A DNA stretch of 40,418 nt from Anaerosomatales bacterium (GTDB taxonomy: Bacteria > Actinomycetota > Coriobacteriia > Anaerosomatales > SLCP01), in the NCBI GenBank assembly GCA_029210645.1, contig JARGFT010000010.1, positions 1 to 40,418 on the forward strand, read 5' to 3'. Positions 1 to 40,418 of this stretch are shown in pieces; the stretch's first letter is position 1; every line of letters starts with the position of its first letter. The translations under genes were made by a program, and so were the position numbers. Below the pieces are notes generated by a model that saw nothing but the letters and a program-made list of their open reading frames with translations, was not told where the DNA came from and did not search any database.

Positions 1-688
1 TGTTGACGCCGCACCTCAGGTCTACTGGGACTTTGCTCCCTGGGACGAACCTGTATCTCTTCGGCTCTGCCGGCTCCCCATTGACCGAGATTCGGTCTCC
101 CTGCTCGAGGTGCGCCTTGAATGCTTCCCCGAGCTTCTTCGTTACCGGACCAGGCATGGGGTTCCGTTGCCTCAGTTTCTTCACCACAACGGCGGTCCCG
201 TAGGGACGGTCACCGAGGGGGCTCTCGGCGGTCTTGGGGACGTCGTCAATCACTATTGTCCAAGCGTCAGGTGAGTTGGGCCGTCTTTCCCAGTCCTCCA
301 GGTCGAACTCCACTCGATACTCGAGATCTTCGCCCAACGGTCTCGTGTAGACAGCCCACCACTTACCGATGCTGGCGCAGGCAGTCTTCATGCCCAGACC
401 AAAATGACCCTTGGTGCCACTCTTGCGATCAATGACCTTGGACATGTCCACACCCAGCCGGACGGCCTCGGCCAGCACATCCTCACTCATGCCGGTACCC
501 GAATCGACGACGCTGATTTCATCCGCCTCGGGAACCACAGTTACTTCGATATCGCTCGCCTGGCCTTCAACCGACGCGTCGAAACTGTTCGCGACAATCT
601 CGGCGATGGCGTCAGCCAGTGTCAGGTTGGTCGCGCCGATCTTCTGCAGAAGCATCGGCGAAGGCGTGTTGTTCACTACCCTGGACAT
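1..688 (-). CDS. GHKL (Hsp90/MutL/histidine-kinase-like) ATPase, partial
   Basis: The open frame begins at an ATG at 688 and continues through the left edge, so only about 229 N-terminal residues are visible and the C-terminus is missing. An AGAGGGG ribosome site lies about 6 nt before this ATG; an in-frame ATG at 715 has no such site. The Bergerat-fold ATP pocket is clear: N-box EIVANSFDA (E30, N34), G1 box DSGTGM (about 62-67), and G2 box GHFGLGMKTA (about 94-103). This arrangement is typical of HATPase_c_3 proteins (MORC, Hsp90-like and MutL-like ATPases), several of which occur in defence or DNA-processing loci. Codon use is less GC-rich than in neighbouring genes, which suggests acquisition by transfer. 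The exact role cannot be assigned without the missing C-terminal part. Confidence 0.8.
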   Translation of the reverse strand, partial: MSRVVNNTPSPMLLQKIGATNLTLADAIAEIVANSFDASVEGQASDIEVTVVPEADEISVVDSGTGMSEDVLAEAVRLGVDMSKVIDRKSGTKGHFGLGMKTACASIGKWWAVYTRPLGEDLEYRVEFDLEDWERRPNSPDAWTIVIDDVPKTAESPLGDRPYGTAVVVKKLRQRNPMPGPVTKKLGEAFKAHLEQGDRISVNGEPAEPKRYRFVPGSKVPVDLRCGVN

Positions 689-778
689 GAATCCCCTCTC
701 AGTCAGTTTCCCCATGACATTGTATCGACTGGACGGGGGGTTTCCTCAAAGTAGCATCAACAGGGTTCGGTGCTCGCT

Positions 779-801
779 TCGTCGGGCCGTTACCCCGACG
801 A
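779..801. repeat. 8-bp inverted repeat between the GHKL ATPase and zinc-ribbon genes
   Basis: TCGTCGGG (779-786) and CCCGACGA (794-801) are perfect inverted copies around a 7-nt loop. It lies in the 211-bp divergent gap and could be an operator or a small hairpin. No T-tract follows, so it is not a convincing terminator. Nothing else recognisable was seen in this gap. Confidence 0.4.
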
Positions 802-899
802 CCAAGGCCAGCGCTCGTCTCCGTGTGCAGCGGGGGCGAGAAGTGGGTATCCCCAAGGCAGTCGGCCCGGAGCCGCCCGGAGTAGCGAAGGAGAACCGC

Positions 900-1118
900 A
901 TGCCGCTGATAGCCTGCCCGCTCTGTGGGTCGATCTGGGAACTCGACGCCGACCAGGCGAAGCGTGTGGACTACGCCTGCGAGGGCTGCGGAACGAACAT
1001 CATGACCCGCGGCGACAAGATGAAGCACTGCAAGAAGTGCAACCTCATCTTCGGAGTCAAGCTTGGCGAGTGCCCCGGATGCGGACGCCCGGCGAGCAGC
1101 TGCGAGTCCTGCGGCTGA
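900..1118 (+). CDS. Small zinc-ribbon protein with five CxxC knuckles
   Basis: A 72-residue protein starting at ATG 900, with a GAAGGAG ribosome site about 7 nt upstream. It has ten cysteines arranged as five CxxC pairs (C6/C9, C27/C30, C44/C47, C58/C61, C68/C71), enough for two complete zinc ribbons plus a spare knuckle. There is no signal peptide or membrane segment. Such miniature multi-ribbon proteins usually act as nucleic-acid or protein adaptors, but this one cannot be assigned to a named family. It is divergent from the GHKL ATPase and 94 bp upstream of the DUF1016 nuclease. Confidence 0.75.
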   Translation: MPLIACPLCGSIWELDADQAKRVDYACEGCGTNIMTRGDKMKHCKKCNLIFGVKLGECPGCGRPASSCESCG

Positions 1119-1212
1119 ATCACGGTAAGGATCCGCTCCGAGACCGTTAAGTCCTCCCTCCTACCCTCGGTTCAGGCGCATCTCGCGCTACCCCGAGACA
1201 GGAGGTGGCCCC

Positions 1213-2229
1213 ATGGCCAGCCGAGACACTGACCCGAGCACCGATGTGGTCAATGATGCTCTGTTCGGCGAGGTTTCCGACCTGATCGACCGCGCACGAG
1301 CCCGTGCCGCGTCGGCGGTCAACACGGAGCTCGTGATGCTGTACTGGAGCATCGGCAAGCGCGTGCGCGAGGAAGTGCTCGGCGGCGAGCGCGCGGAGTA
1401 CGGTTCGCAGGTGGTCAAACGATTGGCGCAGCGATTGACAGAGTGCTACGGCCGCGGCTGGAGCAGGCAGAATATCGAGCGGATGATGAGATTCGCGGAG
1501 TGGATTCCTGAGATCGAGAAATGCTCGCCAGTGGCGGGCAAATTGACCTGGACCAACATCGCAGAGCTCCTCACCATCTCTGAGCAGCCCAAACGCGACT
1601 TCTATCTCGCGATGTGCGCGCACGAGGGATGGACCAAGCGCACGCTTCGCGATCGCGTGTCGAGCAAGCTCTACGAGCGCACGGTTGCCGCGCGTGGTTC
1701 GGCCGAGGGTGTCGAGGCCGACATCGCGGCACTGGCTGTGAAGGGTGCGACGGAGCCGGCGATCATCTTCCGCGATCCGTACGTGCTCGACTTCCTCGAC
1801 CTGCCGCCACAGCACAGCGAGTCGCAACTCGAACAGGCTATCCTCGACGAGGTCGAGCGCTTCATGCTCGAACTCGGTACGGGCTTCACGTTCGTTGCCC
1901 GCCAGAAGCGCGTCATCGTCGACAGCAAGGACTACCATCTCGATCTGCTCTTCTATCACCGGGGGATGCGTTGCCTCGTTGCCATCGAGCTCAAGACCCG
2001 AGACCTCGAACCGGCCGACTTCGGCCAGATGACGCTCTATCTGCGTTGGCTCGATAGGTACGAGCGTCTGCCGGGCGAGGAGCCGCCCGTCGGCATCATC
2101 CTCTGTGCGCGCAAGGTCGCCCAGCAGGTGGAGCTCCTCGGCCTGGACTCCGGTGAAGTGCGCGCCGCCCAGTACCTCACTCACGAAGCGCGCGAGCAGC
2201 TGCAGCGGAGACTGGCGGCGCTGGAGTGA
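1213..2229 (+). CDS. YhcG/DUF1016-family PD-(D/E)XK nuclease
   Basis: 338 residues, preceded by AGGAGG about 8 nt before ATG. The N-terminal DUF1016 helical region (about 20-160), including LYWSIGKR, is followed by a C-terminal PD-(D/E)XK nuclease fold (about 190-325). Its active-site residues are visible as D244 in the DLLFYH strand, E259 and K261 in IELK, and Q272 in FGQM. Length matches the full family. Family members are found in accessory and restriction-modification-linked loci and are presumed DNA nucleases. No methyltransferase or specificity subunit is adjacent, so here it stands alone beside Fic and toxin-antitoxin genes. Family assignment is secure; the biological target is not known. 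Confidence 0.9.
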   Translation: MASRDTDPSTDVVNDALFGEVSDLIDRARARAASAVNTELVMLYWSIGKRVREEVLGGERAEYGSQVVKRLAQRLTECYGRGWSRQNIERMMRFAEWIPEIEKCSPVAGKLTWTNIAELLTISEQPKRDFYLAMCAHEGWTKRTLRDRVSSKLYERTVAARGSAEGVEADIAALAVKGATEPAIIFRDPYVLDFLDLPPQHSESQLEQAILDEVERFMLELGTGFTFVARQKRVIVDSKDYHLDLLFYHRGMRCLVAIELKTRDLEPADFGQMTLYLRWLDRYERLPGEEPPVGIILCARKVAQQVELLGLDSGEVRAAQYLTHEAREQLQRRLAALE

Positions 2230-2261
2230 TCTCGCGCCCAACGCTTGCGTCCTCAGGGGAA

Positions 2262-2300
2262 TAATCTCATAATCTCCTATGAGATAAGTAGTTTAATCTC
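2262..2300. promoter_or_regulatory. Candidate Fic operator: inverted repeat plus three TAATCTC copies
   Basis: In the gap just before fic, ATCTCATA (2264-2271) and TATGAGAT (2278-2285) form a perfect 8-bp inverted repeat with a 6-bp spacer. TAATCTC occurs three times in direct orientation (2262-2268, 2270-2276, 2294-2300), the last abutting the ribosome site. The block is strikingly AT-rich against its surroundings. The downstream Fic protein has a C-terminal winged-helix-like segment, so autoregulation is a reasonable inference. Confidence 0.5.
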
Positions 2301-2314
2301 CTGGAGGCCAACCG

Positions 2315-3478
2315 ATGTATGTGTGGCAGATCACGCCCGAGATCTCGTCCGACCTCGAACGAATCGAGCAGCTGCACCGCGTCCTCGATCGGGGCACGCT
2401 GCCGCGCCGGTGGGCCGGGCGCCTGAGGCGCGAGCTCGAGGCAGAAGCGACAGCGGCCTCGACATCGATGGAAGGCGTGCCTGTCACGGTCGAGGAGGTC
2501 CGCCGCATTCTCGCGGGCGATAGGCCCTCATCGGTGAAGGAGGCCGATGCGCGCTTGGTCGAGGGTTATCGCGACGCGATGTCCTTCGTGCTCAGGCGTG
2601 CGGACGACCCGGAATTCTCGTGGCAGACGGAACTCATCCTCGGCATACACGATCGGGTGATGGCCGGCTCGTACGCTTCCGGGGCCGGAAGGTTTCGCAC
2701 CGGACCGGCCTTCGTGGCGGACGCAGCGACAGGGCTGGTCGTCTTCGAGCCTCCGCCGGCGGAAGCGGTGCCCGGACTGGTGCAGGAGCTTGCGGCATTC
2801 GCGCACTCCGCCGGTGGCGACCTTCCCCCGCCTGTACTTGCGGCGTTGCTGCACGCGCGCCTCGCCGGCGTTCATCCGTTCTCCGACGGCAACGGGCGCA
2901 CTGCTCGCGTGCTGGCGTCGCTTGCGATGTACCGTGGCGGCTTCGCCAGGCCGCAGTTCACGAGCCTGGAGGAGTGGTGGGGTTCCCACAGGCGAGACTA
3001 CTACGATTCGTTTGCGTGCCTCGGCACGTCGTGGGACCCGGACGCGGATGTCACACCGTTCGTTGCCGCCCATGTTCGCGCGCAGCGTCTTCAGGTCGAC
3101 TCGCTCTCGCTCAAAGAGGCGACCGAGCGTGTCCTCTGGGGAATCCTCGAGGACGTGGTGACCGAGGACCTCGGTCTCCCGCCCCGGCTGGCCGATGCCC
3201 TCTACGATGGGTTCTTCGGTCGCGACGTGACCAACCGGTACTACCGTTCACTTGCAGACGTGTCCGTGCCGACCGCCACGTCCGACCTTGGGCGACTCGA
3301 GGCGAGCGGGCTCCTCCGGGCCAAAGGGGCCGGGCGATCGCGTGCCTATGTCGGGAGCGAGCAGCTCGTGGCGGCAGTCGCACGGGCTGCAGAACTCGGC
3401 GACCCCCCGGCATCTGCTCTCGAGACGCAACGGGCGTGGGTGATGGCGCGCCTCGCCGAAAAGGTTCATGGCGGCTGA
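2315..3478 (+). CDS. Fic-family protein AMP-transferase (class II) with C-terminal helix-turn-helix
   Basis: 387 residues; ATG follows GGAGG by about 7 nt. The N-terminal Fic_N-like region contains the inhibitory helix motif S49-T-S-M-E53-G54, matching (S/T)xxxE(G/N). The Fic core has a complete active-site loop HPFSDGNGRTAR at about 187-198 (catalytic H187, D191, R195/R198). Residues about 300-350 resemble a winged helix (SVPTATSDLGRLEASGLL). An intact motif predicts AMPylation or related nucleotidyl transfer onto hydroxyl side chains, held in check by the intramolecular helix. It is downstream of the DUF1016 nuclease but has its own AT-rich promoter region. The substrate is unknown. Confidence 0.92.
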   Translation: MYVWQITPEISSDLERIEQLHRVLDRGTLPRRWAGRLRRELEAEATAASTSMEGVPVTVEEVRRILAGDRPSSVKEADARLVEGYRDAMSFVLRRADDPEFSWQTELILGIHDRVMAGSYASGAGRFRTGPAFVADAATGLVVFEPPPAEAVPGLVQELAAFAHSAGGDLPPPVLAALLHARLAGVHPFSDGNGRTARVLASLAMYRGGFARPQFTSLEEWWGSHRRDYYDSFACLGTSWDPDADVTPFVAAHVRAQRLQVDSLSLKEATERVLWGILEDVVTEDLGLPPRLADALYDGFFGRDVTNRYYRSLADVSVPTATSDLGRLEASGLLRAKGAGRSRAYVGSEQLVAAVARAAELGDPPASALETQRAWVMARLAEKVHGG

Positions 3479-3589
3479 GCAAGCTCTACGGTCGCGCTGG
3501 ACTCAGAGCAACGCCTCGGCCCACCTTGACGCCGCCCCCTCCTCGGCGGTATGAACAAGTGGTATGAACGTCTCGCCAGGGAGGAACTC

Positions 3590-3889
3590 GTGCCCAAGAA
3601 GAAAGTCGCCGTCGCGCTCTCGGAGTGGCTACTCGACGAGCTCGACACGGCGGCGGAGCAGTCGCGGACGAGCCGAAGCGCGCTCGTGGAGGAGGCGGTC
3701 GCTGAGTACGTGGTGCGTCGGCGCACGGGTGAAGACGACGAGCGCTTCCGGCGCGAGGCCACGCTCGCACTTGAGGACATGAGAAGCTTCGCCCGGGAGT
3801 ATCACACCGATCCATTGACCGAGTCAGAGCCGTCTTCACTCGAGAAGCTGCGCGCGCTCCGTGCCGAGGGACGAGGGCTCGAGCGGTGA
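3590..3889 (+). CDS. Ribbon-helix-helix antitoxin (VapB-like)
   Basis: 99 residues if translation starts at GTG 3590, chosen because AGGGAGGA lies 5 nt upstream. An ATG 39 bp further upstream (3551) lacks a ribosome site and would only add a non-conserved tail. The N-terminal segment KKVAVALSEWLLDELD followed by SRSALVEEAVAEYV is a standard RHH (CopG/MetJ-type) DNA-binding fold. The C-terminal half is charged and probably wraps the toxin. Its stop overlaps the start of the PIN gene, as in translationally coupled toxin-antitoxin operons. Such antitoxins repress their own operon. Confidence 0.82.
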   Translation: MPKKKVAVALSEWLLDELDTAAEQSRTSRSALVEEAVAEYVVRRRTGEDDERFRREATLALEDMRSFAREYHTDPLTESEPSSLEKLRALRAEGRGLER

Positions 3890-4290
3890 GCGCACCCGTC
3901 TGCGTACTGGATGCCTCGGTCGGCGTGAAATGGTTCCGTGACGAACCCGGATCCGAGGCGGCGCGGGCGCTCGTCGAGGGGCACATCGCCGGCACTCTGA
4001 CGATCGTCGTCGACACGCTCTTCGGCTACGAGGTGCTGCGCGCCGCATCCCGCGACGCCGAGCCGCGCGATGCCATCCGCATCTGGAGCGACATCGCCCG
4101 GCTCGAGTTGATCACCGTGCCGCTCGGCGAGGAACTCGTGTCAGCGGCTGCGGATGCGCGCGCGGACCTCAGCTGTACGCTCTACGAAGCGTTCGCGGCA
4201 GGACTGGCGACTCTGCTCGAGGCCCCGCTCTACTCGGCAGATGTGCGAGCGCACGGAGCTCACCCGGGTGTTCGCCTGATCACCGCTTGA
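3886..4290 (+). CDS. PIN-domain ribonuclease toxin (VapC-like)
   Basis: 134 residues, starting at GTG within a 4-bp overlap (GTGA) with the RHH antitoxin gene. The PIN fold is recognisable: LDASVGVKWF with D9, FGYEVL with E49, and YSADVR with D119. The position normally holding the third acidic residue (an Asp in the YDA-type helix) reads LYEAFAA, giving E101. These residues usually coordinate Mg2+ for cleavage of tRNA or rRNA. The D-to-E change may lower or alter activity, or be tolerated. The pairing with an RHH protein supports a VapBC-type system. Confidence 0.85.
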   Translation: MSAPVCVLDASVGVKWFRDEPGSEAARALVEGHIAGTLTIVVDTLFGYEVLRAASRDAEPRDAIRIWSDIARLELITVPLGEELVSAAADARADLSCTLYEAFAAGLATLLEAPLYSADVRAHGAHPGVRLITA

Positions 4291-4325
4291 CCCAGAGCGA
4301 GATATATGACTAGAATTCTGGTCAT
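4287..4325 (+). promoter_or_regulatory. Promoter with overlapping 20-bp palindromic operator for phd-relE, apparently leaderless
   Basis: A -35 TTGACC (4287-4292) and -10 TAGAAT (4311-4316) are 18 bp apart. The expected transcription start falls on the A of ATG 4324, implying a leaderless message. The 20-bp sequence ATGACTAGAATTCTGGTCAT (4306-4325) is a palindrome with 9 of 10 pairs matching. It covers the -10 and the start codon, an ideal site for Phd/YefM autorepression. Confidence 0.65.
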
Positions 4326-4599
4326 GTCAGAGACACGTTCACTTGCCGACGTCAAAGCGCACCTCTCCGAGATCGTCGATCTCGTCGAGGGCCAGCACGA
4401 GCGCGTTGTCGTCACCCGGCACGGACGCCCCGCCGCCGTCATCATGAGCGTGCAGGACCTCGAGAGCCTCGAAGAGACGCTCGAGATCCTCTCGGCGCCC
4501 GGCGCTGTCGAGGAGATCCGTTCCGCCGAGCGCGAGATCGACCGCGATCAGTACCTGAGCGCTGCCGAACTGCGGGCGAAGTACCTCGATTCGGAGTAG
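4324..4599 (+). CDS. Phd/YefM-family antitoxin
   Basis: 91 residues from ATG 4324; an ATG at 4306 lies inside the promoter palindrome and is less likely. The N-terminus (SLADVKAHLSEIVDLVEG, then VVVTRHGRPAAVIMS) is the classic Phd/YefM DNA-binding domain. The acidic C-terminal tail would be the intrinsically disordered toxin-binding segment. The gene is 3 bp from the RelE-like toxin. Translation appears leaderless, since no Shine-Dalgarno sequence precedes the start and the -10 box sits 7 nt upstream. Confidence 0.88.
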   Translation: MSETRSLADVKAHLSEIVDLVEGQHERVVVTRHGRPAAVIMSVQDLESLEETLEILSAPGAVEEIRSAEREIDRDQYLSAAELRAKYLDSE

Positions 4600-4602
4600 C
4601 TG

Positions 4603-4872
4603 ATGGCGCCGTACAGGCTGCTTGTCGCCGCGTCAGCCGAGCGCATGCTTCGCCGGCTTCCCGGGGCCGCCGCCTCGGCGATGGTCGAGTTCATGACCGG
4701 CCCGCTCGTGGAGAACCCGATGAGGGTGGCAAAGCCGCTGATGCTCGATCTCGAAGGCTATCGGTGTGCCCGGCGCGGACCCTACCGTGTCATCTACAGG
4801 TTCGATGAGGCCGAGCGCTCCGTCCGCGTCGTCCGGGTCGATCACCGCGCCGACGTGTACCGCACGCGCTGA
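4603..4872 (+). CDS. RelE/ParE-family toxin
   Basis: 89 residues, starting 3 bp after the antitoxin stop, with CGGAG as ribosome site inside the antitoxin's last codons. It has the compact RelE fold: helical N-terminus with RMLRRLP, then a strand region RCARRGPYRVIYRFDE and a C-terminal DHRADVYR. The basic pattern GxYRVIY and the terminal HRxDVYR are typical of RelE mRNA interferases, which cleave mRNA in the ribosomal A-site. ParE-type gyrase poisoning is an alternative. The full-length frame is intact and it is paired with Phd, so a functional type II module is likely. Confidence 0.88.
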   Translation: MAPYRLLVAASAERMLRRLPGAAASAMVEFMTGPLVENPMRVAKPLMLDLEGYRCARRGPYRVIYRFDEAERSVRVVRVDHRADVYRTR

Positions 4873-4895
4873 GAACTTCCGAGGGCACGCCGCCG

Positions 4896-6038
4896 CTACA
4901 CCAGGCCCGCTCTTCTGCGTCCCGCCCACGTGATCAGCCAGTACACAGCCAGACCGCTGACATACCCGATCGCCATGTTCGTGAGTAGCGAGACGGCCAC
5001 CGTCGCCGCCAGCGCCAACATCTCGACGCCGATCTCCACGTCCTTGGCGAACTTGATCAGCTCGATGCCCACCATGAACATCATCGCGCCGATGATGGCC
5101 TGCGGGAACGCCACGAACACCCCTGCGATCGACGCGGCCAGGAACAGTCCCATCGCGATCTCGAGCGTGCCCTCGATGAGGTTGGCGCCGGCCGTCCGCG
5201 CGCCGTAGTAGTACTGCCCGGCCAGTCCGCCGGCACCGTGGCACATCGGCATGCCACCGAGAAAGGGCGCCGTGCTGTTCATGATGCCGTGACTCCACGA
5301 CAGAGTGCGCACGCTCACGTTCTCGTCGGTCCAGTACCGCTTGATGAGCGAGGACGTCGAGATCACCGCATTGGTGGCGGTGAGCGGGACCTGGGCGAAG
5401 CCGGCCAGCAGCAGCGTCTGCCACACCTGCCCGGCGCTGAAGGTGGTGAAGTGCGGCAGCCGCAGCCCGGGGGATGCGATTCCGGTGAAGTCTCCCTTGA
5501 AGAGCATGATCCCCAGGCCGAGGAGCACGAGCACGATGGCCGCAGGCGCGTAGCGGTTCTGCCTGAGTGTCAGCACGATGACTACGCCGAGTATCGCGAA
5601 CGCCCACGAGGTGGAGCCGAGGCGCAGGGCTTCGATCGCAAGCAGGATGCCGAGCGTGACCTGGATGCCGCGCACCACGGAGTGGGGTGTGATCCGCGCG
5701 ATCCAGCCGATGAGCCCGGTCGCGGCCAGCAACAGCCACACGAGACCCATCCCGAATCCCGAGGCGTACACCATCGACGGCGACCACTGCTGGGCGATGG
5801 CGACCACCGCGAGCGCCTTCATCGGCTCGATCGGCATCGGCAGGCGGAACACGAGCCCCGCGATGATGTTGGCAAGCCCCATCATGACGAGGAAGCCTGC
5901 AGGGTCTAGTCCGCACACCGCGATGTAGCCGATGGCAAGCGGCAGCAGCGTACCGAAGTCGCCCATCGAGCCCGCGAGCTCGTTCAGCCCGAGCTTGATG
6001 GGACGTCTTTGGTTGATGCTCTCGACCGGTCCCGACAT
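4896..6038 (-). CDS. MOT1-family molybdate/sulfate transporter
   Basis: 380 residues with about ten hydrophobic membrane segments. Signature stretches of the MOT1 branch (related to SulP permeases) are present: LNELAGSMGDFGTLLPLAIG near the N-terminus, PMPIEPMKALAVVAIA at about 65-80, and GGMPMCHGAGGLAGQYYYGART around 260. In characterised eukaryotic MOT1 proteins these mark high-affinity molybdate uptake; bacterial members are usually annotated putative sulfate/molybdate transporters. No STAS domain is seen. There are no molybdenum-cofactor genes adjacent, so the substrate is inferred from family only. It converges on relE (23-bp gap). No strong ribosome site is visible; a G-rich tract lies about 13 nt upstream. 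Confidence 0.88.
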   Translation of the reverse strand: MSGPVESINQRRPIKLGLNELAGSMGDFGTLLPLAIGYIAVCGLDPAGFLVMMGLANIIAGLVFRLPMPIEPMKALAVVAIAQQWSPSMVYASGFGMGLVWLLLAATGLIGWIARITPHSVVRGIQVTLGILLAIEALRLGSTSWAFAILGVVIVLTLRQNRYAPAAIVLVLLGLGIMLFKGDFTGIASPGLRLPHFTTFSAGQVWQTLLLAGFAQVPLTATNAVISTSSLIKRYWTDENVSVRTLSWSHGIMNSTAPFLGGMPMCHGAGGLAGQYYYGARTAGANLIEGTLEIAMGLFLAASIAGVFVAFPQAIIGAMMFMVGIELIKFAKDVEIGVEMLALAATVAVSLLTNMAIGYVSGLAVYWLITWAGRRRAGLV

Positions 6039-6176
6039 CGGCTAGGACGTACCCCCCCAACGGCGATCGTGTGCCACAAGGATACAAAAGGGACGGGCAC
6101 GAGCGATGATACGCCTCGAGGGGGGCGCACGAAGGTGCAGCGTGCCGCCCGGTGTGGGCGTCGTCGCTCTACCGCT

Positions 6177-6809
6177 CTACACCAGGCCGGTCGCGCGCCA
6201 CACTCCCGCTGCGATGCCGAGGGAGGGCAGGTACCAGGTGAATGTCCCGATGAAATGCTCGACGGTGTCCTTGCGCATGAGCGTCCCCAGCGTGGTACCC
6301 GAGTCGAACGTCATCACGACTACCCATACGACCAGGGCGAGCACGGCGGTCAGCACTCCGACCTGGACGGCACCGGCTACGCTGAACCCTTCGCGGACCC
6401 TGCTCGTGACCGAGACCAACATCGGCAGAGCGAGGAGTACCACGAGCGCGACGAAGAGCACGCTGATCCCCCCGAAGTTCTCGGGAGCCAGCACGAGGCT
6501 CAGGGGCGGGAGCAGGAGCATCATGGCGATAAAGACGATCCCGACTCCCGTGACCGCTACGAGCGGTGCGAGCACGGCACTGCGGATGGCGACGGTCCGC
6601 GCTCCGTCCCTCGAGTCGATGGCGAAGACGGCCGCAGGGCCGAGCAGGAAGGGGATCACCGTCAGCGCCAGGTAGCCGGGGGTGAAGGCATCGATTGACA
6701 GCCGGTCGATGATGAACAGCGCCGGCACGAGGAACAGCGCCGTGAACGCGTAGGTCAAGCCGTACGTATCCAGTACGCGCGGTGCGGTGTGCTCGGTCTG
6801 GGGATCCAC
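6177..6809 (-). CDS. Predicted six-span membrane protein of unknown function
   Basis: 210 residues when started at GTG 6809, which has GGGAGGAGA about 6 nt upstream. Longer in-frame starts exist (to 6899) but would add a hydrophilic tail overlapping the next gene. About six hydrophobic spans (for example YAFTALFLVPALFII, LALTVIPFLLGPAAVFAI, VLFVALVVLLALPMLV) fill the protein. No catalytic or binding motif was recognised. It lies downstream of another small membrane protein on the same strand, with a 12-bp palindrome between them. Confidence 0.65.
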   Translation of the reverse strand: MDPQTEHTAPRVLDTYGLTYAFTALFLVPALFIIDRLSIDAFTPGYLALTVIPFLLGPAAVFAIDSRDGARTVAIRSAVLAPLVAVTGVGIVFIAMMLLLPPLSLVLAPENFGGISVLFVALVVLLALPMLVSVTSRVREGFSVAGAVQVGVLTAVLALVVWVVVMTFDSGTTLGTLMRKDTVEHFIGTFTWYLPSLGIAAGVWRATGLV

Positions 6810-6873
6810 TCTGTCTCCTCCCGGCGGCATACGGGCCACACGCACCGTAGGCCTTCGGACAGCAGGGAGTACA

Positions 6874-6885
6874 TGACCTAGGTCA
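6874..6885. promoter_or_regulatory. Perfect 12-bp palindrome TGACCTAGGTCA
   Basis: The palindrome overlaps the stop codon of the 6883-7272 gene and lies 65 bp upstream of the 6809 start. Read on the minus strand it begins TTGACC, so it can also act as a -35 box. The TTGAC...GTCA pattern resembles sites of CRP/FNR-superfamily regulators, but this is only resemblance. Confidence 0.4.
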
Positions 6886-7272
6886 AGCGGAGAATCCAAT
6901 GCGTTCCTGCCGGGCGGACCTCACCAGCTGCGCCGCCCATCCGGTGCAGGCGATCAGCAGGAGCAGCAGCACGGGCGGTCCGAGAAGTTCGCTGAGCCCG
7001 AACCCCGCCACAACCGCGAGAAAGCTGCCCAGCGCGGTAAGCAGGATCATCTCGAGGCGCTCCGAGCGGAGGATGGCGGTCGAGAAGTCGGCCGCCAGCA
7101 CGAGCAGCGCGAATGCCAGCAGCAGATGGAATACGGAGTTCAGGTTCAGCGCGACCCCACCGGGCTCGGTCAGGAACTCGCGCACGAGGAGGAAGGTGAG
7201 CCCCGCTGCGGGCGCGGCAACGCACGCCACGCACACGAACCGCACGAGCTCCAGGAACCGTTTCCAGCCCAT
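6883..7272 (-). CDS. Small predicted membrane protein of unknown function
   Basis: 129 residues with four hydrophobic segments: about 10-32, 45-65, 74-92 and 95-113. ATG 7272 has GGAGGCGCAGG as ribosome site. No motif links it to a known family. The order on the minus strand is this gene then the 6177-6809 membrane protein, so the two may be co-transcribed, although the palindrome between them could give the second its own control. Confidence 0.65.
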   Translation of the reverse strand: MGWKRFLELVRFVCVACVAAPAAGLTFLLVREFLTEPGGVALNLNSVFHLLLAFALLVLAADFSTAILRSERLEMILLTALGSFLAVVAGFGLSELLGPPVLLLLLIACTGWAAQLVRSARQERIGFSA

Positions 7273-7296
7273 CCTGCGCCTCCTCGGTCGGATTGT

Positions 7297-7333
7297 TGCC
7301 CGGGCCTCCGGGCAGCGGTAAGGGTATACCCTT
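7297..7333. promoter_or_regulatory. Hairpin and 14-bp palindrome in a divergent intergenic region
   Basis: TGCCCGG (7297-7303) and CCGGGCA (7308-7314) form a 7-bp inverted repeat. Just downstream, AAGGGTATACCCTT (7320-7333) is a perfect 14-bp palindrome containing a TATACC -10-like core, 59 bp before the DUF6941 gene. The second is a plausible promoter/operator. No good -35 lies at the normal distance. Confidence 0.4.
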
Positions 7334-7391
7334 TCTGTCGGGCGGATGATTCCGGTCGCGGCCTATGGCCGTCTCAGGAGGGGAGCACGCG

Positions 7392-7811
7392 ATGAACGTC
7401 GATCTCGCACTTCTGACGGACTACGCGGCCGTCACCAACGAGGGGAAACTCATCGCGGCCGGCATCTTCGACCGGCTGCGCCCCCCACAGCTGCCATGGC
7501 ACCACCCCACGATGTGCATCGCCTTGCGCGTGCACTTCCACCCGGGTGAGGAGGGCGGTCACAAGATCGGCATCCGCCTTGTCGATCCGGACGGCACGCA
7601 GATCGTGTCCCTCGATGGCGATGCGACCGTGGCTGCGATGGATCCGGTCGAGGGAGGGACTGCCCAGCTCGTGCTCAACCTGAACAACGTGCCGTTCAAG
7701 ATGAAGGGTCGCCACTCCTTCGACGTCTTCCTCGACGGTCGTTACGAGCACAGCATCGCTCTCGTGCTCGATGAGCGGCCCGCCTCGCCGGGCGGCACGG
7801 CAGGAGGGTAG
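7392..7811 (+). CDS. DUF6941 family protein
   Basis: 139 residues from ATG 7392, which has AGGAGGGG about 10 nt upstream; an in-frame ATG at 7365 lies before that site and is less likely. The opening NVDLALLTDYAAVTNEGKLIAAGIFDRL is the hallmark of the DUF6941 family, common in actinobacteria and other bacteria, whose function is unknown. The rest is predicted beta-rich with no catalytic motif or export signal, so it is probably a cytoplasmic beta-sandwich. It is followed after 7 bp by a lipoprotein gene, suggesting co-transcription. Confidence 0.8.
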   Translation: MNVDLALLTDYAAVTNEGKLIAAGIFDRLRPPQLPWHHPTMCIALRVHFHPGEEGGHKIGIRLVDPDGTQIVSLDGDATVAAMDPVEGGTAQLVLNLNNVPFKMKGRHSFDVFLDGRYEHSIALVLDERPASPGGTAGG

Positions 7812-7818
7812 GGGAGCC

Positions 7819-8271
7819 ATGTTCCCTCTCGCAGCCGCTCGCACCCCGGTGGTGCAGCATGCTCGCCGCGTCGCCGTACTGTTCGTCCTGCTCCTGGCCC
7901 TGATGCTCGCCGCATGCGCCTCGCCCCGGCCGCCCGATGCCGAGCCGACCATCCGCGGCGTCATCGTGGACATCACACCCGGCCCTGACGGGACCGGGTT
8001 TGCGCTCATCGTCTGGCACGAGTCGCTCGGCGAGGTCTACGACCTCGACTCGATCGCCGCGACTATCGACGAGGAGACCGAGCTGTTCGACCGCGAGGGC
8101 AACGTCATCGACTTCGCTGACCTCGCGGTGCGCGACGTGGTCGATGCCTGGTTCAGCGGAGCGATCGCCGAGTCCTACCCGCCGCAGGGTACCGCTGATG
8201 CGGTGCGCGTCATCGGCGAGTTCGACGAGATCCGGCCTCTGCCGATCCCGCGCGGCCTCATCGAACCGTAA
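7819..8271 (+). CDS. Small lipoprotein of unknown function
   Basis: 150 residues from ATG 7819. The ribosome site is the GGGGAG just after the previous stop. Residues 17-33 form a lipoprotein signal ending in LMLAAC, with C33 as the predicted lipidation site. The mature part ([22 protein letters not shown]..., [20 protein letters not shown]) resembles small OB-like or DUF3221-type extracytoplasmic domains that begin with a G-x-I/V-V pattern, but I cannot name the family with certainty. It lies 7 bp after the DUF6941 gene and 26 bp before the DUF255 gene. Confidence 0.75.
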
Positions 8272-8297
8272 GCCCACGGACCCCCGGAGGAATGACC

Positions 8298-10133
8298 ATG
8301 CCAAACCGCCTCGCACACGAGACCAGCCCCTATCTGCTGCAGCACGCGGACAATCCCGTGGACTGGTATCCCTGGGGTCCGGAGGCGTTCGAACGGGCGC
8401 GTGCCGAGGACAAGCCGGTGTTCCTGAGCGTCGGCTACTCGGCGTGCCACTGGTGTCACGTCATGGAGCAGGAGAGCTTCGAAGACGAGGCCACCGCGCT
8501 CCTGCTCAACGCCAACTTCGTGCCGGTGAAGGTCGACCGCGAGGAGCGTCCCGACGTCGACTCGGTGTACATGGATGCCGTCAACGCCGTCGCCGGTCGC
8601 GGCGGGTGGCCGATGAGCGTGTTCCTCACCCCGGCAGGCGAGCCGTTCTACGCCGGCACGTACTTCCCGGCGGTCGGCCGGCAGGGGATGCCCTCGTTCA
8701 AGGAGGCCCTCGATCAGCTTGCAGGCCTGTGGGAGACCCAGCGCGACGAGGTGCTCTCTGCAGCCGCTCGCCTGACGGCCGACATCCGCTCGGCGCGCGA
8801 TGCGCTTGCGTCTTCCGGTGGCGGTGAGCTCCCGGGAGCCGAGACGCTCCACGACGCAGCCACGCGCCTGGCCTACGAGTTCGACGAGGACGACGGCGGC
8901 TGGGGCGGCCCGCCGAAGTTCCCGCAGCCGATGGTGGTCGAGTTCCTCCTGCGCCGCTACCGGCAGACCGACGACGGGCGGCTCATGCGCATGGTCTCCG
9001 AGACGCTCGACGCGATGGCCGCCGGCGGCCTGTACGACCAGCTCGGCGGCGGGTTTCACCGCTACGCCACCGACCTGCACTGGCGCATCCCGCACTTCGA
9101 GAAGATGCTCACCGACAACGCGCAGCTCGCGCGGGTCTATCTTGCCGGCTGGGAGCTCACCGGGCTCGCGCACTACCGGCGCGTGGCGACCGACACGCTC
9201 GACTACCTGCTTCGCGAGATGGCCGACCCGGCCGGTGGCTTCTACTCGGCCCAGGACGCCGACACCGAGGGCGAGGAGGGACGCTTCTTCGTATGGACTC
9301 CGCAACAGGTGGCCGCCGCGCTCGAGGGCACGCCCGAGGCCGCCGACGGCGGTGTGGAGCTCTTGTGCTCGGCGTACGGCGTGACTCCCGGGGGCAACTT
9401 CGAGGGCAGCACCGTGCTGCACCTCCCGCGGCCCGTTTCCGAGCTGGCTTCCGAGACCGGCATCCCCGTCGATGACCTCGAGGACCGGCTTGCCGCGATG
9501 CGCCGCACGCTCTTCGAGGCGCGCGAGTCACGGGTGCGCCCGGCGCGCGACGAGAAGGTACTCGCCGGGTGGAACGGGCTTGCGCTCGGGGCGTTCGCGA
9601 CCGCCGCCCGCGTGCTCGACCGCTCCGACTATCGCCAGGCCGCCGAACGCACCGCGCACTTCCTCCTCGGCGAGATGATGACCGCCGACGGCAGGATGTA
9701 CCGCAACTGGAAAGACGGGCGGGCCACCCTCAACGGCTATCTCGAGGACTACGCCAACGTCGCCGAGGGCCTGCTCGAGCTCTTCGAGACCACACGCGAC
9801 GAGCGCTGGCTTGCCGGAGCCACGGAGCTCGCCGGATCGATCGTCGAACACTTCTCCGACCCGGCGGGCGGCTTCTTCGACACGAGCGACGATCACGAGC
9901 AGCTCATCGTCCGCCCGAAGGTCGTGCAGGACGGCGCGGTGCCTTCCGGCGGAGCGATGGCCACCGGCGTCCTGTTGCGTCTGGCCGTGCGCACCCGCGA
10001 CGCGCGCTACTCCGACCCGGCCGCCGCCGCACTGCGCTCGGTCGGCCCGGTGCTCTCCCGTGCCCCGCTCGGCTTCGCGAAGTGGCTCACCGTGTTCGCG
10101 GGCTTCCTCGAGGAGCGCGAGCAGATGGAGTGA
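8298..10133 (+). CDS. DUF255 thioredoxin-fold / YyaL-family protein (SPATA20-like)
   Basis: 611 residues from ATG 8298, 7 nt after GGAGG; an ATG two codons earlier (8292) overlaps that ribosome site too closely. The N-terminal DUF255 domain is thioredoxin-like: [21 protein letters not shown], then SACHWCHVM with a CxxC (about C50/C53), and [10 protein letters not shown]. The rest (about 190-600) is an alpha/alpha six-barrel similar to N-acylglucosamine 2-epimerases and glycosidase folds, including [13 protein letters not shown] and the [13 protein letters not shown] region. Length is about 10 percent shorter than typical members of around 680. Members are widespread, but the reaction is not established. 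Confidence 0.93.
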
Positions 10134-10157
10134 GGCGGGAACGCCCTGCTCCTCGGG

Positions 10158-10163
10158 TACACT
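10158..10163 (+). promoter_or_regulatory. -10 box TACACT placing transcription start on the cls ATG
   Basis: TACACT is followed by 6 nt and then ATG 10170. No Shine-Dalgarno sequence precedes the ATG. The expected transcript would therefore begin at or next to the start codon. The -35 region is weak. Confidence 0.45.
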
Positions 10164-10169
10164 CCTGAC

Positions 10170-11606
10170 ATGCTCACAGAGGTCATCACCGCGGTCATCG
10201 CGGTCTACGTCATCATCGTCGTCATCATCCTCATCTACGAGGACCGCGACCCTTCCACAACGCTCGCCTGGCTCCTCATCCTGCTCTTCCTGCCGGTCGT
10301 GGGCATCCCGCTCTACTTCTTCACGGGTCGCATGTGGCCGTGGCAGCGCCACCGCAAGCGCATCGATGCGCTGAACGCCATCGAAGCCCACCGCGTGCTG
10401 CCGTCGGTCTACGGCGAGCACCAGCTCTGGGCCAACGAGCGCCGTGCCCGCTACGACGGGACCGACGTCGCCAAGATCATCAACATGATCGAGCGGCAGA
10501 GCGACGGACATCCGCTGCCCGCCGACACCGTGGAGATCTTCACCTCCGGCGCGGAGAAGTTCGACCGCCTCATCGCCGACATCGAGGCGGCGACCGACCA
10601 CATCCACCTGCAGTACTTCATCTGGGAGCGCGACGAGCTCACCGCGCGGGTGACCGAGGTGCTGCGCCGCAAGGTGGCCGAGGGCGTGAGCGTGCGGATC
10701 ATGTACGACTTCGCCGGATCGTTCAATCACCGCAAAGACGAGCTGAAATCCCTCGAGCGGGCCGGTGCTCAGGTCGAGGCCGATCTCACCAAGTTCAACG
10801 AGCTCAACTACCGCAACCACCTCAAGATCGCGGTCATCGACGCCCGGGTCGGTTACACCGGCGGCATGAACATGGGGCAGGAGTACATCGACGGCGGCTC
10901 CCGCTTCGACCTCTGGCGTGACACGCACCTGCGCGTCAGCGGACCCTTCGTCGCCGAGTTGCAGCGTCTCTTCGTGGAGCGGTGGTTCGCCAACCGCAAC
11001 GAGAACCTGTGGGTCGAGCGCTACTTCCCCGTGCTCGCGTCGGCCGACCCCTCCTCGGCCATCATGCTCCAGCTCGTCCACTCCAGCGTCGGAGACCAGT
11101 GGGAGGCGGTCAAGCAGACCTTCCTGCACGCGGTGGCGAGCGCTGATCGCTGCGTGCGCATCCAGTCGCCCTACTTCGTGCCGGACCAGTCCTTCTACGA
11201 CGCGCTGCTCACCGCCGGGCTCGGCGGGGTCGACGTGCGCTTCATGATGACCGGCGTGCCGGACAAGAAGATCGCGTTTTGGGCCGCGCGCACCTACTTC
11301 CCCAAGGTCATCGCCGCCGGCGTGCGCGTCTACCAATACACCGCCGGGTTCTTCCACGCCAAGTCGCTCGCCGTGGACTCGATGTTCTGCGCGCTGGGCA
11401 CCGCGAACATCGACGTGCGCTCCTTCAGCCTGCACGACGAGCTCATGGTCTTCATCTACGACGAGGAGGTCACCCGCCAGGTCGAGTTGCACTTCGAGAC
11501 CGACCTCGCGTACTGCCGGGAGGTCACCGCCGAGGAGCTCGAGCGCGACGGCCGCCTCGTGCGCTTCCGCAACTCGGTCATGCGCCTGGCGTCCCGCGCG
11601 CTATAG
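10170..11606 (+). CDS. cls: Cardiolipin synthase (phospholipase D superfamily)
   Basis: 478 residues. Two N-terminal membrane spans (about 4-23 and 32-52) are followed by two phospholipase D domains. Both HKD catalytic motifs are intact: H217-L-K219 with D224, and H396-A-K398 with D403, each followed by the GG.N or G.AN.D companion motif (GGMNMG, GTANIDVRSF). The enzyme condenses two phosphatidylglycerols to cardiolipin plus glycerol at the inner membrane. The ATG has no ribosome site but sits 6 nt from a TACACT -10 box, suggesting a leaderless mRNA. The gene stands alone. Confidence 0.95.
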   Translation: MLTEVITAVIAVYVIIVVIILIYEDRDPSTTLAWLLILLFLPVVGIPLYFFTGRMWPWQRHRKRIDALNAIEAHRVLPSVYGEHQLWANERRARYDGTDVAKIINMIERQSDGHPLPADTVEIFTSGAEKFDRLIADIEAATDHIHLQYFIWERDELTARVTEVLRRKVAEGVSVRIMYDFAGSFNHRKDELKSLERAGAQVEADLTKFNELNYRNHLKIAVIDARVGYTGGMNMGQEYIDGGSRFDLWRDTHLRVSGPFVAELQRLFVERWFANRNENLWVERYFPVLASADPSSAIMLQLVHSSVGDQWEAVKQTFLHAVASADRCVRIQSPYFVPDQSFYDALLTAGLGGVDVRFMMTGVPDKKIAFWAARTYFPKVIAAGVRVYQYTAGFFHAKSLAVDSMFCALGTANIDVRSFSLHDELMVFIYDEEVTRQVELHFETDLAYCREVTAEELERDGRLVRFRNSVMRLASRAL

Positions 11607-11675
11607 TCCTTCCGCGGGTCCGGGATTCTGCAAGAAACTCCGTGCGATGTGACGGCGGACACCAACTCCGCCCGT

Positions 11676-11704
11676 TTGGAGTGCCGATAGTGCGGGTGTA
11701 GGAT
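11676..11704 (+). promoter_or_regulatory. Promoter upstream of the secreted Ala/Lys/Glu-rich gene
   Basis: A -35 TTGGAG (11676-11681) and -10 TAGGAT (11699-11704) are separated by exactly 17 bp, predicting a start near 11711 and a leader of about 45 nt before ATG 11755. The -10 element matches the TAnnnT form seen elsewhere in this window. Confidence 0.55.
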
Positions 11705-11754
11705 GGGACTGTAGATTTGTTGGCGCGCACTCGCGCAGGTGAAAGGACGGGATC

Positions 11755-12431
11755 ATGCGGAGGATCGTCGCACTGGCAACGCTCATCGCTCTGGCGGCCA
11801 CACTGCTGGTGCCGGTCGCCGCACTCGCCAAGGGCGGCCCGCCCGCTGGCAAGGGTTCCGGTTTCACGCCGCCCGGTCAGGCCAAGAAGGTCGCGGCACC
11901 GGCTGAAGAGCCGGTGGTGGCCGCTGAGGTCGTAGAGCCCGAGGGCGATGCCCCGGAGCCGGACGGCACGCAGGCGCGCAAGGCCGAGAAGGCCGCCGCG
12001 AAGGCCGAGAAGGCCGCGGAGAAGGCCGAGTGGAAGGCCGTGCACAAGCCCGCCGGGACGGTCGCCGCCTCGGAGGAGGAGAGCGAGACGCCCGACGGCG
12101 ACGACGCGGACATGAGCCCGAGGAGCAGGGCAAGCTCACCGGTATCGCCAACGCGCTCTCGCGCATCATGGCCAACATCGAGCGTGCCGAGGCGCGGGTC
12201 GAGGCCGGTCAGAAGTCACACGTTCCGCAGGGCCTGCTGAACGTGCTTGCCAAGTTCCTCGGCTGGCTCGGGATCGATGCCGAGCCCGATATTGACGCCG
12301 ACGATCCGGGTCTGGACGATCCCGGCCTCACGGATCCGGGCAACGGCTCGGATGAGGAAACGTCCACCCCGCTGCCCGATGAAGGTTCAGAGGAAGACAC
12401 CGTAACCGTCGAACCAGAGCTCGAAGAGTAG
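11755..12431 (+). pseudogene. Secreted Ala/Lys/Glu-rich, acidic-tailed protein, interrupted by an apparent -1 frameshift
   Basis: From ATG 11755 (GAAAGGACGGG upstream) the protein starts with a signal peptide (about 1-25, ALA cleavage), a Gly/Pro stretch (KGSGFTPPGQAKK), and an Ala/Lys/Glu-rich probable coiled coil (about 75-100). At about 12112 the sensible coding shifts by -1: frame one degenerates into Ser/Arg-rich noise ending at 12240. The adjacent frame continues as EPEEQGKLTGIANALSRIMANIE and a Pro/Asp-rich acidic tail ending TVEPELEE at 12431. Losing one base between GAC and ATGAG (an original GAC-GAT-GAG) would explain it. No slippery heptamer is seen, so this is a sequencing indel or a genuine mutation rather than programmed frameshifting. 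Function unknown; probably extracytoplasmic. Confidence 0.6.
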
Positions 12432-12457
12432 TCGCAGCACCTTCCTGTGAACCACCG

Positions 12458-12479
12458 AAGGGCCCCGAAAGGGGCCCTT
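12458..12479 (+). terminator. Strong hairpin terminator
   Basis: AAGGGCCCC (12458-12466), GAAA tetraloop, GGGGCCCTT (12471-12479) form a perfect 9-bp stem, followed by CCTC. It lies between convergent genes (end 12431, and lrp ending at 12532) and could serve both. Confidence 0.8.
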
Positions 12480-12531
12480 CCTCGTGTGCCGGCACAGGTG
12501 CATGCATGCCGGCGAGACAGGGGCCGTGCCG

Positions 12532-12972
12532 CTACGCTCCCCCGAAGTCGATGCGCCGCCACGTGACCGGCGAGGAGAGCACGATCGAGGTGTTCGTCTG
12601 GCCGTAGGGGAGCAGTTTGACGATGACGCGCTCCAGGTGTGAGACGGACTCGACCGCCACCTTCATGATGAAGCCCTCGCCGCCGGTGACGTGGTGGAAC
12701 TCGAGCACCTCGGGGATCTCCCGCACGAGATCTGAGAGTTGCCGCCCGAGTTCGTGGGGCGAGGTCAGCCGGACGAACGCCACCATGCCGCGCCCGGCCT
12801 TCTCCAGGTCGATGGCTGCGTGGTACCCGGTGATGATGCCGTCGGTCTCCAGCCGCCGCACGCGCTCGGCGACCGCCGGGGCGCTGAGCCCTACCTCCCG
12901 GCCGAGCTCGGCGTAGGAGATGCGCGCGTCCTCCTGCAGGAGTCTGAGGATGCGGGTGTTGATCTCGTCCAC
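12532..12972 (-). CDS. Lrp/AsnC-family transcriptional regulator
   Basis: 146 residues from GTG 12972, with AAAGGAAAG as ribosome site. The N-terminal winged helix (DEINTRILRLLQEDARISYAELGREVGLSAPAVAERVRRLETDGII) is followed by a RAM/AsnC ligand-binding domain (about 65-140), including HHVTGGEGFIMKVAV. These proteins form octamers or dimers of dimers and respond to amino acids. It is divergent from an EamA-type exporter across an AT-rich 140-bp gap, so regulation of that exporter and of itself is the natural inference, as for other Lrp/exporter pairs. Confidence 0.93.
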   Translation of the reverse strand: MDEINTRILRLLQEDARISYAELGREVGLSAPAVAERVRRLETDGIITGYHAAIDLEKAGRGMVAFVRLTSPHELGRQLSDLVREIPEVLEFHHVTGGEGFIMKVAVESVSHLERVIVKLLPYGQTNTSIVLSSPVTWRRIDFGGA

Positions 12973-13112
12973 GGTACTTTCCTTTCGAAGGCATTACAAC
13001 ACGAGATACATTGATAGCATAGCACTCGACCCTTGCGACCTTCGGTTACCTCTCCATATCCCGGGCTTACCCCTCTACACTGTGCACACCACACACGGAG
13101 GAGGTGACGGGC

Positions 13113-14078
13113 ATGGCGAAGCGCTACGGGATCGGGACGGTCGTGGCACTGGTGTTCACGCTGCTCGTCTGGTCGACGACCTTCGCCGGCCTGCGTGCGT
13201 CCCTCGCATACTTCACCCCCGGCCACCTCGTCTTCCTGCGCTGGGGCATCGCCGCACTCGTGCTGGCCGGCTACGGCGCGCTCACGGGCATGCGCGTGCC
13301 GGCCAGACGCGATCTGCCTGCGATCCTGCTCGCCGGGCTGCTGGGCTTCGGGGTCTACCAGATCGCGCTCGCCTACGGCCAGTCCGGCCTGACCGCCGGC
13401 ACCGGCGGCCTGCTCATCAACCTCGCTCCGGCGTTCACCACGGTGCTCGCCGCCGCGCTGAGACTCGAGCGTGTGACGTGGCGCCTGTGGGCGGGCCTGG
13501 GTGTGAGCCTGGCAGGCGTGGTGCTGCTCGGCGTCGCGCGCGGCGGGTTCGGTGGCAGCCCGGGTCATGCCGCTCTGGTGGCACTTGCTGCCGCATCCTT
13601 TGCCGGTTACGTGATCGTCTCCCGCCCACTGTTGGCCCGCTACTCGCCGCTCGAGGTGACCACGTATGCGATCTGCGCCGGCTCGCTGCCCTTCCTCATC
13701 TGGGCGCCGGGCGCGCTCTTGGCGCTCCCCGCCGTGCCCGCCGCCGGCCTCCTCACCCTGCTCTACATGGCGATGCTGCCGGCGGCGCTTTCCTACGTGG
13801 CGTGGTCGCGCGCCGTCGCGGTCCTGCCGCCGAGCGTCGCTGCGCGCGGCCTGTACCTGGTCCCGGTCATCGGTCTGGCGGTCGCGTGGGCGTGGCTCGG
13901 CGAGGTCCCGAGCGTGACGGCGGTCGCGGGAGGCCTCGTCGTGATCGCCGGCGTGCTCGTCGCGTCGTCCAAGCCGCGTCCGGTTGCGATGGGCACACGC
14001 CCCCGGACGTCCGACCCGGACCCGGCCGGCAGTGCGGCCCCGGGAATGACACCCTCCCTCGGCACTCGCGCTGCCTGA
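13113..14078 (+). CDS. EamA/DMT-superfamily transporter
   Basis: 321 residues from ATG 13113, 8 nt after GGAGGAGG; a GTG at 13104 overlaps that site. About ten membrane helices form two EamA repeats (first about 10-140, second about 150-285). Conserved features include WSTTFAGLRASLAYFTP in helix 1, FGVYQIALAYGQSGLTAGTGGLLINLAPAFTTVLA, and ALSYVAWSRAVAVLPPSVAARGLYLVPVIG. The C-terminal 35 residues are hydrophilic. Members export amino acids and other metabolites, and the divergent Lrp gene suggests an amino-acid efflux role. A TACACT box lies at 13076-13081. Confidence 0.92.
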   Translation: MAKRYGIGTVVALVFTLLVWSTTFAGLRASLAYFTPGHLVFLRWGIAALVLAGYGALTGMRVPARRDLPAILLAGLLGFGVYQIALAYGQSGLTAGTGGLLINLAPAFTTVLAAALRLERVTWRLWAGLGVSLAGVVLLGVARGGFGGSPGHAALVALAAASFAGYVIVSRPLLARYSPLEVTTYAICAGSLPFLIWAPGALLALPAVPAAGLLTLLYMAMLPAALSYVAWSRAVAVLPPSVAARGLYLVPVIGLAVAWAWLGEVPSVTAVAGGLVVIAGVLVASSKPRPVAMGTRPRTSDPDPAGSAAPGMTPSLGTRAA

Positions 14079-14129
14079 TAGAATGGTGCGTCGCGTCGCA
14101 CCGTCCTGCAGCACGAATGGAGTCTGCCG

Positions 14130-14750
14130 ATGAATCTCACGCCGATCGTCCGCCGCATCATGCTCGGTGCGGTCGTCCTCCTCCTTGCCGTCGTGGGCTA
14201 CCTCACCTGGACGATGCCGCCGGTCCTGCAGCTCGGTACGCTGGTGCGTCTCGTGATCTTCCACGGCGCCTCTACGTGGGTGAATATGGCCGCCTTCACG
14301 CTGGCGGGTCTTGCGGGGCTCGTGTACCTTGCCACGAGACGGGACTCGGCGTATCGCCTCGGGGCCGCGTTCCGCTACCTTGCCGTGCCGTGGTGGATCG
14401 TCAACACCGGGCTGGGCCTGCTTTCCTCGCGGCTGGCCTGGAACAGCATCAACCTCGCCGAGCCGAGGCTCCAGGCCACCTTCTGGATCATGCTGGCCGC
14501 CGGCCTCGTGCTCGCGGTCGACTTCGGATTCGGCAAGCGCCGCTGGTCTTCGCTGGCCGATGTCGCGATGGCCGGTGTGCTGTGGACGCTCATTCTGGGC
14601 GCCAGCAACTTCGTGCACCCCGACAATCCGGTCATGAACTCGGGGCCGGAGATCCAGATCCCGTTCTTCGGCATCGTCGCCTCGTTCTTCGCTGCCGCAC
14701 TTCTGGCCGCCACGGTGATCTCCTCGCTGATTCCGGCCGAGGAAGGCTGA
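14130..14750 (+). CDS. CcmC-like (heme-handling) integral membrane protein, tentative
   Basis: 206 residues with six hydrophobic spans; GGAGTC precedes ATG. The region VIFHGASTWVNMAAFTLAG resembles the HVPSAW span of CcmC/CcsA heme-handling proteins. SRLAWNSINLAEPRLQATFWIML is reminiscent of their W-x-D-x-R-L segment, and ASNFVHPDNPVMNSG aligns loosely with the vNvPivyfS segment that follows it. The tryptophan-rich WWD motif itself is not complete (only PWWIVNTGLG). No other cytochrome c maturation genes are nearby. I infer a divergent CcmC-type protein; an unrelated six-helix membrane protein remains possible. Confidence 0.6.
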   Translation: MNLTPIVRRIMLGAVVLLLAVVGYLTWTMPPVLQLGTLVRLVIFHGASTWVNMAAFTLAGLAGLVYLATRRDSAYRLGAAFRYLAVPWWIVNTGLGLLSSRLAWNSINLAEPRLQATFWIMLAAGLVLAVDFGFGKRRWSSLADVAMAGVLWTLILGASNFVHPDNPVMNSGPEIQIPFFGIVASFFAAALLAATVISSLIPAEEG

Positions 14751-14845
14751 CCGCCGAACCGGACGCCCGTCCGACCCGTCCGCGTGCACAGGCTCTTCCA
14801 CACCGCGCCGGGCTGCGCTACGATGCGTGCGACAACTGCATAGAT

Positions 14846-14969
14846 GCGTCCCCAGGTGCCCGCGAACCGCGGGAGAATAGGGAAGCCGGTGAGAACCCGG
14901 CACGGACCCGCCACTGTGAAGTGAGGCTGGAAAGCAGCCTCCGAAGTCAGGAGACCTGCCGGGGGACGC
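14846..14969 (+). ncRNA. Cobalamin (adenosylcobalamin) riboswitch aptamer
   Basis: The aptamer is bounded by a P1 helix GCGTCCCC (14846-14853) / GGGGACGC (14962-14969). It contains the conserved core GGGAAGCCGGTGAGAA, then GGCACGGACCCGCCACTGTGA, and the B12 box AGTCAGGAGACCTGCC near 14945-14960. This is the standard arrangement controlling B12 transport and synthesis genes. It sits in the 387-bp gap before btuF, which otherwise holds only the terminator at 15068-15101 and the btuF ribosome site. Confidence 0.95.
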
Positions 14970-15067
14970 GCGACGCGGCCTTCGAGGTAACGAGGCTTGA
15001 TCGCGACGCCGGACCCGCCATCCGTACCAGCACCAGACCCGGCGCACGACCTCTCTCGCTCACACCG

Positions 15068-15101
15068 AAGACCCGCACTCATCACGAGTGGCGGGTCTTT
15101 C
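15068..15101 (+). terminator. Riboswitch-linked transcription terminator
   Basis: AAGACCCGCACTC (15068-15080) pairs with GAGTGGCGGGTCTT (15086-15099) apart from one bulged G, followed by TC. It lies about 100 nt after the aptamer and 37 nt before the btuF ATG, fitting an OFF switch that terminates when B12 is bound. Confidence 0.75.
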
Positions 15102-15137
15102 GCGTGTCGGGGGCCGCACGACACACGAGGAGGCTCC

Positions 15138-16100
15138 ATGAACGACACCACACGCACCACCGCTCCGGTCCGGCTTGCCCTGATGGCGCTCGTGTTCGTC
15201 CTGGTCTTCGCTGCTGCGGGCTTCTTGAGCGGTTGCGGCGCCGACACTCAAGCGGATGCACCTTCCGAAGCTCCGGTCGCCGCGACCGCCGCGTTCCCCG
15301 TGACCGTCACGGACGATGCCGGACGCGAGGTCACCATCGACGCCGAGCCCCAGCGCATCGTGAGTCTCACTCCCGCCAACACAGAGCTCGTCGCAGCGGT
15401 CGGGCTCCTCGACCGTCTGGTCGGTGTGACCTCGTTCTGCGACTACCCGCCCGAGGTGGTGTCCATCGACATCATCGGTGACTTCGCCAGCCCGAATCTC
15501 GAGGCGGTTGCGGCCGCCGAGCCGGACATCGTGCTCGCCACCGCCGGCGTGCAGGCTGACGTTATCGGCCAGCTCGAGGACCTTGGCGCTGTGGTGGTTG
15601 CCGTCGACCCGGTCGACCTCGAGTCGCTCTTCGCCTCGATCGAGATGGTGGGCGTAGTCACAGGGACCTCAGAGGCCGCGGGCACGCTGGTCTCATCGAT
15701 GCGCTCCGAGCTCGACGCCATCACCGTCGCTATCGGGGATGTCGCACCGGTCTCCTGCTTCCTCGAGATCGCGCAAGACCCGCTCTTCACAGCCGGTCCG
15801 GGCACGCTGCTGGACGACCTCATCACCGCCGCAGGCGGCGCCAACGTCGTGACCCAGGACGGGTACGTGGGCTACTCGGTCGAGCAACTCGTCACCGATG
15901 ACCCGGCGGTCTATCTGGCCACCCTCGGCTCGATGTCCGATCCGGCTGACCTGTCCTCGCGTCCCGGCTACGGTGATATCGACGCCGTCAAGACCGGGCG
16001 GGTCTTCGTCCTGGAGGACAACCTCGTAAGCCGCCCGGGACCGCGCGTCGTCGAAGGCGTGCGCTTGATCGCCGAGGCGCTTCACCCCGACGCGTTCTAG
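15138..16100 (+). CDS. btuF: Cobalamin/corrinoid ABC transporter substrate-binding lipoprotein
   Basis: 320 residues from ATG 15138, preceded by GAGGAGG. Signal peptide with lipobox LSGC (C33). The periplasmic-binding-protein family III fold (helical backbone, as in BtuF and FhuD) is seen from PQRIVSLTPANTELVAAVGLLDRLVGVTSFCDYP onward, with LEAVAAAEPDIVLATAG and the C-terminal RPGPRVVEGVRLIAEAL. The family includes siderophore binders, but position directly under a cobalamin riboswitch makes corrinoid the likely ligand. First gene of a three-gene importer operon. Confidence 0.92.
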   Translation: MNDTTRTTAPVRLALMALVFVLVFAAAGFLSGCGADTQADAPSEAPVAATAAFPVTVTDDAGREVTIDAEPQRIVSLTPANTELVAAVGLLDRLVGVTSFCDYPPEVVSIDIIGDFASPNLEAVAAAEPDIVLATAGVQADVIGQLEDLGAVVVAVDPVDLESLFASIEMVGVVTGTSEAAGTLVSSMRSELDAITVAIGDVAPVSCFLEIAQDPLFTAGPGTLLDDLITAAGGANVVTQDGYVGYSVEQLVTDDPAVYLATLGSMSDPADLSSRPGYGDIDAVKTGRVFVLEDNLVSRPGPRVVEGVRLIAEALHPDAF

Positions 16101-16116
16101 CTGCCGAGGAGGCTGC

Positions 16117-17139
16117 ATGCCCGTCCCCGTCCGTGCCCGACGCGCCACCGTGATTGCAGTGCTGCTCGCCGGCCTCGCGCTCGCGATGCTCGTGGCGATC
16201 GGGTTCGGGGCGGTCAGCGTGGGCCCGGGCGACATCACCCGCGCCATCGTCCGGGCGATCACCGGCGAGGCGCGCGCGGCCGGCGATGCGGTGATCGTCG
16301 ACATCCGCCTGCCCCGCGTGCTCCTCGCCGCGCTCGTCGGAGCGTGCCTCGCCTCGGCCGGCGTGCTCTACCAGGCGCTCTTCCGCAACCCGCTGGCCGA
16401 CCCCTACATCCTGGGCATGTCGGCCGGCGCCGGCCTCGGCGCGGTGATCGCCCTCACGCTCACCACCTCGGCCACCGCGCTGCGCTTCGGCGTGGTGCCG
16501 GCGGGAGCATTCCTCGGTGCCGTCCTCACGATCGTGGTCGTGGTGCGTCTTGCCTCGCTGCGCGGCACGCTTGACGTGACCTCGCTGCTCCTCGCGGGCG
16601 TTGCGCTCTCTTACGTGCTCGCCGCGCTCACTTCGTTCGTGATGGTGTTCTTCCGCGAGTCGATGACTTCAGTCGTCTTCTGGATGATGGGCGGGCTCAC
16701 CGCGGCCTCCTGGCCGTACGTCGCCATGGTGACGCCGATGCTCGCGCTGGGACTGGCGGTCCCGATGCTGGCGACGCGGGAGCTCAACCTCATGCTGCTG
16801 GGCGAGGAACGCGCCGGCGAGCTCGGCGTGGACGTCGAGCGCTTCAAGAGATTACTGCTCGGAGTCGGCGCGCTTCTCGTGGCGGCGGCTGTCGCGGTCT
16901 CCGGACTGATCGGCTTCATCGGGCTGATGACGCCGCACATTGTGCGCCTCGTGATCGGCCCCGACCACCGGGTACTGCTTCCCGCCTCCGCCATCGGCGG
17001 CGCCATCCTGATGGTGCTCGCCGACCTTGCCGCACGCACCGTGCTGGCACCGGTCGAGATACCGGTGGGCATCGTGACCGCGCTCTTCGGCGGCCCGTTC
17101 TTCATCTGGCTGCTGGTGCGCAGGAACGGCCACCGGTGA
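16117..17139 (+). CDS. btuC: FecCD-family ABC permease for cobalamin
   Basis: 340 residues, ATG 8 nt after GGAGG, about ten membrane helices. Typical FecCD/BtuC segments are present: DIRLPRVLLAALVGACLASAGVLYQALFRNPLADPYILGMSAGAGLGAV near the start, SGLIGFIGLMTPHIVRLVIGPDHR (cytoplasmic coupling helix, about 265-290), and the C-terminal VEIPVGIVTALFGGPFFIWLL. It forms the homodimeric channel of the importer. Its stop overlaps the ATPase start by 4 bp, indicating coupled translation. Confidence 0.94.
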   Translation: MPVPVRARRATVIAVLLAGLALAMLVAIGFGAVSVGPGDITRAIVRAITGEARAAGDAVIVDIRLPRVLLAALVGACLASAGVLYQALFRNPLADPYILGMSAGAGLGAVIALTLTTSATALRFGVVPAGAFLGAVLTIVVVVRLASLRGTLDVTSLLLAGVALSYVLAALTSFVMVFFRESMTSVVFWMMGGLTAASWPYVAMVTPMLALGLAVPMLATRELNLMLLGEERAGELGVDVERFKRLLLGVGALLVAAAVAVSGLIGFIGLMTPHIVRLVIGPDHRVLLPASAIGGAILMVLADLAARTVLAPVEIPVGIVTALFGGPFFIWLLVRRNGHR

Positions 17140-18407
17140 GCGCGCGGCTTGCATACGAGGGCGCGACCGTCGGCTACCCGGGAGTGACGGTGGTGCGCGA
17201 CGCGGCACTCGCCGTCGCGCCGGGCGAGGTCGTCGGGCTGATCGGCCCCAACGGAGCGGGGAAGTCCACGCTGCTCCGAGCGGTCACCGGGACCGCGTGC
17301 ATCTCCGGCGGGCTCGTCACGCTCGGCGGGCAGTCACTCGCCGAGCTCGGCCCGCGTGAGCGCGCACGGATCGTCGGCGTTGTCCCACAGAACGTGAGCG
17401 CGGCCTTCTCCTTCAGCGCGCGCGAGTTCGTGCTCATGGGACGCCACCCGCATCTCGGCAGGCTGCAGCAGGCCGACGGTGGTGACATCGCCCTGGCCGA
17501 GGAGGTCATGGCGCGCACCGATACGCTGCGCCTGGCAGACGAGCCCGTCGACACGCTTTCCGGCGGCGACCTTCAGCGGCTCGCGCTCGCACAGGCGCTG
17601 GCCCAGCAGCCCTCGGTGCTCCTGCTCGACGAGGCGACGAGCCACCTCGACCTCAACCACCGGCTCCAAGTCCTCGACCTGGTGCGCGACCTTGCCGACG
17701 GAGGACTTGCGGTGCTCGCCGTCTTCCACGATCTGGACCTCGCCGCGCGCTTCAGCGACCGCCTCGGCGTGGTGGACGCCGGTGCGCTCGGCCCGATCGG
17801 TCCGCCGCCCGAGGTCCTCACCGTGCCGATGCTCGCCCGGGTCTTCGGCGTGCGCGCGGTGGTAGGAACGGATGCGGTGACCGGCGCGGTTGCGGTGACG
17901 CCGGTGCTGCGCGATGAGGCGGTGACCGGCGACCGCACCGGGCGCGTGCTCGTGGTGGGTGGTTCGGGAACCGCCGCACCGCTCCTGCGTCGCCTCCACC
18001 TCGCCGGCTACGACGTCGCAGCCGCCGCGCTCAACCGGGGAGACGTCGATCAGGCGGTCGCCGAGGCACTCGGGCTCGAGCGGGTCGACCTGCCGGCCTT
18101 CGGCGAGGTGGACGCGGCAGCCGAGGCTGCGGTCGGACGCATGGCGGCGCAGGCCGATGCGGTGATCGTGGCCGCGGTTCCGTTCGGGCGTGCCAACCTC
18201 GGCAACCTGCGAGCGCTGGAGCCCGCCGCGTCGAGGACCGTCTTCATCGGCGAGTTCGGTCCCGACCGCGAGTTCTCGGGTGGGGAGGCCACGCGGCTCG
18301 TAGCGGCGCTGGACGCCGCAGGCGCCGCGACCGTCGGCGACGCGGACAGCGCCGTGGCCGAGGTGGAGCGGCTTACGTCGGGCGGTAGCCGGCCGTCTGG
18401 TCGATGA
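17136..18407 (+). CDS. btuD: Cobalamin ABC transporter ATPase with extra C-terminal Rossmann-like domain
   Basis: 423 residues from GTG 17136, overlapping btuC. Residues 1-255 are a standard ATPase: Walker A GPNGAGKST (37-45), signature LSGGD (141-145), Walker B LLLDEATSH (162-170), and H-loop VFHD (197-200). Residues about 268-410 form a second alpha/beta domain beginning RVLVVGGSGTAAPLLRRLHLAGYDV, followed by LNRGDVDQAVAEALGLE and ADAVIVAAVPFGRANLGNL. BtuD and FecE homologues are usually about 250-270 residues, so this is a fusion. The extra domain has a nucleotide-binding look and may sense or handle a ligand. I recall similar extensions in other anaerobes, but its role is unknown. Last gene under the riboswitch. 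Confidence 0.9.
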   Translation: MSARLAYEGATVGYPGVTVVRDAALAVAPGEVVGLIGPNGAGKSTLLRAVTGTACISGGLVTLGGQSLAELGPRERARIVGVVPQNVSAAFSFSAREFVLMGRHPHLGRLQQADGGDIALAEEVMARTDTLRLADEPVDTLSGGDLQRLALAQALAQQPSVLLLDEATSHLDLNHRLQVLDLVRDLADGGLAVLAVFHDLDLAARFSDRLGVVDAGALGPIGPPPEVLTVPMLARVFGVRAVVGTDAVTGAVAVTPVLRDEAVTGDRTGRVLVVGGSGTAAPLLRRLHLAGYDVAAAALNRGDVDQAVAEALGLERVDLPAFGEVDAAAEAAVGRMAAQADAVIVAAVPFGRANLGNLRALEPAASRTVFIGEFGPDREFSGGEATRLVAALDAAGAATVGDADSAVAEVERLTSGGSRPSGR

Positions 18408-18789
18408 GCGCGCGGCACTGCTCTTCCCACCCGCACCCTTCGCAGGCAAGCGCGCGCCACCGTTCGATGATCCTCTGGACGGAGAGCGTGGCCACGCCCC
18501 ACTCGAACTCCTGACCCTCATCGAGCTCGAGCATCTCCAGGGCGAGGGCGTCGAGCACACGGATCGCGTGCTCGCTCTCGGGTTCCTGGGCGCACTGCTC
18601 GAGTGCGTACGACGGGCACGCGATGCAAACGTCGTCGGGGCCTACCACGGCGACGCCCTTCTCTCCCCGGGTGAACCGGTCGACGATGGTGAAGAGGTGG
18701 TGGGCGAACTCCGGCGAGTAACCCTGACCGTGGAAGTACTGCAAACAGATCAGGTGATGGCCCCGGATGCGCAGACCGCGCTCGCTCAC
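18373..18789 (-). CDS. DUF1284 family cysteine-rich protein
   Basis: 138 residues from GTG 18789, with GGTGAG about 8 nt upstream. The start RIRGHHLICLQYFHGQGYSPEF is the DUF1284 signature (LRGHHLLC type). Seven cysteines, including C55/C58/C66 and C116/C119/C125, suggest a metal or iron-sulfur site. The 3-prime end overlaps btuD convergently by 35 bp. The family's function is not established. A possible 32-residue peptide gene ends just before it and may be translationally coupled. Confidence 0.85.
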   Translation of the reverse strand: MSERGLRIRGHHLICLQYFHGQGYSPEFAHHLFTIVDRFTRGEKGVAVVGPDDVCIACPSYALEQCAQEPESEHAIRVLDALALEMLELDEGQEFEWGVATLSVQRIIERWRALACEGCGWEEQCRALIDQTAGYRPT

Positions 18790-18794
18790 GGCAG

Positions 18795-18893
18795 TCAACT
18801 CACCGGGATGACGGGTGGAGCAGGGCCAACGGTCACCGCCACGAGTGCGATCACGAGGGCGTATCGTGCCAGGAGCGTTCGGAGTGCCTGCAT
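18795..18893 (-). CDS. Possible 32-residue hydrophobic peptide
   Basis: ATG 18893 has GAGGAG about 7 nt upstream. The frame reads MQALRTLLARYALVIALVAV and ends after a short Pro/Val tail at 18795. It has a basic N-terminus and one hydrophobic span, so it could be a single-pass membrane peptide or a leader peptide. It ends 5 bp before the DUF1284 start, whose ribosome site lies in its last codons. Small frames arise easily in GC-rich DNA, so support is the ribosome site and position only. Confidence 0.4.
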   Translation of the reverse strand: MQALRTLLARYALVIALVAVTVGPAPPVIPVS

Positions 18894-18955
18894 CGGATGG
18901 TCTCCTCGGACCCGGGTGATGTGACCCGGCTCGCGCAAACCGTGTGCCAGCACTG

Positions 18956-19762
18956 CTACAGCTGCAGCACGCACGGGCTCTCCTGGCGCGCCGCCTCGAC
19001 GTTTGCCGGATGGCCGAGGCGGGCGAGGGCGCCGACCAGCGCGGTCGTCGCGAGGTGCGCGGTGTTGTTCGTCGACGAGAGGTGCAGCCCGACGACACTG
19101 GCGAGCCGATCGGAGGCAAGCGCGCTGACGAGCTCGGCCGCGGCTGCGTTGGACAGGTGCCCCTCGGCCGAGCGGATACGCCGCTTGAGGAACCACGGGT
19201 AAGGACCGCGCTCGAGCATCTCCTCGTCGTGGTTGCTCTCGATGGCCAGCGCAGCGCATCCTGCCAGTGCCTCGAGCATCTCATCGGTGACCACGCCCGA
19301 GTCCGTCAGGACGCCGAGCGAGCGGCCACACCTGCCCGTGAAGCGGAACCCGAGCGGCTCGGCCGCGTCGTGCGAGGTGCGAAACGTCGCGACGGTGATC
19401 GAGCCGATGCTGACCGTCTCGCCGGGGACGAGCACCCGCACCTCGGGTACCCGCCCGTCGAGGTCGGATGCCAGTCGCGTGCCGCGCGAGGCGTAGACGG
19501 GGATGCGGTGACACGACGCGAACACCCGAACGCCCCTCAGGTGGTCCGAGTGCTCGTGGCTCACCAGCACTGCACGTACGGTCGACGGGTCGATGCCGGC
19601 GCTCCTCAGCCTGCGGTCGGTCTCGCGTGCCGAGAACCCGCAGTCCAGGAGCACCGTCTCTTCGCCGCTGGATATGGAGAGCGCGTTTCCCGCCGAGCCC
19701 GATCCCAGCACTGTCGCGCGAAGCACGGGTGCGGGCCCGGGTGTGTTGCGATCTGATGGCAT
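18956..19762 (-). CDS. MBL-fold metallo-hydrolase (YycJ/WalJ-like)
   Basis: 268 residues. The metallo-beta-lactamase core is clear: VLGSGSAGNALSI near 18-30, then HEHSDH (69-74) as the dinuclear metal motif, TSHDAAEPLGF (third His), TDSGVVTDEML and ESNHDEEML. This pattern matches the YycJ/WalJ group, single-domain hydrolases implicated in DNA repair or cell-wall-linked coordination; YycJ is reported as a 5-prime exonuclease. The ATG has no ribosome site but lies 6 nt after TAGACT, so the mRNA may be leaderless. It is divergent from the glutaredoxin gene. Confidence 0.92.
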   Translation of the reverse strand: MPSDRNTPGPAPVLRATVLGSGSAGNALSISSGEETVLLDCGFSARETDRRLRSAGIDPSTVRAVLVSHEHSDHLRGVRVFASCHRIPVYASRGTRLASDLDGRVPEVRVLVPGETVSIGSITVATFRTSHDAAEPLGFRFTGRCGRSLGVLTDSGVVTDEMLEALAGCAALAIESNHDEEMLERGPYPWFLKRRIRSAEGHLSNAAAAELVSALASDRLASVVGLHLSSTNNTAHLATTALVGALARLGHPANVEAARQESPCVLQL

Positions 19763-19768
19763 GCGGCA

Positions 19769-19774
19769 AGTCTA
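19769..19774 (-). promoter_or_regulatory. -10 box TAGACT placing transcription start on the MBL gene ATG
   Basis: On the minus strand TAGACT is followed by TGCCGC and the ATG at 19762. There is no Shine-Dalgarno sequence, so a leaderless transcript is predicted. No good -35 is visible. Confidence 0.4.
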
Positions 19775-19872
19775 CCGCACGACACCCGTTCCGCCAGGCC
19801 GATGATGTGGAACATAGAGCGATAAGGCCCGCCAGCACTGTGGGCCGCAACGTCCATGGGTAAGGAGGACCG

Positions 19873-20118
19873 ATGCAGGTCAAAGTCTACGCGCTCTCGA
19901 CGTGTCCGTACTGCCGGATGGCCAAGCGCTACCTGGACGACGGCTCCGTCGATTACGAGCTGACAGAGGTCGACAAGCTGGAAGGTCAGGAGAAAGACGA
20001 TGCGATCGCAGAGGTCAGGCGGATCTCGGGCGGCGCATCGTTCCCGGTCGTAGTCGTCGGCGATGAGGTGATCGTCGGCTTCAACAAGAAGCGGATCAAG
20101 GAGCTGTTGGATCTGTGA
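19873..20118 (+). CDS. Glutaredoxin-family protein (CPYC)
   Basis: 81 residues, ATG after TAAGGAGG. Thioredoxin-fold glutaredoxin with active site C11-P-Y-C14 in a VYALSTCPYC opening, cis-Pro segment GASFPVVVVGDEVIVGF (about 53-70), and a C-terminal helix KKRIKELLDL. Dithiol type, NrdH-like in size. Its last codons overlap by 4 bp with the FTR-Rieske gene, strongly suggesting that the two proteins work together and that the downstream reductase supplies its electrons. Confidence 0.92.
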   Translation: MQVKVYALSTCPYCRMAKRYLDDGSVDYELTEVDKLEGQEKDDAIAEVRRISGGASFPVVVVGDEVIVGFNKKRIKELLDL

Positions 20119-20771
20119 GCGACGGATCGGTACGCAGACGGTTCGAGCCCGGAACGACGATCGGCGACCTCAAGAAGTACATGGAGCCGTTCGCCCTGCG
20201 CCTGGGCTACCGCTTCAACGACGACGAGGAGTTCGTCGCCGAGGTGCTCGGGGCCGAGATCGAGATCCTTGACGAGACCGGCGACGTCTACTGCCCCTGC
20301 CGGGTCCGCACCGGGGACCCCAAGGAGGACATCAAGATCGTCTGTCCCTGCATCCCCTTCTACGCCGACGAGTTCGCGAAGTTGCAGAAGTGTTGGTGCG
20401 GTCTGTTCGTGCGCACCGACGTCAGGGACGGGAGCGCCCTGCACGGCGTGATCGAGGCGCCGACCGCAGGTCAGGCCGAGGTGCCCGTGGCGCTCCTTGC
20501 CGAGTTTCCCCCGGGCACGCTGCGCACCGTGCGCATCGGCAAGCGAGAGATCGCGCTCGCGCGCATCGGGGACGAGTTCTTTGCGCTCGGCAACGTGTGC
20601 CGGCACGCGTTCGGCCCGCTCGGACAGGGTTTTCTCGACGGCTACTACGCGATCTGCCCCTGGCACGGGTGGCGGTTCGATGTCCGCGACGGCACCACCG
20701 ATCACCCCGGCGCCGACGTCGCCACCTACCCGACAAGCGTGCGCGACGGCTACGTGTTCGTCACGGTGTGA
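20115..20771 (+). CDS. Ferredoxin-thioredoxin reductase catalytic chain fused to a Rieske domain
   Basis: 218 residues from GTG 20115, overlapping the glutaredoxin stop. Residues 1-100 match the FTR catalytic (beta) chain: C60-P-C62, C77-P-C79 and C93-W-C95 followed by GLF, the six cysteines that hold the [4Fe-4S] cluster and the redox-active disulfide. Residues about 122-218 are a Rieske-type [2Fe-2S] domain with C162-R-H164 and C181-PW-H184. In plants and cyanobacteria FTR takes electrons from ferredoxin to reduce thioredoxin. Here the Rieske domain may act as the built-in ferredoxin and the upstream glutaredoxin as the product. Spacing between the CxC pairs (14 and 13 residues) differs from the plant enzyme. 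No FTR variable chain is nearby. Confidence 0.9.
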   Translation: MSDGSVRRRFEPGTTIGDLKKYMEPFALRLGYRFNDDEEFVAEVLGAEIEILDETGDVYCPCRVRTGDPKEDIKIVCPCIPFYADEFAKLQKCWCGLFVRTDVRDGSALHGVIEAPTAGQAEVPVALLAEFPPGTLRTVRIGKREIALARIGDEFFALGNVCRHAFGPLGQGFLDGYYAICPWHGWRFDVRDGTTDHPGADVATYPTSVRDGYVFVTV

Positions 20772-20892
20772 GGTCCGGGAGGACAGGGTCGAGCGCGAGT
20801 TCTGCAGTGAATGGAAGAGGCCGCCCGGGGTGGGCGGCCTCTTCCATTCGGGACGAAGCTGTCTGAGCGAGCGACCCTGTCCTCCCGGACCT
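20771..20892. repeat. 122-bp nested inverted repeat filling the gap between convergent genes
   Basis: Outer arms at 20771-20791 and 20872-20892 are perfect 21-bp inverted copies. Inner arms GAATGGAAGAGGCCGCCC (20809-20826) and its complement (20832-20849) are perfect over 18 bp with a 5-nt loop. Unpaired spacers of 17 and 22 nt separate the two tiers. The outer arms begin in the TGA of the FTR-Rieske gene and end in the stop codon of the SPFH gene. It probably acts as a bidirectional terminator, but its size and perfection are unusual; no T-tract follows. Confidence 0.9.
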
Positions 20893-21820
20893 ACTCGGCA
20901 GCCCCTTCGTCCTTCTTGAACAGCTCGGCGATCCCGCCGATCGAGCCCATGATCCCGCTGACCTCCATCGGCAGGAAGACCTTGTTGGCGGCGCCGTTCG
21001 CGATGGCCTGCAGGGCCTCGAGGTAGCGAACCGCGATGAGGTCGTTGGTCGGATCTCCCCGGTGGATCGCGCCGAAGACGTTCTCGATGGCGTTCGCTTC
21101 ACCGGCTGCCAACTCGATCTTCTCGAACTTCTGCGCCTCCGCGACCTCTCTGATGGCCTGGGCCTGGCCCTCGGCCTCGAGGATCGCGGCCTGCTTGAAG
21201 CCCTCGGCACGGGTGATGGCCGCCTGCTTGTCGCCATCGGCCTCGAGGATGAGCGCGCGGCGCGTGCGCTCGGCTTTCATCTGGCGGTGCATCGCCTCGG
21301 TCACGTCGACCGGCGGCTCGATGCGCTGGAGCTCGACGCGGACAACGCGTACGCCCCACTTGTCGGTGGCGTCATCGAGGATCTGCCGTAGCGCGGCGTT
21401 GATCGTCTCGCGGCTCGTGAGCGACTCGTCGAGCTGCATCTCGCCGATGACGTTACGCAGGTTGGTCTGTGCGAGCTTGGTGGCGGCCATGTAGAAGTTG
21501 GCCACGTTGTACATGAGTTTGACGGGATCGGTGGCCTCGTAGTAGACGACCGCGTCAACCGTGACCACGACGTTGTCCTTGGTGATGACCTCCTGCGGCG
21601 GAACGTCGACGACGTTCTCGCGCATATCGATCTTCGTGATGCGGTCGACGAACGGGATGATGAAGTGCAACCCCGAGTCGTAGGTATGCTGGTACTTGCC
21701 GAGACGCTCGACGATACCCTTCTCGTACGGGCGCACGATGCGTATCGCCGCGATAGCGTAGACGAGGAGCACCAGCACCACGACGATGCCGAACGCGACC
21801 GGTGCAAATCCCTCAAACAT
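20891..21820 (-). CDS. SPFH/Band 7 (stomatin/prohibitin-like) membrane protein
   Basis: 309 residues, GGAGAG before ATG. One N-terminal membrane anchor (about 9-28) is followed by the SPFH domain: [60 protein letters not shown], and [27 protein letters not shown] charged coiled-coil stretch ([31 protein letters not shown]) follows. This matches the QmcA/stomatin subgroup, which forms oligomeric rings in membrane microdomains and associates with NfeD and FtsH-type proteases. NfeD is directly upstream in the same orientation. Confidence 0.95.
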
Positions 21821-21875
21821 GGCTCTCTCCGATTCCTCTGCGACCTATCAGGCCGGTATCCGATCAGCTGACTCT

Positions 21876-22319
21876 TCAGACCTCCGGGTGGACCACAAGG
21901 TGCGTGCCGTCGACGCGGTCGACGACCACGCGCGTGCCCACCGGCACCGGTTCGTTGCCCGGGGCGTCCGCCCGCCACTCCTCACGCTCGATGCGTACCA
22001 TGCCCACCCTGCTGTCGGGCGTGAGCTCCTCGATTACCACGCCGCTCTTGCCGACGAGTCTGTCCACCCCGGTGCGCATGGGTGGCTCGTGGGTGATCCG
22101 GTCGGCGTAGCGGCGCAGAACGATCAGCATGAGTGCCGAGACGACCACGAAGGCGACCCACTGCCATCCGACGCTCACGCCGAGGAACTCCATCAGCGCG
22201 GCGACCGCGGCACCGATGCCGAAGGGCAGCATGAAGAAGCCCGCCGTGAAGATCTCGGCGATCAACAGGAACGCGGCAAGCAGCACCCAGACCCAGAACC
22301 AGATATTTGGATCGCCCAT
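21876..22319 (-). CDS. nfeD: NfeD-family membrane protein
   Basis: 147 residues, GGGAGG 7 nt before ATG. Short NfeD1b-type layout: four hydrophobic helices (about 5-75) and a C-terminal OB-fold (about 85-147) with LVGKSGVVIEELTPDSRVGMVRIEREEWRADAPGNEPVPVGTRVVVDRVDGTHLVVHPEV. No N-terminal serine protease (ClpP-like) domain is present, as expected of the short form. It is transcribed ahead of the SPFH gene (55-bp gap); the NfeD/SPFH pairing is conserved across bacteria and points to membrane microdomain maintenance. Confidence 0.95.
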   Translation of the reverse strand: MGDPNIWFWVWVLLAAFLLIAEIFTAGFFMLPFGIGAAVAALMEFLGVSVGWQWVAFVVVSALMLIVLRRYADRITHEPPMRTGVDRLVGKSGVVIEELTPDSRVGMVRIEREEWRADAPGNEPVPVGTRVVVDRVDGTHLVVHPEV

Positions 22320-22448
22320 CTATGCCTCCCTGGCACGTGTAGACCAGTAGTCAACTGCTACCAGCACTATATACCGTCCTGGAACATCACCCTGACATCG
22401 CGTTGGTGATGCATCACTTGACGACCCGGGAACCGCCCCACCATACTG

Positions 22449-22485
22449 CACTACAGCAATCGCAGTACTGCGGATTATCGTAGTG
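22449..22485. promoter_or_regulatory. Candidate Rrf2 operator
   Basis: A perfect palindrome CGCAGTACTGCG (22461-22472) is flanked by CACTAC (22449-22454) and GTAGTG (22480-22485), also inverted copies. The whole dyad spans 37 bp with a one-base asymmetry. It ends 6 bp before the AGGAGG ribosome site of the Rrf2 gene and could control that gene and the divergent nfeD. Confidence 0.6.
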
Positions 22486-22506
22486 ACGCACAGGAGGTCG
22501 CATCCC

Positions 22507-22923
22507 ATGAGAGTCTCCCAGCGCCTGGACTACGCGCTGCGCGCGCTGACCGCCATCGCCGCGCTGCCACCGGGAACCACGATGGCCGCCGGAGAGGTGG
22601 CTGACCGGCTCGGTCTGCCGAGGCGCTTCGTCGAGCAGCAGATCACCCTTCTGGCCAAGCAGGGCCTCGTGGTAAGCCAGCGGGGAGCGCGCGGCGGGTG
22701 CTCGCTCGCCCGCCCGGCCTCGGAGATCAGCGTGGCCGAGGTGGTCGAGGCTCTCCAGGGCTCGGTGCTCGACGTACCGTCGGTGACCGACTCGGCAGTC
22801 TCGGAGATGTGGGCAGACGCGGCCAGGAGCTTGCGCGATGTACTCGGCGAGACCACGCTGGCGGGGCTCGTCGAGCGCCAGCGTGCGATCGACAGCAGCA
22901 CGATACCCATGTATCACATCTAG
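22507..22923 (+). CDS. Rrf2-family transcriptional regulator
   Basis: 138 residues from ATG 22507, 9 nt after AGGAGG. The winged helix covers MRVSQRLDYALRALTAIAALPPGT, AGEVADRLGLPRRFVEQQITLLAKQGLVVSQRGARGGCSLARP. IscR and NsrR type members carry three cysteines in the 90-110 region; here the only Cys is in the wing (GGCSLARP). An iron-sulfur cluster is therefore unlikely and the signal may be different. It precedes the liv operon by 172 bp and has a readable dyad upstream. Confidence 0.9.
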   Translation: MRVSQRLDYALRALTAIAALPPGTTMAAGEVADRLGLPRRFVEQQITLLAKQGLVVSQRGARGGCSLARPASEISVAEVVEALQGSVLDVPSVTDSAVSEMWADAARSLRDVLGETTLAGLVERQRAIDSSTIPMYHI

Positions 22924-22953
22924 TACCACGTGCATAATGCAGCATTCCGCTTG

Positions 22954-22983
22954 TTGTTGTTCGCAGGTACATTCTGGTACACT
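22954..22983 (+). promoter_or_regulatory. Promoter of the liv operon
   Basis: TTGTTG (22954-22959), 18-bp spacer, TACACT (22978-22983). A direct repeat GGTACA precedes and overlaps the -10. The palindrome TGCATAATGCA (22931-22941) lies just upstream and may be a regulator site. Confidence 0.5.
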
Positions 22984-22996
22984 CCGCGAAATCCAA

Positions 22997-23074
22997 AGGG
23001 GAGGGATGCCCCTGGGATGGGAAAGTGCCGGGCGCCACTCGGCGTCCGGCGCAGTGATGTGTGTGACTACACAC
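22997..23074 (+). promoter_or_regulatory. Structured 5-prime leader of livK with three hairpins
   Basis: Three consecutive stem-loops are readable: AGGGG/CCCCT (22997-23013), a 12-bp stem GTGCCGGGCGCC / GGCGTCCGGCGC with an ACTC loop (23025-23052, two G-U pairs), and GTGTGT-GACT-ACACAC (23059-23074). The ribosome site GGGAGG follows. The arrangement does not match a riboswitch class I can recognise. Confidence 0.5.
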
Positions 23075-23095
23075 GGGAGCTAAGGGAGGAACGGG

Positions 23096-24304
23096 ATGAG
23101 CGTGGCTAAGAGCAAGCGTCTCTTCGCCGTGATCGCCATGCTTGTGATGCTGGCGATGACCGTCACCGCGTGCGGTGGCAACGGTGATGCTGACGGCGGC
23201 GACGGCGACACGGCTGACCTCGTCGAGGTCAAGATCGGTGTCAGCTCGCCTTTCACGGGCGATGTTGCCGCACTCGGCACGGGTATCCGCAACGGTGCCC
23301 AGCTGGCGATCGAAGAGGCTGCTCCTGAGCTCGAGGAGATGGGTATCAAGTTGACGATGCTCGCCGTCGACGATGCTGCCGACCCCAAGGCAGGCGTCAA
23401 TGCTGCAAACCAGATGGTCTCCGATAGTGCGGTCGTCGGTGTCGTCGCGCACCTGAACTCGGGTGTCTCGATTCCCACTTCCTCCGTCTACAACGAGGCC
23501 GGCGTCGTCCAGGTATCGCCTGCGTCGACCAACCCTGCCCTTACCCTGCAGGGCTTCGAGAACGTCTTCCGCGTCTGCACGATCGACACCGTCCAAGGTT
23601 CGTTCGCTGCTGAGTACGCCTACGACGAGCTTGGCTTGACCTCGGTCGCAGTCATCGACGACTCGACCCCGTACGGCGAGGGTCTTGCCGCCGAGTTCGC
23701 GGACGCGTTCGAGGCCAAGGGCGGCACCGTGACCTCCAAGGACAAGGTGCAGGTCAAGGACCAGGACTTCACCGCTCTGGTCACCAAGATCCGTAGCGAC
23801 AGCCCGGACCTGATCTACTTCGGTGGCATGTACACCGAGGCCGCGCTCGTCTCCAAGCAGTCCAAGGAGGCTGGCTTCGAGGGTCCGACCATGGGCGGCG
23901 ACGGTCTGTACACCCAGCAGTTCGTCGATATCGCCGGTGCCGCGAACGCCGAGGGCGACTTCTCGACCTCCATCGGCCTGCCGCTCGCCGAGCAGCCGAA
24001 GGGCCAGGAGTTCACCGACATGTTCGAGACCACCTTCCCCGGCCAGACTATCGAGGCATACGACACCTACGCCTATGACGCCGCCATGGTCGTCGTGGAG
24101 GCCATCAAGGCAGTCGTCGCTGACCTCGGGGTCGAGGAAGTCACCTCTGTTGCCGGCAAGCAGGCCATCATCGAGGCCGTCGCCGCCACCAACATGCAGG
24201 GCGTGACCGGTACCGTCTCGTTCGATGAGAACGGCGACACCACCAACAAGGCCGTCACCCCGTACGTTGTGCGCGACGGCGCCTGGGTCCCCTACACCAA
24301 CTAG
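23096..24304 (+). CDS. livK: Branched-chain amino acid ABC transporter substrate-binding lipoprotein
   Basis: 402 residues, ATG after GGGAGG. Lipoprotein signal ending VTAC (C26), a Gly/Asp-rich linker, then a type I periplasmic binding fold of the Leu/Ile/Val family: VKIGVSSPFTGDVAALGTGIRNGAQLAIEE, GVVAHLNSGVSIPTSSVYNEAGVVQVSPASTNPALT, SVAVIDDSTPYGEGLAAEF and DLIYFGGMYTEAALVSKQ. Ligand is predicted to be leucine, isoleucine or valine, though related proteins bind other amino acids or amides. The following stem-loop could raise its level above that of the membrane subunits. Confidence 0.95.
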   Translation: MSVAKSKRLFAVIAMLVMLAMTVTACGGNGDADGGDGDTADLVEVKIGVSSPFTGDVAALGTGIRNGAQLAIEEAAPELEEMGIKLTMLAVDDAADPKAGVNAANQMVSDSAVVGVVAHLNSGVSIPTSSVYNEAGVVQVSPASTNPALTLQGFENVFRVCTIDTVQGSFAAEYAYDELGLTSVAVIDDSTPYGEGLAAEFADAFEAKGGTVTSKDKVQVKDQDFTALVTKIRSDSPDLIYFGGMYTEAALVSKQSKEAGFEGPTMGGDGLYTQQFVDIAGAANAEGDFSTSIGLPLAEQPKGQEFTDMFETTFPGQTIEAYDTYAYDAAMVVVEAIKAVVADLGVEEVTSVAGKQAIIEAVAATNMQGVTGTVSFDENGDTTNKAVTPYVVRDGAWVPYTN

Positions 24305-24332
24305 TAGGGACTGAGAAAGCTTCGCAATCATG

Positions 24333-24371
24333 CGGTCCGGGCGGGGGCACGAGAGTGACCCGCCCGGACCG
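24333..24371 (+). terminator. Intercistronic stem-loop between livK and livH
   Basis: CGGTCCGGGCGGG (24333-24345) and CCCGCCCGGACCG (24359-24371) form a perfect 13-bp stem with a 13-nt loop and no T-tract. Such hairpins after a binding-protein gene act as partial terminators or mRNA stabilisers, leaving more message for the binding protein than for the permeases. Confidence 0.6.
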
Positions 24372-24448
24372 GCGTGAGCGCAGCGCAGAGATTCTCAGGT
24401 CGATCCCGTGTGGTCGTACCGCCTACAAGGATTACGGATGGAGCACTC

Positions 24449-25378
24449 GTGTCTGCCGAACTCGGAATCATCGCCCAGCAGTTCGTCAACGGGATAACGC
24501 TCGGAGGGATGTACGCCCTTCTCGCGCTCGGGTACACGCTCGTCTACGGTATCCTCCTCATGATCAACTTCGCGCACTCGGAGATGTTCATGTTCGGAGC
24601 GTACGTGGGCCTGTTCACCCTACAGGGCTTGTCCCGGATCGCCTTCTTCACGTCGAGCGGCCCCGCACTACTGCTGCTCTACGCGCTTACCTTCCTGATC
24701 GCCATGATCGCGACCGGTATCCTCGGTGTGGTCATCGAACGTTTCGCCTACCGGCCGCTCAGGCACGCGCCACGCCTCGCGCCGCTCATCTCGGCTATCG
24801 GCGTGTCGCTCTTCCTTCAGAACGCGGCACTGCTCTGGATCTCGTCGCGCTCGCTTCCCTTCCCGGTCCTGTTCGAGGTCCGGACCTTTCGCATCGGCGG
24901 CGCGAGCATCTCCTCGATGCAGATCCTCATCATCGTCACCACGATCGTCCTCATGCTGGTGCTCGACAGCTTCGTGTCGCGCACCCGCCTCGGCAAGTCG
25001 ATGCGCGCGACGTCCCAGGACCGGGACACTGCGGGCCTCATGGGAATCGACATCAACCGCGTCATCGCGCTGACCTTCTTCATCGGTCCGGCGCTCGGTG
25101 CCGCTGCCGGTATCTTCTCCGGCATGTACTACGGAAACATCAAGTACAACATGGGCTTCATCCCCGGCATCAAGGCGTTTACCGCCGCGGTTGTCGGTGG
25201 CATCGGTAACCTGCGCGGCGCGATGCTCGGCGGCTTCCTCATCGGACTGCTCGAGTCGCTGGCGGCTGCCTACATCAGCACCGGATACAAAGACGTCATC
25301 GCGTTCGTGGTCCTCATCATCGTCCTGATCTTCAAGCCCGGTGGTCTTCTGGGCGAGTCCGTAGCGGAGAAGGTGTAG
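24449..25378 (+). CDS. livH: Branched-chain amino acid ABC permease
   Basis: 309 residues from GTG 24449, chosen because GGATGGAG lies about 6 nt upstream; a longer start at 24374 would add 25 non-conserved residues. About eight hydrophobic helices. Family hallmarks include QQFVNGITLGGMYALLALGYTLVYGILLMINFAHSEMFMFGAY at the N-terminus, RFAYRPLRHAPRLAPLISAIGVSLFLQN, and IKAFTAAVVGGIGNLRGAMLGGFLIGLLES. It pairs with livM to form the membrane channel. Confidence 0.95.
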   Translation: MSAELGIIAQQFVNGITLGGMYALLALGYTLVYGILLMINFAHSEMFMFGAYVGLFTLQGLSRIAFFTSSGPALLLLYALTFLIAMIATGILGVVIERFAYRPLRHAPRLAPLISAIGVSLFLQNAALLWISSRSLPFPVLFEVRTFRIGGASISSMQILIIVTTIVLMLVLDSFVSRTRLGKSMRATSQDRDTAGLMGIDINRVIALTFFIGPALGAAAGIFSGMYYGNIKYNMGFIPGIKAFTAAVVGGIGNLRGAMLGGFLIGLLESLAAAYISTGYKDVIAFVVLIIVLIFKPGGLLGESVAEKV

Positions 25379-25380
25379 CC

Positions 25381-26598
25381 ATGGGAGCTATCAGAAACGG
25401 CCTTGTGGCGGTCAACGACTTCTTCTCGACGCGGGTGGGCAGGATCGCATTCTTCTTCGTGCTCGCGCTGATCACTCTCTTCTTGCCGGTCATGTTCCAG
25501 GCTGCCGGAAACGTGTTCATGGTTCGGATCTTCGCGCTGGTGGGCATCTACGTGCTCCTGGCGCTCGGACTCAACATCGTCGTCGGGTACGCCGGCCTGC
25601 TCAACCTCGGCTACATCGCGTTCTACGCGGTCGGTGCGTATGCGGGCATGAACCTCGGCTTCCTCATGCAGGAGCTGCTCAAAGGGCTCGGCTTTCTCGG
25701 CGAGCGGCCGGAGAACTGGTCGTACTGGGTGCTGTTGCCCTTCGCCGCGGTACCGGGCGTTCTGGCGGGCATCATGATCGGTGCGCCGGTCCTGCGTCTG
25801 CGCGGTGACTACCTCGCGATCGTCACGCTGGGCTTCGGTGAGATCGTCCGCATCGCAGTCACCAACGACATCTTCGGGGTGAGCAACGGCGCGTCTGGTC
25901 TTCCGGGTGTAGGCCAGAAGGTGGCTCCCGTCGCGGGGCAGATGTGGGTGCGCGAGAACCTGTCCTTCGGCGACTTCCTGTTCTCCAAGGACCTGTACTG
26001 GTACTTCATCATCGTCGCGCTCGTGCTCTTTGCGATCCTCGTGATCACGCGGCTCGATAACTCGCGTCTCGGACGCGCGTGGGTCGCGATGCGCGAAGAC
26101 GAGGTCGCCGCCTCATCGGTCGGCGTCAACATCCTCACCACCAAGCTCTGGGCGTTCGCGCTCGGTGCGGCGTGGGGCGGTATCGCCGGACACACGTACG
26201 CCTACTGGATCGGATTCATCAGCCCCGAGTCCTTCAACTTCATGGAGTCGGTGCTCGTGGTCTGCATGGTGGTTCTCGGCGGCATGGGATCCATCCCCGG
26301 CACCATTCTGGGGGCCGTCCTGATCACGGCCGTGCCCGAGGTCATCAGGGCGCTCGCTGCCTCACCGCTGCTCTCCGGCGTGCTGACGCCCGAGCAGGCA
26401 TCGCTCGTCGGGGACTACCGGTTCCTGATCTTCGGCGGACTGATGGTCGTCATGATGGCGCTCAGACCGCAGGGCATCCTGCCGTCGAGACGCCGGGCAC
26501 GCGAGCTGCAGCCCGTCGACGACACGGTACTCGCACAGGAGAACCAGCAGCTCTGGGAGGCGGAGCACAAGCATGATTCCGACAGTGACATCATCTAG
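25381..26598 (+). CDS. livM: Branched-chain amino acid ABC permease
   Basis: 405 residues, starting 2 bp after the livH stop. About nine to ten helices with LivM features: GIYVLLALGLNIVVGYAGLLNLGYIAFYAVGAYAGMNL, LRLRGDYLAIVTLGFGEIVRI, GRAWVAMREDEVAASSVGVNILTTKLWAFALGAAWGGIAGHTYAYWIGFISPESF, and GGMGSIPGTILGAVLIT. A hydrophilic C-terminal tail of about 45 residues follows. Partner of livH; tight spacing shows one operon. Confidence 0.95.
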   Translation: MGAIRNGLVAVNDFFSTRVGRIAFFFVLALITLFLPVMFQAAGNVFMVRIFALVGIYVLLALGLNIVVGYAGLLNLGYIAFYAVGAYAGMNLGFLMQELLKGLGFLGERPENWSYWVLLPFAAVPGVLAGIMIGAPVLRLRGDYLAIVTLGFGEIVRIAVTNDIFGVSNGASGLPGVGQKVAPVAGQMWVRENLSFGDFLFSKDLYWYFIIVALVLFAILVITRLDNSRLGRAWVAMREDEVAASSVGVNILTTKLWAFALGAAWGGIAGHTYAYWIGFISPESFNFMESVLVVCMVVLGGMGSIPGTILGAVLITAVPEVIRALAASPLLSGVLTPEQASLVGDYRFLIFGGLMVVMMALRPQGILPSRRRARELQPVDDTVLAQENQQLWEAEHKHDSDSDII

Positions 26599-26623
26599 CG
26601 CGGACGAAAGGCGCTGACGCGAC

Positions 26624-27406
26624 ATGGCAATGCTAGAAGTCAACAATGTCACGATGCAGTTCGGTGGCCTGAAGGCCCTCTCCAACGTGGACTTCCGAGT
26701 CGAGGAGGGCGAGATCGTCGCACTCATCGGGCCGAACGGCGCGGGCAAGACCACGCTGTTCAACCTGCTGACGGGCATCTACAAGCCCACCGAGGGGACG
26801 ATCCTGTTCTCCGGCAACTCGCTGGTGGGCAAGAAGGCCCACCGAATCTGTGTCATGGGCGTTGCCCGGACGTTCCAAAACATCCGGCTCTTCGCCAACA
26901 TGACCACCCTGGAGAACGTCATGGTGGCGCGCCACACCCGCACCAAGGCCTCGCCTCTCATGTCGGTCCTCCGCACGCCGAACTTCGAGCGCGAGGAGGA
27001 CCACACGGTCGACGAGTCCCGCAAGTGGCTCCGCTTCGTCGGACTCGAGAACAAGGCCAACGAGCTGGCGATGAACCTGCCCTACGGCGAGCAGCGAAAG
27101 CTGGAGATCGCGCGCGCGCTGGCCACCGAGCCCAAGCTCATCCTGCTCGACGAGCCGGCGGCAGGCATGAACCCGCAGGAGACCGCCTCGCTGACCAAGC
27201 TCATCGGCCGTATCCGTGAGGCTGGCGTCACCGTGCTCCTCATCGAGCACGACATGAAGGTGGTCATGGGTATCGCCGACCGCGTCTCCGTGCTCGACTT
27301 CGGTGAGAAGATCGCCGAGGGCCTGCCCGAGGAGATCCAGCGCAATCCCAAGGTCATCGAAGCGTACCTGGGCAGTGGCGCTGAGGCGCTCATGGCCGAG
27401 GGCTAG
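26624..27406 (+). CDS. livG: Branched-chain amino acid ABC transporter ATPase
   Basis: 260 residues. ATPase with Walker A GPNGAGKTT (36-44), LivG-type signature LPYGEQRKLEIARAL in place of LSGGQ, Walker B LILLDEPAAGMNP, and H-loop LLIEHDM. The VARTFQNIRLF Q-loop region is also characteristic of LivG. It forms the cytoplasmic engine with LivF. Confidence 0.95.
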   Translation: MAMLEVNNVTMQFGGLKALSNVDFRVEEGEIVALIGPNGAGKTTLFNLLTGIYKPTEGTILFSGNSLVGKKAHRICVMGVARTFQNIRLFANMTTLENVMVARHTRTKASPLMSVLRTPNFEREEDHTVDESRKWLRFVGLENKANELAMNLPYGEQRKLEIARALATEPKLILLDEPAAGMNPQETASLTKLIGRIREAGVTVLLIEHDMKVVMGIADRVSVLDFGEKIAEGLPEEIQRNPKVIEAYLGSGAEALMAEG

Positions 27407-27418
27407 GAGGGCACTGCA

Positions 27419-28126
27419 GTGCTGAAAGTCAACGACCTACATACCTTCTACGGGAAGATCGAGGCGCTCAAAGGCATCACGATCGAGGTTCACGAGGGCG
27501 AGATCGTCACGCTGATCGGCGCCAACGGCGCCGGCAAGTCCACGACGCTCAAGACCATCTCGGGCCAGGTCGCACCGCGCACCGGCTCGATCGAGTTCCT
27601 CGGTGAGCAGATCGCCGGGATGCCCACGCACCTCGTGACCGCCAAGCGTGTCATCCAGGTGCCGGAGGGCCGTCGCATCTTTCCGCAGATGTCGGTTCGC
27701 GAGAACCTCGACATGGGTGCGTTCCTGCGCAGCGATAAGGACGAGATCGCTGCCGACCTGGAGAAGGTCCTCGAGCTCTTCCCCCGCCTGCGCGAGCGCG
27801 TCGCTCAGAAGGGCGGTACGCTTTCCGGCGGCGAGCAGCAGATGCTTGCTATCGCCCGTGGGATGATGGCGCGACCCAACCTCCTCATGCTCGACGAGCC
27901 GTCCATGGGCCTCGCACCGGTCATCGTGGAGATCATCTTCGACACCATCAAGAAGCTCAACGAGGCCGGGACCACCATCTTGCTGGTCGAGCAGAATGCG
28001 GCGATGGCGCTGCAGGTGGCCGACCGGGGATATGTGCTGGAGACCGGCTCGGTCGCGCTGACCGGAACGGGCAAGGAGCTCCTCGGCAACGAGCGCGTCC
28101 GCAAGACCTACCTCGGAGAGATCTAG
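27419..28126 (+). CDS. livF: Branched-chain amino acid ABC transporter ATPase
   Basis: 235 residues from GTG 27419, after GGAGGGC. Walker A GANGAGKST (34-42), IQVPEGRRIFPQMSVRENLDMGA (LivF-specific Q-loop region), signature LSGGEQQMLAIARGMMARP, Walker B LLMLDEPSMGLAP, H-loop VEQNA. Last gene of the liv operon, followed by a strong terminator. Confidence 0.95.
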   Translation: MLKVNDLHTFYGKIEALKGITIEVHEGEIVTLIGANGAGKSTTLKTISGQVAPRTGSIEFLGEQIAGMPTHLVTAKRVIQVPEGRRIFPQMSVRENLDMGAFLRSDKDEIAADLEKVLELFPRLRERVAQKGGTLSGGEQQMLAIARGMMARPNLLMLDEPSMGLAPVIVEIIFDTIKKLNEAGTTILLVEQNAAMALQVADRGYVLETGSVALTGTGKELLGNERVRKTYLGEI

Positions 28127-28152
28127 AACGACCTGCGTCACGGCGACCAACG

Positions 28153-28184
28153 GCGGCCCGGTTCGAGTATTCGAGCCGGGCCGC
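28153..28184 (+). terminator. Terminator of the liv operon
   Basis: GCGGCCCGGTTCGA (28153-28166) and TCGAGCCGGGCCGC (28171-28184) pair over 14 bp with one G-T pair, GTAT loop, followed by TTCCT. It lies 26 bp after livF. Confidence 0.85.
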
Positions 28185-28291
28185 TTCCTGTCGAGCGTGG
28201 CAACGGACCGGTGACAGTCGCCCGACGGCGGTGCATGCCGCGCGTAGTACGGGTACCTGTACCGGGTAGGCCACTCCCTAAGGAGGTTGTC

Positions 28292-29206
28292 ATGAGAACA
28301 AGAAGCGTTCGGGCCCGGACGGTCCTCGGTGCGCTACTCGTCGTTCTCATGCTCGCCGTCGCGCTGGTGGGGATCAGCACGTGCGTGTCCACCACGCCTG
28401 ACGAGCCAGAGGAGCCCGCCGTCGAGCCGACCGCTACGCCCGAGCCCGGAGAGCCCGCGGAACCCGCAGAGCCCGGGGAGCCTGAGGGCACCAGTGAACT
28501 GACCATCTACCTGGTCAGGGGCGAGACGCTCGGCGTCACGATCAGGGAGGTTCCCGGGACCGTCGCCGTGGCGCGCGCTGCGCTCGAGGAGCTGCTCGCC
28601 GGTCCAAGTGACCTCGACGACGAGGCCGGCCTGACCACCGCTATCCCGGAGGGCACTCGTCTGAACGACGTGTCCGTCGCCGACGGCGTTGCGACCGTGG
28701 ACCTGAGCCCCGAGTTCGAGTCCGGTGGGGGCTCCCTCTCGATGCAGCTGCGCGTCTCGCAGGTGGTCTTCACGCTGACAAGCTTCCCGACGGTCGATGC
28801 TGTCGCCTTTATGATCGACGGGCAGCCGGTCGAGGCCATCGGTGGCGAGGGAGTCATGGTCGATCCTCCCGTGAGCCGGGCCGCCTTCGCGGACAACACG
28901 CTGCCGGCGATCCTGCTCGAGTCACCGGGTCCGTGGCAGGAGGTCTCCAGCCCACTGCGCATCATCGGGACGTCGAACACCTTCGAGGCCACGTTCAACT
29001 ACGAGATCGTCGATCCAGCGGGCGCGATCGTCGCCGAGGGATTCGGCACCGCAACGGCCGGGATGGGCACGTGGGGGACGTTCGACGTGACCGTTCCGTA
29101 CGAGATCGCCAGGCCCGGCGTCGGCGCGCTCATCGTCTTCGAGTCCTCGGCAAAGGACGGCTCGCGGATCAACCTGGTCGAGATCCCGCTGCGCATGGGC
29201 GAGTAA
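28292..29206 (+). CDS. GerMN/Gmad2-domain lipoprotein
   Basis: 304 residues from ATG 28292 after TAAGGAGG. Hydrophobic signal to C31 (ISTC, a slightly atypical lipobox), a Pro/Glu-rich linker (about 36-65), then a GerMN domain (about 68-190: SELTIYLVRGETLG, ARAALEELLAGPS, GTRLNDVSVADGVATVDLSPEF). A Gmad2 immunoglobulin-like domain (about 208-303: ILLESPGPWQEVSSPLRIIGTSNTFEATFNYEIVD) follows. These domains were named from spore germination proteins but are common in non-sporulating actinobacteria as envelope lipoproteins. After its TAA, 40 codons of sensible in-frame sequence follow. Confidence 0.9.
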   Translation: MRTRSVRARTVLGALLVVLMLAVALVGISTCVSTTPDEPEEPAVEPTATPEPGEPAEPAEPGEPEGTSELTIYLVRGETLGVTIREVPGTVAVARAALEELLAGPSDLDDEAGLTTAIPEGTRLNDVSVADGVATVDLSPEFESGGGSLSMQLRVSQVVFTLTSFPTVDAVAFMIDGQPVEAIGGEGVMVDPPVSRAAFADNTLPAILLESPGPWQEVSSPLRIIGTSNTFEATFNYEIVDPAGAIVAEGFGTATAGMGTWGTFDVTVPYEIARPGVGALIVFESSAKDGSRINLVEIPLRMGE

Positions 29207-29329
29207 GCGCCGCCGGGATTCGGCTTCGGGGAGTTGCTCTCACTCGAGGACGTGACTATCGTGAAGAACCCCGGCACCGTCTTCCGGCTCGAAGACGGCA
29301 GCGTCATCCGGGTACCGAGCGACGAGTGA
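29207..29329 (+). other. Coding-like in-frame extension after the GerMN stop codon
   Basis: Directly after the TAA at 29204-29206 the same frame stays open for 40 codons and reads plausible protein (ELLSLEDVTIVKNPGTVF then RLEDGSVIRVPSDE) before TGA at 29327. Possible starts (TTG 29234, GTG 29252 or 29261) have poor ribosome sites. It could be a tail cut off by a nonsense change, a readthrough extension, or a small separate gene. Confidence 0.35.
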
Positions 29330-29338
29330 GGGGCGTTC

Positions 29339-30085
29339 ATGCGCGTATACGTGGCCTTCGACGACACTGACAACTACGATGCCCCGCGCGGCACCGGCAA
29401 GCTCGCTCGCTGGTTCGGCGAGGTGCTTCCGACCGGGTGCCAGCTGTGGGGTGTTGTACGGCAGCAGCTCCTGGTGCATCCGGACATACCCTACACCTCC
29501 CACAACAGTTCCGCGTGCGTCGTTCTCGATGCCGATGACCGGGGCGTGGTGGCCGACCTCATCGAGCTCGCCTCCAGGCATCTCGAGCACCACATGCTGC
29601 CCGGCAGCGATCCGGGACTCTGCGTGGTCACGGAGGAGGATGCGGAGCTGCCCGGGCTGATCGCGTTCGGAAACCGAGCCGCCTCCGAGGTCGTGACCCA
29701 GGCGGATGCGAAGACGGCGGCCGGGAGCGTGCACCTGTCGGGGCACGGAGGGACGAACGACGGCATCATCGGTGCAGCTGCCGGAGTCGGGCTGACCGCG
29801 TGGGGCTGGTCCGGGCGGTTCGTCGAGTTCGGTGACCTGCGGGAGTACGGCGACCCGGTGAGTGTTTTGGCGCTCGAGCAGGCGGGGATGCTCGTGGTGC
29901 CGGTCGACCGGAACGTGGTCGCGCCCCGTCCCGACGAGCCGGTGGCAACGTTCGGATGGCTCCGGCCCAGGTTGTGGGGTGGACGCCCGGTCGTCCCGGT
30001 CATGAGCGACGGAAATGGAGGGTGGGTGGCCCTCGGCAAGGCCCCCCTGCAGCTCGTAATGGGAAGCCGCAGTGAGGGAGCCTAG
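29339..30085 (+). CDS. TiaS-like protein (homologue of archaeal tRNA-Ile2 agmatinylcytidine synthetase)
   Basis: 248 residues; GAGGGG about 7 nt before ATG. The N-terminal FDDTDNYDAPRGTGKLA resembles the IDDTDSP...GG...T nucleotide-binding start of TiaS. YTSHNSSAC (52-60) and GHGGTNDGIIGAAAGVGL (135-152) resemble later TiaS catalytic-region motifs such as GRGIIGALAAIG. Archaeal TiaS is about 400-450 residues with OB-fold and zinc-ribbon RNA-binding parts, which are absent here. Bacteria normally modify tRNA-Ile2 with TilS, and a tilS gene lies 4.3 kb downstream, so this protein probably has a different substrate. Homology is my judgement from motifs only. Confidence 0.65.
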   Translation: MRVYVAFDDTDNYDAPRGTGKLARWFGEVLPTGCQLWGVVRQQLLVHPDIPYTSHNSSACVVLDADDRGVVADLIELASRHLEHHMLPGSDPGLCVVTEEDAELPGLIAFGNRAASEVVTQADAKTAAGSVHLSGHGGTNDGIIGAAAGVGLTAWGWSGRFVEFGDLREYGDPVSVLALEQAGMLVVPVDRNVVAPRPDEPVATFGWLRPRLWGGRPVVPVMSDGNGGWVALGKAPLQLVMGSRSEGA

Positions 30086-30196
30086 CGGCCCGCGATCGTG
30101 ACGCCGATACATCTGCCTGCATTAGGATACATACCAAGAGACAATGACGCGGTCGCGGCCCTGCGGGGTGTGCGATCTACGGAGAGGAGACGCGAC

Positions 30197-31149
30197 ATGC
30201 ACAGATATCTTTCGATGGTAATCGTCCTGCTAATCGCGGGCGTGCTGCTTGTGTGGGATGCGGCGGCGACGGCGATGGTCCCGCCGAACTCAAGGGCCCG
30301 ATCACCATCGGTTCCAAGATCGACGTCGAGGGTCCGGTGCTCGGCTACGTGATGGCAGCGGTGCTCGAGGATGCGGGCTTCGAGGTGGTCGACCGGATGC
30401 GCACCGGGGCAACCGACGTGGTGCGCCGGGCGCTGCTCGCCGGTGAGATCGACGCGTATCCCGAGTACACCGCCAACGCGCTTACCGTGTTCTACGCCGA
30501 CGAGCAGATCGACCCCGCGATCCTGCAGGACGCCGCCGCGACCTACGAGGAGGCCGCGCGGCTCGATCTCGAGAACGAGAACATCGTCTGGCTCGCTCCT
30601 GCCCCGGCCAACAACACCTGGGCCGTCGCGGTTCCCCGCGCACTTGCCGAAGACAACGCCATCGGCACGCTCGAGGACTGGGCGGCCTACATCAACGACG
30701 GCGGAGACGTGAAGGTCGCCGGCTCCCAGGAGTTCTTCGATCGCGACGACGCGATGCCCGGTTTCGAGGCCGCCTACGGCTTCAGCCTCTCCGCGGCACA
30801 GAAGGTCTCGCTGGCCACCGGCGACACCGCGGTGACCGCTCGTGCCGCTGCGGAGGGCACCGACGGCGTCAACGCCGCCATGGTCTACGGCACCGACGGC
30901 ACCATCGCCGCACTCGACCTGTTCGTCCTCGGCGACCCGCTCGGCGTGCAGCCCATCTACCAGCCCGCCCCGATCTTCCGTGCCGAGGTCATCGACGAGT
31001 ATCCGGAGATCGCCGACCTGCTCGAGCCGGTCTTCGCCCGTCTCGATCTCGAGACGCTGCAGGCCTTGAACGCTCAGGTCGCGCTCGAGGGCCAGGATGC
31101 CCAGGGCGTCGCCGAATCGTGGCTGAGCGCCGAAGGGTTTATCGAGTAG
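30197..31149 (+). CDS. osmF: Osmolyte ABC transporter binding lipoprotein (YehZ/OsmF-type), frameshifted in the signal peptide
   Basis: A good start, ATG 30197 after GGAGAGGAGA, opens a signal peptide MHRYLSMVIVLLIAGVLLV. At 30251-30255 (GTGTG) the frame must shift to continue into GCGGDGDGPAELKG and the intact mature protein, which is open from GTG 30253 to 31149. One missing base (restoring an LVxGC lipobox) or two extra bases (TG) would explain it. The mature part is an OpuAC-type binding fold: GPITIGSKIDVEGPVLGYVMAAVLEDAGF, AYPEYTANALTVFY, GTDGVNAAMVYGTDGTIAALDL, with a C-terminal ADLLEPVFARLD. Gene order with the next three genes matches yehZYXW. Ligands of this family are betaine-like compatible solutes. 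Confidence 0.8.
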
Positions 31150-31158
31150 GGGGCTGCC

Positions 31159-32328
31159 ATCACCGGCACGCACCCAAGGGCTGAGGGCGGGTCCTCACGC
31201 CGAGTCGACCGTGTCGCCGCATTCGGGGGCGTGGTCGCACTCACCGGCTGTGCGCTGCTGCCATTCGTGGAGTTCCGCGCGAACCGCATCGTGAGCGGCG
31301 AACCCGAGAGCGTGCTTGCTGCCGGCATCGCGGGTTGGGTGCTCGTGGCGTTTGTCGTGCTCGCACTCGCCGGCGCGGTGGCACCGGAGCGCGCTCGCGG
31401 ACCGCTGCTGCTCGCCGCCGGTGCGGGTTCGGGGCTTGCGCTGCTCTGGGCGCTCGGCGTGGCGGCGGTGCGCCTCCAGCAGGGCGCTCCCGCCATCGCC
31501 CGCGTCTCGATCGGCCCGGGTGCGTGGCTTGCCGGTCTGGGCGCGCTTGTCGTGTGGTTCGCCGGCACCCGGGCGACCGGATCGGCGCGGGTGCGCCGTA
31601 CCGCAGGGGCTGTGGCCCTCCTCGGCGTGGCGGCCGTCCTGATGTGGGGCGGCCTGGCCGAGCTCTCGATAGCGCGGGAGTACGCGGTGCAGTCGAGGCG
31701 CTTCTGGGGGCTCGTGCGCCAACACCTCGTGCTCGCCGGCTCGGGAGTGGGGTTCGGGGTGCTCATCGGCATCCCGCTCGGCGTGCTCGCGTCGCGCAAC
31801 CGGGTGGTGCGCGAGGTCGGACTCGGGGTCGTGAGCGTGATCCAGACCATCCCGTCGATGGCGATGCTCGGGCTGCTCATCGCCCCACTCTCGGCACTGG
31901 GACTGGCTGCGATCGGCACGACACCGGCGGTCATCGCGCTCACGCTCTACGCGCTACTGCCGGTGATGCGCAACACGTTCGTGGGGCTTGCGGGTGTCGA
32001 TCCGGGCGTCATAGACGCCGGGCGTGGGATGGGGATGGGGCGCCTGCAGCTGCTCGTGCGTGTGGAGGCGCCGCTCGCGCTCCCGCTCGTCATCGAGGGC
32101 GTGCGGGCGGCCGCCGTGCTCGTCATCGGCATCGCCGCGGTGACCGCGTTCATCGGCGCGGGCGGGCTCGGCATCCTGGTCTTCCAGGGCTGGGGCCAGC
32201 AGGCCGACGACCTCACGCTGCTCGGCGCCATCCCGATGGTGGTGCTCGCGGTGCTCGCCGACATCTCGATGCGCGGACTGCGCCGGCTCGTTGTCTCGCC
32301 CGGTATCGAGGAAGGGGCCGTCTCGTGA
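31159..32328 (+). CDS. yehY: Osmolyte ABC permease (YehY-type), start uncertain
   Basis: From canonical GTG 31231 the protein has 365 residues but begins inside its first membrane helix. The reading frame is open upstream, and AGGGGG lies about 5 nt before an ATC at 31159, which would give 389 residues with a hydrophilic N-terminus and a complete first helix, close to the roughly 385 of E. coli YehY. ATC starts are rare, so a point change or read error in ATG is possible. The N-terminal half carries extra helices; the C-terminal half (about 175-385) is the BPD permease domain with IGIPLGVLASRN, IQTIPSMAMLGLLI, DAGRGMGMGRLQLLVRVEAPLALP and the EAA-loop region. Confidence 0.85.
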   Translation: MTGTHPRAEGGSSRRVDRVAAFGGVVALTGCALLPFVEFRANRIVSGEPESVLAAGIAGWVLVAFVVLALAGAVAPERARGPLLLAAGAGSGLALLWALGVAAVRLQQGAPAIARVSIGPGAWLAGLGALVVWFAGTRATGSARVRRTAGAVALLGVAAVLMWGGLAELSIAREYAVQSRRFWGLVRQHLVLAGSGVGFGVLIGIPLGVLASRNRVVREVGLGVVSVIQTIPSMAMLGLLIAPLSALGLAAIGTTPAVIALTLYALLPVMRNTFVGLAGVDPGVIDAGRGMGMGRLQLLVRVEAPLALPLVIEGVRAAAVLVIGIAAVTAFIGAGGLGILVFQGWGQQADDLTLLGAIPMVVLAVLADISMRGLRRLVVSPGIEEGAVS

Positions 32329-33485
32329 TCACGCTGCGCGACGTCACCAAGAGCTACGGCGAGGTCACGGCGGTCGACCGCGTCAGCTTCGAGGTTCCCT
32401 CGGGCGAGGTGTGCGTGCTCATCGGGCCGAGCGGCTGCGGCAAGACCACCACGCTGCGCATGATCAACCGGCTCATCGAGCCCACGAGCGGGACGATCGA
32501 GATCGACGGGCGCGACATCATGGACAGCCGCCCCGAGGAGCTGCGCCGCCACATCGGCTACGTCATCCAGTCGGTCGGGCTCTTTCCGCACCTCACGGTT
32601 GCCGAGAACGTGGCGACCGTCCCCAAGCTTCTCGGGTGGGAGCGGCGTCGCTACGAGCCCAAGGCACTGGAGCTTCTCGAGATCGTCGGGCTGCCACCTG
32701 CCGAGTACGCCGAGAAGTACCCGCGCCAGCTCTCCGGCGGCCAGGCGCAGCGCGTGGGTGTCGCCCGGGCGCTCGCTGCCGACCCGCCGCTGCTCCTCAT
32801 GGACGAGCCTTTCGGGGCGGTCGACCCGCTGACCCGCGAGCGGCTCCAGGCCGAGTTCGCACGCATCCAGCGCGAGCTGCGCAAGACAGTCATCTTCGTG
32901 ACCCACGACGTGGACGAGGCGATCAAGCTTGCCGACCGCATCGCGCTCATGCGCGCGGGCCGTCTCGAGCAGTACGACACGCCCGAGACGCTGCTCGACC
33001 ATCCCGCGAGCAAGTTCGTGCACGACTTCATGGGAAGCGACCGCGCGCTCAAACGCCTCGGGAGGGCGTGCGTGGCGGACGTGATGCGCACCGATGTCGA
33101 GTCCACGACCGATGGCACCCGCGCGATTCCGCGCGAGGCATGCACCGACTCGCGGTTCGTGTACCTGACCGACGAGAGCGGCGTCCTGGAGGGCTGGGTC
33201 GACTGCCGGGTGCTCGATGCCGGCACGCCACCCGAGGACGCGGGCACTCCGGTGGACTGGCGCGAAGCTGCGGTGCATCCGGAGACCACGCTCAAAGACG
33301 CGCTCTCGCGCATGCTCGGATTCGGGTTTCGCAACGTGGCCGTGGTGGATGCGCAGGGCCGCCTGGTGGGTGAGGTGTCGCTCGCTGCCATCGAGGCGAC
33401 GATGGCCGATGCGGATACTCACATCGCCAATCTCGAGGAGGGCGAGGTGCTCGGAGCGCTGCCCGACGAGGAGGCGCGGTCATGA
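32325..33485 (+). CDS. yehX: Osmolyte ABC ATPase with CBS domains (YehX/OpuCA-type)
   Basis: 386 residues from GTG 32325, overlapping the permease stop by 4 bp. Walker A GPSGCGKTT (34-42), signature LSGGQAQRVGVARAL, Walker B LLLMDEPFGAVDP, H-loop VTHDVDEA. Residues about 250-370 form a C-terminal CBS pair (VADVMRTDVEST..., HPETTLKDALSRMLGFGFRNVAVVDAQGRLVGEVSLAAIEA); in OpuA-type systems CBS domains sense ionic strength or cyclic dinucleotides. Its stop overlaps the next ATG. Confidence 0.93.
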   Translation: MITLRDVTKSYGEVTAVDRVSFEVPSGEVCVLIGPSGCGKTTTLRMINRLIEPTSGTIEIDGRDIMDSRPEELRRHIGYVIQSVGLFPHLTVAENVATVPKLLGWERRRYEPKALELLEIVGLPPAEYAEKYPRQLSGGQAQRVGVARALAADPPLLLMDEPFGAVDPLTRERLQAEFARIQRELRKTVIFVTHDVDEAIKLADRIALMRAGRLEQYDTPETLLDHPASKFVHDFMGSDRALKRLGRACVADVMRTDVESTTDGTRAIPREACTDSRFVYLTDESGVLEGWVDCRVLDAGTPPEDAGTPVDWREAAVHPETTLKDALSRMLGFGFRNVAVVDAQGRLVGEVSLAAIEATMADADTHIANLEEGEVLGALPDEEARS

Positions 33486-34234
33486 TGCTCGCGCCGCGCA
33501 TGAGGCCCGTGATCGCTGCGGTCGCCGGCGTTGTCGTCTTCGCCTGGATCGTCGGGCAGCAGGACCTGTGGGTCCGCGCGCTGAGTGCACTCTTCCCGGG
33601 CTCGGTCAGACCCGTCTACCCGGCGGCCACCGTCGCCGAACTCACGCTCCAACACCTGCGGCTCGTGGGCATCTCGAGCGGGCTCACACTGCTCGTGGGG
33701 ATACCGCTCGGCATCTGGGTGACCCGTCCGTCGGGCGCGGACTTCCGCGAGATCGTCTCGGCCTCGGTGGACTTCGGTCAGACCTTCCCGCCGGTGGCCG
33801 TCCTCGCGCTCATGATGCCGATCCTCGGATTCGGGCTCTGGCCCGCGGTGGTGGCACTCTTCCTCTACGGGATGTTCCCGGTGGTGAGCAACACGGTGGC
33901 CGGCCTGGAAGCGGTGCCGGGCACGCTGATCGACGCCGCGCGCGGGATGGGGATGGGGCGGGGTCGCATCCTGCTCGCCGTGGAGCTACCGCTTGCGGCC
34001 CGCGTGATCATGGCCGGCGTGCGGACCTCGGTCGTCATCAACATCGGGACGGCCACGGTAGCGGCGGCGGTGGGCGCCGGCGGGCTCGGGGACCCCATCA
34101 TCGGCGGCATCAACGTGCAGAACATGGCCTACGTGCTCCAGGGGGCGACGGCCGCAGCGCTGCTCGCGATCGTCGCCGACGGGTTGCTTGCCGGTGCCGA
34201 GCGGCTGCTGACCCCACGCGGGCTGGAGGCGTAA
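33482..34234 (+). CDS. yehW: Osmolyte ABC permease (YehW/OpuCD-type)
   Basis: 250 residues, ATG overlapping the ATPase stop. Six membrane helices of the BPD transporter type, with LVGIPLGIWVTRPSG, FGQTFPPVAVLALMMPILGFG, DAARGMGMGRGRILLAVELPLAARVIMAGVRTSVVINIGTATVAAAVGAGGLGDPI. It closes the four-gene osmolyte operon, pairing with the larger YehY-type permease as a heterodimer. Confidence 0.93.
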   Translation: MMLAPRMRPVIAAVAGVVVFAWIVGQQDLWVRALSALFPGSVRPVYPAATVAELTLQHLRLVGISSGLTLLVGIPLGIWVTRPSGADFREIVSASVDFGQTFPPVAVLALMMPILGFGLWPAVVALFLYGMFPVVSNTVAGLEAVPGTLIDAARGMGMGRGRILLAVELPLAARVIMAGVRTSVVINIGTATVAAAVGAGGLGDPIIGGINVQNMAYVLQGATAAALLAIVADGLLAGAERLLTPRGLEA

Positions 34235-34275
34235 GGGCCGCGAGACAGGGTGTGGGCGGGGGCCGTGGCATAGCC

Positions 34276-34311
34276 TCGAGTTACTGAGAACAATCGTTCC
34301 CACTAACTCGA
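34276..34311. promoter_or_regulatory. 36-bp symmetric dyad upstream of tilS
   Basis: TCGAGTTA (34276-34283) and TAACTCGA (34304-34311) are perfect inverted copies; nested inside are GAAC (34288-34291) and GTTC (34296-34299) around AATC, with 4-nt unmatched steps between. The symmetry is exact. It lies 57 bp before tilS in an otherwise featureless 133-bp gap and looks like a regulator site rather than a terminator. Confidence 0.5.
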
Positions 34312-34355
34312 CGGTACCGGGAGACCCCTCCGGGGCGAGCGCGGCCCCGCTGCGC

Positions 34356-34361
34356 TACCCT
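34356..34361 (+). promoter_or_regulatory. -10 box TACCCT placing transcription start on the tilS ATG
   Basis: TACCCT is followed by GGTTCC and the ATG at 34368, with no Shine-Dalgarno sequence. This predicts a leaderless transcript for the tilS-hpt-ftsH run. The -35 region is weak. Confidence 0.4.
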
Positions 34362-34367
34362 GGTTCC

Positions 34368-35783
34368 ATGACCACCCTTCCCGACATCGCCCGTGCCACC
34401 GTCGCCGACCACTCCATGCTGCCACCCGGCACGCCCGTCGTCGCCATGGTCTCCGGCGGCGCCGACTCGATGGCGCTGCTCCACCTGCTCGCCAACGCCC
34501 ACCTCGGCGATGCCCTGCACCTGAGCGTCCTGCACATCAACCACCTGCTGCGAGGCGCCGACGCCGACGCCGACGAGGCCTTCGTCGCCGCCGAGTGCGA
34601 GCGGCTCGGAGTCCCCTGCCGCACGGTGCGCTTCGACGTCGCCGGCTACGCGGCTGCCGAGGGGCTCAACCTCGAGGACGCCGGGCGTCAGGTGCGCTAC
34701 CGGTTCGCGGCCGAAGAAGCCGACGCACGCGCCGCCGCCGCGCGCGCCGCCGCGGCGGACCTGCCGCCCGAGGCCGCACGCATCGCCGTCGCCCACACCC
34801 TCGACGACCGCATCGAGACCTTCCTCGCCCGCCTGCTCTCCGGCTCCGGTGCCGGCGGGCTCGCGTCGATCCGGCACGTGCGCGGTCGGATCATCCGGCC
34901 GCTGCTCGACGCTCCTCGCGCGGACGTCCACTCATGGCTCGCCGCCCAACCGCACGCCGCCTGGCGCGAGGACGCCACCAACCTCGACACCTCGCGCCAG
35001 CGGGCTCGGATCCGCCACGACGTCGTCCCCGCCCTGCTCGCCGCAGAACCCGCATTGCGCACGACGCTCGGCCGCACGATGCGCATCCTGGCCGATGAGG
35101 ACGACATGCTCTCGTCTATGGCCGACGCGTTCGCCCGCGACTTCGCGGCGGAAGACAGCCGCCCGGGTGAGGTCGCGCTCGACCGCCCCATGATGGCGAC
35201 TCTCTCGCGCGCGATGCAGCGCAGGACCATCCGGGCGGCGCTCGAGGCCGCCTTCCCGCACGCCTCGCGCCTGGACTCGGCCCACATCGAGGCGATCGTC
35301 CAGGGCCTGGACGACGACGCCTTCGCCCGCGACCTCTCGTGCGGCCTGCGGGCCTTCACGGAGTACGGTAAAATAGTGGTTTCGCACCGGGAGAAGCACT
35401 ACCCGGGCGTGGCACCTTCTTTGCTCCCTGTGCCGGGAGGCGCCGACCTCGGCCCGGCAGGGTCGCTGGAGGCCACCATGGTCGATCCGGGAGACGTCGC
35501 CGGAGAGAGCCGGAGCGTCGTCGTCGATCCGGGTGGCGCCACGGAGTTCACGATCGGCCGGGTGCGTGAGGGGGAGCGGATGCGCCCCCTCGGCATGGAC
35601 GGTACGAAGAAGCTTGCCGACCTGCTGGCCGACGAGAAAGTGCCCCGTTGCGAGAGACACGGCGTCCCGGTCGTGCGTGACGGGGACCGGGTCGTCTGGC
35701 TTGCGGGTGTGAGGATGAGCGACGAGTACAAGGTGGGGCCGCATACCACCCGGGCGGTGCGGCTCACATGGCGAACCGGGTAG
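34368..35783 (+). CDS. tilS: tRNA-Ile lysidine synthetase
   Basis: 471 residues. The N-terminal PP-loop ATPase motif SGGADS (29-34) in VVAMVSGGADSMALLHLL is followed by HLSVLHINHLLRGADADADEAFVAAECERLGVPC and RIAVAHTLDDRIETFLARLL. A TilS substrate-binding region and C-terminal TilS_C domain (IGRVREGERMRPLGMDGTKKLADLLADEKVPRCERHGVPVV) complete the protein. It converts C34 of tRNA-Ile2 to lysidine. Conserved order tilS-hpt-ftsH follows. It appears leaderless. Confidence 0.95.
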   Translation: MTTLPDIARATVADHSMLPPGTPVVAMVSGGADSMALLHLLANAHLGDALHLSVLHINHLLRGADADADEAFVAAECERLGVPCRTVRFDVAGYAAAEGLNLEDAGRQVRYRFAAEEADARAAAARAAAADLPPEAARIAVAHTLDDRIETFLARLLSGSGAGGLASIRHVRGRIIRPLLDAPRADVHSWLAAQPHAAWREDATNLDTSRQRARIRHDVVPALLAAEPALRTTLGRTMRILADEDDMLSSMADAFARDFAAEDSRPGEVALDRPMMATLSRAMQRRTIRAALEAAFPHASRLDSAHIEAIVQGLDDDAFARDLSCGLRAFTEYGKIVVSHREKHYPGVAPSLLPVPGGADLGPAGSLEATMVDPGDVAGESRSVVVDPGGATEFTIGRVREGERMRPLGMDGTKKLADLLADEKVPRCERHGVPVVRDGDRVVWLAGVRMSDEYKVGPHTTRAVRLTWRTG

Positions 35784-35817
35784 CTGGCCGGACGTACGCG
35801 AAGGACAGGAGTGACGG

Positions 35818-36357
35818 ATGCACCCCGATCTCGACCACATAGTCCTGACCGAGGACGAGATCAAGCGGCGTGTCGCCGAGCTTGGCGAACAGGTCAGCCG
35901 CGACTACGGCGAGGAGTCGATCCTGCTCATCGCCGTGCTCCGTGGCGCGGCGCTCTTCGTCGCCGACCTCGCCCGTGAGATCACCTCGCCGATCGAGATC
36001 GACTTCATGGCCGTCTCGTCGTACGGCTCGTCCACGGAATCCTCGGGCGTGGTCCGCATCATCAAGGACCTCGAGGAGCTCATCGAGGGCCGCAACGTGC
36101 TCGTGGTCGAGGACATTATCGATACCGGCCTGACTCTGAAGTACCTGCTGAAGAACCTGGCTTCACGCAAGCCCAAGACGCTCGAGATCGTCTCGCTGCT
36201 GTACAAGAAGGACAAGCAGCGGGTACCTATCTCATGCAAGTACGTCGGCTTCGACGTGCCCGACGAGTTCGTTGTGGGCTACGGTCTCGACTATGCCGAG
36301 AGATACCGCAACCTGCCCTACATCGGCGTCCTGCGACGGGAGATCTACGCAGAGTAG
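35818..36357 (+). CDS. hpt: Hypoxanthine phosphoribosyltransferase
   Basis: 179 residues, ATG after AGGAGTGACGG. Type I phosphoribosyltransferase with the PRPP motif VLVVEDIIDTGLTLKYLL (about 96-113), the metal/purine loop VLRGAALFVADLAREI, the flexible loop SYGSSTESSG, and C-terminal KYVGFDVPDEFVVGYGLDYAERYRNLPYIGVL. It salvages hypoxanthine, and often guanine, to IMP/GMP. It lies between tilS and ftsH, the widely conserved arrangement. Confidence 0.96.
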   Translation: MHPDLDHIVLTEDEIKRRVAELGEQVSRDYGEESILLIAVLRGAALFVADLAREITSPIEIDFMAVSSYGSSTESSGVVRIIKDLEELIEGRNVLVVEDIIDTGLTLKYLLKNLASRKPKTLEIVSLLYKKDKQRVPISCKYVGFDVPDEFVVGYGLDYAERYRNLPYIGVLRREIYAE

Positions 36358-36393
36358 CGGCCGAAGCACCCTCTTTGAGGAGACTGAGAGCAC

Positions 36394-38388
36394 TTGAACA
36401 AGAACCTGAGAACCGTTCTGCTCTACCTGGTCCTGCTCGTGGCGGCCGTGTACTTCGTCACCGGTACGTTCAGCGCTGCCGAGGGTCCCACCGAGCTCAC
36501 CACCAGCGAGTTCCTTGCTGCGCTGGATGACGACCGCGTCACCGAGGTCACCTTCAAGGCCAACGATCGCGTCGTCGAGGGCCAGTACTACCCGACCGAC
36601 GCGGCGGCCGAGCGGGGCGAGACGGCGCTCAAGTCCTTCACCTCCACGTGGGCCGGCGAGGACTCCTTCAACGCGCTGATGGCCGAGCACCGCGACGTCG
36701 AGTTCGCCATCGATCCCCAGAACACGTCGCTGTGGGTCGGGTTGCTCACCTCGCTGCTGCCCATCGGCATCCTCATCCTGGTGATGCTCTACTTCTTCAG
36801 CCAGATGCAGGGCGGCAACTCCAAGGTGATGTCGTTTGGCAAGGCCAAGGCCAAGCGCATGACGCGCGACCAGCCGCGGGTGACCTTCAAAGACGTCGCC
36901 GGCGCCGACGAGGCCATCGAGGAGCTCGAGGAGATCAAGGAGTTCCTCGCCAACCCCGGCAAGTTCCAGGCGCTGGGCGCCAAGATCCCCAAGGGCGTGC
37001 TGCTCGTCGGACCTCCCGGTACCGGCAAGACGCTGCTCGCTCGCGCGGTCGCCGGCGAGGCTGCCGTACCGTTCTTCTCGATATCGGGTTCTGACTTCGT
37101 CGAGATGTTCGTGGGCGTGGGCGCGAGCCGCGTGCGCGACCTCTTCGAGCAGGCCAAGGCCGCCAGCCCCTGCATCATCTTCATGGACGAGATCGACGCG
37201 GTCGGCCGCCAGCGCGGCGCCGGCCTCGGCGGCGGTCACGACGAGCGCGAGCAGACGCTCAACCAGCTCCTGGTGGAGATGGACGGCTTCGACATGAACG
37301 ACAACGTCATCCTCATCGCGGCGACCAACCGTCCCGACATCCTCGACCCGGCGCTTCTGCGCCCGGGCCGCTTCGACCGCCAGATCACCGTCGATCGCCC
37401 GGACCTCAAGGGGCGCGAGGAGATCCTGAAGATCCACGCACGGGGCAAGCCGATGGAGGACGACATCGAGCTGGAGGTGCTTGCGCGCCGCACTCCGGGC
37501 TTTACCGGTGCTGACCTCGCCAACCTCGTGAACGAGGCAGCGCTGCTCGCCGCCCGCCACGGCAAGAAGAAGATCGACATGAAGGAGCTCGACGAGGCCA
37601 TCGAGCGCGTGATCTCCGGGCCGGAGCGCAAGAGCCGGCTGATCTCCGAGGAAGAGAAGAAGATCATCGCGTACCACGAGGCGGGCCACGCGCTTGTGGG
37701 CCACGTGTTGCCCACCACCGACCCCATCCACAAGATCTCGATCATCGCCCGCGGTCAGGCGCTCGGCTACACGCTCGCGCTGCCCTCGGAGGACCGTTTC
37801 CTCACCTCGCGCACCTACATGCTCGACAACATCGCGATGCTGCTCGGCGGGCGCGTGGCCGAGGAGGTCGCGATGGGCGACATCACCACCGGCGCGAGTA
37901 ACGACATCGAGCGGGCCACCAAGACCGCCAAGCAGATGGTCATGCGCTTCGGGATGAGCGACAAGCTCGGCCCGCAGACCTTTGGCGATGCGAACCACGA
38001 GGTCTTTCTCGGCCGGGACTTCTCGGCCAACGCGGACTACAGCCCCGAGATCGCCTACGAGATCGACAAGGAAGTCAGGCGTCTCATCGACGAGTCCTAC
38101 GAGATCGCTCGCCGGATCCTCACCGAGCGCCGCACCCAGCTCGATCTGATGGCCGACGTGCTCGTCGAGCGCGAGACGGTCGACAAGGACGAGCTCGAGG
38201 CCCTGCTCGACGGCAGGTGGGACGAGTTCCTTGTCCGGGAGGCCGCCGCCAAGGAAGCCGAGCCCGAGGCGGAGCCCGAGGCCGGTGCGGAGGAGGAGAC
38301 TCCTGCCGACGAGCGTGCCGCCGCCGAGGGCGACGAGGGTGGTCGCAAGGAAGCCCCTGGCGCTCCGCCGGCGGTGACCGGGGCGTAG
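36394..38388 (+). CDS. ftsH: ATP-dependent zinc metalloprotease FtsH
   Basis: 664 residues from TTG 36394, with GAGGAG 11 nt upstream. Two membrane segments (about 6-24 and 115-136) flank the FtsH_ext extracytoplasmic domain. The AAA module has Walker A GPPGTGKT (206-213), Walker B IIFMDEID, and the second-region-of-homology RPGRFDRQ; the zinc site is HEAGH (428-432) with the more distal Asp in [11 protein letters not shown] Glu/Ala-rich C-terminal tail of about 50 residues follows. It degrades membrane and short-lived cytosolic proteins and could interact with the SPFH/NfeD pair encoded at 20891-22319. Confidence 0.97.
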
Positions 38389-38435
38389 TCGACATCGCGG
38401 GACACCCGGGTGTGCTGCATGTCAGCGGTGCGCGG

Positions 38436-38441
38436 TATACT
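38436..38441 (+). promoter_or_regulatory. -10 box TATACT before the two-component genes
   Basis: TATACT lies 58 bp before GTG 38500, in the 111-bp gap after ftsH. The expected -35 position holds TGCTGC or similar, a weak match, so this may be an activator-dependent or minor promoter. Confidence 0.4.
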
Positions 38442-38499
38442 GCCAGAGGGAAGGTCGCAGGGGGCGGCCGGCAGCCCGGCAGCATACGAGGGGTGAAGC

Positions 38500-39726
38500 G
38501 TGGCAACTGACCGGCAGGCACGACCGGGTACCGGGGCGTGGCAGGCGCGAGTGTCTGCTGATGGAGTCGAGGCCCGGCCGTGGTGGCGCCGCCTGGGCAG
38601 GCGCAACGGTACCGCCGGCATGCATGATCAGCTCATCGCGTCGCTCAACGACGTCGCGGCCGCGGTGTCTTCAACCCTCTCGGTCGACGAGGTGCTCAAG
38701 ACCATCGTCGAGCGCGCCAAGCGGGTCACGAACACCGACAAGGCGGTCTTGCTGCTCACCTCCGAGCACGGCGATAAGCTCGACTTCGAGACGCTCAACG
38801 TGCGTGGTGCGATGGCCGAGCATCCCGAGGACTGGTGGAGCCCGCGGCTGCAGTCCATCGCCAGCGAGGTGCTTCACAACGGGCGCACCTACCTCGACCA
38901 CGACGAGCGGCAGGGCGCGTGGATGCTCTGCGCTCCCATCAAGATCAACGAGCAGCCCATCGGTCTGCTCTGTGCGATCAACAGCGAGACCCGGCCGTTC
39001 ACCGAGTACGAGACCGAGTACCTCGCGATCCTGAGCTCGTTCGCTGCTTCGGCCGTGGTCAACGCGCGTCTGACCGAGGAGAACCGCTACGTGCTCCTCG
39101 CCTCGGAGCGCGACCGCATCGCCCGCGAGATGCACGACGGCATCGCCCAGTCGCTCTTCTCTATCTCGCTCGGGCTCGAGGTGTGCAAGAAGCAGGTCGC
39201 GCGGGGCGACTGCACTCACATCCCCACACGGCTCGAAGAGCTGCAGGACGAGCTCAACACGAGCATGGTGGAGCTGCGCCAGGTCATCTACGACCTGCGC
39301 CCCGCCAAGCTCAAGGAGCTCGGGCTGGTCGAGGCGATCGAGAACTGGCTCAAGGAGTCGACCAATCATCACGATATACAGGGTGAACTCACCGTCACAG
39401 GCGAGCGGCGCCTGTTGACCGGTGCAGCCGAGGCGTGCCTGTATCGCGTGGCCAAGGAGGCCACGAGCAACGTTATCAGGCATGCAGGGGCCGGATCGGT
39501 CAAGGTGCAGGTCGACTACCAGCCGCTCGCCGTGGTCCTCACGGTGACAGATGATGGCTCGGGGTTCGACGTGGAGGAAGTTCGCAGGATGACCGTCCAC
39601 CGGGGCTCGGTGGGGCTGCACAGCATCGCCGAGCGGGTCAGGGCCGAGGGAGGCAAGCTCGAGGTCAGGAGTCGCCCGGGCGAGGGAACGCGCGTGCGGG
39701 TCGAACTGCCGCTCGAGAGGAGGTGA
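38500..39726 (+). CDS. GAF-domain sensor histidine kinase (NarL-partner, HisKA_3 type)
   Basis: 408 residues from GTG 38500, 8 nt after GAGGGG. There are no membrane spans, so it is a soluble sensor. A GAF domain occupies about 45-190 (TDKAVLLLTSEHGDKLDFE, WMLCAPIKINEQPIGLLCAIN). The HisKA_3 dimerisation helix ERDRIAREMHDGIAQSLF carries phospho-acceptor H212, followed by ELRQVIYDLRPAKLKELGL and an HATPase domain with N-box EATSNVIRHA and G-boxes DDGSGF and GSVGLHSIAERV. It would phosphorylate the adjacent response regulator (6 bp apart). Ligand unknown; C144 or C158 in the GAF domain might be involved. Confidence 0.93.
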   Translation: MATDRQARPGTGAWQARVSADGVEARPWWRRLGRRNGTAGMHDQLIASLNDVAAAVSSTLSVDEVLKTIVERAKRVTNTDKAVLLLTSEHGDKLDFETLNVRGAMAEHPEDWWSPRLQSIASEVLHNGRTYLDHDERQGAWMLCAPIKINEQPIGLLCAINSETRPFTEYETEYLAILSSFAASAVVNARLTEENRYVLLASERDRIAREMHDGIAQSLFSISLGLEVCKKQVARGDCTHIPTRLEELQDELNTSMVELRQVIYDLRPAKLKELGLVEAIENWLKESTNHHDIQGELTVTGERRLLTGAAEACLYRVAKEATSNVIRHAGAGSVKVQVDYQPLAVVLTVTDDGSGFDVEEVRRMTVHRGSVGLHSIAERVRAEGGKLEVRSRPGEGTRVRVELPLERR

Positions 39727-39732
39727 CGCAGC

Positions 39733-40389
39733 GTGATCAGGGTCTTCATAGCCGACGACCACGAGCTGGTGCGGTTCGCGCTGCGCGCACTGCTCGAGAG
39801 CGAGCCGGATCTGGAACTCGTCGGGGAGGCCGAGAACGGTCATCTCGCGGTCGAGCGCGTGCTCGAGGTCAAGCCCGATGTTCTCCTGCTCGACATGCGT
39901 ATGCCCGGCTACGGGGGTGCCGAGGTGTGCCGCCGGGTGCGGGCAGAGTGGCCGGACACCCGCGTTCTCGTACTCACCAGCTACGATGACGACGAAGAGC
40001 TCTTCAGCGTGCTGGCGGCCGGTGCATCCGGTTACCTGCTCAAAGACGCGCGTCCCGACAACGTCGCCAATGCGGTGCGCTCCGTGGCCGAGGGTCAGGC
40101 GGTCTTCGATGACGCGATCGCACAGCGGATCATCGCCGGTCAGAACGGTGCCGGGATCGGGGAAGAGGGCGTGGCCCTGCGCGAGTCACTCTCCGAGCGC
40201 GAGATGGAGGTCCTCGAGCTCATGGCCAGGGGCTTCAGCAACAAGGAGATCGGGCGTGCGCTGTGGATCGGGGAGACCACCGTCAAGACGCATGTGAGCC
40301 ACATCCTGCGCAAGCTCGACGGCTCGGACCGTACGCAGGCGGTTCTGAGGGCGGTGCGGCTCGGTATCGTAGCGATGGCTGCGGAGTAG
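39733..40389 (+). CDS. NarL/LuxR-family response regulator
   Basis: 218 residues from GTG 39733, with GAGG upstream overlapping the end of the kinase gene. The receiver domain has acidic pocket D8/D9, phospho-acceptor D54 (LLLDMRMPG), and K in LLKDARPDNV. The C-terminal LuxR helix-turn-helix reads ESLSEREMEVLELMARGFSNKEIGRALWIGETTVKTHVSHILRKL. It is the partner of the preceding kinase. Targets are unknown. The remaining 29 bp of the window show nothing further. Confidence 0.95.
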   Translation: MIRVFIADDHELVRFALRALLESEPDLELVGEAENGHLAVERVLEVKPDVLLLDMRMPGYGGAEVCRRVRAEWPDTRVLVLTSYDDDEELFSVLAAGASGYLLKDARPDNVANAVRSVAEGQAVFDDAIAQRIIAGQNGAGIGEEGVALRESLSEREMEVLELMARGFSNKEIGRALWIGETTVKTHVSHILRKLDGSDRTQAVLRAVRLGIVAMAAE

Positions 40390-40418
40390 AGGAGCGGGAA
40401 CGCAGGTTCCTAGCAGTT

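What the first reader, a model, noticed from the sequence alone, without database searches (positions are those of the whole stretch)
1..4872. Left-edge accessory island: GHKL ATPase, zinc ribbons, YhcG nuclease, Fic and two toxin-antitoxin pairs
Five modules associated with conflict, DNA processing or stress are clustered, with the GHKL ATPase in a different codon style. GHKL ATPases, orphan PD-(D/E)XK nucleases and zinc-ribbon adaptors can be parts of antiphage systems, so the part beyond the left edge may complete one.
Basis: inference. Interest (0 to 1): 0.55.

Follow-up and report, generated by a model that had tools for sequence, protein, structure and literature searches.

The report
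Shuffled defence hotspot, truncated MORC-like ATPase
The left end of this contig is a patchwork of independent defence and toxin-antitoxin genes that differ between close relatives, including the first half of a MORC-like ATPase whose usual helicase-nuclease partners would lie beyond the contig end, and a nuclease gene with its own unusual promoter.

Summary
The genes are there and intact, except that the contig end cuts the GHKL gene. The left edge of the window is the contig end. The block is not one system. It is a variable hotspot of separate modules: YhcG, Fic, RHH-PIN and Phd-ParE. Same-genus and more distant relatives carry these in different order or lack some.

The GHKL fragment (2-688, minus strand) belongs to the MORC/paraMORC radiation of restriction systems described in 2008. 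Four full-length relatives, in Haladaptatus, Methanomassiliicoccus, Sarcina and a Bacteroidaceae MAG, are each followed by a ~220-aa protein and a PLD-SNF2 helicase. These partners would lie beyond the edge and were not found elsewhere in the assembly.

The unexpected part is the YhcG promoter (1123-1167): 7-bp repeats at 11- or 22-bp period, then 10 bp, then TAnnnT. In other genomes of the order the same element precedes comEA, yraN-yifB, secA and integron integrase genes. Columns not used in the search agree. The regulator and the function are inferred, and in this genome YhcG is the only gene seen with the element.

The parts
2..688 (-). N-terminal 229 aa of a MORC/paraMORC-type GHKL ATPase, cut by the contig end; ATP-binding motifs present (E30/N34/D37, D62/G66, G97/G99, G164-T165 invariant in 5 of 5 sequences)
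   Evidence: Pfam; alignment; PDB best hits human MORC4/MORC3; 43-50% identity by tblastn to four full-length relatives
900..1118 (+). 72-aa double zinc-ribbon-like protein, divergent from GHKL; present only in this genome among 41 (one partial weak hit in G038)
1123..1167 (+). YhcG promoter box: CGGTAAG (1123-1129), degenerate middle repeat (1134-1140), CGTTAAG (1145-1151), 10 bp, TACCCT -10-like element (1162-1167)
1213..2229 (+). YhcG, DUF1016_N plus PD-(D/E)XK nuclease domain
   Evidence: conserved in G001, G002, G003, G007, G034 with its leader
2263..2302 (+). AATCTCCT-type repeats with an inverted repeat just upstream of Fic (possible operator); a similar element lies upstream of YhcG in G002
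   Evidence: sequence
2315..3478 (+). Fic protein; reads HPFSDGNGRTAR and an N-terminal STSMEG (class II inhibitory-helix pattern, motif recalled)
   Evidence: absent at this place in G002, 93.6% identical copy in G001
3551..3889 (+). RHH (CopG-type) antitoxin
   Evidence: (conserved with PIN in G002, G003, G034)
3886..4290 (+). PIN-domain toxin (VapC-like), overlapping the antitoxin by 4 bases
4306..4599 (+). Phd/YefM antitoxin
4603..4872 (+). ParE-type toxin

Best explanation
Window 1-4872 is the edge of a defence and toxin-antitoxin hotspot built of self-contained modules that are gained, lost and reordered between relatives. The GHKL gene is the start of a separate restriction-type system. 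I infer that its ATPase, with a ParB-HTH-like DNA-binding adaptor and a PLD-nuclease/SNF2 helicase encoded beyond the edge, uses ATP to clamp or loop DNA so that the helicase-nuclease can translocate along and cut DNA it reads as foreign. YhcG is a stand-alone nuclease gene that carries its own promoter, built like an OmpR/PhoB-type response-regulator site. Fic, RHH-PIN and Phd-ParE are further independent units. Shown: gene content, presence and absence, module boundaries, neighbours of GHKL in relatives, and conservation of the promoter. Inferred: all activities, the gene content beyond the edge, and the identity of the regulator.
For: Shuffling: in G002:C45 YhcG runs straight into RHH-PIN-Phd-ParE with no Fic (about 19 bp between), and 3520-6200 is 98.3% identical; in G003:C183 the order is Phd-ParE, YhcG, a Schlafen/AlbA_2 gene, RHH-PIN; G007:C8 has Phd-ParE then YhcG; G001:C119 has a YhcG end followed by Fic; G034, in another family, has YhcG (88.9%) and RHH-PIN. 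The conserved YhcG unit starts at 1123/1124 in G002, G003 and G007 and ends at 2237 in G002 and G003. GHKL system: relatives in a Haladaptatus plasmid (50%), Sarcina (45%), a Bacteroidaceae MAG (44%) and Methanomassiliicoccus (43%); all four are followed by a 213-227-aa protein and a 1079-1156-aa PLD/SNF2 helicase. The ~220-aa protein model has a ParB/KorB/Noc-like HTH region (pLDDT 79.4; the 24 best PDB matches are all ParB, Noc or KorB chains, E 0.09-1.6). Iyer et al. 2008 describe MORC operons with SFII helicases, some with an N-terminal HKD domain (PMC2292703, passages). YhcG promoter.
Against: The partners of GHKL were not found in the assembly (the ~220-aa search had no positive control), so the system may be incomplete in this cell. 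The GHKL half shown ends before the S5 domain. The MORC-specific S5 motif has Q for R in 4 of 4 relatives, so 'MORC' in the strict sense is not met. Foldseek E-values are weak. No expression or phage data exist.
Confidence: 0.83

Rival explanations
1. One integrated antiphage system: GHKL ATPase, zinc-ribbon adaptor and YhcG nuclease (with Fic/TA as effectors) work together.
For: They are adjacent; in G038:C4 another GHKL gene also lies close to a YhcG gene.
Against: YhcG occurs in 3 of 3 same-genus genomes without GHKL or zinc ribbon. GHKL relatives carry a PLD-SNF2 helicase and a ~220-aa protein instead, and no YhcG was recognised beside them. The G038 GHKL is only 25% identical.
Confidence: 0.04
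2. The GHKL fragment is a decayed remnant, or the contig end is a chimera of another organism's DNA.
For: Lowest GC and GC3 of the region; absent in all close relatives; partners not found in the genome.
Against: 229 codons open without a stop, all ATP-binding motifs intact; ordinary horizontal transfer explains composition and patchiness; contamination of the bin is given as 1.29%.
Confidence: 0.12
3. The modules are gene cassettes of an integron array.
For: Sharp, shared module boundaries and reordering; integron integrases do exist in this order.
Against: No attC-like pair of RYYYAAC and GTTRRRY boxes with complementary ends 45-150 bases apart on either strand of 1-5000; each module seems to have its own leader, unlike typical promoterless cassettes.
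Confidence: 0.03
4. The block is ordinary core genome of the genus.
For: YhcG is in 3 of 3 same-genus genomes; RHH-PIN and Phd-ParE are in G002 and G003.
Against: GHKL, zinc ribbon and Fic are not shared by all, and the order differs.
Confidence: 0.01

Closest known systems
Prokaryotic MORC/paraMORC restriction-modification operons (Iyer, Abhiman, Aravind 2008, PMC2292703; passages read)
   Same: GHKL ATPase with intact ATP motifs; relatives carry an S5-like domain, a neighbouring SFII helicase with an HKD/PLD domain and, in the Sarcina and Bacteroidaceae loci, a cytosine methylase (Sarcina also Vsr and MutH-fold nucleases)
   Different: Only the ATPase half is in the window; relatives have Q instead of R in the MORC-specific motif; the ~220-aa ParB-HTH-like partner is not mentioned in the passages I read
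MZA antiphage system (MzaB)
   Same: GHKL ATPase of related type (PADLOC E 8e-9)
   Different: 40.6 bits against a curated cut-off of 850; relatives carry none of the Mza partners that I recall
YhcG / DUF1016 PD-(D/E)XK nucleases (PADLOC candidate PDC-S02; PMC1189080 predicts a YraN-like Holliday-junction-resolvase fold, passages)
   Same: Both domains, full length
   Different: Carries a conserved promoter box shared in the order with DNA-uptake and integron integrase genes
OmpR/PhoB-family response-regulator sites (PHO boxes; PhoP of M. tuberculosis, PMC4832192, passages)
   Same: 7-bp motifs with 4-bp spacers in tandem, three in a row in many sites
   Different: Motif YGGTAAG differs from the sites quoted there; regulator unknown

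Membership tests
MORC/paraMORC restriction system with HKD-SFII helicase | GHKL domain with all ATP-binding motifs | tested here: met
   Pfam; invariant motif residues in 5 of 5 sequences; PDB best hits MORC4/MORC3
MORC/paraMORC restriction system with HKD-SFII helicase | S5 domain after the GHKL domain | not testable with these tools
   Beyond the contig end; in relatives Morc6_S5 is above cut-off in 2 of 3 tested (Haladaptatus, Sarcina) and just below in Methanomassiliicoccus
MORC sensu stricto | GhXhhpXXRhl motif in the S5 domain | tested here: not met
   Only in relatives: 4 of 4 have Q in place of R; the window ends before it. Filed as MORC-like, not MORC
MORC/paraMORC restriction system with HKD-SFII helicase | neighbouring SFII helicase with HKD/PLD domain | tested here: inconclusive
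   Present after GHKL in 4 of 4 relatives (helicase domains confirmed by Pfam in three; the fourth by alignment); not found in this assembly, where that side is missing
MZA system | MzaB equivalog score | tested here: not met
   40.6 bits against 850
YhcG/DUF1016 nuclease | DUF1016_N plus YhcG_C domains above cut-off | tested here: met
   145.3 and 158.3 bits
Class II Fic AMP transferase | Fic domain with HPFxDGNGR motif and N-terminal inhibitory [ST]xxxE[GN] | tested here: met
   Pfam; HPFSDGNGR and STSMEG read in the translation; motif definitions recalled
VapBC | NCBIfam VapC equivalog | tested here: not met
   16.2 bits against 80; it is a RHH-PIN pair by Pfam
Integron cassette array | attC sites between genes | tested here: not met
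   None found on either strand of 1-5000 with a simple two-box scan
OmpR/PhoB-type regulated promoter | tandem 7-bp motifs with 4-bp spacers near the -10 | tested here: met
   comparison with PMC4832192
OmpR/PhoB-type regulated promoter | binding by a response regulator | not tested
   needs protein; the regulator was not identified

The most novel reading that the evidence does not exclude
In this bacterial order the mobile YhcG nuclease is expressed from an undescribed OmpR/PhoB-type promoter class (YGGTAAG repeats at 11-bp period, 10 bp, TAnnnT). The class is shared with comEA, yraN-yifB, secA, integron integrase and AbiE genes, so one signal would switch on DNA uptake, cassette integration and a Holliday-junction-resolvase-like nuclease. 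That would place YhcG in DNA acquisition and recombination rather than only in phage defence, and could help explain why its neighbourhood is so often reshuffled.
Probability: 0.35. Interest if true: 0.6.

Novelty: new member of a known kind. Interest (0 to 1): 0.4.

Why it matters
The GHKL part extends a known family of restriction-type systems to a new bacterial lineage and, from four relatives, defines a compact three-gene core (ATPase, ParB-HTH-like adaptor, PLD-SNF2 helicase) that can be tested in laboratory strains. The YhcG promoter is the more useful lead: YhcG is a widespread nuclease family of unknown function, and a promoter shared with DNA-uptake and integron integrase genes gives a concrete hypothesis about when it acts.

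Tried and rejected
Integron cassettes: suggested by the sharp module borders; rejected for lack of attC boxes. One linked GHKL-YhcG system: rejected by presence and absence. Viral origin: no GHKL relative in viral contigs and only two weak phage records; no YhcG relative in viral contigs by the close-relative scan. A first scan of named genomes with the GHKL fragment alone found nothing; the scan with a two-sequence alignment found the relatives. Joining the contig to another: the left flank of the hotspot in G002 (2,736 bases with NUDIX and HNH genes) has no match in this genome, and no contig repeats the first bases. A structure of YhcG from its single sequence was useless (mean pLDDT 42.1). 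YhcG has no PDB relative by sequence. A PhoB-like phosphate regulon was considered for the promoter box; no phosphate gene was recognised behind the boxes. LytTR-type sites (AgrA/ComE) were considered because of the 22-bp period; the third repeat at 11 bp favours OmpR/PhoB type. Rows dropped before counts: of 23 YhcG loci (22 plus L043), L102 and L106 (no usable start) were left out of the 21-leader counts; of 52 box hits, 19 form one coding-sequence family (translated in three of 13 checked by the script, which looked on one strand only) and were set aside by sequence; of the 24 other hits 21 were fetched, three not; L105, the four period-11 leaders and the leaders without a clear box were left out of the 11 boxes scored.
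Full report
What is there. The window is the first 40,418 bases of an 83,205-base contig of a 1.98-Mb genome in 46 contigs, so the left edge is a contig end. The GHKL gene reads leftwards off the contig; 229 codons from its likely start at 688 are held, with every GHKL ATP-binding motif intact. The zinc-ribbon ORF has only sub-threshold domain hits and no relative in plasmids; among 41 genomes it is found in this one, plus a weak 36-residue match in G038.

Composition. GHKL has GC 0.594 and GC3 0.725; nine Pfam-confirmed genes of the rest of the window have GC3 0.839-0.917. Fic, RHH, PIN, Phd and YhcG lie between (0.784-0.814).

The island is a shuffled hotspot. Three same-genus genomes were available. 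None has GHKL or the zinc ribbon; all three have YhcG. In G002 the segment from RHH through the transporter gene is 98.3% identical to the window, YhcG is 89.1% identical at DNA level, and Fic is missing with about 19 bases between YhcG and the RHH-PIN unit. In G003 the order is Phd-ParE, YhcG, a Schlafen/AlbA_2 ATPase, RHH-PIN, and then the thioredoxin-domain gene that lies at 8292 in the window. In G007 (same family) Phd-ParE precedes a YhcG with an internal gap. In G034 (another family) NUDIX-like and HNH genes lead into a YhcG fragment, a YhcG 88.9% identical to ours, and RHH-PIN; G002 has the same kind of NUDIX and HNH genes on that side. G001 has a contig with the end of YhcG followed by a Fic 93.6% identical to ours. 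The conserved YhcG unit starts at window 1123/1124 in G002, G003 and G007 and ends at 2237 in G002 and G003. No attC-like sites were found, so this is not an integron array; what moves the modules is not known.

The GHKL gene. Searches in 60 relatives gave a best outside hit of 36% identity, and a 396-genome sample of the phylum gave no other genome at E<=1e-15. Closer relatives are scattered: a Haladaptatus plasmid (50%), Sarcina sp. DSM 11001 (45%), a Bacteroidaceae MAG (44%), a Methanomassiliicoccus MAG (43%) and a contig-end fragment in an Erysipelotrichaceae MAG (14 loci in all, the other ten at 29-37% over short stretches). The four full-length ones are each followed by a 213-227-aa protein and a 1079-1156-aa helicase (alignments); PLD, SNF2 and helicase C domains were found in the three tested by Pfam. 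Sarcina adds Vsr, a MutH-fold protein and a cytosine methylase before GHKL and a 191-aa protein after the helicase; the Bacteroidaceae locus has a methylase before it and a 190-aa protein after; the archaeal ones have no methylase adjacent. In Haladaptatus a DrmA-like helicase and a DUF1998 gene follow. Two Roseobacteraceae plasmids have 28% identical GHKL genes, one of them directly behind Vsr, methylase and GIY-YIG genes. The window fragment alone finds human MORC4 and MORC3 first in the PDB. Iyer et al. 2008 (PMC2292703, passages) describe this kind: GHKL-S5 ATPases in restriction operons with SFII helicases, a few with an N-terminal HKD domain, with methylases and Vsr nucleases, widely and sporadically distributed. 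Their MORC-specific motif has Q for R in all four relatives, so I file the gene as MORC-like. Folding the ~220-aa partner from three sequences gave an all-helical model (pLDDT 79.4) that over about 120 residues resembles the DNA-binding region of ParB, Noc and KorB (probabilities near 1 for the top hits but E-values of 0.09 and above, so suggestive only). The partners were sought in this genome and not found (the search for the ~220-aa protein had no positive control). I expect them beyond the edge.

The YhcG promoter. The region from 1123 to 1167 reads CGGTAAG, 15 bases, CGTTAAG, 10 bases, TACCCT. In 21 YhcG leaders of the order, two CGGTAAG-like heptamers at period 11 or 22 occur beyond dinucleotide-shuffled expectation in 14 (p<=0.05 each), and periods 11 and 22 stand out among 8-33. 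These leaders are related to each other, so the count is not of independent events. The pattern occurs once in the 40-kb window. A pattern scan of 69 genomes of the order (one mismatch) gave 52 hits against 6 for the reversed pattern. Nineteen are one coding family and were set aside; nine are YhcG leaders; 24 are elsewhere. Of these 24, 21 were fetched. Behind them lie secA (4), comEA (3: two by domain models, one by tblastn), a yraN-like gene (by eye) followed by yifB (1), integron integrase at 476 and 479 bits against a cut-off of 265 (2), AbiEi (1) and a NYN gene (1); the other nine have no gene that I could name, one of them being inside a gene and one facing no gene. Features not used in the search support that these are promoters: the last T of TAnnnT in 20 of 21, and a third repeat midway with G in 18 and G in 19 of 21. 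A weight matrix made only from these 21 non-YhcG sites gives the window's YhcG leader 31.6 bits; the next best place in 453,741 bases of this genome has 15.0 and the best control 15.7; 17 of 21 YhcG leaders score at p<=0.05. Part of that is built in, because the pattern came from YhcG leaders; using only the columns that the pattern did not fix, 11 of 11 aligned YhcG boxes lie in the top 2.5% of random window 45-mers (window's own: 0.7%). Tandem 7-bp motifs with 4-bp spacers are the mark of OmpR/PhoB-type regulators (PMC4832192, passages). Against a common programme in this very genome: the pattern found only the YhcG site in it, and nothing else clear in the 23% scanned by matrix. YhcG's nuclease domain has been predicted to be YraN-like, that is Holliday-junction-resolvase-like (PMC1189080, passages), which fits the company it keeps here. 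A text search for DUF1016 with competence and promoter motif found no paper, and one for integron integrase, comEA, regulon and direct repeat listed none that, by title and abstract start, describes such a regulon (ten of 23 listed).

Verdict. An accessory hotspot of ordinary module types, correctly spotted; the GHKL half-gene does point to a known kind of system beyond the edge; the modules are not one machine; the promoter of YhcG is the one lead that goes beyond what I could find described.

Noticed in passing
window 1123-1167: Conserved promoter box of YhcG, shared in other genomes of the order with secA, comEA, yraN-yifB and integron integrase genes.
   Followed up: partly
window 1166-1197: Possible stem-loop (CTCGG...CCGAG) directly before the YhcG ribosome-binding site; the stem sequence differs but seems kept in G034. 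Not folded or tested.
   Followed up: no
window 2263-2302: Repeated AATCTCCT elements with an inverted repeat before Fic; a similar element stands about 70-110 bases upstream of the YhcG box in G002, without Fic there.
   Followed up: no
L075 (G000:C8) 3022-18986: Elsewhere in this genome: a serine recombinase, SNF2 helicase, DNA methylase, ResIII-type helicase, restriction-like proteins and a nucleotidyltransferase of CD-NTase appearance, read from the translations only.
   Followed up: no
L151 1583-2557, L155 1560-2534 (minus): Integron integrases (TIGR02249 far above cut-off) in two genomes of this order, each with the promoter box just upstream.
   Followed up: partly
L067 15872-20666: In the Haladaptatus plasmid the MORC-like operon is followed by a DrmA-like helicase and a DUF1998 gene, so two restriction-type systems may be stacked.
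   Followed up: no
L052, L059, L060, L063: Several partial or interrupted YhcG copies, some next to intact ones, in relatives, as if the gene often duplicates and decays.
   Followed up: no
L071 4474-12448 (G038:C4): Another GHKL gene with Vsr-like and cytosine-methylase-like neighbours lies next to a YhcG gene in G038; read from translations, not domain-tested.
   Followed up: no
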